Source of the DNA: Marasmius tenuissimus
Taxonomy: Eukaryota > Basidiomycota > Agaricomycetes > Agaricales > Marasmiaceae
DNA length: 64,000 nt
Reading direction: 5' to 3'
Assembly: GCA_029532415.1 (NCBI GenBank)
Contig: JAQOTA010000054.1
Location: 4,179,644 to 4,243,643, forward strand
Part shown: positions 1 to 64,000 of the stretch, one piece after another
Numbering within the stretch: position 1 is the first letter of the stretch
Layout of the letters: each line of letters opens with the position of its first letter
The notes under the pieces: generated by a model
Told to the model about the DNA's origin: nothing
Databases searched by the model: none
What the model saw: only the letters and a program-made list of their open reading frames with translations
Position numbers and translations under genes: made by a program

Positions 1-1409
1 ATATTATCTGAAATTCAGTTTTGTAAGTTATCTCGATCAAAGGATTTGTCCACTGCAGGATTGGATACTTACAGAGATCTTCAATATTCAACGTCTCGTA
101 AATTCAAGCTGCAAGTCATCAGACTTACACCCCAGTGGTAGCTTCGTGATGATTCCACGTGAGTATGTCGGAGGATACTCGAGATCATCTGGTAGTGCTG
201 GTAAAGGGTGACTCTCGAGCAACATAAGGAAGCCTTTGACGATTAGTTTGCCACTTTGGAAGGTTGTGAGAAGATTCAATTTCCTGGCCTGAGTCTGACT
301 TGAAAGATCAGTACACTTTTCTCAGGACTTCCGTTGCAACTCTGAGGGTCTGGAGGCTCAAGTACTCGACACCTGGAGGCAGAAGTTAGCGGAAGGCTGA
401 AGCGCTTCTGATACGATTTTGAGGGTGCCACCGGGCCGGAGAGGAATGAAAGCAGTTTAGTGCCGACGGAGCGCTGAAATTATGTAACCCCTCATACTCT
501 TCCTCTTACCCTCTCTTACCCTCATCAGAATCTTCTTGAGCACTCTCCAGTACGAAGTAACACGCTCAAGCCAAATACGTTCATGAGGACTTGCTGGGGT
601 AGCAGCAGAGCGGTGATAAAAGATTTGAACAACGACTTGTACCGAGGCGCCAAAGTTCCGGGGAAACCAGAAGTTCACCCAAGTGCAGCGCGCCCTGGTC
701 TTGTTCAACGCTAAAACTATTGAATGGACATGGAAAGGATAGAATACGACCGTAAAGGCTCAGGGCTTTCAAATGACAGAGTTCAATCTCATGGGTGTCG
801 ATGCGTCGACTGTGAATGCATTTCGGAGAATTGTGATTGCTGAGGTCGGTTCATTGCTTGGTTGACTTAGTTCGGATGGCAAACTGAGTTTTCTTATTCA
901 AGATACCTTCAGTTGCAACAGAACCTATACTCCTAACACGACTCATTCGAGACGAAGCATTAGCACATCGAACGAGTATCATAGCAGACCTATGTGAGCG
1001 CGCACTGTGAAGAGTGTTTCGTTGGGACAAGGACTCCGCAGTCGTGTGATGATATCCTGCCTGATTCAGAACCCTGTAAGGACTCGTTGCCTTTCGGCGT
1101 ATAATGTATTAGAGTTTGATGAACCTTTCTCAACCATTATGATTAATTGGCACCGGAAGATTGCTTTGTACTAATATGCTTACTACACTGATATGTGCCT
1201 TCACCGAAACAGAATAGACACACGTCTTATTAAATTGGCTGTATATAAGGTCGTTCGGTAGCCTGCATAGATGGCTATCCGAAACATGTTGATAGGAATT
1301 CACCTTTGCGCAATCAGTCGCCCATTCAGAAGCTAGGTATATTTCTTCAAACTCTTCTATCGTGGAGCAGGTAAGCCCAAATCTAGTATGCATCGCGCAT
1401 ATGCAAACC
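1..1409. other. Intergenic or degraded DNA without a supported gene
   Basis: No reading frame here has an ATG start, splice sites and a recognisable domain together. Between about 580 and 780 on the minus strand a short leucine-rich stretch resembles the repeat part of an F-box/LRR protein, so a decayed fragment is possible. That likeness is weak and I do not call a gene. Confidence 0.4.
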
Positions 1410-1958
1410 TCAACGTTTGCTGGATTTCACCTCAGCCAAACCAAACCGAAGGAGCGCCTACAATACGGGAAGGATGAGTCCGGGTCCTTCGTAAAAGGGA
1501 GAGAGAAAAGAAGAACGAACCTTGATAGCCTCAACATTCGCCCCGACGACTTCACGCAATTTCTTCCCATCTTTGAATAAGATGAATGTCGGGATCTGCG
1601 TAAGTACCAGCATCAGCATCAACGCCATCAACAGGGCGATGTATGTATGTGAGTGTTACTTACCGACCGAACACCCCCTTCCCCCTCTGCTATAGCCTCC
1701 GATATGTCTTGATGTTCATCTGCTTCGACTTTGTAGAACTCGATCCCTTGGTATTCTTCCGAGTTTGAGAGATCTTCGTAGATGGGGGCGATGGCTTTGC
1801 ATGGTGGACACCATTCTGCCCAAAAGTCGATGACGATTGGGTGTCCGGAGTTTATCTGAATTGTTATTAGTACCTCAACTTTACTTGTGAAGGGTATCAA
1901 TTGAAACGCGTACGATCTTTGTGAAGGCTTCTTGTGATTCGAGTGGGTGAACAGGCAT
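1410..1958 (-). CDS. Thioredoxin with CPPC active site
   Basis: A cytosolic-type thioredoxin, a dithiol carrier that reduces disulfides in target proteins and is itself reduced by thioredoxin reductase. Four exons give a clean 119-residue protein: 1958-1914, 1855-1664, 1595-1521 and 1457-1410, all with GT donors and AG acceptors. The fold motifs are visible in order: [13 protein letters not shown] near residue 22, [12 protein letters not shown], then [12 protein letters not shown] with the cis-proline, and a short C-terminal helix. The length is close to the usual 105-110 plus a small tail. The active site reads W-C-P-P-C instead of the family's usual W-C-G-P-C, which may alter redox potential or partner choice. 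The start is the only ATG in frame ahead of the first donor. A second thioredoxin gene with similar structure lies at 22475-23099 on the same strand. Confidence 0.9.
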
Positions 1959-2904
1959 GGTAATAGTATGGGAAGGGAAGGGAAAGGAGTTTGACAGTGG
2001 AAAGTCGACGACGGGGTAGGAGTTTATAAGTAGGTTCTCGAGAGATGGAAATCGCCATCATGATTCAATCATCAATGAAGACACGTCGAAACCGCAGGGA
2101 TCCTATCGTAACTGTTCCCATTCATTGGATTGCGGTGCGGAGGAAATGATACGAACGACTGAATTAGCCAGCTTGGACTGGCTGAGGGGTAAACCTTGTC
2201 AGAGGAGTCGTAGTGTGTCAAGGATCGAGTTCTGGGCCATCAGAGCAGTGAAAGACTGAACGTAGGCATGTCAGGAATAGTGTTGGCGCAGCGCGGTGTA
2301 CTATACCTAATGTGTTCAGGTATTCAGCGGTCGGTCAATAAACAACTGGGCTACTGGTCTCGCCTTCCCGTCCCTCGATTCTCCTACGAGTACGGATAGG
2401 TGGATAATCCTGGGTCCTTGGCCTTAGTTGTGTCCCCGTAATGCGGGAGACGGTGCGACCAGGGACGTGCAATTGCAACCCGCCCCAAAGCTGGACAGAC
2501 TGATTATTGTCTGCGGCGGGAACAGTTTAGCTGTCTGGTATCTGAGGTGGGTATCATATTACACACCGATATCAACCTATGGCAGTTCAGATCGAGCATT
2601 ATTTCCCATTACTGTCGCGACACATGCTCTGTTTCCACGCAAAGACAACTTCTGGATTGCTAGGATGTGCATCACGTCGCCTTGGATTCTGAGAGGCACG
2701 ATGAAGGCGCAGTTGCAATTGTTGCAGTTGATTTCGTTGCGCTCATGGGCTAGAACTTGAACAAGGTACAAGGTAAGTAGCAATCGTAAGCGCCCGTTGG
2801 TCCTGATGGTGGTCACCAGCCAAGCAATGCGCGTCAAAAAAACTCCCACGACCCTTTTACACGTCTCCCATCACCATCACAGGCTCTCGTCGTCGCCGCC
2901 CACG
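1959..2904. other. Divergent intergenic region
   Basis: This region separates the thioredoxin (minus strand) from the beta-COP gene (plus strand) and must hold both promoters. Short open frames are present but none has a recognisable domain or a plausible splice pattern. No TATA box or repeat stands out. Confidence 0.5.
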
Positions 2905-5900
2905 ATGAGCTCCTCAGATCCTAACTGTTACACCGTCGTTTTTGACTCTACAGTTGACTATCCTTCTGCTCAAGAACTACGCCAGTCTCTGGAGAAAGGC
3001 ACAGATGAAGCCAAAATTGACACGTTGCGCAAGATCATTGTTTCTACGATCAATGGCAATCCTCAGGTATGTCTTCATAAGTCGAACTCTGGACGATTTT
3101 ACTGAGAATATCGCTCTCCAGCCGACCCTGATTATGCCTATCATCCAATTCGTGATGCCGTCGCGGAATAAGCAGCTAAAAAAGTTGTTGCACTTCTACT
3201 GGGAGGTCTGCCCAAAATATGACGAGAATGGGAAGCTGAAGCAGGAGATGATTCTTGTCGTGTACGTGGTCGTGAATATCTCTGGATTATATGCGAAAAT
3301 CTGACATTCGACTCTCGATAGTAACGCCATACGAAATGACCTGGTGAGCAGTAGCCCAATTTTACCTCGCAAAGGCCAATCTCTCAACGTCGAGAAAACA
3401 GCAACATCCAAACGAATACATACGCGGTGCAACCCTTCGATTCCTACAAAAAATTGCCAAAGACGCAGAGCTCCTCGAACCTCTCATTCCTACATGTCGA
3501 TCTTGCCTTGAACACAGACACTCATACGTCCGCAAAAATGCAGTCTTTGCCGTGTACAACATCTATCGGGAATTCGAAAATCTCATTCCGGACGCACCAG
3601 AACTTATGATGACCTTCCTTGCTGCGGAAACCGATTCGACGTGTAAGCGCAACGCTTTCGTGTTTTTGGCCAACTGTGCTTTGCCAAAGGCAGTCGAATG
3701 GATCGCTTCGGTGTCGGAGAGCATACCGTCGATGGACGAACAGCTACAGCTCAGCATAATCGAGGTTATCAGATTGGACTGCAAGAACGATTCGACTAAT
3801 CGCGTATGTCGTTGCCTTTCCTCCTTCAATATCGCGTAGCTGATCTATTTCATTCCAGGCAAGATACATCAGAACAATATTCGAGCTTTTGAACGTGCCT
3901 TCGCATGCCGTCAAGTACGAGGCCGCGACAACACTAACGATGTTGACTCAGAATCCAGCTGCTGTCAAAGGTGCGATCAAGCCATCCCTAGTAGTGTTCA
4001 CGGGGTATTCACAGTCATTTCCAGCTTCTGCCTCATGCCTGATCCAGCTCGTGATCAAGGAATCTGACAACAACGTCAAGCTCATCGTCCTCGATCGCTT
4101 AGATGGCCTCCGCGCAAAACACGGACACGTTCTCGACGGCCTGATCATGGACATCCTACAGACTCTTTCCAAGTACGCCAACCCTCCCAGTCTTTACTAT
4201 CCGCCTAGGGGGCAGACCCACTGACTCTCACCCACAGCTCAGACATGGACGTCCGTCGTAAAGCCATCTCTATCGTCCTCAGCATGACCACCAGCCGCAA
4301 CGTTGAAGAAGTCGTCTTATTCCTGAAGAAACAGCTCCTCAAGACCCAAGAAGCCGAGTTCGAAAAAGCCTCCGAATACCGCCAACTCCTCATTCAGTGT
4401 ATCCACGTCACAGCGATCAAGTTCTCCGAAGTTGCTGCTAGCGTCGTCCACGCGTTGCTCGAGTTCCTTGGGGAACCCAGTACGGTCCCTTCAGGGTCGA
4501 CGTCTGGGTCTACGTCTGCTTCGGCGTTGGATGTTGTAGCGTTTATTAGGGAGGTGGTGGAGAAGTTCCCTAAATTGAGGCCTTCGATTCTTACGAGGCT
4601 TACGCAAACGTTGGGAGAGATTCGGAGTGGGAAGGTGTTCCGGGGGGTGTTGTGGATATTGGGAGAGTATGTGGAGGATGTCGAGTTGATCAGGGAGGCA
4701 TTGAGTGAGATTAGGAGGTGTGTTGGTGATGTGCCGATTGTTCCTCAGGAGGACGCACAGGCGGAGGATGGAGGAGGGGAGGGGGATGCGGAGTTGACGG
4801 AGAAGGAGAAGGCTGAGAAGAAGGAGAAGACGAAGCCGAAGGTTTTGGCGGATGGGACGTATGCTACGGAGACGGCGTTTACGGCTAGTCCGAGCCAGGC
4901 GAAGATGAGTGCTAGTCTTGGGTCGAGGACACCGTTGAGGAGTGAGTTGTCTGTGCTGGTGTTAGTGCGCTGTTGGGCTGATCTTGTTGTCTTTCCCCCC
5001 CCCCCCTTAGCGCTTATATTGGGAGGCGACTTCTTCACTGGTTCGGTATTGTCATCCGCGTTGACGAAGCTGGTCCTGCGGTACCATGGGAAGGCCGCAG
5101 GAGAGTCGAACATGATTCGTGCCGAGGTGAGTCACTCCGTGCCTCTATTTTCGACTTTTGCTGACCACCACTACACGCACTTAGGCTATGCTCATAATGA
5201 CCTCTATCATCCGTGTCGGTCAAAGTCGCCTGGTCAGCGTCCCGATCGACGAAGATTCGAACGAACGTATTATGAACTGCTTGCAAACTCTCAGCGAGCT
5301 CCAGGAGGTTCAGATCGTCCATGAGATATTCTTGGATGATACGAAGAAGGCGTTTGAGAGGATGCTTACGTCGCAGGAGGTTCGTTGACTCCCAATCACC
5401 CCACCTATAATTAGTTGCTTACGACGCTCTTGGTAGAAACGGGCGGCTGAGAAGAAGGAAGCCGAGTCGGTGAAGAAGGTTGCTGTTCAGGTTGACGATT
5501 TGTTGTCATTCAGACAGTTCTCGAAGAAGGCTGAGGATGCTATCGACGTGAGTCTTTCTTGCTGCCCCGTCCCCTTCTTTGGGATGTTGGTTGATGTTGG
5601 ATTACAGTACGATGAAGACGTTGGGAAAGCGACTGGTGCTGGAGAAGTTCAGGAAGACTTCATGTCCAACCTGAGTAGGATCACTCAGCTTACTGGTGAG
5701 CGCCTTTGGTGCATTCCTGGTGTTAGTGGTCATTGTTCTCACCGTTTCCCGTGCAGGTTTCTCCGACCCCATATACGTCGAGGCATTCGTCAAGATGCAC
5801 GGCTTCGATATCATGCTCGGTAGAGTTCCTTTGTCGTTCTAGGAAGACCTTTCACGACTAAGATTCCTTACTTCCAGACGTCCTCCTCGTCAACCAAACA

Positions 5901-6783
5901 CCCAACACCCTCCAAAACCTCTGTCTAGACTTTGCCACCCTCGGTGACCTCAAAATCGTCGAACGGCCCTCAGTCTATACCATTGGCCCTCACGGTTTCC
6001 AGAGTATCAAAGCCACGATCAAGGTCTCGTCGACGGAGACCGGGGTCATATTTGGTAGCATCCTGTGGGAGGGGCAGAACATGTCGGAGGCTTGTGTGAT
6101 CTTAAACGACATCCATATTGATATTATGGACTATATCAAGCCGGCGTATTGCAAGGAGACTCAGGTGAGCTGTCTGTCTTGTTGCGTTTTGAAGATACGA
6201 AGGTACTGACCTGGCGCGTTCTGTTTTGTAGTTCCGCAGTATGTGGACTGAGTTTGAGTGGGAGAATAGGGTGAATGTGAATAGCTCGTTGTCGTGAGTG
6301 TCTCCTTATTTTCCTTTTTCCTTTTTATTGGTACATGCTGACTCTCCCTCCCCCCCTCTCTGTAGTGAACCGCGAGAGTACCTGCAGCACGTCATGAAGG
6401 CCACTAACATGTCGTGTCTAACGCCTGAGGGTGCTCTGTCCGGAGACTGCAACTTCTTGTCTGCGAACATGTATGCTCGTAGCTTATTCGGTCAGTATCT
6501 TTCTCTTCGGCATAGCCTCTGTTTCCTTCCCGCTGATGTTGCTTTCTTTGTTTTCGGTGCAGGCGAGGACGCTCTAGCCAACTTGAGTATAGAACGGACG
6601 GATGCGGGAACTATCACCGGACATGTTAGGATTCGTAGCAAGACGCAGGGTATCGCGCTTTCTCTGGGTGATAGGATTACGATGGGTATGTTTTTTTGGG
6701 TTTCTATTCGTTGAATGCCTCGTGTTTTTCTGACTTTCTCCGCCATTTTAGCTCAAAAGGATAGCAAACCGCTTTCTGTGTAG
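2905..6783 (+). CDS. SEC26: Coatomer subunit beta (beta-COP)
   Basis: Beta-COP is a core subunit of the COPI coat, which forms on Golgi membranes with Arf1-GTP and drives retrograde Golgi-to-ER vesicle transport. The N-terminus contains HEAT/adaptin-type helices, with blocks such as [33 protein letters not shown] and [16 protein letters not shown] low-complexity acidic/lysine linker follows near 4750-4850. The appendage domain contains [51 protein letters not shown] and [14 protein letters not shown], and the gene ends [16 protein letters not shown]. These match beta-COP of animals and yeasts along its whole length. At least a dozen short introns interrupt it, and exon 3 (3322-3343) is only 22 nt. 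The ATG at 2905 opens [13 protein letters not shown], typical of the family. The gene appears intact and single-copy in the window. Confidence 0.95.
4995..5006 (+). repeat. Run of twelve C in a beta-COP intron
   Basis: Twelve consecutive cytosines form the pyrimidine tract directly before the acceptor TTAG at 5007-5010. The next exon starts at 5011 with the expected LILGGDFF reading. The tract is likely to vary in length between strains and may be a sequencing weak point. Confidence 0.85.
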
Positions 6784-7209
6784 ATCATTGGGTGTGTTGT
6801 CGTTGCGAAGTAGATGTTTTTTAATGTTATCTTTTTTTTCTGTTGTGGACACGATGTTGCGTGGGGATTTTCTATGTTGTTGGAGAGAAACAAAGCGATT
6901 CTCGATATCTTGGAGTCGGAAAGTCGAGCAAGGTAATGATGGTGCGGAAGCGGAAAGGGTGGCGGTTCATGAGCTGACGGAGGTTGCTCCACGCTTGGAT
7001 GTATAGGTGGAGTTTCGGTCAGTTCCTCATGAAGGTCGCCGAACGATTCTAGTCGACGTGCAAGTCAATAGGCGGATATATGTTCACTTCGATCGTGAAG
7101 TTCAGAAGTATCGGTGTCCGAAGCCACTATGTACAGGGCGATTCTGATATAAGTCAAACAGTGGTCAAGAAAGGGAACGTGCAAAAGAGAGCAAAAAGTA
7201 TGTGCGCAT
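6784..7209. other. Convergent intergenic region
   Basis: This is the shared 3' flank of beta-COP (plus) and the RG-rich gene (minus). T-rich stretches at about 6820-6840 would suit polyadenylation. No gene or repeat was seen. Confidence 0.5.
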
Positions 7210-8620
7210 CTACTCATCAAACTTGCTCAAAAATTCTACAGGAAGACAACTCTCCCGACTGATCCTTTCCACCACATCCAATTTCCCATCCCGACAGATC
7301 AGACTCAGCCTCCCATTCGTAATGACGAGTCTCTTGATATCCTCCAAAACCCTCCTCAACTTCAAAAGCGCCGGTTTGACTCTGGCTTCGGCAGCTTTCA
7401 ACTCTGGAGAGGATGCGGCCATCTTTTTCTGCACCTGTTCAAAGTTTCCCCGATCGTGAACGCCCAAGAAGAGGTGGGGAGTTTGGGCGATGGACATTTG
7501 AAGTACGATTTCGTCCCACTTGACACGGCCGGTGTTAAGTTTTTTGACTGAGGCGGTTTTGAGCTCTGCGATGGACTCTTGGGGGACGACGGTACCGGCT
7601 TTTTGGAGGAGGAGCGTGGTATCGCCGGAAGATACTCGTTGAGTCTCCGCCGTCGTGGTTTGTATGGACGTTCTCTGCAGAGCGGCCGTGATATCGTCGA
7701 TTCCAGATCCGCGTTGTGCTGCCAGAGGGCTCCTACTCGGACCAGGGGCTGGGCGATAGGCGTCAACTTCGGAACGGACCACCATGTTTAGGCCGCCAAA
7801 GTTCTGCCAGTGTCAAGTAAGTAAGGAAAGACGTTACGAGTTGAACTCCACGTACATAATGAACCACCCGATGATGACCGGTGCTGCCTTCACATCCCTT
7901 CGCAGGCTTCGTCGACGCTTCCTCAAAGTTGTGTCCAAAAGTTCCGGAAAATATGGGATATTCCTTCGTATGCTTCTCCCAGCGAGTGAACAAAATCGTC
8001 TTCTTCCCGGCTAGCTGGAGATCGATGCGGAAGTCCCGGTCAGCGTCACCCTGGATCCAGCGTAGGAGTTTTCGAAGTCCGTTACGGTCTGTGATTATGT
8101 CGACGGAGGACCAGTCGAAGGGTTTGGCTTCGTTTGCGTGGTGGAAGTCGACGGAAGCTATGAGTGGAAGGAGCGGGGAAGCTGGGATTCTGAAACCGTT
8201 TTGGTCGACGAAGCATTCTGAGGTGTCTTCCACAACAATATATGGGGTACTTTTATCCAACCATTCGGGGGGTGACCCTGTCCCAGAGAATCGAGTAAGA
8301 TTCGTGTTTTGGCTCCTGTACTGGGAAGATTGGACGTTACCTGGAACGAGAATAGTACGCTGAGATCCTTCTCGATTGAGCCAATTGTAAGAACCGATGT
8401 ACTGAACGTTGGTAACATCCGCAGTGAGACCGGTCGCGGTTGTGGGAGGCGTCAGAGTTTAGATAGGTCGATCGAGTCGGAGGCCTTCTGTGATGTCTCG
8501 AGCAGGGACAGATGGTGGCCTGCTGGGGGTAGAGGGGGGACCTCCCCGACTGCCCCTGCCCCTGCCCCCTCCCCCTCGACCACGATATGGTCTGTTGCTA
8601 CTGCCGCGATATCCGGACAT
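7210..8620 (-). CDS. Conserved fungal protein with RG-rich N-terminus, frame broken by one TAA
   Basis: The ATG at 8620 opens MSGYRGSSNRPYRGRGGGG, an arginine-glycine-rich head of the sort that binds RNA. A conserved fungal domain follows: QYIGSYNWLNREGSQRTILV, GSPPEW, VEDTSECFVDQNGFRIP, SSVDIITDRNGLRKLLRWI, STGHHRVVHY, NFGGLNMVVRSEVDAY. Two introns are clear, including one of 54 bp that joins VPG to SPPEW. The C-terminus ends VEFLSKFDE at 7210. I recall relatives carrying the database label geranylgeranyl pyrophosphate synthetase, but no DDxxD prenyltransferase motif is visible, so I assign no enzyme activity. Codon 54 (8461-8459) is TAA, in frame with both the head and the conserved domain. 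Only a poor donor (GTCCCT) paired with the acceptor before TACATC could splice it out. The gene may therefore be a young pseudogene, or its true first exon lies elsewhere. Confidence 0.65.
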
Positions 8621-9131
8621 TCCTAAAAGTGTTGTGGTCGAGTTTTGAGCAAGGAGGAGCAGGGCGTAAGAGGGAGCGTGACAATGCACTCCGATATAGG
8701 GTGGGGCTTATATACAGAAAATTCAGTTAGAGTTCAATCGATCAGCTCGCAGTATTCCGCAGTGTTTGAACTCTAATTGCACGGGGAACGAAGGTTAGAT
8801 CGATTTCCAAGTCTTCTCAACTTCCGCGACAGGAAAGTTCATGATCAGAACCGTCTACTTACCGCTGCGGAGAAAAATAAAGTTTTGCCTGCGGAGTCTT
8901 TGTTTGTTCTTCACCACCAAATTTCAGACGTGATGTGTGTTTAGATAATCGACTCTCTTGGATGCGGGTGGAAGTTGAGTGGGAGCGGGAGAGTAATGCG
9001 GTTCGGCAAATGCCGACCTAGGTCCCTTCTCATATTGAAAGAATGTTCACACGCGTGCACAACTTCCAACATGCCAGGTGCCTACGAAGCCGATGATATA
9101 GGGCTCAATACGAGCAGGTGCGCGAAAGTCG
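8621..9131. other. Intergenic region
   Basis: Upstream flank of the RG-rich gene and downstream flank of the first F-box gene. No domain, repeat or RNA gene was recognised. Confidence 0.5.
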
Positions 9132-11155
9132 TCCATGAACAAGGAAACCCTGTGACGGATTCGGTATCGGAGAATGTGCATTCGCCCACATCAAGTCGGA
9201 GAGTAGGCATAAGTGGTACGATAATCACGACAGTCAGTAGTCCCTATTTTGGAACACGTCCACTCTGAGGCTAAATCCCGGCGCGACGTTCCTCAGGCTA
9301 TCAAGAGCCTCCAGTTCTATCGATGGCATCAGCCCGTCCTCGCTCCTTCGAGTATGATTTAGGTATTCGATGACCAAGCACAAGTTCCGGCCCTGCAAGG
9401 GATCTGGTGCACTCCCCAATGTCGAGGATGTTGAGATAGCGTTTACGAGATGATCGATGTCAAATTCCGTCCCGAAATAAATCAATGTAAGGTCTGTAAG
9501 CTGGGTATGGTACGGAAGGGATGAGGAGGAGCTCGGTTCATGGTTCATGAGTACAAGCTCGAAAAGTTGGTGGAGAAAAGCCTCCGTAAATATCCGACTA
9601 CAGGAAGGCATGAACACTCCGGAGATTACCGTTTCCTCGATGCAAAGGGACTTGAGCCTGGGGAACAGTTGTAGGATATCAAGACCTGGACCTGAAAATG
9701 CGCCAATTCGGAGGTGAGTGATGGTGCAGGAGGAACGTTCTAGGAATTCGGTAAAGTGTGGATGGTTCCACTGGTTCTCTGCTTTGTCGGAGGGAAGAAG
9801 GAGAGTGAGAAGACGTGGAAATGTGAAGTGTCGCAGGGTATATGGAGCGTCTGTGGAGTGTTCCAGGGCCAGATATTCCAACATAACGAGAGAGATAGGG
9901 TTGGGCGCCTCGGACTCAATTTCTGAATCGTCTGTAATCCTGACAGAGGTAATACGGAGTTCCTTCAATTCTGGAGTTCCTCTTAGCATCTCAACGAGCG
10001 AGAGGGTATCGATGGTCGATATCTGTAGGTTCGTAATCTGCCTCCACGGGAGACTGAGCCGACTCCATTGCTGCACCAGGGGCGGGACGTTTAATTCGAG
10101 TGATGTGAGCAGGGGACAGCTCTCGAAGCCCTGAAGAAGGGATTGAGGATCCGGAGAAATCTGCAGGAGCAGGCAACAAATCGGCGGGGCTAACGTTAGC
10201 CTTTCGAGGGAAAGCGGCGGTGGTCGACAAAGCCGCGCGAAAGACGGATGGTCAAGCTGAGAGAGTGAACATCTGCTGAAGTCGAAGTCAACATCTCTCC
10301 ATCGCTCCTTCATTTCGGCAACTGAATCCATCAAATCCATCATGTTGTGAGACCACGTCTCATCCAAGTCGACCAGACCGAGAGATAGGTTCAACGGGGC
10401 CGCCTCTGACCGTGCCAAGAATAATCGAACCGCTCGCACAAGTCGAGGGAGATATGTTCCAAACTCTTTTGGCCCGGTCGCGGCCTCACCGAGCCATCCA
10501 ATTGTATCGAAACCGATATTTGCCCATAGGGATGGTGTAGAAAGGATGATTTCTCTCCAGCGACCACACACTGAGGCCAATTCCAGTATTTCAGGAGCTT
10601 CCTCTATCGCAAGCCACGTTGGGATACAGATACAAGTGAAGATCCTAGTCAATAGCTCCGGTGGGAGTCGGTGGATCGGGGAGAGTAGGGAACGGATGCT
10701 GGCTATTGAGGTTTTCAGGTTAACACCGAGTCCATCTAAGCCGTCAAGTTGGCTCGGTTCCTCCGCTTGTTCACTCAATTTGCCTTCCAATATCTGGGAA
10801 ATAAAAATCCTCCTTGATGGAGACATTGTATTGCGAGACATGTTCTGAACCTCAGATGCTAGAGTAGCTGAGAAGCATTCGAACTGTGTGAGGGCGTTGA
10901 AGTTCATGGCTTTTCCTATCACTTGAATGTTACAAGACTCAGGGGGAGATACTAGGGTTGAGAACTTGCCTAGATACTCCAGCGTCGAAAAGTTGAAATC
11001 GATAAGGAAACGGTGAAGCTGGTCGTAGTCACAAAGGTAAACTGCCGGACCTCTGTACCCCCGCCGGCAGTTGAAGTTCTCACGCCCGTTTTGGTTCTTT
11101 AGCAAGTCGCGATGTAACATGTTCATTGGGCTCTTCGTTCTCTATCACAACTCCT
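9132..11155. repeat. Tandem duplication unit, copy 1 (F-box gene)
   Basis: Copy 1 of an approximately 2-kb direct duplication; the other copy is 11533-13625. Similarity is not limited to coding DNA. The 3' flanks share the 20-base block CGGTATCGGAGAATGTGCAT (from about 9162 and 11560). The 5' flanks share a stretch ending near TTCTCTATCACAAC and TTCTCAACCACAAC. The borders are estimated by eye. Confidence 0.8.
9234..10907 (-). CDS. F-box/leucine-rich protein, tandem copy 1
   Basis: A single-exon gene for a 557-residue protein. The F-box is SPIHRLPPELLTRIFTCICI, followed by LASVCGRWREIILSTPSLWA; in the known family this part binds Skp1 and docks the protein in an SCF ubiquitin ligase. A long leucine-rich region follows, probably the substrate-binding part, with repeats such as LTSLELNVPPL, ITNLQISTIDTLSL, LEYLALEHS and LKSLCIEETVI. 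The start at 10907 was chosen because that Met is conserved in the tandem copy. The frame stays open upstream to an ATG at 11126, and the duplicated DNA upstream also matches, so a longer N-terminus is not excluded. It is strongly similar to the copy at 11715-13406. Such proteins are greatly expanded in Agaricomycetes, and the target cannot be deduced. Confidence 0.85.
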   Translation of the reverse strand: MNFNALTQFECFSATLASEVQNMSRNTMSPSRRIFISQILEGKLSEQAEEPSQLDGLDGLGVNLKTSIASIRSLLSPIHRLPPELLTRIFTCICIPTWLAIEEAPEILELASVCGRWREIILSTPSLWANIGFDTIGWLGEAATGPKEFGTYLPRLVRAVRLFLARSEAAPLNLSLGLVDLDETWSHNMMDLMDSVAEMKERWRDVDFDFSRCSLSQLDHPSFARLCRPPPLSLERLTLAPPICCLLLQISPDPQSLLQGFESCPLLTSLELNVPPLVQQWSRLSLPWRQITNLQISTIDTLSLVEMLRGTPELKELRITSVRITDDSEIESEAPNPISLVMLEYLALEHSTDAPYTLRHFTFPRLLTLLLPSDKAENQWNHPHFTEFLERSSCTITHLRIGAFSGPGLDILQLFPRLKSLCIEETVISGVFMPSCSRIFTEAFLHQLFELVLMNHEPSSSSSLPYHTQLTDLTLIYFGTEFDIDHLVNAISTSSTLGSAPDPLQGRNLCLVIEYLNHTRRSEDGLMPSIELEALDSLRNVAPGFSLRVDVFQNRDY

Positions 11156-11195
11156 CAGTACTCGTTTGGGTCCAATATTCCTGAACATCTCTATG

Positions 11196-11424
11196 TCACA
11201 CTGCAGGCAATGCGGGATCGTGTCGCTGTAAACCGAGTTCAACTCTGTTTAGGCTCGGTTTCCACCAAGTTTACCACGAATTGGCTGCATGTCCCACTTC
11301 ACGTGACTTTTTCCTGCATGAGGCGAAGGCATGGACAACTTGCAGTAAACTTGGTGGAAACCGAGCCTAAACAGAGTTTACCTCGGTTCATGGTGACAAG
11401 AGCCTACTTTGCCTGCAGTGTCAC
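11196..11424. repeat. Long inverted repeat (hairpin-forming)
   Basis: Two arms of about 80 bp face each other around a loop of 70 bp (11275-11344). The inner 34 bp (11241-11274 and 11345-11378) are perfectly complementary. The match extends outward with scattered mismatches through AACCGAG and ACTGCAGGCAA to about 11197 and 11424. It lies between the two F-box duplication units. No target duplication was identified, so it may be a fold-back element, a MITE, or a source of hairpin RNA. Confidence 0.9.
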
Positions 11425-11532
11425 CGTTACTCTGGTTCTATATCAGAATCTTACTACTGTGACACACGTACAGGTCGAGTTTGCTATAAACTCGATGCCA
11501 CGAACGGGTCCGTTAAAGTCGAAGTCACGTCA

Positions 11533-13625
11533 CCCATGAACGAAGCGCAGGGACGGATACGGTATCGGAGAATGTGCATTCATCCCAAGTGGGCGTAGCT
11601 ACTAGCTAGTAGTCAATGTACAATAGGTCCCGATATCCTCCTGAGTACAAACATGGGATGTATTTTCCATTTATAATGAATAGCTGGCCAATCCGTAGGC
11701 GTACTATACAATAATCACCACAGTATTGAATCGTCCCTATTCCGGAATACTTCTACTCTGAGGCTGACTCCCGGGATAACATCCCTCAGGTTTTCAAGGA
11801 CTTCCAGCTCCATCGATGGCATCAGCTCGTCCTCGCTCCTTCGAGTACGTTTTACGATGTATTCGATGTCCAAGCGCAAGTTCCGACGTTGCAAGCGGTC
11901 GGACACACTCCACGGCGTCGGGGATGTTGAGATGGCATTCACGAGATGATCGATGTCAAGATCCGTCCCGAGATACATCAGTGTGAGGTCCGTAAGCTGG
12001 GGAAGGTAGGGAAGGGGTGAGGAAGAACGAGTCGAATCAGGATTCGTGAGTATGAGCTCGAAAAGTTGGCACAGAAATGCCTCCGTGAATAAGTTAGTAC
12101 TGGAGAACTTGAAATCTGCGAGTAGTACTGTTTCCTCTATGCGAAGGGACTCGAGCCTGGGGAAAAGTCGTAAGATATCAAGACCTGGACCTGAAAATTC
12201 GCCAATTCGAATTCGGAGGTGGGTAACGGTGCAAGAAGAACGCTCTAGGAACTCGGTAAAGTGGGAATGGTTCCATGGACTCTCTGCTTCGTCACAGGGA
12301 AGCAAAAGACTGGTTAGACGAGGAAATGTGAAGTGTCGTAGGATAGATGGGACGTCCGCCCGATATTCGAGGTCCAGGCGTTCCAACATAACGAGAGAGA
12401 TGGGGTTAATGCGCAACTCGTTTTCTAAGTTGGGTGTGGGAGTGATAGAGGAAACACAGAGTTCCTTCAGTCCCGGAGTATCCTTCAGCATCTCAGCGAG
12501 CGAGGACGTGTCAATGTCAGATATTTGTAGCTTCGTAATTTGCCTCCACGGGAGACTGAATCGACTCCAGTAATGTGCCGCGGAAGCGGTTAAGCTGAGT
12601 GATGTGAGCGAGGGACAGCTCTCAAAACCCTGAAGAAGGGACCGAGAATCCGAAGCCATCCCGGGGAGAGGGCGATGCATCAATAGGGCTAACGTCAGGC
12701 TTTCGAGGGAAAGCGGCGGCGGTCGACAAAGCTGCCCAGAGGATGGATGTTCAAGTTGGTCAAGTAAGGTTTCGGCGAAGCTGAAAACGACGTTCCTCCA
12801 CCGATCCTTTGTTGTGGCAATCAAATCCATCAAATCGACCATGTTGGGAGATGACTGCTCATCGAAGCTGTGCAGACCGAGCGATAGGTCCAGCGGGGCC
12901 GTCTGCGAACGTGCCAAAAACAGTCGGACTACTTGTACAAGCCCAGGGAGATTCTTTTCAAAATTATTTGGCTCAAACCTATACTTCCCGAGCCACACGG
13001 TAGATTTGAAACTGATATCTGCCCATAGGGATGGTGTGGAAAGGGCGGTTTCTCTCCATCGACCACATACAGAGGTCAAGGCCACTATTTGTGGAGTTTC
13101 GCTTAACCGAAGCTCTGTTGACGCGCAGATGAACCTGAAGATGTTGACCAATAGCTCTGGTGGGAGCTGATGGATCGGAGAGAGTAGGGAGTGGAGGTTG
13201 GCCATTGAGATTTTCAGGTCAGCACCGTGCTCGTCTGAGCCATCATCTTCGACCAAGTGCTCTGCTTGCTCATGCATTATTCCTTCCAATATCTGAGAAA
13301 CGAATATTCTCCTTGATGGAGACATCGTATCGCGAGCTATGCTCTGAACCTCAGATGCGTGGGCAGGCGAGAAACATTTGAATCTTGTAAGGGCGACAAT
13401 ATTCATGATCCCCCCTAGCTTTCGATTGTTAGAAGACTCAAGAATAAGGATAAGAATGAAAGACTTGCCTGATACTTTAGCGTTGAAAGTTGAAAGAAAT
13501 CGAGGGTGGTCGTAGTCACAAAGGAAGGAAAACTGCCGGAGGTCTGTACGAGCGCCGGCACGTACAGATCTTCGGCAGTCGTGTTCCCACGCCCGTTTCT
13601 TTGTTCTCAACCACAACGTTCCTTA
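11533..13625. repeat. Tandem duplication unit, copy 2 (F-box gene)
   Basis: Copy 2 of the unit at 9132-11155, in the same orientation. The first shared bases are the CCATGAAC block near 11534. Copy 2 has extra DNA of about 130 bp between the shared 3' block and its stop codon (about 11580-11700), so the flanks have diverged by insertion or deletion. Confidence 0.8.
11715..13406 (-). CDS. F-box/leucine-rich protein, tandem copy 2
   Basis: A single-exon gene for a 563-residue protein, parallel to copy 1 from end to end. The F-box reads SPIHQLPPELLVNIFRFICA, then LTSVCGRWRETALSTPSLWA. The leucine-rich part includes LTSLSLTASAA, ITKLQISDIDTSSLAEML, LERLDLEY and LESLRIEETVLL. The C-terminus is extended by a few residues (DDSILW). 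The ATG at 13406 aligns with the start chosen for copy 1; upstream in-frame sequence has no further ATG. The likely role is a substrate receptor of an SCF ubiquitin ligase, inferred from the family. Both copies keep open frames despite many amino-acid changes, which argues that both are or were recently under selection. Confidence 0.85.
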   Translation of the reverse strand: MNIVALTRFKCFSPAHASEVQSIARDTMSPSRRIFVSQILEGIMHEQAEHLVEDDGSDEHGADLKISMANLHSLLSPIHQLPPELLVNIFRFICASTELRLSETPQIVALTSVCGRWRETALSTPSLWADISFKSTVWLGKYRFEPNNFEKNLPGLVQVVRLFLARSQTAPLDLSLGLHSFDEQSSPNMVDLMDLIATTKDRWRNVVFSFAETLLDQLEHPSSGQLCRPPPLSLESLTLALLMHRPLPGMASDSRSLLQGFESCPSLTSLSLTASAAHYWSRFSLPWRQITKLQISDIDTSSLAEMLKDTPGLKELCVSSITPTPNLENELRINPISLVMLERLDLEYRADVPSILRHFTFPRLTSLLLPCDEAESPWNHSHFTEFLERSSCTVTHLRIRIGEFSGPGLDILRLFPRLESLRIEETVLLADFKFSSTNLFTEAFLCQLFELILTNPDSTRSSSPLPYLPQLTDLTLMYLGTDLDIDHLVNAISTSPTPWSVSDRLQRRNLRLDIEYIVKRTRRSEDELMPSMELEVLENLRDVIPGVSLRVEVFRNRDDSILW

Positions 13626-14729
13626 ACGCTCATTCACGATCAACTGATTCCAACTTTACCGCGACACTCTGGTCTGATACTAGGAGTGTTCTAGCCGCCA
13701 TTCACTCTAGTTTTGTCAGATGCGCGTATACGCACTGCGGAACAACAATCGCACCATAAATTTCAATGGACATGGTGAGCACGAGTCGTGTGGCCAGCCG
13801 CCAGATCTCAGAAGCGATATGTTCTGCGCTTGAAAGGGAACAAGAAGGTGAAGTACGTCTGCTCTGATTTTCTGTTTTTCTACTGATAATATCGCAACAG
13901 TACCGACAGTCGACCATCATCATCTTCGTAACCTCCAAAGAGGGTTAGATGTCATGCTTACCTGCGACCAAGTGACCAAAACTTTGTATAACGCGAGGGA
14001 CTGCTTAAAAGAAGGGAGAGTAGGGTCAATGGCCACCGTTGCAGGGGGGAAGAGGGTGTCTGTTGAGTCGAGATTGTGTCGTTGATTCACTGAACCGTGT
14101 CTAGTCAGGTAACGATCACCCAGCCTGCCTCACAGTCACTTGTACTAATGAGCTTCTCAGTACATACGCGTCAAATTCATCGACAATTCAGTCACTTCGT
14201 CCTTCGACTGCCCAGGATTCGTTCTAGCGAAATGTCTGTATATCGGTGGGAATATCGCTATCATACTCGCGCCCAGAGTCCGCGAAGTGAGGTTGCTCAG
14301 GTTCATGGCTCGTTTGTGCTTTCTTTTTTCACCATTTGATCAGCCGCTAATACAATACGACTATACTCCAGCTGATCTACTACGTAGACACAGTCAGGAT
14401 CTGAAGGCCGACGGATCCAACAACTGCATGGATGCGCACCTCACTGTGCCTCTACATACTCTCCCGACCTGTACGGTACTCCCATCCGCAATGCTTGGCA
14501 TCCCCGTCCTATCTTCATCTCGGATTCTTTGCGATCTCCCTGCTCATTTGAGTAGGCCGCGAACCATCTGCCATCAGGGATCCTCTTTTTGTTCACGCCA
14601 AGCGAACCATGCCATCAGAACTGTCAGTACATACCGGGGTTGGGCTGCCAATGTCACACCCACGACTCCTCGTACTTATACTTGACCGTCAATGAAGATC
14701 CTAGACCAAACATTCAACCGGCCTTGGCT
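13407..14729. other. Intergenic region
   Basis: Several short frames are open but none shows a domain, signal peptide with exons, or similarity to neighbours. The last few hundred bases should hold the promoter of the MFS gene that starts at 14730. Confidence 0.45.
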
Positions 14730-17113
14730 ATGGCGTCTCCCCAACCGACTCTGGTGGAAGAAAGTCTCCAGGCTGCAGCTCCAGAAGTACAACAAGCGAA
14801 AGGGCTCGAAGACCAGACGAACTATGTACCGATACGGAAGATCGTCTCGATCTTTGTGTCTTGCGCGATTACCGAATTTACGACGCTCCTAGATGAGACG
14901 ATGATTGCGGTTGCTTTGCCCCAGATCAGTTCGGAATTGGGTGGAGGAAATCAGATTGCTTGGGTCGCGACGTCGTATTTCGTGTGCGTAGAAAACCCCT
15001 CTTAGCGGTTTGTTGCGTAGTTTGACCACTCAACGACAGGACGAGCACCTCTTTCCAGCTAGTATGCGGACGATTGTCCGATATATGGTCACGCAAAACG
15101 GTTCTATTCGTCCTGATGGTCATATTCTCCATCGGAAACCTGGGCGCGGCTTTCGCCACGGGCTTTGTGGAACTGTTGGTTTTCAGAGCGGTATGTCTTC
15201 TTCCCTATCAGCTCTCCGAGCACTCTTCTTACTTCTGGTTTCACAGATCGCCGGGATCGGAGGAGGAGGAATCCCCACCATTGCTCAAGTCATAGTCTCG
15301 GACACGGTGAGATCACATGCCATTGCCAAGGTACTCGCGTCTAACTCGGGGGAATGAAGGTGTCGTTGCGGGATCGTGGAAAGTACCAAGGCATATTGGT
15401 GTGTCTTATCAGGCACCATTGACACCACCGTACTCACCCATATTGATCCAGGGAGCTGCTGTAGCGTTGTCCTACGGAGTAGGACCAGTCATTGGTGGTG
15501 CCATTGTGGAGAGAACGACATGGTTCGTTGGGGTCCACATGACTTCTACTACTGATGCATGTTAACGCGCCATAACCACAGGAGGTGGATATTCCGCCTA
15601 CTTCTTCCTCTTACAGCCTTCAGTGCTGTGTGTTGTTATTTCTTCATGCCACTAAAGCCTGTGGAAAGTAACTGGAGAGTGTAAGTCAACCGACATATTT
15701 CTCGCTGGGTACGATCCGCTGAGTCTCACTATAGGAAACTCCGGCGGATAGATTTCTTGGGATCGTTCCTCGTTCTTGGGAGCTCAATGTTAATTGTCGT
15801 ATGTACTTGCGTTGGGCTGACTTCCCGGTGCTGACCGCCATGCCCAGATGGCTTTGACATGGGGAGGTTCGAGTTACCCTTGGGATAACGCACACGTTCT
15901 CGCCACCGGATGTATCGGTATCGTTTTGGGCATCGCATTTATTGTTTGGGAAGGTAAATGGCCAAAGTATCCTCTGTTACCTCGTACGTCCTCGCTTTTC
16001 CCCTCTATCGAACTCAGCGTTGAGCTTGTGAACCTCGATAGTCTATATATTCCGTCAACGCATCGTCATCGGTGCCGCTGTAACGCACTTCATCAATGGC
16101 TACCTAACGATGGTTCAAGTATTCTACATACCCTCGTTTTATCAGCTTGCGTATGGGTATTCACCTACGAAGAGTGCTGCCTTTATGCTTACGTTGGCTG
16201 TCATGCAAAGTGAGTGGGGGGAAGCGGCGATCGGGGGTTCTGTATGTTGATTGTCTTTAGCGTTCATGTCTTCGTTCTCTGGGCTGGTCATATCGTGGAC
16301 CGGACGATATAGGGTACGGAGTTTGACTTGGGACCTTCGATCACTGGCTAACCCTTGCCTCTCTTAGGAACTCATTCTCACTGGATGGGCAGTTTGGGCA
16401 GTCGGCCTGGGCTTGTTCTCTACGTTGGACGAGAACTCGTCTGTCGCACGACAAGTTGGGTACTCCCTACTTGCTGGATTCGGGGTAGGACAGACATTGC
16501 AACCGTAAGGTTTCTGCCAAAGCTATGGGCGACCTGGGCTTATGTCGTTCTATAGGTCGTTGGTTGCAGTTCAAGGTGCTGTAGAGCGCAAAGATATGGC
16601 TGTTGTGACTGCCACGAGAAGGTAAATCCACCCCTCTTCCAACTTGATTATCCTTCATTCAGCTGACCGGTCCCGATGAACAGTTTCGTGCGAAACATCG
16701 GAGGCACTCTTGGCTTGGCGATTTCTGGCACTCTACTGTGCGTCTTTGTGGCATATTACCACTCTCCTCAAAACTGACGTCCATTCAGCACTAATATCTT
16801 CATGTCAAATCTAGACCGCGTCTCATCCGAAGCCAACTTGGATCCTTTGATACGTGAGAAACTGAGGGAGAACCCGTTAGCTGCTCGAACGCTCGTGACG
16901 GATCCTGATCAACTTGCGCGCATCGTGGATGGGTATCGGGAGGGCTTTTGGGTCATTTTTGTGATTATGGCTTCACTTGCGTCCGTGGCGTTCGTGTTCA
17001 CAGCAGTGTTCATGACGCATAGTAGTTTGAAACGGGATGATGATGAGAAACTGAAGCGGGAGGCTAGAGAGCGGTTGGAAAGGGAGAAGACTGGGAGCAC
17101 TGGGAGTGTGTAA
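14730..17113 (+). CDS. MFS multidrug/toxin exporter, 14-TM DHA2 type
   Basis: A proton-driven exporter of the plasma membrane, DHA2 family of the major facilitator superfamily. After a polar head (MASPQPTLVEESLQ) come ITEFTTLLDETMIAVALPQI (segment 1), IAWVATSYF, then the loop motif GRLSDIWSRKTV and GIGGGGIPTIAQ. About fourteen hydrophobic segments follow, with WRWIFRLLLPLTAFSA and GPVIGGAIVERTTW in the usual places, and a basic, charged tail (KRDDDEKLKREARERLERE). At least eight short introns are read, for example the one that joins VSDT to VSLRDRGKYQGIL. DHA2 members usually export fungicides or the cell's own secondary metabolites; the substrate here is unknown. No biosynthetic cluster genes lie nearby. 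The ATG at 14730 is the first that gives the normal N-terminus. Confidence 0.9.
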
Positions 17114-18038
17114 TTCGCGAAGAGGTACTATCGGAATACTACTTAATTGAATTTGGGCCTTCGTGATCGTGTGGTGGTATGGATCTCGACTCAAACGATG
17201 GTTTACGGTCTATTTTGTACGTTCCCTGAAGCCCAACGTTCCGCCTGTCATTTGATGGACTCAGAACTGCACGTTCCGTGACTCGAGGTAGGCGGAGCTC
17301 GCGACGCCTACAGCCAAGTTCCTTTCCGTGTCGTCTCTCGGTTTCGGTTTGAGGACTCGTACGAGACCCCGCATTGAACATGATAGGTCAATCGAGCTCG
17401 TACCTGTACACGCCCTCATCTTCCATTCTCGTACGCGGTGGATCGTGACTCTCGGGCCCTTTCTACGTTCAGGTTCTATCTGGGAGAACGATACCAAACG
17501 ATACCAAACGATGTCAGTCGTGGGTCTCAAACTACTTGGCAGGTCCTTTCCCCATTTCCCATTCAAAAGCATACAATCGGCTGACTTGGGCGGTACTCCC
17601 TGTTCGACCTTTGGAACATTCTCCGAAGTCCACCCTTGAGTGGCAGCAGTAGTTCCTGTACCTGTCGTTCGTCCGAAATCAGACTCTATAAATTCGAGCG
17701 TCCATGTCCTCTGGAAGTACCTGTTGAATCGGTGAATGCTTGCTCAAAAAGACGGGATGCCAAATTCAAACCTGCACGTCACGAAGCGCACAAACGGTGA
17801 CAATATCGGAAACTTCCTTCCGCAGGAAAGTATGTTATAATAACATGATTTGACACTTGCATTGTATTAACGTAACTAGGTGCAGTATATCGAGTGCTCT
17901 TGACTTGAGATCATAAAAACACGCGTGGAGGTAAACCCGAGGCTAACTACTCAAGGACACCTTGTGCCAAGTACATGCAGACGCCCATTGGAAGATGATA
18001 ATGCTATGTGGGGGCGGGCTGAGGCACTGCTAGTTGAG
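17114..18038. other. Convergent intergenic region
   Basis: This lies between the MFS gene (plus) and the MYND gene (minus). A short direct repeat GATACCAAAC occurs twice at about 17490-17509. No gene was recognised. Confidence 0.5.
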
Positions 18039-20425
18039 TTACTTGAACATCCCTCGAAGACGAGGCAAGGCCGCAGCAGGGCCGGCAGTGTCCACCTTCC
18101 TGGATGGGGTGTTTTGACCGGAAGTTGTTTGTCCTCCAGATTCACTCTGAGCGATAGCGGCCTTGGCAGTGCTTTCATCCTTCTGTGGGTTGAGTGGAGT
18201 GTAATCGTGTTCGACGTCCTTGGCCCCGCTCCGTAGACATAATGGTTCGACAGTCCATTTCTTGCCTCGGTTCAGAAGTTTGCGCCATTCAGGATCATAG
18301 TCAAAACTACGAAGTCTTGCTTGGCCAATTCCACCTATGACCAGGTTAGCTTTAATTGAAGAGGGTACTACATTGACAAGGGAGCTCACCGGCACCCAAG
18401 TGATTCTCAATCCTCACGTCGTCGGATATCAAGAAGGTGAAGAATGGATATGTTGTTCCTCCTCTCCCAGGCCCATTCTCAAATTCCTCACGCATCTCCT
18501 TGATCAACGCATCACCTGTACCTTCGCTATAACTCAGGAGTCGCTCAATGTCTCTGAGCACATCCCTGATCTGAAAGACCCCTGCCGCGACAACTCTAAA
18601 ACGATCCAATACATCCCTGCCACCCTGCGAGACGTATTCCACCTTTTTGATGAGTATGAGGTCCTTACCACGGTTTGGATCGTGATGAAGACCGAGGGCA
18701 TGGGATGTCGAAACATCATCGTGGCCGGAGGTACTGTAGAGGCGCCAGTCCTCGATGCATTTTGCGACATCTGGGGCTGTTGCTTTCAGATCTTTAGCCC
18801 TTTTTATATTGACAGCACTTGTTCTAGAATCGATGTCAGCAGTGAAGCATCCTGATTACGTTGTGATACAATTGAACTTACGCACAGCTGGCCCTAGGGA
18901 ACCAAACACTTGTTAAAACGCGCCCACATGCCTACGAAAAGCATGCTGTAGACTTACTTGTGGTAAGGATGGTTCTGCACTTGACATTGCCTTGAGCTGG
19001 AACGACCGGCGGTTGCGTCAACTTCAGGAAGCAGTGTAAATTTAGATCAATGACCCACCAGTAATAAGCATACTGGCACTTTGCACAGCGCAGTAGCTTT
19101 GTTGTAGTAGTCTCATACTGGCCACAATTGAAGCAGTGTCTAGTCTGCCGGTCAATCGCTTTATGGGTGACCTTCTTTTTGAACCAATTCATTCCTCCTA
19201 GGCCCTCCAAGACCGGGTCAGCCGTTGTTTCCGTCTCAAACCAATCTCGAAGATATTTCTCAGGGGTTTTATGAGGGTTTTTCCGAAACCACGTTATGAG
19301 GTAGGTTTCGCTGATTGTGCATTAGTAGGCCGATAACGAAAAAGACCAGTCAAGGGCGTACTGCTTTTTGGCTTCTTCAAGTTCCCCCATCCGACGAAGA
19401 ACACGCGAGAGGTACAGCCTCACTTGAATGAACATCGCTTTAGGCCTTTCTCCGACTTTATCAATGTCGTTTAGAATGCGTTCCAACACCACCTTCGCCC
19501 TTTCGTTCCTAGTCTTTGTACGGGCTAGAATCGTCCCATAAACCGTATAAAGATTTCTGTATTGGTTGCTAAGAGTTGATGTCAAACTGGCAGAGGAAGT
19601 TGGCGTGGACGAACGGGTTTCTCAAGAAGGCATCGTTGGGGCGCGAGTCTGATCCCTGAGACTCGTCGATCCTCAACAGGGCTTCGACGTGCGGTAGGGC
19701 CTGCTCTGGTATGTTGATCTGCGGAGATCTAAGGTTGAAAAATGTTAGAACTAGGTCGAGACGGCAACTTGATAATCTGACAAGAGGTGTGCTATGGCCT
19801 TGACTCGACTCTGGCTCTCCTGCGAAGTATGAGTATGTGGGATACGGCGGAACAAAACTAGAAGGTGTACCATAACCACCCTTGCATCTGGAAGAACCTT
19901 TCCTTCCGGCGTGGCGAGAATTCTCCGGAGTTGTTTGTCAGAACCTTCCACCACTGCACGCACTTTGTGTTGAAGGGCCCAAAGACAGATGACCCGAAGA
20001 TCCTCTGGTACTGGTAAAAAAGAGTTGTATGAGATAGCACTCAACTCAAATAGAGAATCATACCAACCGTCGTCTTCGTGACAGAAATATGAGAAAACGT
20101 AGGTCTTCGGAAGCATAACGTGGTATGCTATGGATGGATGCAAAATCCCTAATGATTCCCCAGTTTCCTCCATTCCATAACAGTCAGTAGGAGGCGGCTC
20201 GCTCATCATCTTTCGAGCTATCAGGGAAAGTCGAGATGAGCGAAAAAATCACCATCAGACAGGAGCTTTAGACTCACCTAGGTCAGCCTCGTTTCTGACT
20301 TCCGTCAAACTTGGCAATCTTTTTTGGAGTTCTTCGAGTTCGAAAGCTGATAAACCGTTTGCGTGTGCTCTCGGCTGTTTCTCCAGTGTAGCGTTCCGAA
20401 CGGCTACCGCCAGAGATTCTGCCAT
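18039..20425 (-). CDS. MYND-type zinc-finger protein
   Basis: A multi-exon gene whose first exon starts MAESLAVAVRNATLEKQ at 20425. It joins across an intron to ARKMMSEPPPTDCYGMEETG, and continues through a helical region (VPEDLRVICLWALQ, VMVHLLVLFRRIPH) typical of a family common in Agaricales. The zinc finger is split by an intron: CFNCGQYETTTTKLLRCAKC before, and YYCSRQCQVQNHPYHK after splicing. This supplies the C-x2-C, C-x2-C, C-x3-C and His ligands of a MYND finger. The C-terminus is polar and ends LPRLRGMFK. MYND fingers bind proline-rich partners; the cellular role of this family is unknown. The hAT element at 20590 sits 165 bp upstream of the start codon and could affect the promoter. 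Confidence 0.85.
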
Positions 20426-20581
20426 GATGGTCGAAAGGAAAGGAGTAGTGAGCTTCTATCGGCCCGATCAAACGGTAACGTGACTGACGCGTCGCTTGCT
20501 CCCATGGGCCAAGATCGAAGCCGGTGTCATTCGGCGGGCTACTGGCCACTGATGCTCACCGCTTAGCGCTCATGATTCAGA

Positions 20582-20589
20582 AACCAGAT
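20582..20589. repeat. Target-site duplication AACCAGAT, left
   Basis: This 8-bp copy directly precedes the transposon end TAGTGTTACCA and is identical to 21187-21194 after the other end. Confidence 0.92.
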
Positions 20590-21186
20590 TAGTGTTACCA
20601 GTAGCTCGGCTCGAGCGGTTCGGAGCCGGACCGGGCCAGAGCCGCTCCGGCAAAACAGCTCACCGGGAGCCGTTTTACCGGAGCGGCTCTGAACCGGCTC
20701 TGAACCGGTTCAGCCGGTTTGAGCCGCCTCAAAAAATTTCATTTCTTCTTGTCTTTGTTGGGACCACTGGGGACTCCAAGAGGTGTTAAATATGTATTTA
20801 AATGTATGTTACTTGTTGTAGATTACAGTAAACTGCAAAACAACCAGTAATCATCACATTCTACCTACCCGAAAGCCCTGACCTTGGCGTGGGAAAACGA
20901 CCTACCAGTGAGTCGTCACGTGCAGGGATGGTACTTGGACCCATAGTCACTTCTAATAACCTATCTTTCAATGTAAAATAGCTCAAATGTGGTCTAAGTA
21001 CCACATTCATAGTCATTACAAGGTTTGCAGAAAAAATATCATTTTAATAGCGCGAGCCGCAGCTGAGCCGCTCAGAGTGGCTCAAAGAGCCGAGCCGCAT
21101 CCTGTTAGCGGCTCGCGGAGCCACGGCCCGGTTTGAGCTGCGGCTCTTGAGCCGGAGCCGAGCCGAGCTGACCGTTGGCAACGCTA
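20590..21186. mobile_element. Non-autonomous hAT transposon (597 bp)
   Basis: The ends are imperfect terminal inverted repeats: TAGTGTTACCAGTAGCTCGG on the left, and TAGCGTTGCCAACGGTCAGC read inward from the right. Perfect 8-bp target duplications (AACCAGAT) flank it, the hallmark of hAT insertions. Both subterminal regions are crowded with GAGCCG/CGGCTC hexamers in both orientations, which is what hAT transposases bind in known elements. The centre is AT-rich, with no transposase frame, so movement would need an enzyme encoded elsewhere. The intact target duplication implies a fairly recent insertion. Confidence 0.92.
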
Positions 21187-21194
21187 AACCAGAT
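21187..21194. repeat. Target-site duplication AACCAGAT, right
   Basis: Identical to 20582-20589. It directly follows the right transposon end, which reads GGCAACGCTA on the plus strand. Confidence 0.92.
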
Positions 21195-21197
21195 GTA

Positions 21198-21347
21198 TCA
21201 AGAACGTTGGAAATGTGAGTGAGATAGAGTCAGATTCATCCACATTGGGACGAGTTCTTCCATACAAATAAGTTGAACATTCGAAATCCCATACTGTACA
21301 CCGTCACTAGCGTTTCGTTGAAGGACGACTGCGAGAGATTCTGCTAT
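21198..21347 (-). pseudogene. Possible fragment of a MYND-gene 5' end
   Basis: Read on the minus strand from 21347, the frame gives an AESLAV block followed by RNA. This matches the MYND gene's first exon (AESLAVAVRNAT), including 11 identical bases GCAGAATCTCT and a similar C/T-rich leader. The start codon reads ATA, and similarity fades after about 40 codons (EELVP...LT remains). A TGA stands at 21200-21198, beside the hAT target site. It may be a decayed partial duplicate; similarity is short, so confidence is low. Confidence 0.35.
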
Positions 21348-22474
21348 ACCAGATGATGGAAGGAGAGAAAGAAGCAGGACAGACTTCCGTAGCGCTTATA
21401 AGCCAGAAGACCAAGGTGGGAACCGTCAATGAGTCAACAATGGTACTTATGCACAGTAGGCCTAGACCGTGTTCAGAAAGGCAATCTGCTCGTGTTATTG
21501 AATCATGAGAAAGCTCACTATAAACGAATGATGTAGCTTTTTCTGACTCAAGAACCCTACGACCCCGTTGTTCCCCAGCCACTACCCTTCTGGGCCGTGA
21601 ACGAGACAGTTGATGTAGTAAGCGTACGGGCGATTCTACACAAACATCCTCGAAGACATACCAGATATACCATCACCTTATTTAATCCCCCGTAGACACT
21701 ACTATAAATACGAAAAGATTACCGCATCACTTCCGGCTCCCACAGTGCACACTGTGCCAATATGACAAGTTGTCGCAGCGCTTTGATACGGCGGTTGGCA
21801 CAAGGTATCATTGCATAAGAATGTGACCGGCCATTGCTAAGCATGCCAAAGCAACGTATGGAGACAGCCTTTCACCTTCAATGCAAAACCGTTCCTTCAG
21901 CACGAATGTACGAAAGCGAGCGGGACACCCACCGATCCGCGCAGCCATGAAGAACAGCCCCAAAAACCTGGCAGGGCGGGATTGAGGCTCCTTTCTGCAT
22001 TTAGAAGAATGTCAAAACCCACCCTTCTTTATTTCTGTCGATAAGCCGTGGTGCCAGAGCACGCACGTATGTACAAGTGCAGACTGCGAGTAATAGGACG
22101 AGGAGGAGAGATTGGAAGTTGAATAGCGCACTCTGGAAGTTCACAGTAAAAAGTCAGAAAAAAATATTCGTATGAATTCAGTATTTTCACCATGTCAGAG
22201 AACCGCTCTCGATCAGCGCTATTGAAGACACTCCCTTGAAGGTGAAGGTGGAGGAGACGACCCAAGGCACGATTGTTATGGTCACGTAAAGACGTATATA
22301 TATACAGGCGGGGTTAGGGTCACGGACCGTTCATCCGGTTGACTACAAAACCGTCAATTCAAATTATCCTGTCCTGAACCATCATCATCGACGACTCCCG
22401 TCCTCAGAGTTTTGAACAAGAACCTGACGAACTTGCAGTGAAGATGCAGAGCTTATAGAGGTACGTCTGCTTCG
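21348..22474. other. Intergenic region
   Basis: No domain-bearing frame was found. A minus-strand frame at 22029-22265 is open but lacks an ATG and any recognisable feature. The downstream flank of the second thioredoxin lies at the right end. Confidence 0.45.
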
Positions 22475-23099
22475 CTATCCAACTTCAAACAACTCATTGG
22501 CGAGTACATTAGATCTTGAATACTGTACATTGAAACCTGTGATGATTCTATCGGAATTCTGTGATGCGATGAAGTATACCGAAACTACCTCGCAGTTCAT
22601 GCAGTGGCGCTGCTTAACAATGACTACCCTCAGACCCGTCAGCCGCTATCCTCGTCGTTCGGGTTCATTGGGACATACCTGAAGCGCCTGCGGATTCGCA
22701 CCTGCGAATGGGTCACCGATTTTCTCTCCTCCCTTGAATGCCTGAAAATGAGGTATCTGTTTGTCGCCTATTGTAAGCGTCGCGCTCCGAAGAAATTATT
22801 GCGAAGGAAACGCACCGCTCGGATACCCATATGGCTCGCAATTTCCTGCTGGTCGTCAATATCGACCTTGTAGAAATCCACGCTGTCCGAATAGTCGGGG
22901 TGTTGGGAGAACTTCTCGAATATTGGAGATATCATCTTGCATGGCCCACACCACGGAGCCCAGAAGTCAATGACGACGGGTTTATCTCCCCCAGTCTGGA
23001 GAAGGGTTCTTGATAAGTATTTGCTTTCACTTTCGAGTGAGGGCAACTCACAATGTTTTGGAAATCTTCAAAAGAGTTGATTGCTTTGACACCGGACAT
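22475..23099 (-). CDS. Thioredoxin, CGPC type
   Basis: A second cytosolic-type thioredoxin. Exons 23099-23052, 22995-22816 and 22756-22679 are well supported. They read [16 protein letters not shown], then [20 protein letters not shown] (canonical active site), [20 protein letters not shown], and [20 protein letters not shown] with the cis-proline. The last exon is unclear: an acceptor near 22613 opens a frame to a stop at 22475. That tail (RHCMNCEVV...) is unlike normal thioredoxin ends, so the 3' end may be misplaced or extended. The first intron occupies the same place as in the CPPC thioredoxin at 1410-1958. The enzyme would share the same reductase-driven dithiol cycle. Confidence 0.8.
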
Positions 23100-23836
23100 T
23101 GGTTTGGACTTGGGGCTGTCGTGTATGTATGTTTCGAGTTCGGTTTCTTACTTCCTCCATCGCGCTGACCGCTTTTATAGGGATGGCATTGATTTGACTC
23201 ACGTGCACGGAGCACCCTTAGTAAACCGCTGACTGAGCACACCCAAAATCAGAGGCTGAGGCTCGGTGACCGAGGCATGATACTCTAGGATACTCGACGC
23301 CGAACGTGACTTATATGATTTGGCTTGCTTACCACTCCCTCCTTGCCAGATACGCGCAATATCAACGCGATTTCTTTAGGTGATGCTACCCACGAGTTCG
23401 ATGCGATCACTCTTCTACATGTTGAAAGATAGCGGGGCGGCAGATTTAAGTGAAACTGTCACATTGGCCACCCTATGTGAGTGACCATCTACAAACCTAT
23501 CTATGTACTGTATCTCATCCCATCGATCTTTTCATTGTCGCAGGCTCGTCGGTACAGGGTAAGCCACCAAATTCACACCTGGTGCCACGCGCTTGCCACT
23601 CTTTTCCCACGGGCCACAATCGTCTTTCAGCTCTTTGTCCTGTGGCTCGTGGCTCGGGACAAAGCACGATGCCACCGATTGCGCATTGCCCAACAACGGC
23701 CTATGAGCATTTCGACCCTGAATGCTAAGCGGCCACAAATGGATGTTTAAAAGGGAGCACCATCTCTTGCCACTGAAACCTCATTCTTCCCCCACATCAA
23801 AGACAACCTCTCGAAACACATCTTTCATTCTCAAAT
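23100..23836. other. Divergent intergenic region
   Basis: This is the promoter region of the thioredoxin (minus) and of the basic protein at 23837 (plus). A TTTAAAAG box lies at about 23747-23754, roughly 85 bp before the latter's ATG. No gene was seen. Confidence 0.5.
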
Positions 23837-24628
23837 ATGGTCCTAACACGAAGCCAAGCCCGTGCTCGCGCCCAGCAGGGCGTTAATCACAATGCCAACC
23901 AGACCCCAGTTACTACAGGGTCCACCACTCGCAAACGCACCACTACCATGACGCCGAAAGCCAGAGCGACAACTCCCGCGGCGGGAAGACACAAGGCCAA
24001 ACCAAAGGGCGGAAGCAAGCCCCCTCAGCCTACCGCCTTGACCCCCGAACGTACCCTCACGAGGGCATGGCCGGAGACACCAAGGGCGCCACGCAAGTCG
24101 GATGCCCCAGTTCTCAAACCTGACTTCCCTACGCACTTCGCATCTTCGCCCTATCCTTCTACATATGGGACACCGTTGGTCATGTCCATGGATGACATTG
24201 ACGACTCCCGGTTCCGTACTTCGACGCAACATCCCAGCCAACGCGTACGCTTTGACGTGGAGAACCTCACCCTCATTCCACCGCCGATTGGAGATGATCT
24301 CAGTTCGAACGCATCCACAATCGTATCCAGCGAGCTCCCTCAACAGTACCTACCACAATTTCGTTTTCCGAGTTCACGGGATATCGTTGAAAGTATTCCG
24401 GGGAATTGGGTACGATCTCCTGGAGAGTGTAGTCAGCGACTTGCCCTGGTCGTCGAGGACACCAGTGCTCATGGCGAACGGGAGAGAGAGTTGGTTGATC
24501 AGGCTAGGGTTAATCAAATTTTCCAGCAGGAGTATGATCGTATGATGAATGACCAAGAGGGGAGACAAGAAGAGAAGTTCGTGAGGAAGCACAGAGTGTT
24601 AAAGCGCGAGAATGCGATGATTCTCTAG
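23837..24628 (+). CDS. Basic, low-complexity protein of unknown function
   Basis: An uninterrupted 263-codon frame with an ATG in good context, a TATA-like box about 85 bp upstream and a C/T-rich leader. The first 100 residues are rich in Thr, Pro, Arg and Lys (MVLTRSQARARAQQ; TTRKRTTTMTPKARATT), which suggests a nucleic-acid-binding or nuclear protein. The middle is acidic and Ser/Pro-rich (MSMDDIDDSRF). The last 60 residues are charged and likely helical (ERERELVDQARVNQIFQQEY; EEKFVRKHRVLKRENAMIL), perhaps a coiled coil. I recognise no domain. Overlapping frames on both strands are probably shadows. The length, start context and composition make it more likely a gene than not. Confidence 0.6.
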   Translation: MVLTRSQARARAQQGVNHNANQTPVTTGSTTRKRTTTMTPKARATTPAAGRHKAKPKGGSKPPQPTALTPERTLTRAWPETPRAPRKSDAPVLKPDFPTHFASSPYPSTYGTPLVMSMDDIDDSRFRTSTQHPSQRVRFDVENLTLIPPPIGDDLSSNASTIVSSELPQQYLPQFRFPSSRDIVESIPGNWVRSPGECSQRLALVVEDTSAHGERERELVDQARVNQIFQQEYDRMMNDQEGRQEEKFVRKHRVLKRENAMIL

Positions 24629-24898
24629 TTGTTTGGACTCAGTGTTTCATGTAAGTATTCCCCTCTGTTTATGCTACTTGTATAGTATATGTCTTTCTAT
24701 TTCCTCACGTTGTTCTGTATCATCTAAAACCATGAATACCATGAAATGCCTCTCCTCCATCTAATGGCCGAGCTCTAGAATTAATTTTGGGACGTCCTCA
24801 ACCTCCGGGCCTTTTTCGGTGGGTCATTCGATCTTCAAAGTATTCTCGGGTATGAATTTCGCGTCTATCTATCAAATATGGTACAATGTTGATTACAA

Positions 24899-25938
24899 TT
24901 AGCAAGTCAAGACTTGTGGTCCTGTAGAAAGTAATTTCTTAGCCAACTAGATTTTGCGAAGCTGAATGGCCCGAAGCTTACCTGGAATCTGGTAGTTCTC
25001 AATGGGTGGCCAGTAGATGCTGATCGTGATGCCAGGGTCAGATCCCTTGTACGCACCAGGGAAGCTGACCGTAGAAGGAGAGGCGTTACCACCGCCCGTT
25101 ACCGAGATCTGGGCGCAGCCCATCTGTTGGGGAGAGAGCACACCAACGATCAGTCGGCGGTTTCGAGCACAATCGGAGGAAGAACTCACATAGAACTGAG
25201 CACCGGGGTACGAACCCGCACCATGAAGGGCAATAATCTCGTGCCTCATCAAATATTGACCCGAAGGAACACAGCTGGGCATAGTGAAGGTGTATTTGCC
25301 GTCGTCGGCGATGAGCTTGTCGACAGCCCAGGTTTGGGTGGATGCGTCGTAGCCTTCCTCGTGGACTTTGAACCATTCGAGGCCGGAGGTGGATGCAGTG
25401 GAAGCGTTGGCGACCTTGGCTCTGTTGACCGGCGTTAGAGGCCGACTTCGAGGATCAATCAAGGAGAGGCTTACAGGTAAGTGATGATGGGTCCTTTGTG
25501 ACTGTCGGCAATGGGGTCGTCACCGTCGTTGGGATCAGCGCCATTGCCGCCGTGGTGCCATTCAGTGGTGACCTTAGATCCTGCGGGTACGTTGATGATG
25601 CTCTGAGAGACGGGTTGGACAAGTTGGTTGACGTTGCAAGCAATGTCGCTGCTATCGACGTCCATCACGGGCTACGAGAGGGAAGAGACGCGAACATGTA
25701 AGGATTGCCGAGTTTGGGTCATGTAGACTGAGTAACTCACGTTGTTGGTGTTGACCACACGAATACCGTTGTTATGACCTTGATCCACACCGTCGATGTA
25801 CAATTGCTGGAGGGAGGGAGGATTCTGGCGTTAGCGAGACGGCCTGTCCAAAAGAATAAGACTTGCCTGGAAGATGGTGTGCCCGGAGGCAGATCCAACC
25901 AGGAATGCAACGAGCGAAGTGGCGAAGGCGGTCTTCAT
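24899..25938 (-). CDS. AA9 lytic polysaccharide monooxygenase, tandem copy 1
   Basis: A secreted copper enzyme that cleaves cellulose or related glucans by oxidation with H2O2 or O2, assisting cellulases. The signal peptide [19 protein letters not shown] is cut before His20, which must be the N-terminal copper ligand (HTIFQ). Other active-site parts are the second His in [12 protein letters not shown], the [20 protein letters not shown] block with the conserved Gln and axial Tyr, and a C-terminal GPQVLTC recovered by splicing. No cellulose-binding module follows. The first intron (25866-25807) has a GC donor (CAG/GCAAGT) that splits HTIFQ from QLYID; the neighbouring copy has no intron there. 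Exon 1 is 25938-25867. The length of about 235 residues is normal for a single-domain AA9. Confidence 0.93.
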
Positions 25939-26782
25939 GACGAAGGGCGGCGATTAGCTGAAGAGCTATGGGAAAACGACAGGTCGAATTTATACCTCGC
26001 TGCAGTTGCCGTGGTCTGCAACAAGCTTCCTCTACTCGGCCTGCAAAGGAATAACCCTTGTAGTGAAGTATCCACTTATTAGCGACGTTTTTCCAGTTTC
26101 ATTATCCGACGCTGGCTGGGCCAAGTGAACGAGGTTGAGTATTCTATACCGGTTGCCGTACGGCGCAAGCCTTGTGGAGTAGGACCACATGATTTTGAAA
26201 AAACTGGGTTTGTGTGAGTCGAGACTCGAGTCGTAAACGGATAGATGGGAATCTCCCGAGGCTTTGACCGAGTGAGTCTAGTGATACGACTTCGAGCCGG
26301 TTGCTCTTGTACGCCACTGGTTTCCTGATTGGCTTCTTCAGGCTCTTCCAGCGTATTTATATTCTCTGTCCAGTAGCAGCTCTAATCAATGTGGTCGCTG
26401 GATTGAACAAAACACGTACTGACATTGATATAGAGCAGTTCATCTCTAAGGTCCCACAAAGTAGCGAAAAGACTCATCTAGAACTGTCGTAACTTGCAAG
26501 AAGTCAAAACTCAAAGGCGTACCTCAAGACTCTTCTCCGAAGATCGTCCATAAACCTTCCGCTCTGACGTAGTAACAAGGAAACATCGAAAACCGCCATC
26601 TTTGCCATGGCAATCACCGCGTGCATTCGTGCGTCGAAGGACTCAAGGAACAGCCTGCAGCGATTCGTTCACACCCGATGTCCCACGTACACAAGCCTAA
26701 CGGGCTACTTTCATGTACAATTGAAGCAATGTATTCCCGTCCGTGAAATTCAAGCAGTTGTAATATGATACAATGATGGCAA
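25939..26782. other. Spacer between tandem AA9 genes
   Basis: This contains the promoter of AA9 copy 1, with a TTTATA element near 25988 on the plus strand. No gene or repeat was recognised. Confidence 0.5.
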
Positions 26783-27794
26783 TTAGCAAGTCAAAACCTT
26801 TGGTCCTGTGGTAGTAGATAAACCGTTAGCGAATTCCTCCCTAGTCGAAACGAACGAAACGCTAACCTGGAATCACGTAGTTCGTAACGGGGGGGTAGTA
26901 GATACCAATAGTGATACCGGGGTCAGATCCCTTGTAAGCACCAGGGAAGCTAACAGTCGAAGGGCTAGCACTTCCTCCGCCCGTTACGCTGACCTGTGCG
27001 CAACCAATCTAAAAACGAGAAAGGGGGGGGATGGGGGAAGAGAAAAACACATTGAATCAGATCTCTATCCACATCGCAAGTTTCTTTCATACTCACGTAG
27101 AACTGAGCACCAGGGTACGATCCCGCACCATGAAGAGCGATAATCTCATGTCTCATCAAGTACTGTCCAGTTGGGACACACTTGGGCATCGTGAACGTGT
27201 ATTTGCCCCCGTTGGCGATCAACTTGTCGACGGCCCAGGTGTTGGTGGATGGGTTAAAACCGTCTTCTTGGATCTTGAACCACTGGAGGCCGGTGGTGGT
27301 GGCGGTGGAGGCGTTGCTGACCTTGGCCCTAAAATTCGGTGAAAATCGTTAGAGGAGGCTGGTGGGTGGGTGGGGAACGAAGAGGAAGACGTACAGGTAC
27401 GTGATGATGGGTCCTTTGTGGCTGGAAGCAATGGGGTCGTCACCGTCGCCGGGAGAGGGGCCATTGCCACCGTGGTGCCACTCGGTGGTAACTTGGCCAC
27501 CAGCGGGGATGTTGACTATGGTCTTCGACACGGGCTGAACGAGTTGGTTGACGTTACAGATGATGTCGTTACTCGTAACATCCATCACGGGCTACATATA
27601 CACGGTGACATGGTAAGCTTCAGCAGGCAAACAGGGTAGTTGGTAAATGTACTCACGTTGTTGGTGTTGACGACACGGATACCGTTGTTGTGACCTTGGT
27701 CAGCGCCGTTGATGTACAGCTCCTGGAAGATGGTGTGCCCAGAGGCAGATCCAACGAGGAGCGCAACGAGCGAAGTGGCAAATGCAGTCTTCAT
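26783..27794 (-). CDS. AA9 lytic polysaccharide monooxygenase, tandem copy 2
   Basis: A paralogue of the gene at 24899-25938 in the same orientation. The signal peptide [19 protein letters not shown] is almost identical; His20 ([11 protein letters not shown]) is the copper-binding N-terminus. Further landmarks are [12 protein letters not shown], the substrate-face [16 protein letters not shown], the second copper His in [29 protein letters not shown], and the end NYVIPGPKVLTC. Introns fall at the same places as in copy 1, except that the GC-donor intron after HTIFQ is absent. There is no binding module. The pair probably arose by tandem duplication and may be co-regulated on plant biomass; the exact substrate and C1/C4 choice cannot be told by eye. 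Confidence 0.93.
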
Positions 27795-28900
27795 GGCTGA
27801 GTTGCGGGTAGCTGAAGAAATCGTGAAGAGTGGGGAACGACTCCCGTTTTATAATCGCCTGGCCTTGTGTGCCTCGACATCGCCTTGGACTGTACAGACA
27901 GCCTAAATGGCCATGTTCACACTCGATCGCGACGTTTTTCCTGACTTGATATTGTGATGAGTGTAGGAGGAACCGTAACTTTGCCGGTCCACGCTAGCTG
28001 GTCGAGGCACATGAGTCCTCTTGGTATTTCCGTTGAGAGAGAAAATACACGTACAATTGACTCAAGTTCCGACTGGCTTCCGGGTTCCTTTTCCGTCGTC
28101 ACTGTCAGTTTTGCTCGCAGGAGATGAAGAGAACGGAATACGTCCAGTACGCCTCTGGATACCCTTCGTAGAGTCGGAAGAAGCAAGAGGTGGGGCTGTT
28201 TAGGTGGCAAAGTTGAGTCTAAAGTCAATATACAGCGACCGACAATTGGGTACGCGAATGAGACTCACAGTCCTTCTTGTCCGATAATAACCCTTAAATC
28301 TTCCGTTTTGATAGAAAATGTATTCGTTCAATCGATAGGATCATTTAACCATCGTGTATTGACCTGATGTCGATGGGCATGCGGATTCTTTCTCCGAGGA
28401 TTGTATGGCGAGTCTTGGCCCCCTGGGCAGATAGACAACTGAGCGGGTAGCCTATGAATAACGGGATGAGAGGTTCGAATACAAACATACCTATATTTCG
28501 CCCTGCTCGTGTCGCAAACCCTAACAATAGTCTATAGGCTCCGAAATGGACAGATGATGACGATTTGTACTCGGAGCCGTAACGGACCGGTTGGATGGGA
28601 TCAATTGTAGGTGTTAGTGGGCGTCGAAGCTAAAGTTGAAAGTCGGAAAGGTGTTGAATTTCGCTGTTTACATCTTCCTCGGCATTAGCTCCATCCCTCA
28701 CCTAGCCTGCACCTGGCATGGGACGAACGCTCGGTTTGGGTCATAGCAGAACTCAGAGCTACGAGAGTACTCGGCATCTTACGCAATGAGGATGCGAAGC
28801 CAACGTTCTGTTAGCACTGTTTCCCTGGCTTTCCGACCTCTTGTGGACAACGCAGCGTAGAGTGTAGGAACATAGAATCGGTCATAAAGCGCACTCTGGT
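27795..28900. other. Intergenic region
   Basis: The left end is the promoter of AA9 copy 2, with a TTATAA element near 27850. Short frames on both strands lack any domain. No repeat was seen. Confidence 0.5.
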
Positions 28901-29525
28901 TCACTGTGGTGTATATATTGTCATTTTAACGCCTAATTCTTGCAAAATCTGCTCTGTATCTTCCCATGGTACGCCAAACTTTCCCGAATTAAATCGACTG
29001 AAAAGAGCATATCAGACTTCACAGAAAAAGAAAAAACAGATATAGCCGTCATAGTACGCACCAGGCATGAAGTTCCTTATTGCCTTTATTCTGCCTAATC
29101 AAGTCCAACACCGCCTTCCTCGTAGCATCGAGTATCTCATCCGGCTTGTCCTTTCTCTTTCCATAAGCCTTCGAAGTGAACAAGCATGCGACATCGTGAG
29201 GATTCTCAGACCCCCCTCGGATCACTAGACAAGTGCCTATGAGGTCTTCTGGGTTGTGAGCCTTGCAGTGGGTGTTGTAGGTTTCGAAATGAGAGGGGTA
29301 GCGTTCTTTGAAAGTGACAGCGATTCCTCCGCCCCAGGACCCTACAGTGTTGCAGGCGTGGACGAGGATGGCCCCGGTGGGTGCTTTGAAGAGATCCCCG
29401 GTGACGTGAGTTATGGAGGATATCGTTGTAGGGAGATGATGGTAGTAGGTGGTCAAGCTGTCATTGTCAAGCGTCAGCCGTGCTGACCCAAAGTCATGGT
29501 GGTTCATTTTTACTCGTAGTGACAT
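28901..29525 (-). CDS. Macro-domain protein, ADP-ribose 1''-phosphate phosphatase type
   Basis: A macro domain of the yeast Poa1 type, which binds ADP-ribose derivatives and removes the 1''-phosphate left by tRNA splicing. Exon 1 (29525-29062) carries ITHVTGDLFKAPTGAILVHA, then the ligand loop NTVGSWGGGIAVTFKERYP. After a 64-bp intron, exon 2 (28997-28901) gives RFNSGKFGVPWEDTEQIL, the second family signature. The product is 186 residues, close to yeast Poa1 (177). The ATG at 29525 is followed by a second in-frame Met six codons on. It could instead act as an ADP-ribosyl-glutamate hydrolase, as some relatives do. Both exons join in phase and show no damage. Confidence 0.9.
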
Positions 29526-29705
29526 TTGTTCTTGAGTAGACAATTTTCCTTGAACCTTGGTGAACTAGTATGTACATATACACTTCCAGCCTGAACTACG
29601 CCATAAAATTAGGCACCAGCGTACGGGTCGGGCATATAATCTCATTTTCCTTCATTCCATTACTGGATACGGATCGCTCAGAGAAGCTTTGGAATCCGGC
29701 CGCGT

Positions 29706-30650
29706 TCACGCCAAGGAGAGCTGCGAGGAAGAGCGCTGCGCAAGCTCTAGGAGTGGGGACCCAGGAGTGATCCAATATTCTGAATCTTCCAGCACTAGAA
29801 ATAAGTCAGCTCGTAATATATATGCAAGCTCAACAGTTACGCACTGAGAAGCGGGGGTCCTCCGAGATGTAGCTTGGTCAACAGACACCTCGTACAAGGC
29901 AGTTGCTCGCATCAAAAGAAAGCACTGTCCACACTGGAGCGAATGAGACGATCCTATGTCTCCGGTAAAGGGTGCCCCAAGTCGTAATGAACGAATGTAT
30001 TCAGAAGGCATTATATCCTACAACAAAAGTAAACTGGTATTCTGTCAGCCTTGAAATCCGTAGATCAATTTGTCAAACGATAACGCACCAAGCAATAATA
30101 CAGTCCTTTCAGTCTCTCACAACGCGATCTGATCCATCCAGTCAAAGAGAGACAGCAGGATAAAACACCAGAGACTCTGTTCGTTGACAAGAGTATGAGA
30201 ATTATGCAGATGAGGTCGACGCGAGATGGGTCACTCACAGGTTGTACAACTAGTACCACGAGCCTCGGTGGGGCACTCTGCATTCCGATCAGACTGCTTT
30301 ATCCATCCGTCTTCCTGCATAGAGCAATGGTATTGGTACAAACACAAGTTATTATAATGACCAAACGTACCCAGAAGCTACAAAACGTCTGGTATCGTCG
30401 ATTACGTTCTGTTCGATGATATCTACCCGGTAATATGAGCTTCATGTCAAATGAAAAGTAACGATGGCACTCACTCGCAATACACGCCAGGCTCAGACGA
30501 CGTTCCCAAATCCTCCAGGTTCAAAGTCATCTGGTAACGATTTCCAACATCGTCGTTCCAGTACACTCGACTAGGACATCGAAAGCAAGTCTTCGCATCC
30601 ACGACAAGAGTAAAGAATGCCAGAATGGCGAGGACGAGCTGCCAGTGCAT
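29706..30650 (-). CDS. Predicted secreted cysteine-rich protein
   Basis: The ATG at 30650 opens a signal peptide (MHWQLVLAILAFFTLVVDA) and then KTCFRCPSRVYWNDDVG. The frame continues through several small exons joined by good GT donors: GTGAGT at about 30472, GTACGT at about 30370, GTGAGT at about 30239, and GTGCGT at about 30090. Cysteines recur along the chain (CFRC, CPTEARGTSCTT, VLSCC, LQCGQC). The last exons are uncertain, ending at 29747 if an intron after ASQC is spliced or at 29706 if not. I recognise no known family. A secreted protein is well supported by the first exon; the rest of the model is tentative. It shares its upstream region with the Ssr4 gene. Confidence 0.55.
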
Positions 30651-31002
30651 CGATGAGGTAGATGTTGGGAATCAAGAGCTAATTGCGGCCCAGGTCAACT
30701 GAAAATTTCCTTTTTTACGTAGAATTTGATGCATTGTCTTCAACGCGGGAACCGCGTGGTCGAGTTCCGTAGCAGCTTTGGGCGCGGTTCTGTAGCGACG
30801 GCGAGCAAGGTAAAAAACATGAGTTCGCTACGATTTCGCGAACATTGAGAAAGATTTCCGAGACGATGTGGAAAGGAACGTGGTCATCGTTCTACGCGAT
30901 GCCGAAGCTGTCGTGCCAAAACAAGGACAAACATTCCTTCATCGCGAACCACGACCACGGGCTTGCTTGCTCATCGTCATTCACGTTGAGCAACCTCTCG
31001 AA

Positions 31003-32328
31003 ATGGCTATGTCATATCAGCAAGCACAGGCGGAAGGCCTCGTTCTTCGACATCCTGAAAACTTGGGACTTCATCGGGAAATTTCTCTTGATATGGCTGT
31101 CCAAATGCTCTTACGCGCTCCTGGGATGTCACAAAACGTTCCTTACAGTTGGACGTACATAGATAGACCTATGGGTGAGTTCAAGCCTTATTTTCCGCGC
31201 ATGTTACAGGCCGTTCATCCCGTTTCAGAGGGCCAGCTCTACCTGTTATGCATGGCACAGAACGTACCATTCCCAGTCGACGGAATAAGGTGGCAAGAGC
31301 AGGAAACCAGATTCAACATGCCAGCTGACAACTCGAATCAACGCGTACGTGATCCACCCATCACAGAGAAGACACCATCTCATCCATCGAATTGCAGGAA
31401 CTAGAAGTCCACGAAATCAAGTTTGGCTTCATCCCAGGCTCAGACGATACCAACGCGTGGCGTGTGCGCAGACGGTTCCGCCTTACCAGGGGCGGTATGT
31501 CCTCCCTCTGGATAGTCCACTACACGCGTGGAAACGGCGCCCCCATAATACCATCTTTCATGAACCAACCGGTTCGCCCGTATCCTCTACGACACATCAA
31601 TGAACCAGCACTGTTCATCGCGGGAGAGAAGATGGGTCAAAAGGTCTACCCTCCAGGGGCTGTTCCTCCACAGGGTGGGGGTCGTGGGGGACCGGGAGGG
31701 CCAGGTCCAGGGCCAGGAATGCCTGGGGCTCCTGGGATGCCGATGAATATGCACCAACAACAGGCGATGTTGGCGCAGCAGAATAATAGGATGGACATGA
31801 TGGAAGCTAGAAGAGACCAGAGAGCGCGTACTGGAAGTACAGCGGCTGTGAGATACTTTTTGTCGTCTTTTGCGATTCTTGTGTTTGCTGACAAACGAAC
31901 GTATTACTAGCGGCCACCGCCGATGATGGAAGAGGACTCTGGAGACGAAGGAGAGACGATATCAACGAAGCACCTCGCGCTGACGCGGTATAAGCGTAAC
32001 CATGACTTGATGAATGAAGTTTTCATGCAGGCTGCTTTCGGTGCGCTTCATTTCTTTGCGTGCGTCTGTTTCCCATTGGCTGACTCCCTCGGCTTCAAGG
32101 CGAAAAAAACAAACCTCCACCTCCCTCGCCGTTTTCGAACTTTAACAAGGAAGAACTCGAAGAGCAAACGGTAGGTTACGCTAGTGTCTCAAGATCCTTT
32201 GCATATGACTGAAGAATCTTCAGGCGAAGCTCAACGCTGAAATAGAAGCCTTACAAGCTCGTTCCCAAGAGCGCAAATCAAAACGGCTGACCGGGGACAT
32301 ATCCATGTCGGCACCGCTTTCCGTGTAG
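31003..32328 (+). CDS. SSR4: SWI/SNF and RSC complex subunit Ssr4
   Basis: A fungal subunit of the ATP-dependent chromatin remodellers SWI/SNF and RSC, acting in the nucleus. The N-terminal Ssr4 domain is clear: EGLVLRHPENLGLHREISLD, VQMLLRAPGMSQNVPYSWTY, GQLYLLCMAQNVPFPVDGIRW, VHEIKFGFIPGSDD, WIVHYTRGNGAPIIPSFMNQ. A glycine/proline-rich linker (GGGRGGPGGPGPGPGMPG) and a Gln/Met stretch follow. The conserved C-terminal block contains ISTKHLALTRYKRNHDLMNE and a helix (EELEEQTAKLNAEIEALQAR). At least five short introns are read, with exon 1 ending at about 31174. The frame stays open upstream of 31003, but this is the first ATG that matches the usual start; the next Met (31009) is also possible. 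The gene looks intact. Confidence 0.88.
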
Positions 32329-32770
32329 CACCTTCCATCTCTTTGTTGTTCATGTATGTATGTATCGTTATGGATTCTTTTACCACCATCGCTCATTGTC
32401 TCCCAAACGCGTTTATGTGTCGTGCGGTTACCCAGTATCGTGATGGTGCTTTGACCCTCTTGCCTATCGTATAAAGTGATTGGTGGTTGGGAGGGATCTT
32501 ATCGCCAAATTTTCTCCCCGTATACCGACTCTACCAAACGTTTGAAACCTTGAAGCTTCTATGGTTGCCCGCCCCGAGTTACTATCCTCGAGTGATGCAC
32601 TCCCCGAGCGTGTTGCATACGGTACATATACCGCCACTCTCATACCACTCACTCGGAACGGCACGGACGAAATCGCTGGCATCCCTCTTCTCGAACCACA
32701 CCCTTCGTTCGCCCGCACCTCTATGGTATGCATTATCTTTCACGAAACCCGCTTATCTGAAGTCTGACAT
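32329..32770. other. Intergenic region, possible extra 5' exon
   Basis: Between Ssr4 and the F-box gene. An ATG at 32561 starts an open frame (MVARPELLSSSDALPERV) that could join the F-box gene by a 62-bp intron, with donor GTATGC at about 32726 and acceptor CAAG before TTCCCACC. The join is in frame, so the F-box gene may start here. Confidence 0.35.
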
Positions 32771-34411
32771 ATGCCACTCAAGTTCCCACCGGCCAATGAC
32801 ATACCCACGACACTGACTTCACGGAGTTGGTCCTTCGTCCCACCAATAACGCGCCTCCCAGACAAAATCCTATCCTACATCTTCATCTTGGCCCACTACC
32901 GCGACGAACCTCCCTCATCCGAGTTCACCAACATGAACCCATTTCACGGGGGCGCCTTCCCCTGGATCCTCAGCACCGTATGCCTCAGGTGGCTTCTCAT
33001 CGCGATTACCACCAAAGAACTGTGGCAGAAGATCTCCGTATGCACGGAAGCGGAGTATTTCTCTCAGATCTGGCCTAATGGAGGAGCATTACGGAAATGG
33101 GTGTCGTTTGCGGTGAACAGGCCACCAGGGTTTGGGTTGGATGTTTACTTGAAGACTCCAAAGTCGGAGTTTTCATCTCTGGATACGGAGGTTGTGATTA
33201 TGCTCCTCGAACATGCTCGGTATTTCCGCACGTTACGGTTGGAATGTCCTCCTCATGGATTGGAGGTTTTCGCGATGAAAGGTGTCGATGTGCCGTTGCT
33301 GGAGGCTCTTCACGTTTCGTTTCCCTGTGGGGATGACGAGGAGACTCGTCGCCGGGATGTTTGGCTGGAGGAAGCTCGACAGCGGTACCACAGTAACCCT
33401 AGATGGTTATTCAGGTCCTGTCCACGGCTCAAATTTGTTCATATCGAAGAGATGTGCCTCCCTTTCATTGTCTTCTCGATACCATTCGATCAGTTGGATA
33501 CCCTCCACCTCACCTATTGTTCGTTCCCTCACGAATGGGTCAAATGGGGAATCGCGACGATTTTCTGCGCCGGGTCCGCGAGGTCCGTACGTATAGACCT
33601 CCATCAATCAGTATACAGCGCCAGAGATCGTGAAGCGCTCCTGGGGACCAGACTATGCAACTCTTCTATCGAAAAGTTGGAGTATCGTGCCCCCAAGGAC
33701 GATATTTTCCACGTTCCCAACACCCCCAACGAACGTTCGGTGCACATCTTCGACCGCCTCATTCTACCCAACTTGAAAGAGCTCATCATACGGGATGATG
33801 CCCATCCCGGTTCATTCTACGCTTGTCTCGATTTGGTCGGCCGTTCCAATGCTTCCCTCACACGGCTGACGATATACGGCGTACTATGGCGCGACCGGTC
33901 CCTGCACCAATTTTTCTATTTCTTCGGGCACGTTCAGAGTACCCTCGAATCGCTCACCTTGGGCGTCAACCCCTCAGAAGCAGTGTCAAGGTTTAAAACT
34001 TTCGACTTCATCTATTCATATGCTTTACCACGTTTGAAAGAACTCAGGTTCGTTATACGACCAGCAACCCAGTGCACACGTCTCGGAAACTACCTTCGTT
34101 CGAATCGAGAAAAGTTCCTTCGAAACCTTCTTAACATCGTCTCTACTCGATGGGTTGTACCTATGGGTTATAGAGGTTTTGGAGGGTATCGAAAGAAGAG
34201 TACTTTGCCTACTCCGCCGACCCCCTTGGAGCAGTGCACTATCTGCTTCCATACCAGCGATTTCGACGTTGAAGTGATTCGGGAGTCGATCTTGAGGGAT
34301 TTCGATCGGGGGAATGTGAAGGTGTTGTTGGAGCGCGTGGAAGATGAGGCGGGCCTTGCGGTGTATGGATGTGAGGAGGTTCTGAGCAGTGAGACATTTG
34401 CTGCGTTGTGA
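32771..34411 (+). CDS. F-box protein with leucine-rich region
   Basis: A 546-residue frame without introns from the ATG at 32771. The F-box is ITRLPDKILSYIFILAHYRD, followed by ILSTVCLRWLLIAITTKELW, the usual second half in basidiomycete F-box proteins. The remainder has irregular leucine-rich segments (LRLECPPHGLEVF, LLEALHVSFP, LDTLHLTYCSFP, LPNLKELIIRDD, LESLTLGVN). By family it would be a substrate adaptor for an SCF ubiquitin ligase. It is not closely similar to the tandem pair at 9-13 kb. An alternative start at 32561 with one intron would replace the first few residues. The target is unknown. Confidence 0.82.
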   Translation: MPLKFPPANDIPTTLTSRSWSFVPPITRLPDKILSYIFILAHYRDEPPSSEFTNMNPFHGGAFPWILSTVCLRWLLIAITTKELWQKISVCTEAEYFSQIWPNGGALRKWVSFAVNRPPGFGLDVYLKTPKSEFSSLDTEVVIMLLEHARYFRTLRLECPPHGLEVFAMKGVDVPLLEALHVSFPCGDDEETRRRDVWLEEARQRYHSNPRWLFRSCPRLKFVHIEEMCLPFIVFSIPFDQLDTLHLTYCSFPHEWVKWGIATIFCAGSARSVRIDLHQSVYSARDREALLGTRLCNSSIEKLEYRAPKDDIFHVPNTPNERSVHIFDRLILPNLKELIIRDDAHPGSFYACLDLVGRSNASLTRLTIYGVLWRDRSLHQFFYFFGHVQSTLESLTLGVNPSEAVSRFKTFDFIYSYALPRLKELRFVIRPATQCTRLGNYLRSNREKFLRNLLNIVSTRWVVPMGYRGFGGYRKKSTLPTPPTPLEQCTICFHTSDFDVEVIRESILRDFDRGNVKVLLERVEDEAGLAVYGCEEVLSSETFAAL

Positions 34412-34874
34412 GGCACAGACAGGGGAGGAAGGAGGGATGATTATAGACGATCGAGGATGTCGGGTCTATGCCTCAGTTTTGAGGTGTAGGGCTGGGCTGA
34501 GGTGACTATCCTTCCGAGCACCAGGGGGTTTTGACGCTGTCCTGTGCGCTCCAACCCTCGGCCCATACCGACACGCACGCCTTCCCCGTTTACCAATGTA
34601 CCCGCTCGAGAGTCCTTGTCCATGTTTATCGTCCTCGACCATGTTGATGTCTCGAGCGGAGGCCTCCTTTCTCACCGCTACTTACACCTCCGAGTTCCTC
34701 AGGGGTCGAAACTGTCTTGCGGCAGTACCCACTGAACGTGTATAAAAGCTAATGCATTGCACCAATAAACTTCAGCTTCAGCTCTACCTCTCCTACCTCT
34801 CATCTCTCCAGCATCCCTCGGCCTTCTAACCCTCGGCATCTATCCATCTTCTTCTCAATACCCACACATTCATA
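34412..34874. other. Promoter region of the GPI-type secreted protein
   Basis: Intergenic. The right half is C/T-rich, as is usual before highly expressed basidiomycete genes. No gene was seen. Confidence 0.5.
34741..34747 (+). promoter_or_regulatory. TATA box TATAAAA
   Basis: It lies 134 bp before the ATG at 34875 and is followed by a C/T-rich leader with likely transcription starts. Confidence 0.6.
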
Positions 34875-35639
34875 ATGCGTGCTGTCTTCATTCTCTGCGC
34901 TATTGCTGTTTCTTCCGGTAAGCTGACTTTCACTCTCACTGTACCTTATTCTGTACTGACTGCGCTCTAGTCGTTGCCAGCAGATTGCCGCGTCAGGAAG
35001 AGGAACACGACGGCAGCTCCACTACGCACGCCGGCACTGAGACCACTACCGCCTCGACTGGAAATGGTACTCCCGTCGCTACCGACCCTTGTGTCAACGT
35101 CTGCAACATTGCTTCCAGCATCTACAGCGTGAGCTTCCCCTCTGAGCTCATCGTATCGGCCCACAACTAACTGTTTCGATTTTCTTCAGTCTTGCCACGA
35201 GCAATCCAACTCCCTCGCTTGTTTCTGTACACAGACTAGCATCGACGGTCTCAGCGAATGTGCCGCCTGCAGAGACCAACAAGCCACTGCAGAAACCAGA
35301 GCCGAGGCTGAAGCCATCAAGGAAAGCGTTGGAGGAATCATCCAAGCCTGCCGTGCTTCCTCCATCTCCGTTGCACCACCTTCGAAGATCACCATCACGG
35401 CCACCGCGACTGTCACCAACCCAGGTCAGATCACTGCCCCTCCTGCTGCTAAGCTCCCTTCGTCTGTCAGCAAGGTTGCGAGTGCGAGTGGTAACAAGTC
35501 TGCCAGTGGAAGCAAGTCCGCTTCTGCTGGTACGACTAGCCCTTCTGGTGCTACGAGGTCGAGTGGGAATGGAGCCTCTGGGCTTGATGTGAGCCTTGCG
35601 GGACTTGTTGGTGCGGGTGCTCTTGCGCTCTTCATCTAA
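34875..35639 (+). CDS. Secreted GPI-anchor-type protein, CFEM-like cysteines
   Basis: Three exons. The signal peptide MRAVFILCAIAVSSVVAS is completed across a phase-1 intron, followed by RLPRQEEEHD and a Ser/Thr-rich stretch. A small cysteine module follows: DPCVNVCNIASSIYS, then after the second intron SCHEQSNSLACFCTQTSIDG and LSECAAC, with one more Cys in IIQACRAS. The spacing recalls CFEM domains but is not a clear match. The second half is Ser/Thr/Ala-rich and likely O-glycosylated. It ends in a small-residue site and a hydrophobic tail (VSLAGLVGAGALALFI), the pattern for GPI attachment. It is probably a cell-surface protein. All splice sites are canonical and the frame is intact. Confidence 0.82.
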
Positions 35640-37029
35640 GGGGGTTGGAAGGCATACGCCGGGTATTTATTGGGATATATATTGGGACTACATAGGATTT
35701 TCTTTTGGGCTTTATAATGGGAGAGTAGCGGTATCTGAACACGCATTATGTCGCGACTTCGGGCGTTCTACCTGATACAGTACTTACATACGATCTGAAT
35801 CCGGTTGATGCAATTTTCAGAATGACGTAAGCTCAAGGAGGCGCCGGACTTGCTTTTCTTGATCTAGATCTCTCTCCTATCTAGCCGCCTACGCGACCGC
35901 GGTACCTACCTCAGGCAAGAGCAAGAGTTTTTAAATCAGCAAATAGGAAGTGTAGACCTTCGTAGCCGGCTCAAAAGTTCCCATTTTTTACTCAAGTCCC
36001 TTGGCTTTGGCCCTTAGTTCCATCCTCAAGTTTACTCGAATAGTTTTGCGGTGAAGGTTCTTCCTGTCGTACTAGTGCTTATTACACGGGGCCAGATTCA
36101 TCTTGATAGCAGCTCGTGACTCTTCGAGTTTTGGTGTATATAAGACGGATGAATCTCAGGTAATCCTCGAACACATCAGTACAATCGTGGGTTTCACTGG
36201 CCTTCAGTACCAGGTTTTTGCTCCGCCATGATTCGCAACCGCTCCGAAAACCATATTTTGTCTTCATGGCGGGACTGTAACATCAATAGCGGCTTCGGGA
36301 GCTTGACCATTAACAACTGGATGGCGCGATTGGGGACAGGAAACGAAGAGTCGGAGTATGAAGAGGCGAGTGTCAAAGATGTTGTTCTTGGCTGTGCTAC
36401 ACGCTCACTTTGATTGAATCTTGTAGTACAGCGTATACAAGTGTGATGACATTTAACTCTTCGATACTTCACGAAATGTACATGTTTGACCCGAAGGAAC
36501 GGGGGGTAGTAATGGAACGCGAGCGGTGGAAGAGCGAAGGCAGGGACGCCCCGGAGGTACGCATCCGCAATTCCTGATCAAGCGTGTTTTGAACGACTAA
36601 CCACATCGTGCCAGATGTGGAAACAAAGCTTTGCGGAGCATACTGAACACTTGTACGTTTCGGGCCCATTTGTTCTGCTCCTCTCTCTCCTTCTGTCCCG
36701 TCGACATCGGACAGACAAGTCTCTCAATATCTCCAGTGGCGTGAGGAAATAGCCTAAGACTAGGAGATACTCGGGACTTGGACCTTAATATTTGATCTCG
36801 AGCTTTCTTACCCCCCTCCCGCGGAAGTTATGCGCCAACGATTCGGATTCAATCCGAGTCAAAGTTTCACTTCAACAACGACGGCCTCAACGGGCTGACC
36901 CCTCTGACCCAGATCCTCGAGCTATCTCAGCCTATAAGAGTCGAATCTGCTCGGTAATCTCTAACAGGAGAAATCATTGACTTCTCGTGAGTCTGCCTGA
37001 CAATCTTTAGGCTCAAACGACAATTGTGG
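35640..37029. other. Intergenic region
   Basis: A minus-strand frame near 36690-36590 starts MSTGQKEREEQNKWARNV and ends at a TAG after 35 codons. Continuation would need a 28-nt intron, too short to accept. A few other short frames exist. No domain, RNA gene or repeat was recognised. Confidence 0.4.
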
Positions 37030-37724
37030 CTCGGTGGCCACCCAATACCCCTGTGTGTCATCTCTAATATCCACTCACTTCATATATATGTATACGGTCC
37101 TCAGCTCGCCGGTCACTCTCTATTCAACAGCCCTTGCATTTCGAATGTCAAGCGAGCGAATGCCGCTGTGTGGTAGTCGACGGTCTCAGGAACGGAGAAA
37201 ACAGCCCCAGAAGAGTCTCTTTCACCTTGATGATTTAGCGTCAAGAGGAGCCATTCGTATAGGTCTCAAACGTCGAATATTTTATCGCAAGTCTACACCA
37301 TGTTCCAGTCGTGATAACCAGAACCCCGTCTCTGAGATCTGACGTGCTTACGAGTCACGACAGCCTAGTCTCGCTTGCGTGGGGTTTTGACACATAGTAG
37401 TGTCAAACTCAGGATTGACTACTTCTGGGAAACTGCACGTATCCTGTTCTACAAAAAAAGCTCTGTGCACTGCAAACTCACAACCCTGCAGTTGAGAGCC
37501 ACGAGAAGGCTCCGATGTGACTTTCGAAGACACTCAAGACCTTGGTCCAGTTCGAACTTTGCTCCTTCTGCGCTACCTGCAACGGTCGGAGCTCGTGTAG
37601 ACCCGATTTGTCGTTTCACTTCATCTGCAACCGAATTACGGGCAAAACGGTGGGAAGCGGGAGCAACATTCTCTCAGTTTACATTAACAGGTTTCGAGAA
37701 CTCTTGGCGCCTCACCTCCAAAGC

Positions 37725-37731
37725 TATAAAA
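37725..37731 (+). promoter_or_regulatory. TATA box of peptide gene A
   Basis: TATAAAA stands 49 bp before the ATG, within GCTATAAAAGCACCTCAA, which is identical in gene B. The short distance implies a very short leader. Confidence 0.75.
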
Positions 37732-37773
37732 GCACCTCAACAATCCCAGTTCTTCATCGACCCTACATTCACC

Positions 37774-38195
37774 ATGCGTTTCACTGCTATTGCATTCGTG
37801 CTCGCCGCGGTCGGCTTCGTTGCTGCCAACCCTCTTGTCCCTCGGAAGCCGGGAGATCGTTAGTATCGTTCCGCTCCTCCCATGCTCTGAATGCCGACTG
37901 ACGACCGCTGTCTGTCTGCGAATAGCTTGCAGCCATGACAAAGTGAGTGACAATCATCTCTTCTACGCATCCAATGTACTCATATAGTCACTCATTCAGC
38001 CATGTACATCTTAACCTTGACCATAAGCCCTCAGTCTACTTACCATTTTTTACTCGTGTTTTAGGCAAAGGCAAAGGAGAACTCTGCTGTGGAAGTGTCG
38101 GAAAAGCCACGTAAGCACCCCGCTTGTCTCCCAAAGATTGATACTCACGTCCCGGACGCTATAGCTGTATGGTGGCGGACTTTTGCATCAACTAA
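37774..38195 (+). CDS. Secreted six-cysteine (knottin-like) peptide A
   Basis: A five-exon gene: 37774-37858, 37926-37942, 38000-38003, 38065-38110 and 38165-38195. Exon 3 is only 4 nt (CCAT) with AG before and GT after. The product is 60 residues: signal peptide MRFTAIAFVLAAVGFVAA, short propeptide NPLVPR, then a mature part with six Cys at 30, 36, 43, 44, 52 and 58. The pattern C-x5-C-x6-CC-x7-C-x5-C is the framework of cystine-knot (knottin) peptides. Genes B, C and D have the same exon phases (1, 0, 1, 2), which is strong support for this model. The function is unknown; a stable extracellular peptide (defence, signalling or inhibition) is inference. It is not a hydrophobin, which has eight cysteines and two CC pairs. 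Confidence 0.85.
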
Positions 38196-39535
38196 GAACG
38201 AAGTTAGAATAGCGGGAGAGGCCCTATGGAGTGCGGGGTTTTGTGAAACAATCGATCGGCATTTGATACAATCCAGAATAAATCGGTTTACTTGTGTTTG
38301 TTCGTGATTTCTGAGTTGGTATACCGCCTTACTCGAACAGTACCGCCCTGTCCGCAAAAATTCGAATCACGGATATACTGTACAAGAGTGTATCCTCTCT
38401 GGTTCTTAAGGTCCAAAAAATTGAAGTCCTCGCCGAGTTTTCGTAGATAGTCCGAGGCCTTCGGTGGTCGATGAGCTTGAAACGTCGTTACCCGTATCAT
38501 TGTTGCATGAAATTATCTTCAAGCGAGCTGAGTTCATGAGTCAAACAAAATACTTATTGGCTCTCCTGTGGCTTGTCCAATGAACCCCCTAATGGAGACT
38601 TGTAGAACACTGAAAGTATGAATATGACAGTCCCGCTACATACGAGCCCACCAAAGTCCATTGACAGAATGCGGCGCCACAGTTGGTTTTGGTTTCGGCA
38701 TTTTGACTGCAGGATCGCCGTCTTGTGGCATTGTTGTGGCCTCTATTTGTGTGACTTGTCATCAGACATATCGACCTCTGAAGCTGTGACTGCAGGCTGG
38801 GCGGCAGAGTGATAGAACTCGCAGGTTTCAACCATCTTTCAGTACTTCAGTCTTGTTGCTCAGTCAAGTTTCAAGAAATTGGCCCGAAAGGAGTAGCATC
38901 CTGAAGATTCAGCGTGAATGACTCCTATTTTCAGCCCGAGTTGCCTGCCTAAGGTCTAACCCTAACCCGAAACCTCAGAACGACGATGCCCCAGTGCTCG
39001 TCAGTGGTCAACTGAGACTGCAACCACGATGTCATGAATTTTCCTCACCCAACCGTCGCCCATACAAGCTCTCAGTCTGCGTGCTCGACCTGGCGGTTTC
39101 CGAGTTGGTAGCACAGCCAGAGTGGAGATGATTAATCATCAGCGAATTCGACAATCCTCTCCCTCTTCTCAATCCCTCTTCCAGAAGGCTAAGACGCGTG
39201 TCTATAACCCGACAGTCGCCTAATGTTTTGAGCCACTCGGTTTGGATTTCCGTATCGTGCGTCGCATTGTCCTATCAGGTCACAATGGCCCCAGTTACTG
39301 ATGGCAATGTCGACCAACACGAAACGGAGGTACTTGTATTTGTGGGAAAAGTGCCTGCAGAACCAGATGAAGTTTTTGTTGCTAATTGAAACTGCAACTC
39401 GCAAAACCCCGAATCCGTAGTATGGCTGCCACTATGTGGCAGGCCGCAGACTACGATTGACCAAGTATTTGACGGATACCAGCCCAATCCGACCCATCCG
39501 CGTCAGGAGCCCTATTTAAAATTCGTGGGCTTTTC
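38196..39535. other. Flank of gene A and unassigned DNA
   Basis: Up to about 38680 this is the 3' part of the duplicated segment. The rest has no recognised gene. A two-unit CTAACCCTAACCC stretch near 38957 is too short to be telomeric. Confidence 0.45.
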
Positions 39536-40019
39536 CTAGTCTTCTTCGTCTTCATCGCCCGCAGGTTCCCTTGCAGTATCCGGAATGTCCTCATCAGCGA
39601 CGTGACCATCTTCATAAGCCTTCTTGACGCGTTCCTGATCTTCCTCCTTGAGGTCCTCGAATCCGTCGAGCTCCGAGGCCTCCTCAAACTGAGCTTTCAC
39701 GTTCTCAAGCTGCTCTCTGGTGACACATCCCCAGTGGCGCCAGGCGCTGTTGCGAAGACGTCAGGCACAGGGGGTTGACGATGACAAAGGTGGGTACGTA
39801 CAACACCTGTTTGCCATGAAATTCAACGGTCGTGCCAAAACGAAGAGAGCCTTCGGTAATCACACTGCCTGAAGAAGGTTTCAGTCATTCAACGGGAACG
39901 AAAGCCTCGAGGGTGATGCGCGCATACTATGACATGGTTTGGGGCCTGTCAAATAGTTGACGGACCATTGTCAGATTGCACAGCCAAGGAGGGACACAAG
40001 AGGACCACTGACCCTTGCA
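39536..40019 (-). pseudogene. 5'-truncated PARP-type zinc-finger protein
   Basis: Read on the minus strand and spliced across introns of ordinary form, the frame gives CKG, PKPCHS, SVITEGSLRFGTTVEFHGKQ, VFAWRHWGCVTREQLENVKA, then LDGFEDLKEEDQERVKKAYE and an acidic tail ending GDEDEED at 39536. This is the small fungal zf-PARP protein, with zinc ligands C, C, H and C present; the family is linked to DNA-end binding. The segment that should precede CKG (start Met and the YRxEYA strand) is missing. Upstream of the TGCAAGG exon (40019-40013) the frame meets TGA within four codons, and the DNA there belongs to the peptide-gene duplication. The duplication border therefore appears to have cut this gene. 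An unrecognised distant first exon is the alternative. Confidence 0.75.
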
Positions 40020-40659
40020 CTCCAATATTCACTCGTCCCATACATATACGGTCCCTAGCTCGCTGACGGTCATTCTCTATTCAACAGCCCCTGCGTTTCG
40101 AAAATCAAGCGAATGAATGCGACCGTGTGGTAGTCGACGGCTTCATGAATGGAGAATACACGCTCAGAGGACTCTGGGTCTCTCTCACCTTGATGATTTC
40201 ACCTCGATTATTTGGCCTCAAGGGGAGCTATTAGTGTCGGTCTTGAAGGTCAACTTTTTTGTCGCGTGTCTACCACCACCTTCTAGTTGTGATAGTCAGA
40301 ACCCCGCCTCTGTCGTACGACAGCCCAGGGATGCTCGACTGGGGTTCTGACACATAGTGTCATCGAACTGTACGTATTCTTTTCAATCAAAAACTCTACT
40401 AGACTTTACTCACCCTGCCGCTGAGAGTCACGGGAAGACTCTGTGAGACCCCTGAAAACACTCAAGGCCTTGGTCTAGTTCAAACTTTGCTCCTTCTGCA
40501 CTACCCGCAACGCTCGGAGCTCGTGTATAACCGACTTATCGTTTCATCTGATGTGTAACCGCATTACGGGCAAAGCGGTGGTGGGAAGCGCGGGAGCAAT
40601 GTTCTCTCAGTTTACATATTCAAAGGCCTCACAAACTCTTGGCGTCCCATCTCGAAAGC

Positions 40660-40666
40660 TATAAAA
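40660..40666 (+). promoter_or_regulatory. TATA box of peptide gene B
   Basis: TATAAAA in the same 18-bp context as in gene A, here 78 bp upstream of the extra leader DNA and 84 bp before the ATG. Confidence 0.7.
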
Positions 40667-40743
40667 GCACCTCAAAGGCGTCCTAGGAGATTCACAACAC
40701 CCCAGTTGTTCATTGTCCTCAGTTCGCCGAGTTCACATTCACC

Positions 40744-41164
40744 ATGCGTTTCACTGCTATTACATTCGTGCTCGCCGCGGTCGGCCTCGTTGCTGCCAAC
40801 CCTCTTGTTGCTCGACAGCAATGTTAGTATCATTCTGCTCTTCACAGTTTGGGTGTTGACTGACGACCGCTATGTCTTTTCTTTTGAATAGCTTGCGGCC
40901 CTGACCAAGTGAGTGACAACAGTCTCATCTACACATTCAACGTGCTTATATTGCCACTCGCCCTGACAGCCATGTACATCTTAACACTGACTATTAGCCC
41001 TCAGTTTACTGACCATCTCAACTCGTGTTTTAGGCACTGGCCCAGGAGAACTCTGCTGTGGAACTGTCGGACAAGCCACGTAGGCACCCCGCTTGTCTTC
41101 CAAAGGTTGATACTAACGTCCCGGATGCTATAGCTGTCAAGTGGCCGAAATTTGCGCCATCTAA
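40744..41164 (+). CDS. Secreted six-cysteine (knottin-like) peptide B
   Basis: Five exons as in gene A: 40744-40822, 40892-40908, 40970-40973 (4 nt, CCAT), 41034-41079 and 41134-41164. The product is 58 residues: signal peptide MRFTAITFVLAAVGLVAA, propeptide NPLVAR, then cysteines at 28, 34, 41, 42, 50 and 56 in the pattern C-x5-C-x6-CC-x7-C-x5-C, identical in spacing to A. The core reads ELCCGTVGQATCQVAEIC. Skipping the microexon would put the rest out of frame and destroy four cysteines. Read without the last intron, the frame would stop at the TAG inside the donor (ACGTAG) and lose the last two. Substitutions relative to A fall mostly between cysteines. Confidence 0.85.
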
Positions 41165-42062
41165 GAGCGGGGAAGATAGAACGACGGGGGAGGTCCAGAG
41201 TGCGCGGTATTGTAAAACAATCGATCAGCATTTGGCACAATCCAGAATAGATCGGTTTTCATGCGTCCTCACGATTTCTGAGTTGTGGCACTGGTACTGC
41301 TTTACCAGAGTAGTACCGCCCTGACCGCGACAGTTTGAATCATGAATATACATGAGTGTACCCTAGTTCTTTGGGTTCAAAAAGTTGAAGCCCTCGCTGA
41401 GTTTTCATAGATAGTTCGAGGCCCTCAGTGTGGCCGATGAAATTGAAACGTTACTTGGAAGTTGCATGCAGTTATTATGGAGAAACCTGAGCTCACGAGT
41501 CAAACAGTATACTTAGTGGCTCTTCGGCGGCCTAAGAGATGAAACTCCTGATAGAGACTTGGAGAATAATGAAGAGACAGATAACAGTCCCGTTACATAC
41601 GGACCCCACAACCCCACACCAAAGTCCATTGAATGCGGCGGGCCGCCTCTTAGTACTTAACAATTCAAAGATCCACCCTTACCGGCTTGCCCAAGCTGAG
41701 TGGCGACCCTACTAGACCTACTTCTGATCTGAGTCAATACAGACCGGCACTCGGATATCAGGTTATTCGGACACCGTTCCCCGTCCAACGCCGTCCGGTT
41801 TCTACTGACTTGACCTCCAACCCGTCTCACCCGAAGCCCATTTCTGTTACTCCCCACTTCATCCTTGGCTTCACGGCCATCGTAATTGAGACGAAAAGGG
41901 TATCACCAGAGTGAGCGCATTTTTTGGAATAATTGCCGACCCTACGACACACTGCATCACATTACTTGGCTCTCACGAACGAATCGTATAAAGCGACTCA
42001 AGATTTATCGAAATTATTCAACTTGCTACTGCCAGTTACTACTACTCAAACTCATCATCATC
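41165..42062. other. Intergenic region between peptide genes B and C
   Basis: Up to about 41645 it is the 3' flank of copy 2. From about 41670 to 42062 it is the promoter of gene C and is loosely similar to the region before gene D (48600-48972); shared blocks include TTCACGGCCA, GTCACCCGAA/CTCACCCGAA and CGTATAAA. No further gene was seen. Confidence 0.55.
41987..41993 (+). promoter_or_regulatory. TATA box of peptide gene C
   Basis: TATAAAG in the context GAATCGTATAAAGCGACT, matching GGATCGTATAAAACGACT before gene D. It lies 76 bp before the ATG. Confidence 0.65.
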
Positions 42063-42486
42063 ATGCGCTTCTCAACTATTGCCTTCTTCCTCGCTATCGC
42101 TGGCCTCGCTGCCGCCAACCCGCTCGATGCCCGTCAGGATGACCCAACGGGGCGCGGTGAGTGTTTCACGTTTCCGTGCACGACCAACACCTAACTCTTC
42201 TTTGCTGCAAATTAGAGTGCTCCCTACAGAATGTGAGTCCCCATAACATTCGAACGCGCCTCTAACGCTGATTCCTTCTCCTATAGCCTTGTGATTGATT
42301 CCTTCCGACAACATGTATCTCTTTCCGTTCTGCTAATCCCTGAACTCGTTATAGGCCCCGTCGGTTGGTGCTGTGCTGGGAACATTGGGAGCCAAACGTC
42401 AGTGGTCCCGTCCTCCGCACTGGTGACGACGCTAACGCTTCCGTGCTGTATACAGGTGCCAGATCACATCGATCTGCCCCAGATAG
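42063..42486 (+). CDS. Secreted six-cysteine (knottin-like) peptide C
   Basis: Five exons: 42063-42156, 42216-42232, 42287-42290 (4 nt, CCTT), 42355-42397 and 42456-42486. The product is 62 residues: signal peptide MRFSTIAFFLAIAGLAAA, propeptide NPLDAR, a slightly longer acidic spacer (QDDPTGRE), then cysteines at 33, 39, 44, 45, 54 and 60. The spacing C-x5-C-x4-CC-x8-C-x5-C differs a little from A and B in the two middle loops. If the microexon were read through, the frame would hit TGA two codons after CCT TGT. All intron phases equal those of A, B and D. It groups with D by signal peptide and promoter. Confidence 0.85.
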
Positions 42487-43749
42487 AATCTGAATGCTGG
42501 AGGAGGCGGATGTTTCGCAGGATAGTTCATTCTGATGCTAGTACAATTGAATTGAATATGAATGAGTGTTTGTTGGTGTGAAAGGCTATTCTTGATTTAC
42601 GTAGATTTGATGGCAGACACCACGAGATTTGTCCAAGCTGGCGATGATTGCTTGGCGACAATTGTCCTGAAACACCCTACAAGACCCACAAAGCGTAGCT
42701 GACTGCTAAGGTCCCCTCAACGTCCCATTTAATTTTAGCCGAATAGCCTGCGCGGTTCGATCGGAAAACGGAAGACTAACTCACTAATCTATAGGACGAA
42801 GGTTCGGGATGTTAAAACGTCCGACAGGTCGAGACCAGTGGTAGGTGTTGCCAACGCCCCCGTGGCTGCTTCGACCCGATCTTGTGCCGGCTTAATTGCC
42901 GAACCTTTAGGTTTGGCTCCTCTATGAGAATGCTCTGGGGTCAAGTTTTTGAGACTCAGGTTCCCACGCACCATATATAGGTATAGCCTTTCATAAGCGC
43001 TCGAGCTGGGCCTCGTGTATAGGCGCCCGTTATGGCCCTTTCCCTTCACACACTCCGCGATCTCCTCGACTTGGAATTGCCACCGGAGAATCTACACAAT
43101 TGCACACCCCTTGCCCTCTCGTTAAATCGATCTTAATTTGCGCGACTTTTTGTCACATACTTTCCTCAACTTGGTCTCGTGTTCAACTCATGATTCGCTC
43201 GTGTTAGGACGGTGACCGGCTGAGTTGGAAAATGGTGAGACGGTGTGAAGATTCGAACTCAAGGTCTGGTGCGTCCCCTGCCTCTCTGCTTGCGTTGACA
43301 TTACACAAGTATACTGAAGATTATATCCTTGTTCAAAACCCTATCAGTCCTGTTAGCCTTCTGCAGTCTTCGTATTACTACCATTCTTATTACCATCCTC
43401 ACACTATTCGGGAAGATTCGGCACCAAGGCGACGACATTTGTTGGGCCTCATAAGGTATCTATCATCCTCAAGCGCATCTACATGGCACGAAGTATTTTC
43501 CCGATGCCTGTCGGTGACTTTTTGGCATGGAGTCTTCGGATGTCTGTCATCACCCTCGGACAGTGTTGTTGGTCAGATTCCCGACCCAAGGACCTTTTTA
43601 GGTAGGGATTGGGTGGCTTTACCACTACAATTAGCTTTTCAGCAGGTTAAGAATCAGATTGACTTGGTATCCTACATAAACACTCAACCAGGACTTGAGT
43701 TTTCCTCGCATCAGATAAACTAGACCGCTGTTACTGTCAGGAGCATGGA
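42487..43749. other. Intergenic region
   Basis: This extends from gene C to the left end of the transposon. A TTCGAAT-centred motif near 43250 (minus strand) resembles a tRNA T-arm, but no complete tRNA can be folded around it. No gene was recognised. Confidence 0.45.
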
Positions 43750-46169
43750 CACCAGCAAACCCATGACGGTCTGCCCAGTGTCTGACCGTGATGACAAGTG
43801 AGAAGTAGACTTACCCGTACTGGTACGCTGCTGTAAAGACAAAATTAAACTGTTGGCTTATGATCACAGAATGCTCACCTACAATCAGTCTTGAGATCAA
43901 GTGAAAAGGCATAGGTAGCTTGAGGGTCTCTGATAAGATGTTGATCAGCGGCGGATAAGATGGATTAAGACTGAGATCATCTTATCAGAAGACAATCAGA
44001 TGCTGGTCAGAGCGCCCAAGGCTGGCCGCGTCCGAACAGATAGCTTCAGACTGGCAATACCTGTACAGAGACTGCTCAGCGCCAGTACAGAAAGCTTCAG
44101 GCTGATTAAGTCCAATAATTAATTTACCAGGCCATGTTCATAGGTGGTCAGACTATTCAGTGTGCTGGAGCAGTCCAGCCTGGCAGACTGTCAGGCATTG
44201 TCTATGACTTAATACACATCTACTCTGATTGACATCTACTCCTAGAGACTAGAGGAGAAATCTCAAGCCTGAGACCGTGTCTCTCCGGGAACAAGACATC
44301 ATTAAGGTCGTTGCCGAAGGTCAATTTGAGGTCAATGACAGTTGTGACTTGTCGTCGCCGCCAGTGCGCTATTACTTAAGTAGTATGGATGTTTCAGGGT
44401 TAGGGTGCATCGGCGCTTGCGCAGGAATTGTTAGCGCTGGTCAGCTACTCACACAGCATCCGACGTGTCATCAACTCTTACTACTCTTTACTCTCAACCA
44501 CCATTATAATCTCTTACAATCTAGTCTTGGCCTATCTATATCATGGTCAATTGCCATCAAATTGTAGCCTCCAAATGAACTAAAGGAAATAATTGATAAT
44601 TGGAAATGAGGTGGTGAGATGGAACTCGCAGACTAGGTGCGTGCTCAACAAGTCTATCTTATTGTACAAACAAGGATGCCAATTACTTTTATCCAGCCAT
44701 TCTAAACAGCTGATGAGTTTTACAGCAAGCACAAGAAGAACTACAACCATTGGTCCATTACTGGATCTTTCAAACAATCGTAGGCAGACTCAACGTTTGA
44801 CAAGGCAACACAGACTATGCCGCTGTGTCTCGAATAATACAACCAGATACCTCGCGAAGCTGATCTTGGATGGCTTTGATGACATTCAAATTGTCATTAA
44901 CGTCATTGTCGATTCGCCGCTTTCACAACCCGCACGGACCACCCCGCCAGGTATATAAGCCCAACGCTGTCCAGTTTTCCCCGTACTTTCTTCCCTCCCT
45001 CCCACCATCACCCCCTTTGGTTCGCTCTCCGCCGCAATCTTTTTTCCCTTGTACCCATATGGCTCGCAACCTCGCTATAAGCTATTGGTGAGAGCTACCC
45101 TATTTGTATTTGCTGAATACCAACTCAAAGTACTCCAAGCCACCATACCCCATTTTGTGATAGCGATATGGAATCATAAAGGTGTGTATCAGTGCTACTG
45201 CCATTCATGATCCCTCGTTTAACTTACCGTACTTTTCACATGTTGTAGGGCTGACTGAATTCAGAACGTGACATCGAGTACGTTGCTCCATCCAGCCACC
45301 TCAATTGGGGTATGTTTGCGTTGTTTCTACCATTTCGCACATCCGAGCTGACTATATGCACTTGGTTTGCGCCTCAAGAATCGCCTCGACGCATCAAGAG
45401 TGCCCTGTCCCACCACCTATCTGCATATCCGACGATGCTGGCAACTGGACCGTTGTTGTGGGTGTTCACCATTGCCCAGGTCTCAAATGGTAGATCATCT
45501 CCTTAAACTGTTGTAGCATCAGTTGACTGATACCTCAATTTCTGTAGGTCGTTGCGAAACGGATCTCTAATGACGGTAGTAACATTGAAGCGTGCTGCGT
45601 AGGAGCCCTCATGTGTCTTTTTGTAGCATTCGTATGTGGTATACTTGCAATGACCATTCTTTATTTGATACTTTCTTGGTGCCAATGGGGCCTAGCTGCG
45701 TGAATTAAATATTTTGTGGTGTCGTCGGACTGAAGAATGCAGCTCGTGAGTCGTAAGTATTGAATTGAGTGGACAGTACGTGCTAGGCTGACTATGCCTT
45801 ATAATACCTGTCACTCTGGCGGCGTCTGACCATAACAGTCAGTCTGACAACCTCTGACCATGTCGCTCAGCCTGATGGCGTCTGGTCATGGTGATCAGTC
45901 TGGTGGCATCTTACCATCGTGGTCAGTCTGACTACCACAGTCAGTCTTTTACATCTTGTCAGATCCTGGTCATATCATTTCATACTGATAATAACCTATC
46001 ATCTGCTGCCAGACTTACATGTATTACAAGTTACTATAAGTATTCCGACGATCCATTAGAAACGTAGATCATCTTCAGGAGAGGATCAGCCTAGTCTAGA
46101 CTGACGTCCTCTCAACCCGTCTGACGGGGCTCATCAGTTGCTGGGCAGGTCAGCCTGGTTTCGCTGGTG
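43750..46169. mobile_element. Non-autonomous DNA transposon with subterminal repeats (2.4 kb)
   Basis: The ends form imperfect terminal inverted repeats. The left reads CACCAGCAAACCCATGACGG and the right, read inward, CACCAGCGAAACCAGGCTGA; both then share CTGCCCAG. The 350-450 bp next to each end are packed with short GTCTGAC/GTCAGAC-type motifs in both orientations, as in CACTA and KDZ elements whose transposases bind subterminal repeats. No clear target duplication was found (GA/GA at the edges; GAGC occurs in both flanks). The interior (about 44250-45760) has short frames but no transposase I recognise. The superfamily stays open. It separates peptide genes A-C from D. Confidence 0.65.
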
Positions 46170-48972
46170 GAGCGCACGAACGACTCCGTGAGTGCTCCCA
46201 TCTGTTTGTATCTATGCGCGCAGACACCATTCTCAAAGGCACGTGGTATTCATCTATGATCCCTCTGTGATCTGACCGGCTCTTAAAACTTTGTTTATTT
46301 CATCTCTGTCTCTCCCTTTGTAAGTCATTCAATCTATACCTGTCTGGATTGTTAAGGCCAGGCGAGTACCTTCCCTTGAGCAACCCAAAGGCACAAATTA
46401 AGTGACATATTTTCCCTGGTCACATAGAAGTTAGAACTCGCGCTTCAAGGCTCATTATCACCTCGGCATATTTTGTCGATAATCCCAAGTTGTCATCAAG
46501 AGCACCGTGCATGGAACGATGGTCATATATGCGTGAACGACTAGATATCAATGCATACCCCGCAAGTGGTATTGATATCATCTTTACTTCTGCTTACTGG
46601 TACTTACCCCCAATGAAGATTCTGTTGGTGCTATCGGGCGTGTACTGATGAAGACTGATCAAAGGCCAACCTGCCAAAAAGTCATTGGAAATCATCAGAA
46701 TACGGCGGATACGTTCCGTTATATGGGTGCCATCTGACGCATTCCGATAAATGGGTAGCACACCCATTTCCCTCAAATTCAGTCAGATAACGTTGGTGTA
46801 CATCATCAAGTCTGGTCGTAGCTGATGCTGATTGACATACTTTACTAGTACTAGGTCTTCCAGTTTCCCTCCTCCCCGATCCCTACCCCTGGCCTTGTTC
46901 CCAGTTCCCTCCTCCCGATCCACCCCCGCCCGTTCCCATTCCCGCCTCCTACTCTTTCGGTTGCCGCTTCCTGTCACGATCCTCTCTCCAGACTCCAGGT
47001 ACCAGATGAAGCCGTAGGTTTTTGCATTCCGCCGGGTGTCTGCAGAAACTGTATCAGCACGAGTATGTGAAAATGGATAAGTTATACCTTACGGTTGTGG
47101 CAACTAGGGCCGATTCTGCCTGTTCGAGGCGTCTCAGACTTCAATGAAAAGAGGGGATTAGTTCAACGTAAACAAGGAGAGAGAGATAGAACACACCATG
47201 TATTCTAGTCCCTCTCCGTTCGCCCAAGACCTCGATATCCGATTGCCACCCTGCCGCCTGACTGTCTTCTGCGATTCCCTCCTGTACGTCAAGTTCCTAG
47301 AAATTCCGCCTTCACATCATAAGTAAATACCTGCGCAACGCAATGATAAACTCACCTATCACCCTCTGGCCTAAATCCTACCTGTCCTAACCCAAACCGT
47401 GTCCCAAGCTTTTCGTTATCCACAGCTCTATCATTGTAATGTTGCCTGTCACTTGCGAGAATGGTTATAGTCGAGCGGTGAGCCTGCTAACGTGAGGAAT
47501 CGAGGTGAGAACGAGTGAGGTGGTTTGGAGATGATGGTGGTGGGAAGGAAAGGGGCGACATGAGCGGGAAGTTTGGGCAAAGGGCTTGAAATGGCTACGC
47601 AGTCGTGCACGGACCATCTCTCCGGACTTCTTCAGGGACATCCGAACAAGTGTGGAGCATGGATCAGGGAACGTCAGAACAAGTCGGAAGTCGGTCAGAA
47701 TTTGTTGGTCCCATCAGAGGGCACCCGACAACGTCGAATGGCACCAGCGTACTTCTCGTTGGGACTTACCGACAGGAACTCCCTTGAAATTGCATGTATT
47801 GCACTCTTCACTACCAATAGCTACAAATGTAGGACCCTGTCTTCATCAATATGTATGCATGTTGGTTGAATTCCGCATCCTCTCACCCATGGGCCATGGC
47901 CCAAGCGCAACTGGCAAATCAGGCCAATCAACAAGACTATACGGTGCGTCTTCTCCCTTCTTCCGATGACGTCCGTATAATCAAACGAAGCACAGTCTCC
48001 CTGCCTCTAGCGGTCTTGACAGAGGTGCGCTCATGTACCATGAATGTCGAGATTTATATGTACCTCGTTTGCAGACATCAGTAAGAGTCTGTGCTTATCC
48101 GGGCTTGAGGAGAACTTCGATCGTGTGGAGTAGTTAGCATTTTCGGCCATGTCAATCACAATACCACAGTTGATTAGCCTCACTAGTCAAATTGAGTAAC
48201 ATATTTTACTGTGCAATACACCGTATTTTGAGTAAATGTTCCAGAAATTTACGGGCGCAGAATTTCAGAATGCTGACGTGACCGGACCTGAACTTCAAAG
48301 CTCGCTGCTCGAGGCCTGATACACGGTCTTCCCCGAAGGTTCGGCCCATGCCGCTTGCGGCCATCCCCCCCCAGTCATAGTTGTGTATTGGTCATACGAG
48401 GTAGTGAGTGAGCAATTTGGGTCCCCCCCTGAACCGGGCGCTACCTTTCCCACATTTGCAAACGCCAAAGGAGATGTTACTCTCCAGCCACAGGTGCTAG
48501 ACTCGTGAACACAGCCCCGTGCTACGTACCCCGCAACCTCGTACTAATACTATGGCTTGTTGAGTGTGGTCAGTCCTTGTGATCGAGCCTGATACAAAGA
48601 GCCACTTCTACCTCCACCCCCTTGCCCGAGCTTAACGGCGATCATCATTCTAGTAAGGTTGCCTACATACCTTTGATGTGAGTCAACAATACCGACCGGA
48701 CCTAAATTTCTCAGCTACTCACGAAGTTGTGCTTTGACCGGGGATAAGTTCGATTCATTCTCCATAACCCGCGTCACCCGAACCACTTCCTATTTACTGC
48801 TCGACACTCAGAGTTCTTGGTCGTTGGGGTTTCACGGCCAGAATGAAGGAGAAAACGGGATTTATGAAGTTGAGATTGCTTGGCTCTGGCGGACGGATCG
48901 TATAAAACGACTTCAGGGTTCATCGAAACAGGCCAACTTACCACAAGTTACTGCAAACCCATCGTCAACATC
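46170..48972. other. Long gene-poor region
   Basis: No frame with a domain or believable exon structure was found in 2.8 kb. The last 370 bp are the promoter of gene D and resemble the region before gene C. Short tracts of C occur near 48366 and 48424. Old transposon remnants are likely but I could not define any. Confidence 0.45.
48901..48907 (+). promoter_or_regulatory. TATA box of peptide gene D
   Basis: TATAAAA in the context GGATCGTATAAAACGACT, 72 bp before the ATG and matching the box of gene C. Confidence 0.7.
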
Positions 48973-49430
48973 ATGCGCTTCTCAGCTATTGCATTCTTCT
49001 TCGCCGTCGCTGGCTTTGCTGCCGCCAACCCGCTTGAGGCCCGTCAAGAGATCGGTCAGTATATCGTGCCTCTAGACTCTGAACGTACGAACAACGAACT
49101 AACACTTGCTTTCTTTGCCTGGGTACAGCGTGCAGTGCAACCAACGTAAGCCCCCTTAGATTGTCCAGACCGTGCCTCCGACGCTGACTACTTCCTCGCT
49201 TCCTCAACAGCCTTGTAAAGCCTTTGACAAAGTGTTATGTCTGCTTCCGCGTCGCTAACCTTTGACCTCTTTTCAGGCCCACCAAACCAAGGTTACGTCT
49301 GCTGTGGAACAGTTGGAAACCAAGTGTGAGTAATCCAACATCTAATCTCGAACTTCCGTACCCTCGATACCACTGCTAATGCTTCCTATTCTTCAGTTGC
49401 AGGGTTACAGACTTCTGCGAGTTCAAGTAG
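48973..49430 (+). CDS. Secreted six-cysteine (knottin-like) peptide D
   Basis: Five exons: 48973-49054, 49129-49145, 49211-49214 (4 nt, CCTT), 49277-49325 and 49397-49430. The product is 61 residues: signal peptide MRFSAIAFFFAVAGFAAA, propeptide NPLEAR, then cysteines at 29, 35, 43, 44, 52 and 58, giving C-x5-C-x7-CC-x7-C-x5-C. The core reads YVCCGTVGNQVCRVTDFC. The microexon donor GTAAAG and acceptor CAACAG are both good. The 17-nt exon 2 has the same length as in the other three genes. It sits about 6.5 kb from gene C across the transposon, so the family was spread before or by that insertion. Confidence 0.85.
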
Positions 49431-49953
49431 GGAGGGAAAGTTGAAGGAAGTGAAGCGAGAGACGGCGGTGTAACTCGTGTTACAGATCGGAATATGAACG
49501 AATTTGTTTGTTGTGCGACGAGCGGAAGCATTGGGACCAGAGCTTTATTGCCTCCGCAATCACTGGTACTCGGATGAAATTGGTCAGAAGATTGAGTGGA
49601 ATTATGAATGATGAAGCAGCAAGCACGCCTGGTCGCCCCCTTCGTCGACAAGGTTTTGGCGCGGGAGGTAGTAGCATCAGGAACAGTCCTCTCATTACGG
49701 TTTGTTCGACCGTTCAAGTGGTCAGAAAGGTTGCATAATCTATAACGAAGAGACTATTACCGCTTCCGCCCGAAAACGATATTCCTGGCCAAAAGGTATA
49801 CGGAAACGAGGGCAGCTCAATAGCGCTGCAATGTAGCGGTAGGGTACCTGGTTGCCAGTCGTATTTGTTCATTCAAAGTATTGTATGACGCCCTAAATCA
49901 CTAGAAACACGTTACATCAAAGCCGTTAGTAGAATGTTTGGAACACGTACATT
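49431..49953. other. Intergenic region
   Basis: This is the 3' flank of peptide gene D and of the MFS gene on the other strand. No gene was seen. Confidence 0.5.
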
Positions 49954-51822
49954 CTATACTTTCATCGGTGGTCTGCGAGCCTCCGTATGGTCTTCAAATG
50001 ACCAATTCTCTTCTACGTTCTCAGATATTCCCGTCGAGTTATCGGATCCCTTCTCCCCCTTTTTCCTACGGGTGTCAACAACACTCTTTCTAAACTCCCC
50101 GTCTCCCTCGTATCCCAGCCATGTATACCTGCTGCAATGAGGACCCCTCATGAAAAGAACAAAGATAGCGAATCCTGCCCACGCCACTTGAACACCAGCA
50201 CTAGCCCTCCATCCGTGTTCCAGGTAAAGCTTTGTTCCAACTGATGATCCCATGACTTGACCACAGAAGAACTAAGAAAACGACCGTCAAAAATATGCAC
50301 AACGAATGAGAGATAGACCTAAACGCAGCCGTACCCCAACGATATTCACGGCATTCAACCGGGCTCGGGCTTCCGGCGCTATACTTGAATGAAGTTCAGC
50401 AAAGTGTTCTGACCGTGTGCGTAAGAGAGGAATAAAGACGTACCTGAAGATACTCGCCGCCAACGATGTTTGTACCGTTTGTCGAAATAGATCAATACCC
50501 ACAATGGCGATCACCACAGCAGATATGTGTAGCCCCCCGCCGATCAGCTGTACGATCAAGAATACCATGGTACCGATGGACCCAATGAGTGTCGCGTACC
50601 ACGCTCCGAGATTGTCGATAATATGTCCAATAATGGGACCCATCGCGACCCCACTTATTCCAATGAGACCAAAGAGACCTATAACAAGGCTGGTGCAACG
50701 AAACGGTTCAGAGCGAAGCTCAGAAAAGGAAGAAAAAGAGCGAAGAACAAATGCTCACGTTGAATAGTTATACGGGTCCCCTCCCAGAAGGAACGTCAAA
50801 GTAACCCAGAAACTGGAGAAGAGGGCACTCGACGCAATGTTGATAAGGACTGCTTGCACTAAGATCGGCTCGGTGACACAGTACTTCCCCATTGAGGAGA
50901 GGATCTCCCAGTACGTGAGATGACTATTCTTCGCTGGGTAGTCTGGGAGCAGGAGATAGGAGCCCACGATCACAATCCCTTGCACGCCAATTGCGAGATA
51001 ATACACGACCCGCCATGCCACGTACTGTGCTATGATCCCGGAAATAACTCGAGCAATGAGGACTCCGAGCAGGAGACCAGCGAAGACTACAGAGATAGCA
51101 GAGGCTTGTTTTTCTGGTGGCGCCAAATCAGCTGCGAGAGGTATCAGAACCTGTGGAGTCACCGTAAAGACTCCAACAAGAAAAGATAGTGCAATGAAAA
51201 CCTCGATTTGGTTCGTGATAGCGAGGCCAACGGTGAGACCCATAGACATGATGACGAGGGCAAGAATCAACTGCCGACGACGTACCAGGTCCCCAAGGGG
51301 AGACAGAAAGAGAAGCCCGACAGCATAGCTAGCGAGAATCTATTAGCGACCGCGCTTCCTCTCCATGCAAGGATATAATTACCCGACCTGCGCCAGAATC
51401 GGGACACTAATACAACCAATCAGCATTTCGAACAACCGGAAGGAAGTATTCGACGCACTTTGATACCTTCGAATAAGATACTTCGAATGTTTTTGAGAGC
51501 TCGACTGTAAGAATCCTTTAGCACGGTTGTTGACGCGTAGTAGATAGATGTTGGCCATACTCAGCAACGGCTGGCAGTAGTATAAATTAGCAACCGCTGG
51601 AGACAATCACTGGTTAATAGCGTCGCGATACACAGAGAAAGCAGACGCACTGAAAGTACTGGCAAATCCGAATGCGAGCTGTAGCATGATCCCGAAATGG
51701 AAAGGTTTCTGAGGATCATATCGTAGTCGTCGTGGTATGGGTATCAGTCCAAAGTCCGTTGTGTGTTGCTCTGAGATCCCAGCGGCTTCTTTCGAGGCCT
51801 CGTCGCGGACAATGACGGTCAT
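49954..51822 (-). CDS. MFS transporter, tandem copy 1
   Basis: A plasma-membrane transporter of the major facilitator superfamily, drug/H+ antiporter-like. The cytosolic head MTVIVRDEASKEAAGI is followed by segment 1, and an intron joins FGFA to TVANLYYCQPLL. A short exon adds IELSKTFEVSYSKVS, and the next gives NVPILAQVG. The loop motif is GDLVRRRQLILALV; later blocks include PQVLIPLAADLAPPEKQASA, GVLIARVISGIIAQYVAWR and LTYWEILSSMGKYCVTEPIL. The second half carries GPIIGHIIDNLGAWYATLIG, and the hydrophilic tail ends ARRPPMKV. The YCQPLL type is shared with bacterial exporters of the same superfamily. All exons join in frame, and the gene appears functional. The substrate is unknown. The copy at 52195-54072 is very similar. 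Confidence 0.88.
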
Positions 51823-52194
51823 GGTAGAGGCGCAAAGGAGAGATGCCAGGAATTGGAACTGGAAAACCTGAAAAATTGCCTGCAGTCCATGGGGGACTAA
51901 ATGACTCGCGGGGGGTCATGACGCGATACTCTTGGCTACTGGCTAATTCGGACCGCTTGTCAAAGACTCAAAGTCGGTTGGGACTCGGAGAGCTCGGCTC
52001 AAGGCCTCTAGAGTCTTTGCCCAAAACTCAGGCGAAGATCGCTCGGACCTAGGATCAGAATGGATATCATCGGAATGCTTGTGTGTCAGCTCTATTCATT
52101 GATTCGATTTTACGATTGTACTACACGATAGCATATAGCTTTGGGAGATCATTGAGTTAAATTCACTGCAGGAACGCTTCAGAACACGCACATT
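51823..52194. other. Spacer between tandem MFS genes
   Basis: This holds the promoter of copy 1 and the 3' flank of copy 2. No gene was seen. Confidence 0.5.
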
Positions 52195-54072
52195 CTAAGA
52201 GGGTTCTCCCGAGCCCGCTTTCCCCGGTGGCCCTCGAGCCTCTGCATCCTCCGCAATAGACCGTGTCTCTTCCATATTCTCAGATATCCGCGTCGAATTA
52301 TCAGACCGCTCCGCTTCCTCCTTTCTACGAGCATCGACGACGCTCTTTCTAAACTCCCCGCCTCCCTCGTATCCCAGCCATGTATGCCTTCGGCAATGAG
52401 GACCTCTCGTAAGCAGCACGAAAAGGGTCCATCCTGCCCACGCCACTTGAATACCCGCGCCAGCTCTCCATCCGTGTTCTAGGAAAAGCTTTGTCCCAAC
52501 TGACGATCCCATGACTTGACCACAGAAGATCTAAAAAAATGCACGTCGAAATAAGCACAATAGACTGGAAATAGACCTAAACGCCAACTGCCGGCGTACC
52601 CCAAGAATATTCACCGCGTTCAAGCGGGCTCGGGCTTCCGGCGCTATACTTGGGAATGCAGTTCAGCAGGGAGCTTCGGCCGTGTGAGAGTTGAAGACAT
52701 ACCTAAAGATACTCGTCGACAAGGAGGTCTGCACTGTTTGTCGAAATAGATCGATACCCACGACGGCGATCACCACAGCAGATATGTGCAGCCCGCCACC
52801 GATCAACTGGACGGTTGAGAACACGATTGTACCGATAGACCCGATGAGTGTCGCATACCACGGTATGAGTTTATCGATAATGCGACCAATGACGGGGCCC
52901 ATCGCCACCCCGCATATCCCGACAAGACCAAAGAGCCCTATGACGAGGCTGATTCAGAAATCAGATCAGAGCGATGTTAAAAAGAATAGAGAAAACAAAA
53001 GACTCACGTGGAATAGTTGTACGGGTCTCCTCCCAGAAGGAACGTTAAAGTAACCCAGAAACTGGAGAACAGGGCACTCGAGGCGATGTTGATAAGCACT
53101 GCTTGCACCAAGATCGGCTCGGTGACACAGTACTTCCCCATCGAAAAGAGAATCTCCCAATACGTGAGATGACTATTCTTCGCCGGGTAGTCTGGCAGTA
53201 GGAGGTAGGAGCCAGTGATTACGATTCCTTGCACGCCAATGGCGAGATAATAGACCACCCGCCATGTCACGTACTGCGCTACGATTCCAGAAATAACTCG
53301 AGCAATGAGGACTCCGAGCAGTAGACCAGCGAAAACCACGGAGATAGCGGAGGCCCGTTTTTCTGGTGGCGCCAAATCAGCTGCGAGAGGTATCAGAACT
53401 TGTGGAGTCACCGTAACGACTCCAACAAGAAAAGATAGTGCGGTGAACACCTCAACTTGATTTGTGATAGCGAGGCCAACAGTGAGACCCGTGGACATGA
53501 TGACGAGGGCGAGGATCAACTGTCTCCGGCGCACAAGGTCTCCCAAGGGAGAGAGAAAGAGAAGTCCGATAGCATAGCTAGCAAGAATATGTCAGCGACT
53601 GCGATTCCTTTCCCCACAAGGACAGAATTACCCAGCTTGTACCAGAATAGGAACACTTATACTGTTAATCAGCGTTTTGGAGCGACTTTGACGAGACATT
53701 TGACGCACTTTGATACCCTCGAATAGGACACGTCAAAGGTTTTTGAAAATTCAACTGTAACGATCCTTTAGCACGGTTATTGACTCCTCGCAAGTAAAAG
53801 TTCGTGGTACTCAGTAACGGCTGGCAATAGTACAAATTTGCAACAGCTAAAAAAAAGCACAGGTTATTAGCGTACCGCTATACAGAGAAAGCAGACGCAC
53901 TGAAAGTACTGGCGAATCCAAACGCAATCTGTAGCACAATCCCAAAATGAAATGGTTTCTGGGGGTCATATCGTAACCGTCGTGGGATGGGTATGAGACC
54001 AAAGTCCCTTTTGTGCTGCTCTACCGTCCCAGTATCTTGGTTCGATGCTTCGTCAGGGTCACCAACGGACAT
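52195..54072 (-). CDS. MFS transporter, tandem copy 2
   Basis: A paralogue of the gene at 49954-51822, in the same orientation with the same exon plan. The head is MSVGDPDEASNQDTGTVEQH, followed by DFGLIPIPRRLRYDPQKPFH, shared with copy 1. The first intron again joins FGFA to TVANLYYCQPLL, using donor GTACTT and a T-rich acceptor. GDLVRRRQLILALVIMSTGL, LIPLAADLAPPEKRASAISV and GPVIGRIIDKLIPWYATLIG mark the membrane core. The tail diverges most (RKEEAERSDNSTRISENMEE; ending AGSGEPS). Identity within membrane segments is very high, whereas head and tail differ, as expected from a fairly recent duplication with relaxed termini. No damage was seen. Confidence 0.88.
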
Positions 54073-54521
54073 GGTAGTGGCACGAGGGAGAGATGCAAAG
54101 TCATCATGGGAGGAGTTGAAAAGACCCAAAATAAAACTTGCCTGCCGTGGATGTCGACATGACTAATGGTACTCCTCCGCCGGTCAACGATAAACACAGT
54201 GCCGCCCTTGGAGAAACTGGCGAACCTGCAGTCCGGGATCGAAAGGATTTCGGATTACGATGCATGGTATGTACCGATACTAATAATAATAACAAGTAAT
54301 TACTGTAGTACTGTTATCTGTACAGCTGGACGCTCTATAAGTTACAAGTACAGGGGTGTAATATATACAATATAATCCACGACAATGAAGAGTCTGATGC
54401 GAAAAGAATTACGAATGGCGACAAAGCACGTACAAGCAGTTGATCTAAGCCACTATAGCAAAGCAGAAAGCATGAGAAACCGAAAAACAAAGCCCAAAGT
54501 CTACGTTCTGATGCAAACCGG
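54073..54521. other. Intergenic region
   Basis: AT-rich spacer with TATATACAATATAA near 54360. It separates MFS copy 2 from the next F-box gene on the same strand. No gene was seen. Confidence 0.5.
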
Positions 54522-56917
54522 TTACCGGATCGCATCCTGCGCTAATGCAGGCACCCACACCTGAGTTGGTCCTATCTCTGAAATCGGGTCGAACAACGGT
54601 CGAAACTCCCAATCTTCGTCTCGTGCAGATGATATACTGTGGCTATTTGAAGTTAAATCATAGTGAATTAGCTCGGGCCCAACCAAGAGGGCAAGTTCGA
54701 AGAACCTACCTCGAAGACAAGTGGACCTCAATCTCCTGAACCGAAAATATCCTGAACGCGCAGTATTTGCATCGAAAATTTGAGTCCAAGTAGCATGGTT
54801 CGCATGTGGGTCCAAGTTCTCTGCCCTCCAGATCCAGCCTTTCCGTGGCGGATACAGCTTCAAAGCCATCGTGGTGAGGATGATTTACCTACTCAAGCCA
54901 GTGTCAGTCGCATCAAAACCAATTTGAGGGAGATAAGCTTTACGCACCGCTGTCGTCCATCGCATGAAGAGTCTATCTCCGTCCTTTGTCATGCAAGTTC
55001 TACATTCCACGAAAGGGTTGTTCTTGAACATGGCGTCAATAGTCGCGGTATTGGGGTTGAGCTGCGATAAGCGGCATATAGCCTCAGATACCAGCGTTGC
55101 TATCGGGTGTACCTCGACTTGTAGGCAAGGAGAGGAGCGCGGAGCGAGGTTCCTTTGCTGAGCTATAAAAAGCGCGACTTGAGATATCCAAGCACGCTCT
55201 TCTGTAGAGGAGTAACCCCTCTCGCACGTATGATAAAGTACAGCCGGATACGAGTAAATAGACTGCAATCCCCTGCAGTCATTGTTGGTGCACCGAAAGA
55301 GTGAGGTTGAGAGCAACAAGTCGTCTTTCGTGGAACCAGGACGGTGGCGTTGGAGGGACTCGAGGATGGTTTGAGTGCGGGAATCATTCCACTCCTGGAT
55401 GAAGGAAGGCAGCTGGGGCATTAGCACATTGAAAACCGATTGGAGAGTTGATTTGGAGTATGGAGGGGCCTCAATGATTGTTCGGACGGGTTGCCATAGG
55501 ACGATGTCCAAGACCGAGGGCATGACGAGGTCTCGAGAGAGATGCTGTTCTTGGTACTCCCAAAGGAAGTCAACCAAAACTTGAACACGAAGTTGACGAA
55601 TCCGGCGTCGCTCCGACTCGGCGAAACCATGAATTTCTGTTTGGAGATACTCTTCCAATGTGGGCGCGATGTTTCGCCAAACTATACAAATTTGTTAGGT
55701 TATAGCAAATTATACGATTCAGGTTTCGTACTTCGATCCGTGAGAGGCTTCGACTGGTTGACAAGCTTGTGCTTCCGAAACTTGTCGCGGACATTGGGCA
55801 AAGATAGATCCTCTTTCCAGCCTGGTTCTTCAAGTCTCTGCAGGATCCTGCAGACACGATGTTCAGACGGCCCAAGAAAGCTCTACTGGAGATACGCACG
55901 CCTGATACCGTTCTTTCTTCACGGCAGCACGTCCTCGTTCCTGTCTCTTATATTCATCACTCTGCCATTTGCGACACTCTCGTATATGCTGTGCGATCGC
56001 GTCAAACGGCTTGTCTCCTTGCAGAGACACGATTTACGCACTTTCACCCGGGCTTCAGCTACTTCCACCTCCGCTTGCAGCCATTGTTGCCTCTGCTCTT
56101 CAGGGATCTCTTCGTAGCTCCGGATGATTCCTCTTGTTTCCACACGCAAGTACGAACCGTTTTCGTCGTGATCTGGTTCGTCGCCGTGGAGGTAAGGGGC
56201 ATTGTTATTGATAAATCTCCGGTACGCGCTAAAATCCTTCTGGTTTTCGATGGTGAATGGGATGAACCGGGGGAACAATTTCCACATCTCGTCTGGAATA
56301 CGGAGACCCGTCTGATCCAACTCTTCATCAACATCCGACCCAGCCATGAACCTGGAAAACGGGTCTTAGTCAGTATAACCCATGAAAGATGACGCATATA
56401 CTCACACAGAGTCCAAGCAGCGATTACAGCATCGACACATAGCCTCCCAGATAATGGTTTGTACAATAGCAGTTGAGCAGAACTACATCCGCGGCGGTTG
56501 TTAGTTGAATTGTGTCCAGTACCGATTCTGACATGTACTCACATGGCAATGAGAGTCGAAAAGTAGGTGAGCAAAAGCAGGTTCACTCATTCTCGGGAAT
56601 GGGTCTGGTATACTGGCGTTCTTCCTTGAGGTCCTCCAGATAAACAGCGACGACTTGGACATCAGAATGTTCCGTAGGTCCCTGCTCGTTCTCGAGATTC
56701 GGAAAAGATCTCGAGGTTCAAGACAGACAAATATCTGCAGACGTGTGTGTTTAAGAGACCAAAAATCAGCGAGAAAGAAACAAAAGCTCACCTCGAAGAG
56801 GATATCCAAAGGCATTTCCTTGATATATTGGAGCGCTGCTTTGCGGCGACGGCCAACATTATGATCACCTTGCTGGGTAGCGGGTGGTTTCTTGGCTACT
56901 TTTCGTTTGCCAGCCAT
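54522..56917 (-). CDS. F-box protein with C-terminal cysteine motif
   Basis: A multi-exon gene. The head is lysine-rich (MAGKRKVAKKPPATQ), then KEMPLDILFE is joined to IFVCLEPRDLFRISRTSRDL and LMSKSSLFIWRTSRKN, an F-box as seen across Agaricomycetes. The large middle includes SYEEIPEEQRQQWLQAEVEV, a basic helical stretch ESERRRIRQLRVQVLV, and regularly spaced cysteines (FRCTNNDCRGL, VECRTCMTKDG). Near the end GPTCEPCYLDSNFRCKYC suggests another metal-binding patch. The last exon ends DAIR at 54522. At least six introns are inferred; their limits in the middle are approximate. By family it would serve as an SCF adaptor. It is unrelated in sequence to the F-box pair at 9-13 kb. Confidence 0.78.
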
Positions 56918-59584
56918 ATCGAGCGATGTCGATGTCAAGAGCGCATATAGACGGAAGAAGAAGGTGGTTACTGTACAACGTTAGAACGCGTCGCTTACCC
57001 ATGGCCCGCCGGCCCACCAGAGGTAATTTCTCACGGTTGCATGTTCGCGTCTTTTCAAACGGCCATGACAGCCACAACCGCGACTTCACAGCTCAATCCC
57101 TTGGCTCAGCACTTCTTCTGCAGCTTTCTCAGAGTAACTACACATATGAAAGTATGTCCTATCAACCAAGTAAATTCTGGCAGGCCAAATAGCGCAAAAC
57201 CGTCGGATCCAGCTCTGGCACTTGTCGGAACTGCATTTCATCATCTCGAAGGACTAGGCATTCATACCATAGAAAGGTCGGAAACGAGGGTAGTGCTCAT
57301 CTGATCGTATGTGCTCGAGCTCCCCGGCCCGCTTCGAGGCAGGTTCTCAGGTATATATCAACAAAATCGATGATATCAGAAATCGTTTCCGTGATTCGAA
57401 TTCTCCGAGGAATCGTCAAGCTGAGACTATTGGGTAATACCGTTATTTCTATGGCGAAAGGGCACGAAAAAATGTGTTTGTGGCTAACGGACGGATATAA
57501 GTACTACCTTGCTGGTACTTGGAAGAGGATTACTTGTATCGAAGAGAACGATGAACGAGTCACCAACGTAGTGCTTTTCCCAATGTGCGCGTCGACTAAA
57601 ACTACTAACGAGTCTAGGTAACGATTATTGCGGTATTAGGATATTATTTTGAAGATATCGCTGACCATGAATTCTGGATAGATTTGACGATTACAAACTG
57701 CCTAAGGTCCTGCGTCGCATTGGTGTGACTTCCTCACCATACTGCTCAATCCTATGAGCAAGTTTGGATTCGCGAAATCTCCTCCCCGGATCGTCCTTCA
57801 AGCACTGTGAGTTTGTGGAACCAGAAAGATCAGATTAGCGGCGAGGATGGCTCACAGCTGACCACAGAACCTGATTTGAAGGCCTCATTTCGGAGTCCTA
57901 CAGCACTGTCAGTGAACCGACGCTCGGACTTGTAGACAACACAGAATAAGTTCTCAGCCCACCTATCGGAGCGTAGTATTTACCCTCTTATTTTCAGTGC
58001 AGCCTGTACGTTGAGAGGTCTCTTGGATCTCGATGAACACCCTTCCCTGGCGAGAGTCCCGATGACTGAAGAGCAAGGATCGTCTGACTACATCCACTTC
58101 CCCATTCCGCCGTAAACTTGTTTTAGGCAGCCAATGCGTGCCTTCGAACCAACCAACGCTGTTCACGGGTGCTGAATCGCCTAAGGTGTATAGCTTCTAA
58201 TCACAGAGCCGATACATCGCAGCTGACGCTTCAATTCCCAAGCAGATGGCTTCCTACCCTCTCAATTCACAAAAATCTCCGTCACTGACAACCTCGAGGC
58301 ACTGTTATCTTCGTTTCACATTCCGAAAATGAACCCTGATTGATTTCTCTGACAGCACTCAAAGGGAATCGATGATCGCCGCCACTCGACGGGGCCCGGT
58401 TTCACTGAATGAAAGACGAAGAGGTGCGTCACCTCAGCTTCTACTCGGCCTATTTGTTCCCCCATACTGCATCCAGCATGACTGCTTCTCTGTACCCAGG
58501 ACGTGTGAATGGGTGAGACATCCCTACCGTTTCAAATGACTGATATTCTCCCCCCCAGAATGCTGTATACGCGTGCAGGCACCTTTCACCTTTTGGGGAA
58601 AGTCCTGTACGATCAATCAAGTCCCCGTCGTTTTCTTCGCTTCCAGAATGTTGTGTCCCTTCCGGAAGCTACTAGGACTGTGTCTCCGCAAGCGATATGA
58701 TACAAATTACCATGAGGCGACCTGTACTTATACCATTACTGTTACCATGAGTCCACCCAAGGGAACTGACTTTCTCCACCCCAAAATATAATTCCCCGGT
58801 ACATCTCAACACGACGCGTCCTCTGCCGGCTGTTCAGTATCACATTCCCCAATCAGGCAAAGAAATCTGAAACCTACAATCCAAGTATCCCATCGCATAC
58901 TCAAACTCCGAATTCCCGGTTTACGGCGAAATCTGAGCCTACCTCGGAGAAAATTTCCCCTTTCTCCTTGCATGCACTGGATACCGAGTGCATCTTTCTG
59001 ACTGGGTTTACCTCACGACTATGCACCTTCCCCCCACGTTTTGTTTGCCACCCGCCTCCCCGGAGAATTTACGGATGTTGCCAATTCCGATTTCTGTCGT
59101 CAGGGTGTCGAGACTGTCCGCCGGGCCTTCAGAAACTGTAACCAGGTTCTGTACCCTCCGAGCCAGGTTCACGAGAAAACCTAACACAGTACATAGTAGG
59201 ACTTCGCCGATACCAGGACTCAACGGATGGACCAAAACATGACGTTCAGAGGGCTCATAACATGAGCACGATTGAACTGTACTGAGACATTCCAACTAGT
59301 TGACAATAATCTAGCTACCTGGAAACCGGGGCTGTGCACATCGCGTGTACACACCTTTTAAATAGCCAACAGAACGTGAAGAGGCTATCGGAATCAGAAA
59401 AAAGGCGATTCGATGGGGTAGGGTGGAGGGAACGTGAAGGGCGAAGATATAGTAGTCAAGCAGACCCTTCAAGCGAAGGTAGATAGGCCATTATGCCCCT
59501 CTCGTCAGGTTGGTGTCATAGTGAGATTGATGGATCTAAAGCCCTGCTCTGACTGTCTGTGCACTTACGAACAAATCGCCTGTA
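56918..59584. other. Long intergenic region
   Basis: About 2.7 kb without a supported gene. Open frames such as 57370-57621 (plus) and 59008-59295 (minus) lack ATG context, splice partners or domains. No repeat with clear ends was seen. Confidence 0.45.
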
Positions 59585-61085
59585 TCACGGAACCAAACTC
59601 AACGCCTGGATAAAATATATCCACCAAGCTCTGAATAATGTTCTCCGTCCTTCCTCTACGACGATCTTTTTGAAGCAGTCGACAAGGCCGGCATAAGGCT
59701 CTTCAGCGTCTCTCAAGCTATAAAAAGTGTGTTAAGCGGTCTAAATAAGCTGATAGAAACCCCACGTACCGGATCACGTCTTCCGTCGAATATGGTTCAA
59801 CGCCAACACTACTCGTGTCAGGCTCAGCAACACTTGTATCTTCAACAACACTCGCTTCCTCAGCAACATCAGCATCCGCAGCAACATTCGCGTCCCCATC
59901 CCCATTGGCACGAGTCCTCTGCACAGCCAGCCTAGCTTGCACGATCTTCCAAGGAGCCAGGAAGGTCGCGGGGATCACAGCAAAGATCAACCTCAACACC
60001 ACAACTTTCATCCACCCTTCCAACCCCTGACTTGCTGTCAGGCTCCATGTCAGGTAGCCAGACAATTGACCGATGAACGCCCCAACCAACAATTGCACGA
60101 GATGACTGATTAAAATTCCAGGTAGAAGGTATAGTTTCCATGGCTGGCGACGTTCAATCGGAGAAAGTAACATCTTGTATCCAAAACTAGGCTTCGTCCA
60201 GGGTAGTTTGTATGGGGTAATGATGGCCCTAGAGCTTGGATCACTCAAACGGCTCAGCCGAGACATATCAATGCGGACCCACCGAATGGTCAGGATCTGG
60301 ATCGGAATGTCGATAGCCAGATGAAGAACGACTACCGAGCACAACCACACACTGTAAATGATTCCGGAGAAACCATGATGGGCGAGGTAGGCGAGGGTGG
60401 CGAAAGTCACGATCATTCCAAAGAGGCTGCCAAGAATATTGGGTACTGTGTGATTCGTGAGTCGAGCTGGGGTAGTTGAACAAGAATACAGACAAGCCTA
60501 CTCAATCCTTTATAGTAACCCGAGAAGCCCTATATCGCCAGTCAGACCAAGAGATAGGTATAGTTCCTGCTGAACGCACTTCTACCACGTAAATTCTCCG
60601 CAACGTGCTGAAAAATCCGGTTACGGTGCGATTCGGCGGCGCTGAGAATGCCTACTATTAACAAAGTACAAACACGAACCAAATTCCCCACACACCGTCA
60701 TCTTGGTCCTCCGCGTCTTCGAGTTGTATTCGACGTGGGTTATAGTGTACCCTCCAGCGCACCAATGCACCCGAGAGAGGTACGAGAATGGCCAGACTGA
60801 TAAAGAAACTGACCAAGAAAAAGAGTACGACCTCTCCGAGACCAAGAGCACGGCTGGGCCACAACATTCTGTTCAGAATTGGGATTTGCGAGATATGGGT
60901 CATGACGGAAGGAGAGGAGGAAGTGATCATTGATATGGCCAGTCGAATGATGTAAATGGACTGTATTGCATCGCCATCACGGTACAGTAAGTAACAAGGA
61001 TGCACAAACGAGTCAAAAACTGAGTACTCACCGTGATAGGTGCCACCTACACGTCTAAGGTCTCAATACTCTGGTTCCAAGACAT
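59585..61085 (-). CDS. Mitochondrial-carrier-like membrane protein
   Basis: A multi-pass membrane protein of a type common in Agaricomycetes. Landmarks in order: AISMITSSSPSVMTHISQIP, VLFFLVSFFISLAILVPLSG followed by ALVRWRVHYNPR, the hydrophobic pair FATLAYLAHHGFSGIIYSVW and VVVLHLAIDIPIQILTIRWV, SDPSSRAIITPYKL, SPIERRQPWKLYLLPGILIS, then IPATFLAPWKIVQARLAVQR. An acidic low-complexity loop (DADVAEEASVVEDTSVAEPD) follows. The last exon, after donor GTACGT and acceptor TTATAG, reads LRDAEEPYAGLVDCFKKIVE and FRAWWIYFIQALSLVP. The P-x-E/K...R-L signature and the Y-x-G-x-x-D-C-x-x-K-I block recall SLC25 carriers, but the classical three-fold repeat is degenerate. The start at 61085 is tentative. 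The substrate is unknown. Confidence 0.7.
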
Positions 61086-61658
61086 AGTTGCTGGGTATTG
61101 GCCTTGTAACGTCTTTCACCCCGTATGAATATGAGCGGAGGCCAGACATGTCAACATGAAAGTTGAATTGAGAGTTGAGAGCGAGGCCCGATATAATCCA
61201 GATTCAAGTCATGTGAATGACGGCATAGCGCGGCAGCTACCCGGCCCGACAAGGGCCGTGAGCAAGACAAGTGACAGCTTTTGAAATTTGCTTACGACCA
61301 CGATGCCACCGACCAATTCTAACAAATCTGAGAGCGTTGCGCTATTTCCTCGTCTCGTAGCTTCTAGACTACAGTATGCGAAGTTGAAGAAGCCCAGTTG
61401 ACGACTATATGAGTTAGAACTCGTCGCTCCGAGTCGTGACTCGTGCGAGTCTAGGCTGGACAATCAAACGATTAAACCTATCCTTGCTGCTCGTATCTAC
61501 GAAGAGAAGATCGATGACTATCAACCGTGCTAAATCTAGGCTCCTTTTGTACGCTTCTCCTTTCACTTCAGCTACCTAGAGCTGATGACCGAAATGGACT
61601 GAGTCCAGTCGAATTTCATTATTTGGAGACGATTACCTACAACAAATGGACGGTAGCT
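61086..61658. other. Intergenic region
   Basis: Between the carrier-like gene and the GMC pseudogene, both on the minus strand. No gene or repeat was seen. Confidence 0.5.
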
Positions 61659-63973
61659 TCATCGAGATGAACGAATGAGGTCGGAGGCACGTTCTGCTAT
61701 GATATATACTACCGCTTGTGGGTGGACCTCGGGAATTTGGGGCTAACAACCGTGACAGATCAGTACATGGACAAAAAGTAGCCCCTAGCAGATTCGCCAG
61801 CCTGAGCTGTAACTCACAAATATCGACGCGTCGACTACTCTCAGCCCTCTCACTCCTTTGACTCTCAGTTGTGAGTCGACCACTCCACCTTCCACTCCAC
61901 CTGGGCCCATACGAGCAGTTCCGATGCAATGTTGGACTGTCCTCGAGTTGTTCCTCGCGTAGATCTCCCGTTCCTCGTCGTTCGCGAATTCGATGAACGG
62001 CCGGACAATAAATCCGTCCCAAGCTGGCTGAGAGACAAACGTATCGACGTCTTTCATGGCCTGAATCATCGATTGGATATCGTAGTCGGTTGTATACAAC
62101 TGCGGATCGATAATGGGACTATCGAATGGATTCGTGGAATTTAGGGTAAACGTCCCTCCTGGAATTAGAGGACAACGTCGTTTGATACGGAGTCAGATCG
62201 ATACCGGGGGAACAAGTTGAGATGAGTGTCTTACTGGACGTTGGGGAAACCACAGCTGTTGTCGCTGAAAAATAACTTCCGTTCGGGGGCAGAGCTATCG
62301 ATCCCACAGGCGAGAAACCGTTCTTGTAAAAGAGTCAGAACCATTCACAAAGACTAAGAGTGAAGTCCTGCGCTTACACGAAGGACGATTTCAAGATTGC
62401 CGCTGCGTGGACCGCTCGATGGATCAAAACCGTCGAATATCTCTGGCGGGTTCTTTAGAAAAGCGATCATACTACCACCCGGCGGATTGACCATCAATCC
62501 TGTCCTCGAGATTTCCCATTGTCGTAGCAGCTCCTCTTGAAGAGTTGCGTTTCGGGCCACTGGATCAGTAGTTGTGTTGGAATTGACAACAAAGTAGGAT
62601 ATCAGCAACGGATGCTCGGTCAAATGCCGCCCGACATCGGGGGAGTCTACAAGGACTGGTACGTCGAGTTTGGAAAGTTCGTCCTGAGGCCAATACCCGA
62701 TAGGAGCAAGATTTGAGGAGTACCAAACACACCAGCGCTGAGAATGATCTCTTTATTACCAGTGATATTGAACCGGGGTCCTAAACAACGCGAGAATGAG
62801 TCATGGTCAAGGGATGCGAGACTTGAACGTACCATCGGCGTTCTGTCCAACTTCTAATGTGTCTATCTTCGGAGTACCACCATCGTCAGAAACTCGAGAT
62901 GAATAGAGCTTCATGCCCTGGTGTGTTGATGACAACATCGAGATTGGTCCGATTAATCACAGGAATGAGATACGCAGTTGCTGCACTACTTCGTTCACCG
63001 TGGCAACAGAGCTCTGGATATATCCTGGGGACAAAGTCAGCATGCGGAGCCTGGAGTAATATCCGTTTAGATTAAACATACCGAATCCGAGTGTGTTCCC
63101 GGCGTTGATGTCCTCGTTGAATCGAAGCCGCCCACTCAACGACTTCGCGGTACTGGCCACCAAAGGGTCGGTGCTCATCGGAAACCCAACAAGCTTGTTT
63201 CGACCGGCCCATAGCCATGAGCAGACGGTATAATCTGTCCAGTCGTGTTGTGACCATCGGCGGGGGGAGTGAGGCGAGAAACCTAAAACGCATTGAAGGA
63301 AGAATGATGCCGACTTTTTATCGTGCACAGACTTGAAGTTATACTTAGCTACCGAGTCCCAAGACCAACCTGAGTCGTTACTGAGTCGAGAAAAATTGTC
63401 CCACACGTCGTTGGACCCTCTGTTCCACACCATGTAATCTAGATAAACGGAAACATGAGCCACAATCTTTCGAATGTTCCATCGAACGCACTGATACTGC
63501 TACTGCCTCCCAATACGTGTCCTCTCGGAAGAGGGATAGTTCTGTTGAGCATTCCGGCTTGGGGAGTCGTCGTATAATTCCAATCAACGATAGTGTTGGA
63601 GGCCCTGGTTGCGAGAAAGGGAACAATTATGTTCTGAATGTCCGCGTTGCTGTCGAATGTGATAAGGATCTAGGAATCAGTAAAGGGAAAGACCGTGACT
63701 TTTTGGTTGCATGACCTACTCCACGCCTGCTTCCACGACTAACACTCGGTTTGCCCCATCTTCTGAAAGCCGACTGGCAAGAACACTTCCCGCCGTTCCA
63801 GCTTTGTAAGCTATTTGAGATCACGGTTTCATAACATGAAAGAGCAGAGACTCACCACCAACGATCACGTAGTCGTAGCTCGCGTTGCTGTTCAGTTCAT
63901 TGATAGAATGGTATAATTTTGAGAGACCTGGCAAAGCCAACGAGAATAAGGAGCACGCCCAAAGGAGACCCAT
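61659..63973 (-). pseudogene. GMC oxidoreductase (aryl-alcohol oxidase type), frameshifted
   Basis: A secreted FAD enzyme of the GMC family that would oxidise alcohols and release H2O2. The signal peptide MGLLWACSLFSLALPGLS, the FAD-binding VIVGAGTAGSVLASRLSE, RGHVLGGSSSI, YMVWNRGSNDVWDNFSRL, the second signature GTPQILLLSGIG, and the end with HCIGTARMG and EVHPQAVVYIIAERASDLI are all present. Between 63215 and 62640 the frame must change four times: GPVETSLL to FPMSTDP, SSVATVN to ERSSAATAYL, VVINT to KLYSSRVSD, and SGIG to QDELSKLDV. None of these steps leaves room for an intron. The gene is therefore a pseudogene, unless the assembly is faulty. The conserved reading between breaks suggests recent inactivation. 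Confidence 0.8.
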
Positions 63974-64000
63974 GAGGAGGAGGCTGTCGAAGACACATCC

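Follow-up and report, generated by a model that had tools for sequence, protein, structure and literature searches.

Candidate secreted knottin-like peptides from a Marasmius tenuissimus gene family with an apparent four-nucleotide exon

A cluster of four genes in the window, the whole 64,000-nucleotide stretch of DNA analysed here, belongs to a family best explained as functional genes for secreted, cysteine-stabilised mini-proteins; taken whole, with processing, knot scaffold and partner binding, we give this explanation a probability of roughly 0.55. The signal peptide would be removed, a protease would cut after the arginine of an NPLxxR stretch, three disulfides would hold the mature peptide in a knot-type scaffold, and its loops, we conjecture, might bind a molecule from some other organism, be it host, competitor or grazer. 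The newer feature, to which comparison between loci points, is an exon of four nucleotides that is apparently common to the family and frame-breaking.

Four small-exon genes in the window

Splicing in silico gave the four gene models below, each with a TATA box upstream.

37774..38195, + strand: gene g1, 60 residues; exons 37774-37858, 37926-37942, 38000-38003, 38065-38110, 38165-38195; architecture common to its relatives
40744..41164, + strand: gene g2, 58 residues; exons 40744-40822, 40892-40908, 40970-40973, 41034-41079, 41134-41164
42063..42486, + strand: gene g3, 62 residues; exons 42063-42156, 42216-42232, 42287-42290, 42355-42397, 42456-42486
48973..49430, + strand: gene g4, 61 residues; exons 48973-49054, 49129-49145, 49211-49214, 49277-49325, 49397-49430
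37725..37730, + strand: TATA box of g1, 49 nt upstream of the ATG
40660..40665, + strand: TATA box of g2, 84 nt upstream of the ATG
41987..41992, + strand: TATA box of g3, 76 nt upstream of the ATG
48901..48906, + strand: TATA box of g4, 72 nt upstream of the ATG

These positions and the product lengths agree with a preliminary description of this DNA, as do the signal peptide beginning MRF, the NPLxxR stretch and the cysteine order C-C-CC-C-C, whose loops in g1 to g4 measure 5 residues, then 6, 6, 4 and 7, then 0, then 7, 7, 8 and 7, and finally 5. Its remark on small exons also holds: each gene has five, of 79-94, 17, 4, 43-49 and 31-34 nt, the longest being 94 nt, and because the exons are tiny the family is hard to find. 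Behind the NPLxxR stretch come 34-41 residues in which the six cysteines are fixed and the loops vary.

An apparent four-nucleotide exon

Every splice model of g1 to g4 needs a third exon of four nucleotides, which is absent from the preliminary description. Splice-model enumeration and cross-locus comparison place it as follows.

38000..38003, + strand: 4-nt exon of g1, CCAT, giving a proline codon plus the first base, T, of the codon for cysteine 2
40970..40973, + strand: 4-nt exon of g2, CCAT
42287..42290, + strand: 4-nt exon of g3, CCTT
49211..49214, + strand: 4-nt exon of g4, CCTT

In the models this exon brings the reading frame back, and the codon for the second cysteine begins with its last base. 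Skipping it in silico costs the pattern its second cysteine and those after it in all seven distinct intact genes of the family; since the frame is then shifted ahead of the second cysteine, the scaffold can be made only with the exon included. We enumerated middle exons of 1-20 nt in 11 copies (the seven distinct intact genes plus four mirrored copies, two broken genes being excluded): only 4 nt yielded the six-cysteine pattern in all 11, and models without a middle exon yielded it in one (h1 on contig C62, through other splice sites). When the sequence separating exons 2 and 4 was shuffled, a pattern-giving 4-nt exon arose in 7-78 of 2000 shuffles per gene across the seven distinct genes. 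The AG-NNN-T-GT frame around the exon is invariant in all nine family loci, two broken ones included, and a branch-like CTNAY precedes the inner AG in six of the seven genes, h3 being the one in which it was not found. The donor after the 4-nt exon is without G at +5 in 7/7 genes, against a G in 21 of 21 other introns, and is therefore a weak site.

We considered that there might be no such exon, with exon 2 spliced instead at a second GT four bases downstream, introns 2 and 3 forming one intron of about 118-134 nt, and Val-Ser replacing Xaa-Cys to leave five cysteines. This four-exon arrangement keeps the frame in all seven genes, needs no donor immediately 3' of the microexon and uses a GT that belongs to the donor consensus GTGAGT; yet the alternative donor place in g4 reads GCCCCC, not GT, the alternative donor of the remaining six genes also lacks G at +5, an odd cysteine is left over, the intron is long beside introns 1 and 4 of these genes (54-74 nt), and both the invariant frame at nine loci and the branch-like sites in six genes go unexplained, so that we regard it as quite improbable. 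The 4-nt exon, if used as modelled, could also have a regulatory role: its asymmetry and its conserved weak donor might form a splicing gate that switches secretion of a loop-variable peptide set, inclusion giving a folded six-cysteine peptide and skipping a frame shift and nothing useful. This proposal is tentative and, on balance, unlikely.

PMC12940212 describes an exon of a single nucleotide in CYP621A of Fusarium and one of 8 nt in Phanerochaete chrysosporium; like the present exon, these ultra-small exons bridge two exons whose phases do not fit, within a conserved motif, were found by comparison, and have a donor that matches consensus only partly. They lie in P450 genes that are orthologous, share an identical AGGGT and have RNA reads in support, whereas ours is a variable 4-nt exon across a secreted peptide family, drawn from comparison. 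The Xlr2 switch of Trichoderma virens (PMC11121469) likewise involves a microexon in a filamentous fungus; its inclusion is reported to be glucose-dependent, whereas regulation in the present family is conjectural.

If the splice models are right, the 4-nt exon probably hides a secreted fungal peptide family from gene finders, and censuses of knottin-like secretomes could overlook families of this sort where they start from automatic gene models. The nine sequence-variable ultra-small exons, seven of them in intact genes, would also form a natural series for studying 4-nt exon recognition by a short-intron spliceosome when the donor is poor.

Family copies, divergence and constraint

The family comprises nine distinct genes in two clusters, four in the window and five on contig C62, where two loci appear broken; the window cluster is also present as a mirrored copy on its own contig. 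A whole-genome query with the signal peptide, taken up to E = 10, returned exactly 13 places, all of them family members. A finder pairing a signal-like exon 1 with CC-C-C exons 4 and 5 marked 11 places in 293,643 bases on both strands, again all members, and none in 2.94 Mb of dinucleotide-shuffled sequence (both strands) or in reversed sequence. GT-AG splice sites, six cysteines, TATA boxes and open frames are kept in seven of the nine distinct genes, and TATAAA stands at -49 to -91 in all seven. The two broken C62 copies entered the intron alignment and were excluded from the splice enumeration, the shuffle, the spacing and charge counts and the selection tests. One further element lies inside the window cluster.

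42898..48380 (ends approximate), no strand assigned: nested multi-copy, mobile-element-like DNA between g3 and g4, about 5.5 kb, missing from the mirrored cluster copy

Signals are conserved, and divergence of the mature loops is much faster. Nine pairs of 21 possible were tested, and non-synonymous change was rarer in the signal than in the mature part in eight of them (Fisher p 0.012 to 3e-12), the ninth, h1-h2, giving p = 0.22. The preliminary description's picture of a real, signal-bearing family, amplified locally and divergent between cysteines, is supported. Its further remark that this is 'as expected for peptides facing changing partners' exceeds the data: in the mature part minus cysteines, non-synonymous change outweighs synonymous in five of the nine pairs and falls below it in four, none of the nine has a significant excess of amino-acid change, and h2-h3 goes in the opposite direction, with a deficit (p = 0.0008). 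Positive selection was weighed and is not claimed: in g1-g2 the mature dN/dS is 2.8, but the N-versus-S comparison without cysteines gives p = 0.14, and the introns of these two genes differ by 9-25%.

The two broken loci among the five on C62, and the mobile-element-like DNA inside the window cluster, would suit a decaying family with no current function. We find this very improbable, given the seven genes that remain intact in every feature listed above and the constraint on the signal part in the N-versus-S tests.

Fold and possible function

In all seven distinct intact genes the loops measure 5, 4-7, 0, 7-8 and 5-6 residues, within the knottin spacing C-x2-7-C-x3-10-C-x0-7-C-x1-17-C-x4-19-C quoted in PMC6889267; judged by sequence, the peptides are compatible with a knottin fold, which would pair the cysteines I-IV, II-V and III-VI and thread III-VI through the ring. 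There was no Pfam match above cut-off for any of the seven proteins, no NCBIfam match for the four of seven scanned, and no significant match among PDB sequences for two profiles and three of the seven mature peptides; the Pfam and PDB searches linked the peptides by sequence to no knottin family that is solved or curated. True knottins may lack such a relation, MLP124266 being an example in the same excerpt (PMC6889267). Below the Pfam cut-off stood delta ctenitoxins (E = 0.26, 11.9 bits against 27), and the PDB listings, none significant, held a carboxypeptidase A inhibitor (E = 0.071), a TRPV1-inhibitory peptide (E = 0.099 to 3.6), two EGF variants and factor X. The carboxypeptidase A inhibitor was considered as a pointer to function but given no weight, because unrelated listings were about equally weak. 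Two raw Pfam matches were also set aside: the WAP four-disulfide core in g1 (one of seven proteins; E = 0.0052, 17.5 bits against a cut-off of 20.8), a domain of eight cysteines where the peptide has six, and metallothionein PF05522 in g1 and g4 (two of seven; 17.2 and 17.8 bits against 23).

The three disulfides might instead build some fold that is not a knottin, such as that of hevein-like chitin-binding domains, whose cysteine order is also C-C-CC-C-C. We think this unlikely, since no chitin-binding Pfam match appeared up to E = 10 in the seven proteins (a search in which most weak matches are dropped by HMMER's filters), hevein is spaced differently after CC, and the weak Pfam and PDB listings point nowhere clear. 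The peptides could be antimicrobial or antifungal defences against competitors and not host- or grazer-directed ligands, a reading to which we give a fairly low probability. They are small, secreted, cysteine-rich and amplified, and class II peroxidase and GH7 matches in the genome are consistent with the life of a wood or litter decayer among competitors. PMC9632046 discusses knottin-like candidates as possibly antagonistic to microbes. Membrane-active peptides are typically cationic, however, and the net charge after a cut behind NPLxxR would run from -5 to +2, negative in five of the seven distinct intact genes. Neutral to acidic charges, as most members have them, speak for binding or inhibiting a protein more than for the action of a classical cationic membrane-active antimicrobial.

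Comparison with known fungal peptides

No report matching the family was found among the matches listed, which is weak evidence of absence because these were open-licence papers only. Avr9 of Fulvia (Cladosporium) fulva presumably stands apart from the present peptides in spacing and lineage. It is a small secreted fungal cystine-knot peptide (PMC9632046), as the present ones may be, and fungal knottin-like secreted peptides are, as PMC6889267 and PMC9632046 make clear, an already known kind.

The MLP124266 family of Melampsora larici-populina, related to AvrP4 of M. lini, is likewise fungal, secreted and multigene, with a conserved signal peptide and a six-cysteine C-terminal domain whose spacing falls within the cystine knot formula. 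Unlike the present peptides, it has no adjacent CC pair among its cysteines (39, 44, 50, 55, 58, 64) and carries a long flexible N-terminal part before them, and its fold was solved by NMR, whereas that of the present peptides is putative (PMC6889267 for MLP124266). It was absent from the PDB sequence matches up to E = 10 for the two profiles and three of seven mature peptides. The effector candidates of Venturia inaequalis (PMC9632046) and the toxin-like families of Beauveria bassiana (PMC12099005), likened here by their excerpted descriptions, are small, secreted and cysteine-rich, and are called knottin-like there by structure prediction, unlike the present family; some Venturia candidates proved defensin-like, not truly knotted (PMC9632046).

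Other reading frames of the window

Among the 41 long reading frames of the window, 20 were scanned with Pfam; 12 of these list no family and the other eight list one, in every case an ordinary family.

A family of six-cysteine peptide genes at a contig end

The preliminary description placed four six-cysteine peptide genes in the window, and in silico splicing at those positions yields preproteins of 60, 58, 62 and 61 residues (g1–g4), with the cysteine order and loop lengths that it gave both correct; the peptide cluster had been rightly seen but under-described. DNA searches of the genome recovered these four genes, the same four mirrored on their own contig (C28), and five on a second contig (C62); a 25-residue signal query taken up to E = 10 found 13 places, exactly the known family loci, in a search that scores only the best candidates, such that more distant relatives could escape.

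Features of the window and of C62
3348–5321, adaptin N-terminal (Pfam), ordinary neighbour
9237–11141, F-box-like (Pfam), ordinary neighbour
29052–29564, macro domain (Pfam), ordinary neighbour
30823–31907, Ssr4-like (Pfam, below cut-off), ordinary neighbour
37774–38195 (+), g1
40744–41164 (+), g2
42063–42486 (+), g3
42898–48380, nest of multi-copy elements separating g3 from g4, absent from the mirrored arm
45821–45931, 28-nt tandem repeat, four copies, within an inserted element between g3 and g4
48973–49430 (+), g4
50758–53591, two MFS transporter stretches (Pfam), adjoining the peptide cluster
C62 311718 (+), 313355 (+) and 335032 (−), intact genes (h1–h3), CANG-type first loops
C62 272624 (−), broken gene, interrupted after the 4-nt exon
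C62 360147 (−), broken gene, fourth-intron donor apparently absent

The window (G000:C28:4179644–4243643) lies at the end of a contig of 4.24 Mb, one of 70 making up a 71 Mb genome. We take its source to be a wood- or litter-decaying agaricomycete; the class II peroxidase extension is matched four times in the genome and GH7 cellulase by 13 exon-level matches, from fewer genes, and neither had a match in any of 14 control genomes. TATAAA lies 49–91 nt upstream of the ATG in all seven intact distinct genes (g1–g4, h1–h3), and is present in one of the two broken genes. Short introns, with CTNAY branch-like sites in 26 of the 28 in the intact genes, are among the features that mark the sequence as fungal; those of g1–g4 span 54–74 nt and are GT-AG throughout. 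For g1–g4 respectively, exon 1 measures 85, 79, 94 and 82 nt, exon 4 46, 46, 43 and 49 nt, and exon 5 31, 31, 31 and 34 nt; exons 2 and 3 are 17 and 4 nt in each.

A predicted 4-nt exon completes the cysteine pattern

Exons 2 and 4 have incompatible phases. Between them, all seven intact distinct genes carry AG-NNNT-GT, leaving introns of 54–74 nt ahead of the predicted 4-nt exon and 60–65 nt after it; the exon brings the two back into frame, its T combining with the GC of exon 4 to form the second cysteine codon. When middle exons of 1–20 nt were enumerated, only a 4-nt one reached the six-cysteine pattern in all 11 copies tested (mirrored genes included), and models lacking a middle exon reached it in one, h1, by other splice sites. 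Without the exon, the second cysteine of the pattern and those after it disappear in 7/7 genes; five of the resulting frames run into a stop in the part that was read, and two stay open. In a nine-locus alignment, invariant columns within the interval are concentrated most densely in AG-NNN-T-GT, at five of eight; intron identity is 41–70% in four of six compared pairs and 75–95% in the two closest. As a control, the sequence between exons 2 and 4 was shuffled 2000 times per gene; because the genes are related, the seven counts are not independent chances.

Shuffles (of 2000 per gene) with a solution: 4-nt exon; any exon of 1–20 nt
g1: 43; 202
g2: 42; 240
g3: 7; 32
g4: 76; 302
h1: 37; 124
h2: 34; 118
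h3: 78; 279

Counting against the 4-nt exon, the donor that follows it has G at +5 in none of the seven genes, compared with 21 of 21 donors of introns 1, 2 and 4. An exon 2 prolonged by four bases would likewise preserve the reading frame, encoding Val-Ser and giving five cysteines; it requires a GT, however, where g4 has GC, and its donors equally lack G at +5.

Fold, parallels and divergence

Knottins are small, secreted, cysteine-rich scaffolds with variable loops, the same design as the family peptides, whose cysteine spacing satisfies the knottin formula of PMC6889267. No Pfam model matched at its cut-off (the best raw E was 0.0047), the four window proteins drew nothing from NCBIfam, and no PDB sequence matched the family significantly; a knottin fold is plausible rather than proven. 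With net charges of −5 to +2, binding or inhibiting proteins seems a likelier function than lysing membranes.

Known fungal knottin-like secreted proteins include MLP124266 of a rust, by NMR (PMC6889267), and Avr9 (PMC9632046), with families predicted in Venturia (PMC9632046) and Beauveria (PMC12099005); similarly, ultra-small fungal exons include those of one nucleotide in Fusarium CYP621A and eight in Phanerochaete (PMC12940212), and Trichoderma has a regulated microexon (PMC11121469). Among the open-licence papers listed, none reported a sub-5-nt exon common to a secreted peptide family. The peptides are of a kind already known; it is their gene architecture that makes the family a noteworthy variant.

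Signal and propeptide are conserved across the family: g1 and h2 differ by no non-synonymous changes in 24 signal–propeptide codons versus about 44 in the mature part, with synonymous differences of 0.30 and 0.50. This contrast was significant in eight of nine tested pairs (21 possible), the exception being h1–h2. With cysteines excluded, pN exceeded pS in five of the nine pairs and fell below it in four; as no pair showed a significant pN excess, and h2–h3 was significantly opposite, positive selection of the loops is not proven, and they are diversified and, in several pairs, at most weakly constrained.

A mirrored contig end

The end of C28 is a mirrored duplication (4060901–4136593 versus 4162489–4243643), the window lying inside the second arm; the arms, of ~76 and ~81 kb around a 26 kb spacer, align, with indels, in pieces of 97.8–99.5% identity. 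No second full-length copy was found for a 3 kb probe taken ~8 kb beyond the first arm, and the 193.6 kb examined held no TTAGGG runs of at least three units. The assembler may have fused two haplotypes here, or the inverted duplication may be genuine.

Between mirrored copies, g4 differs at 17 of 458 positions, with a single peptide change, and g1, g2 and g3 at one, one and three; the fourth donor of g2 (window 41080–41085) is GTAGGC, against GTAAGC in the mirrored copy. Among the nested elements, the outer has 97–98% copies on C32, C49, C3 and C18, the second, inside it, 93–97% copies on C23, C28, C19 and C7, and the third copies of at most 86% identity.
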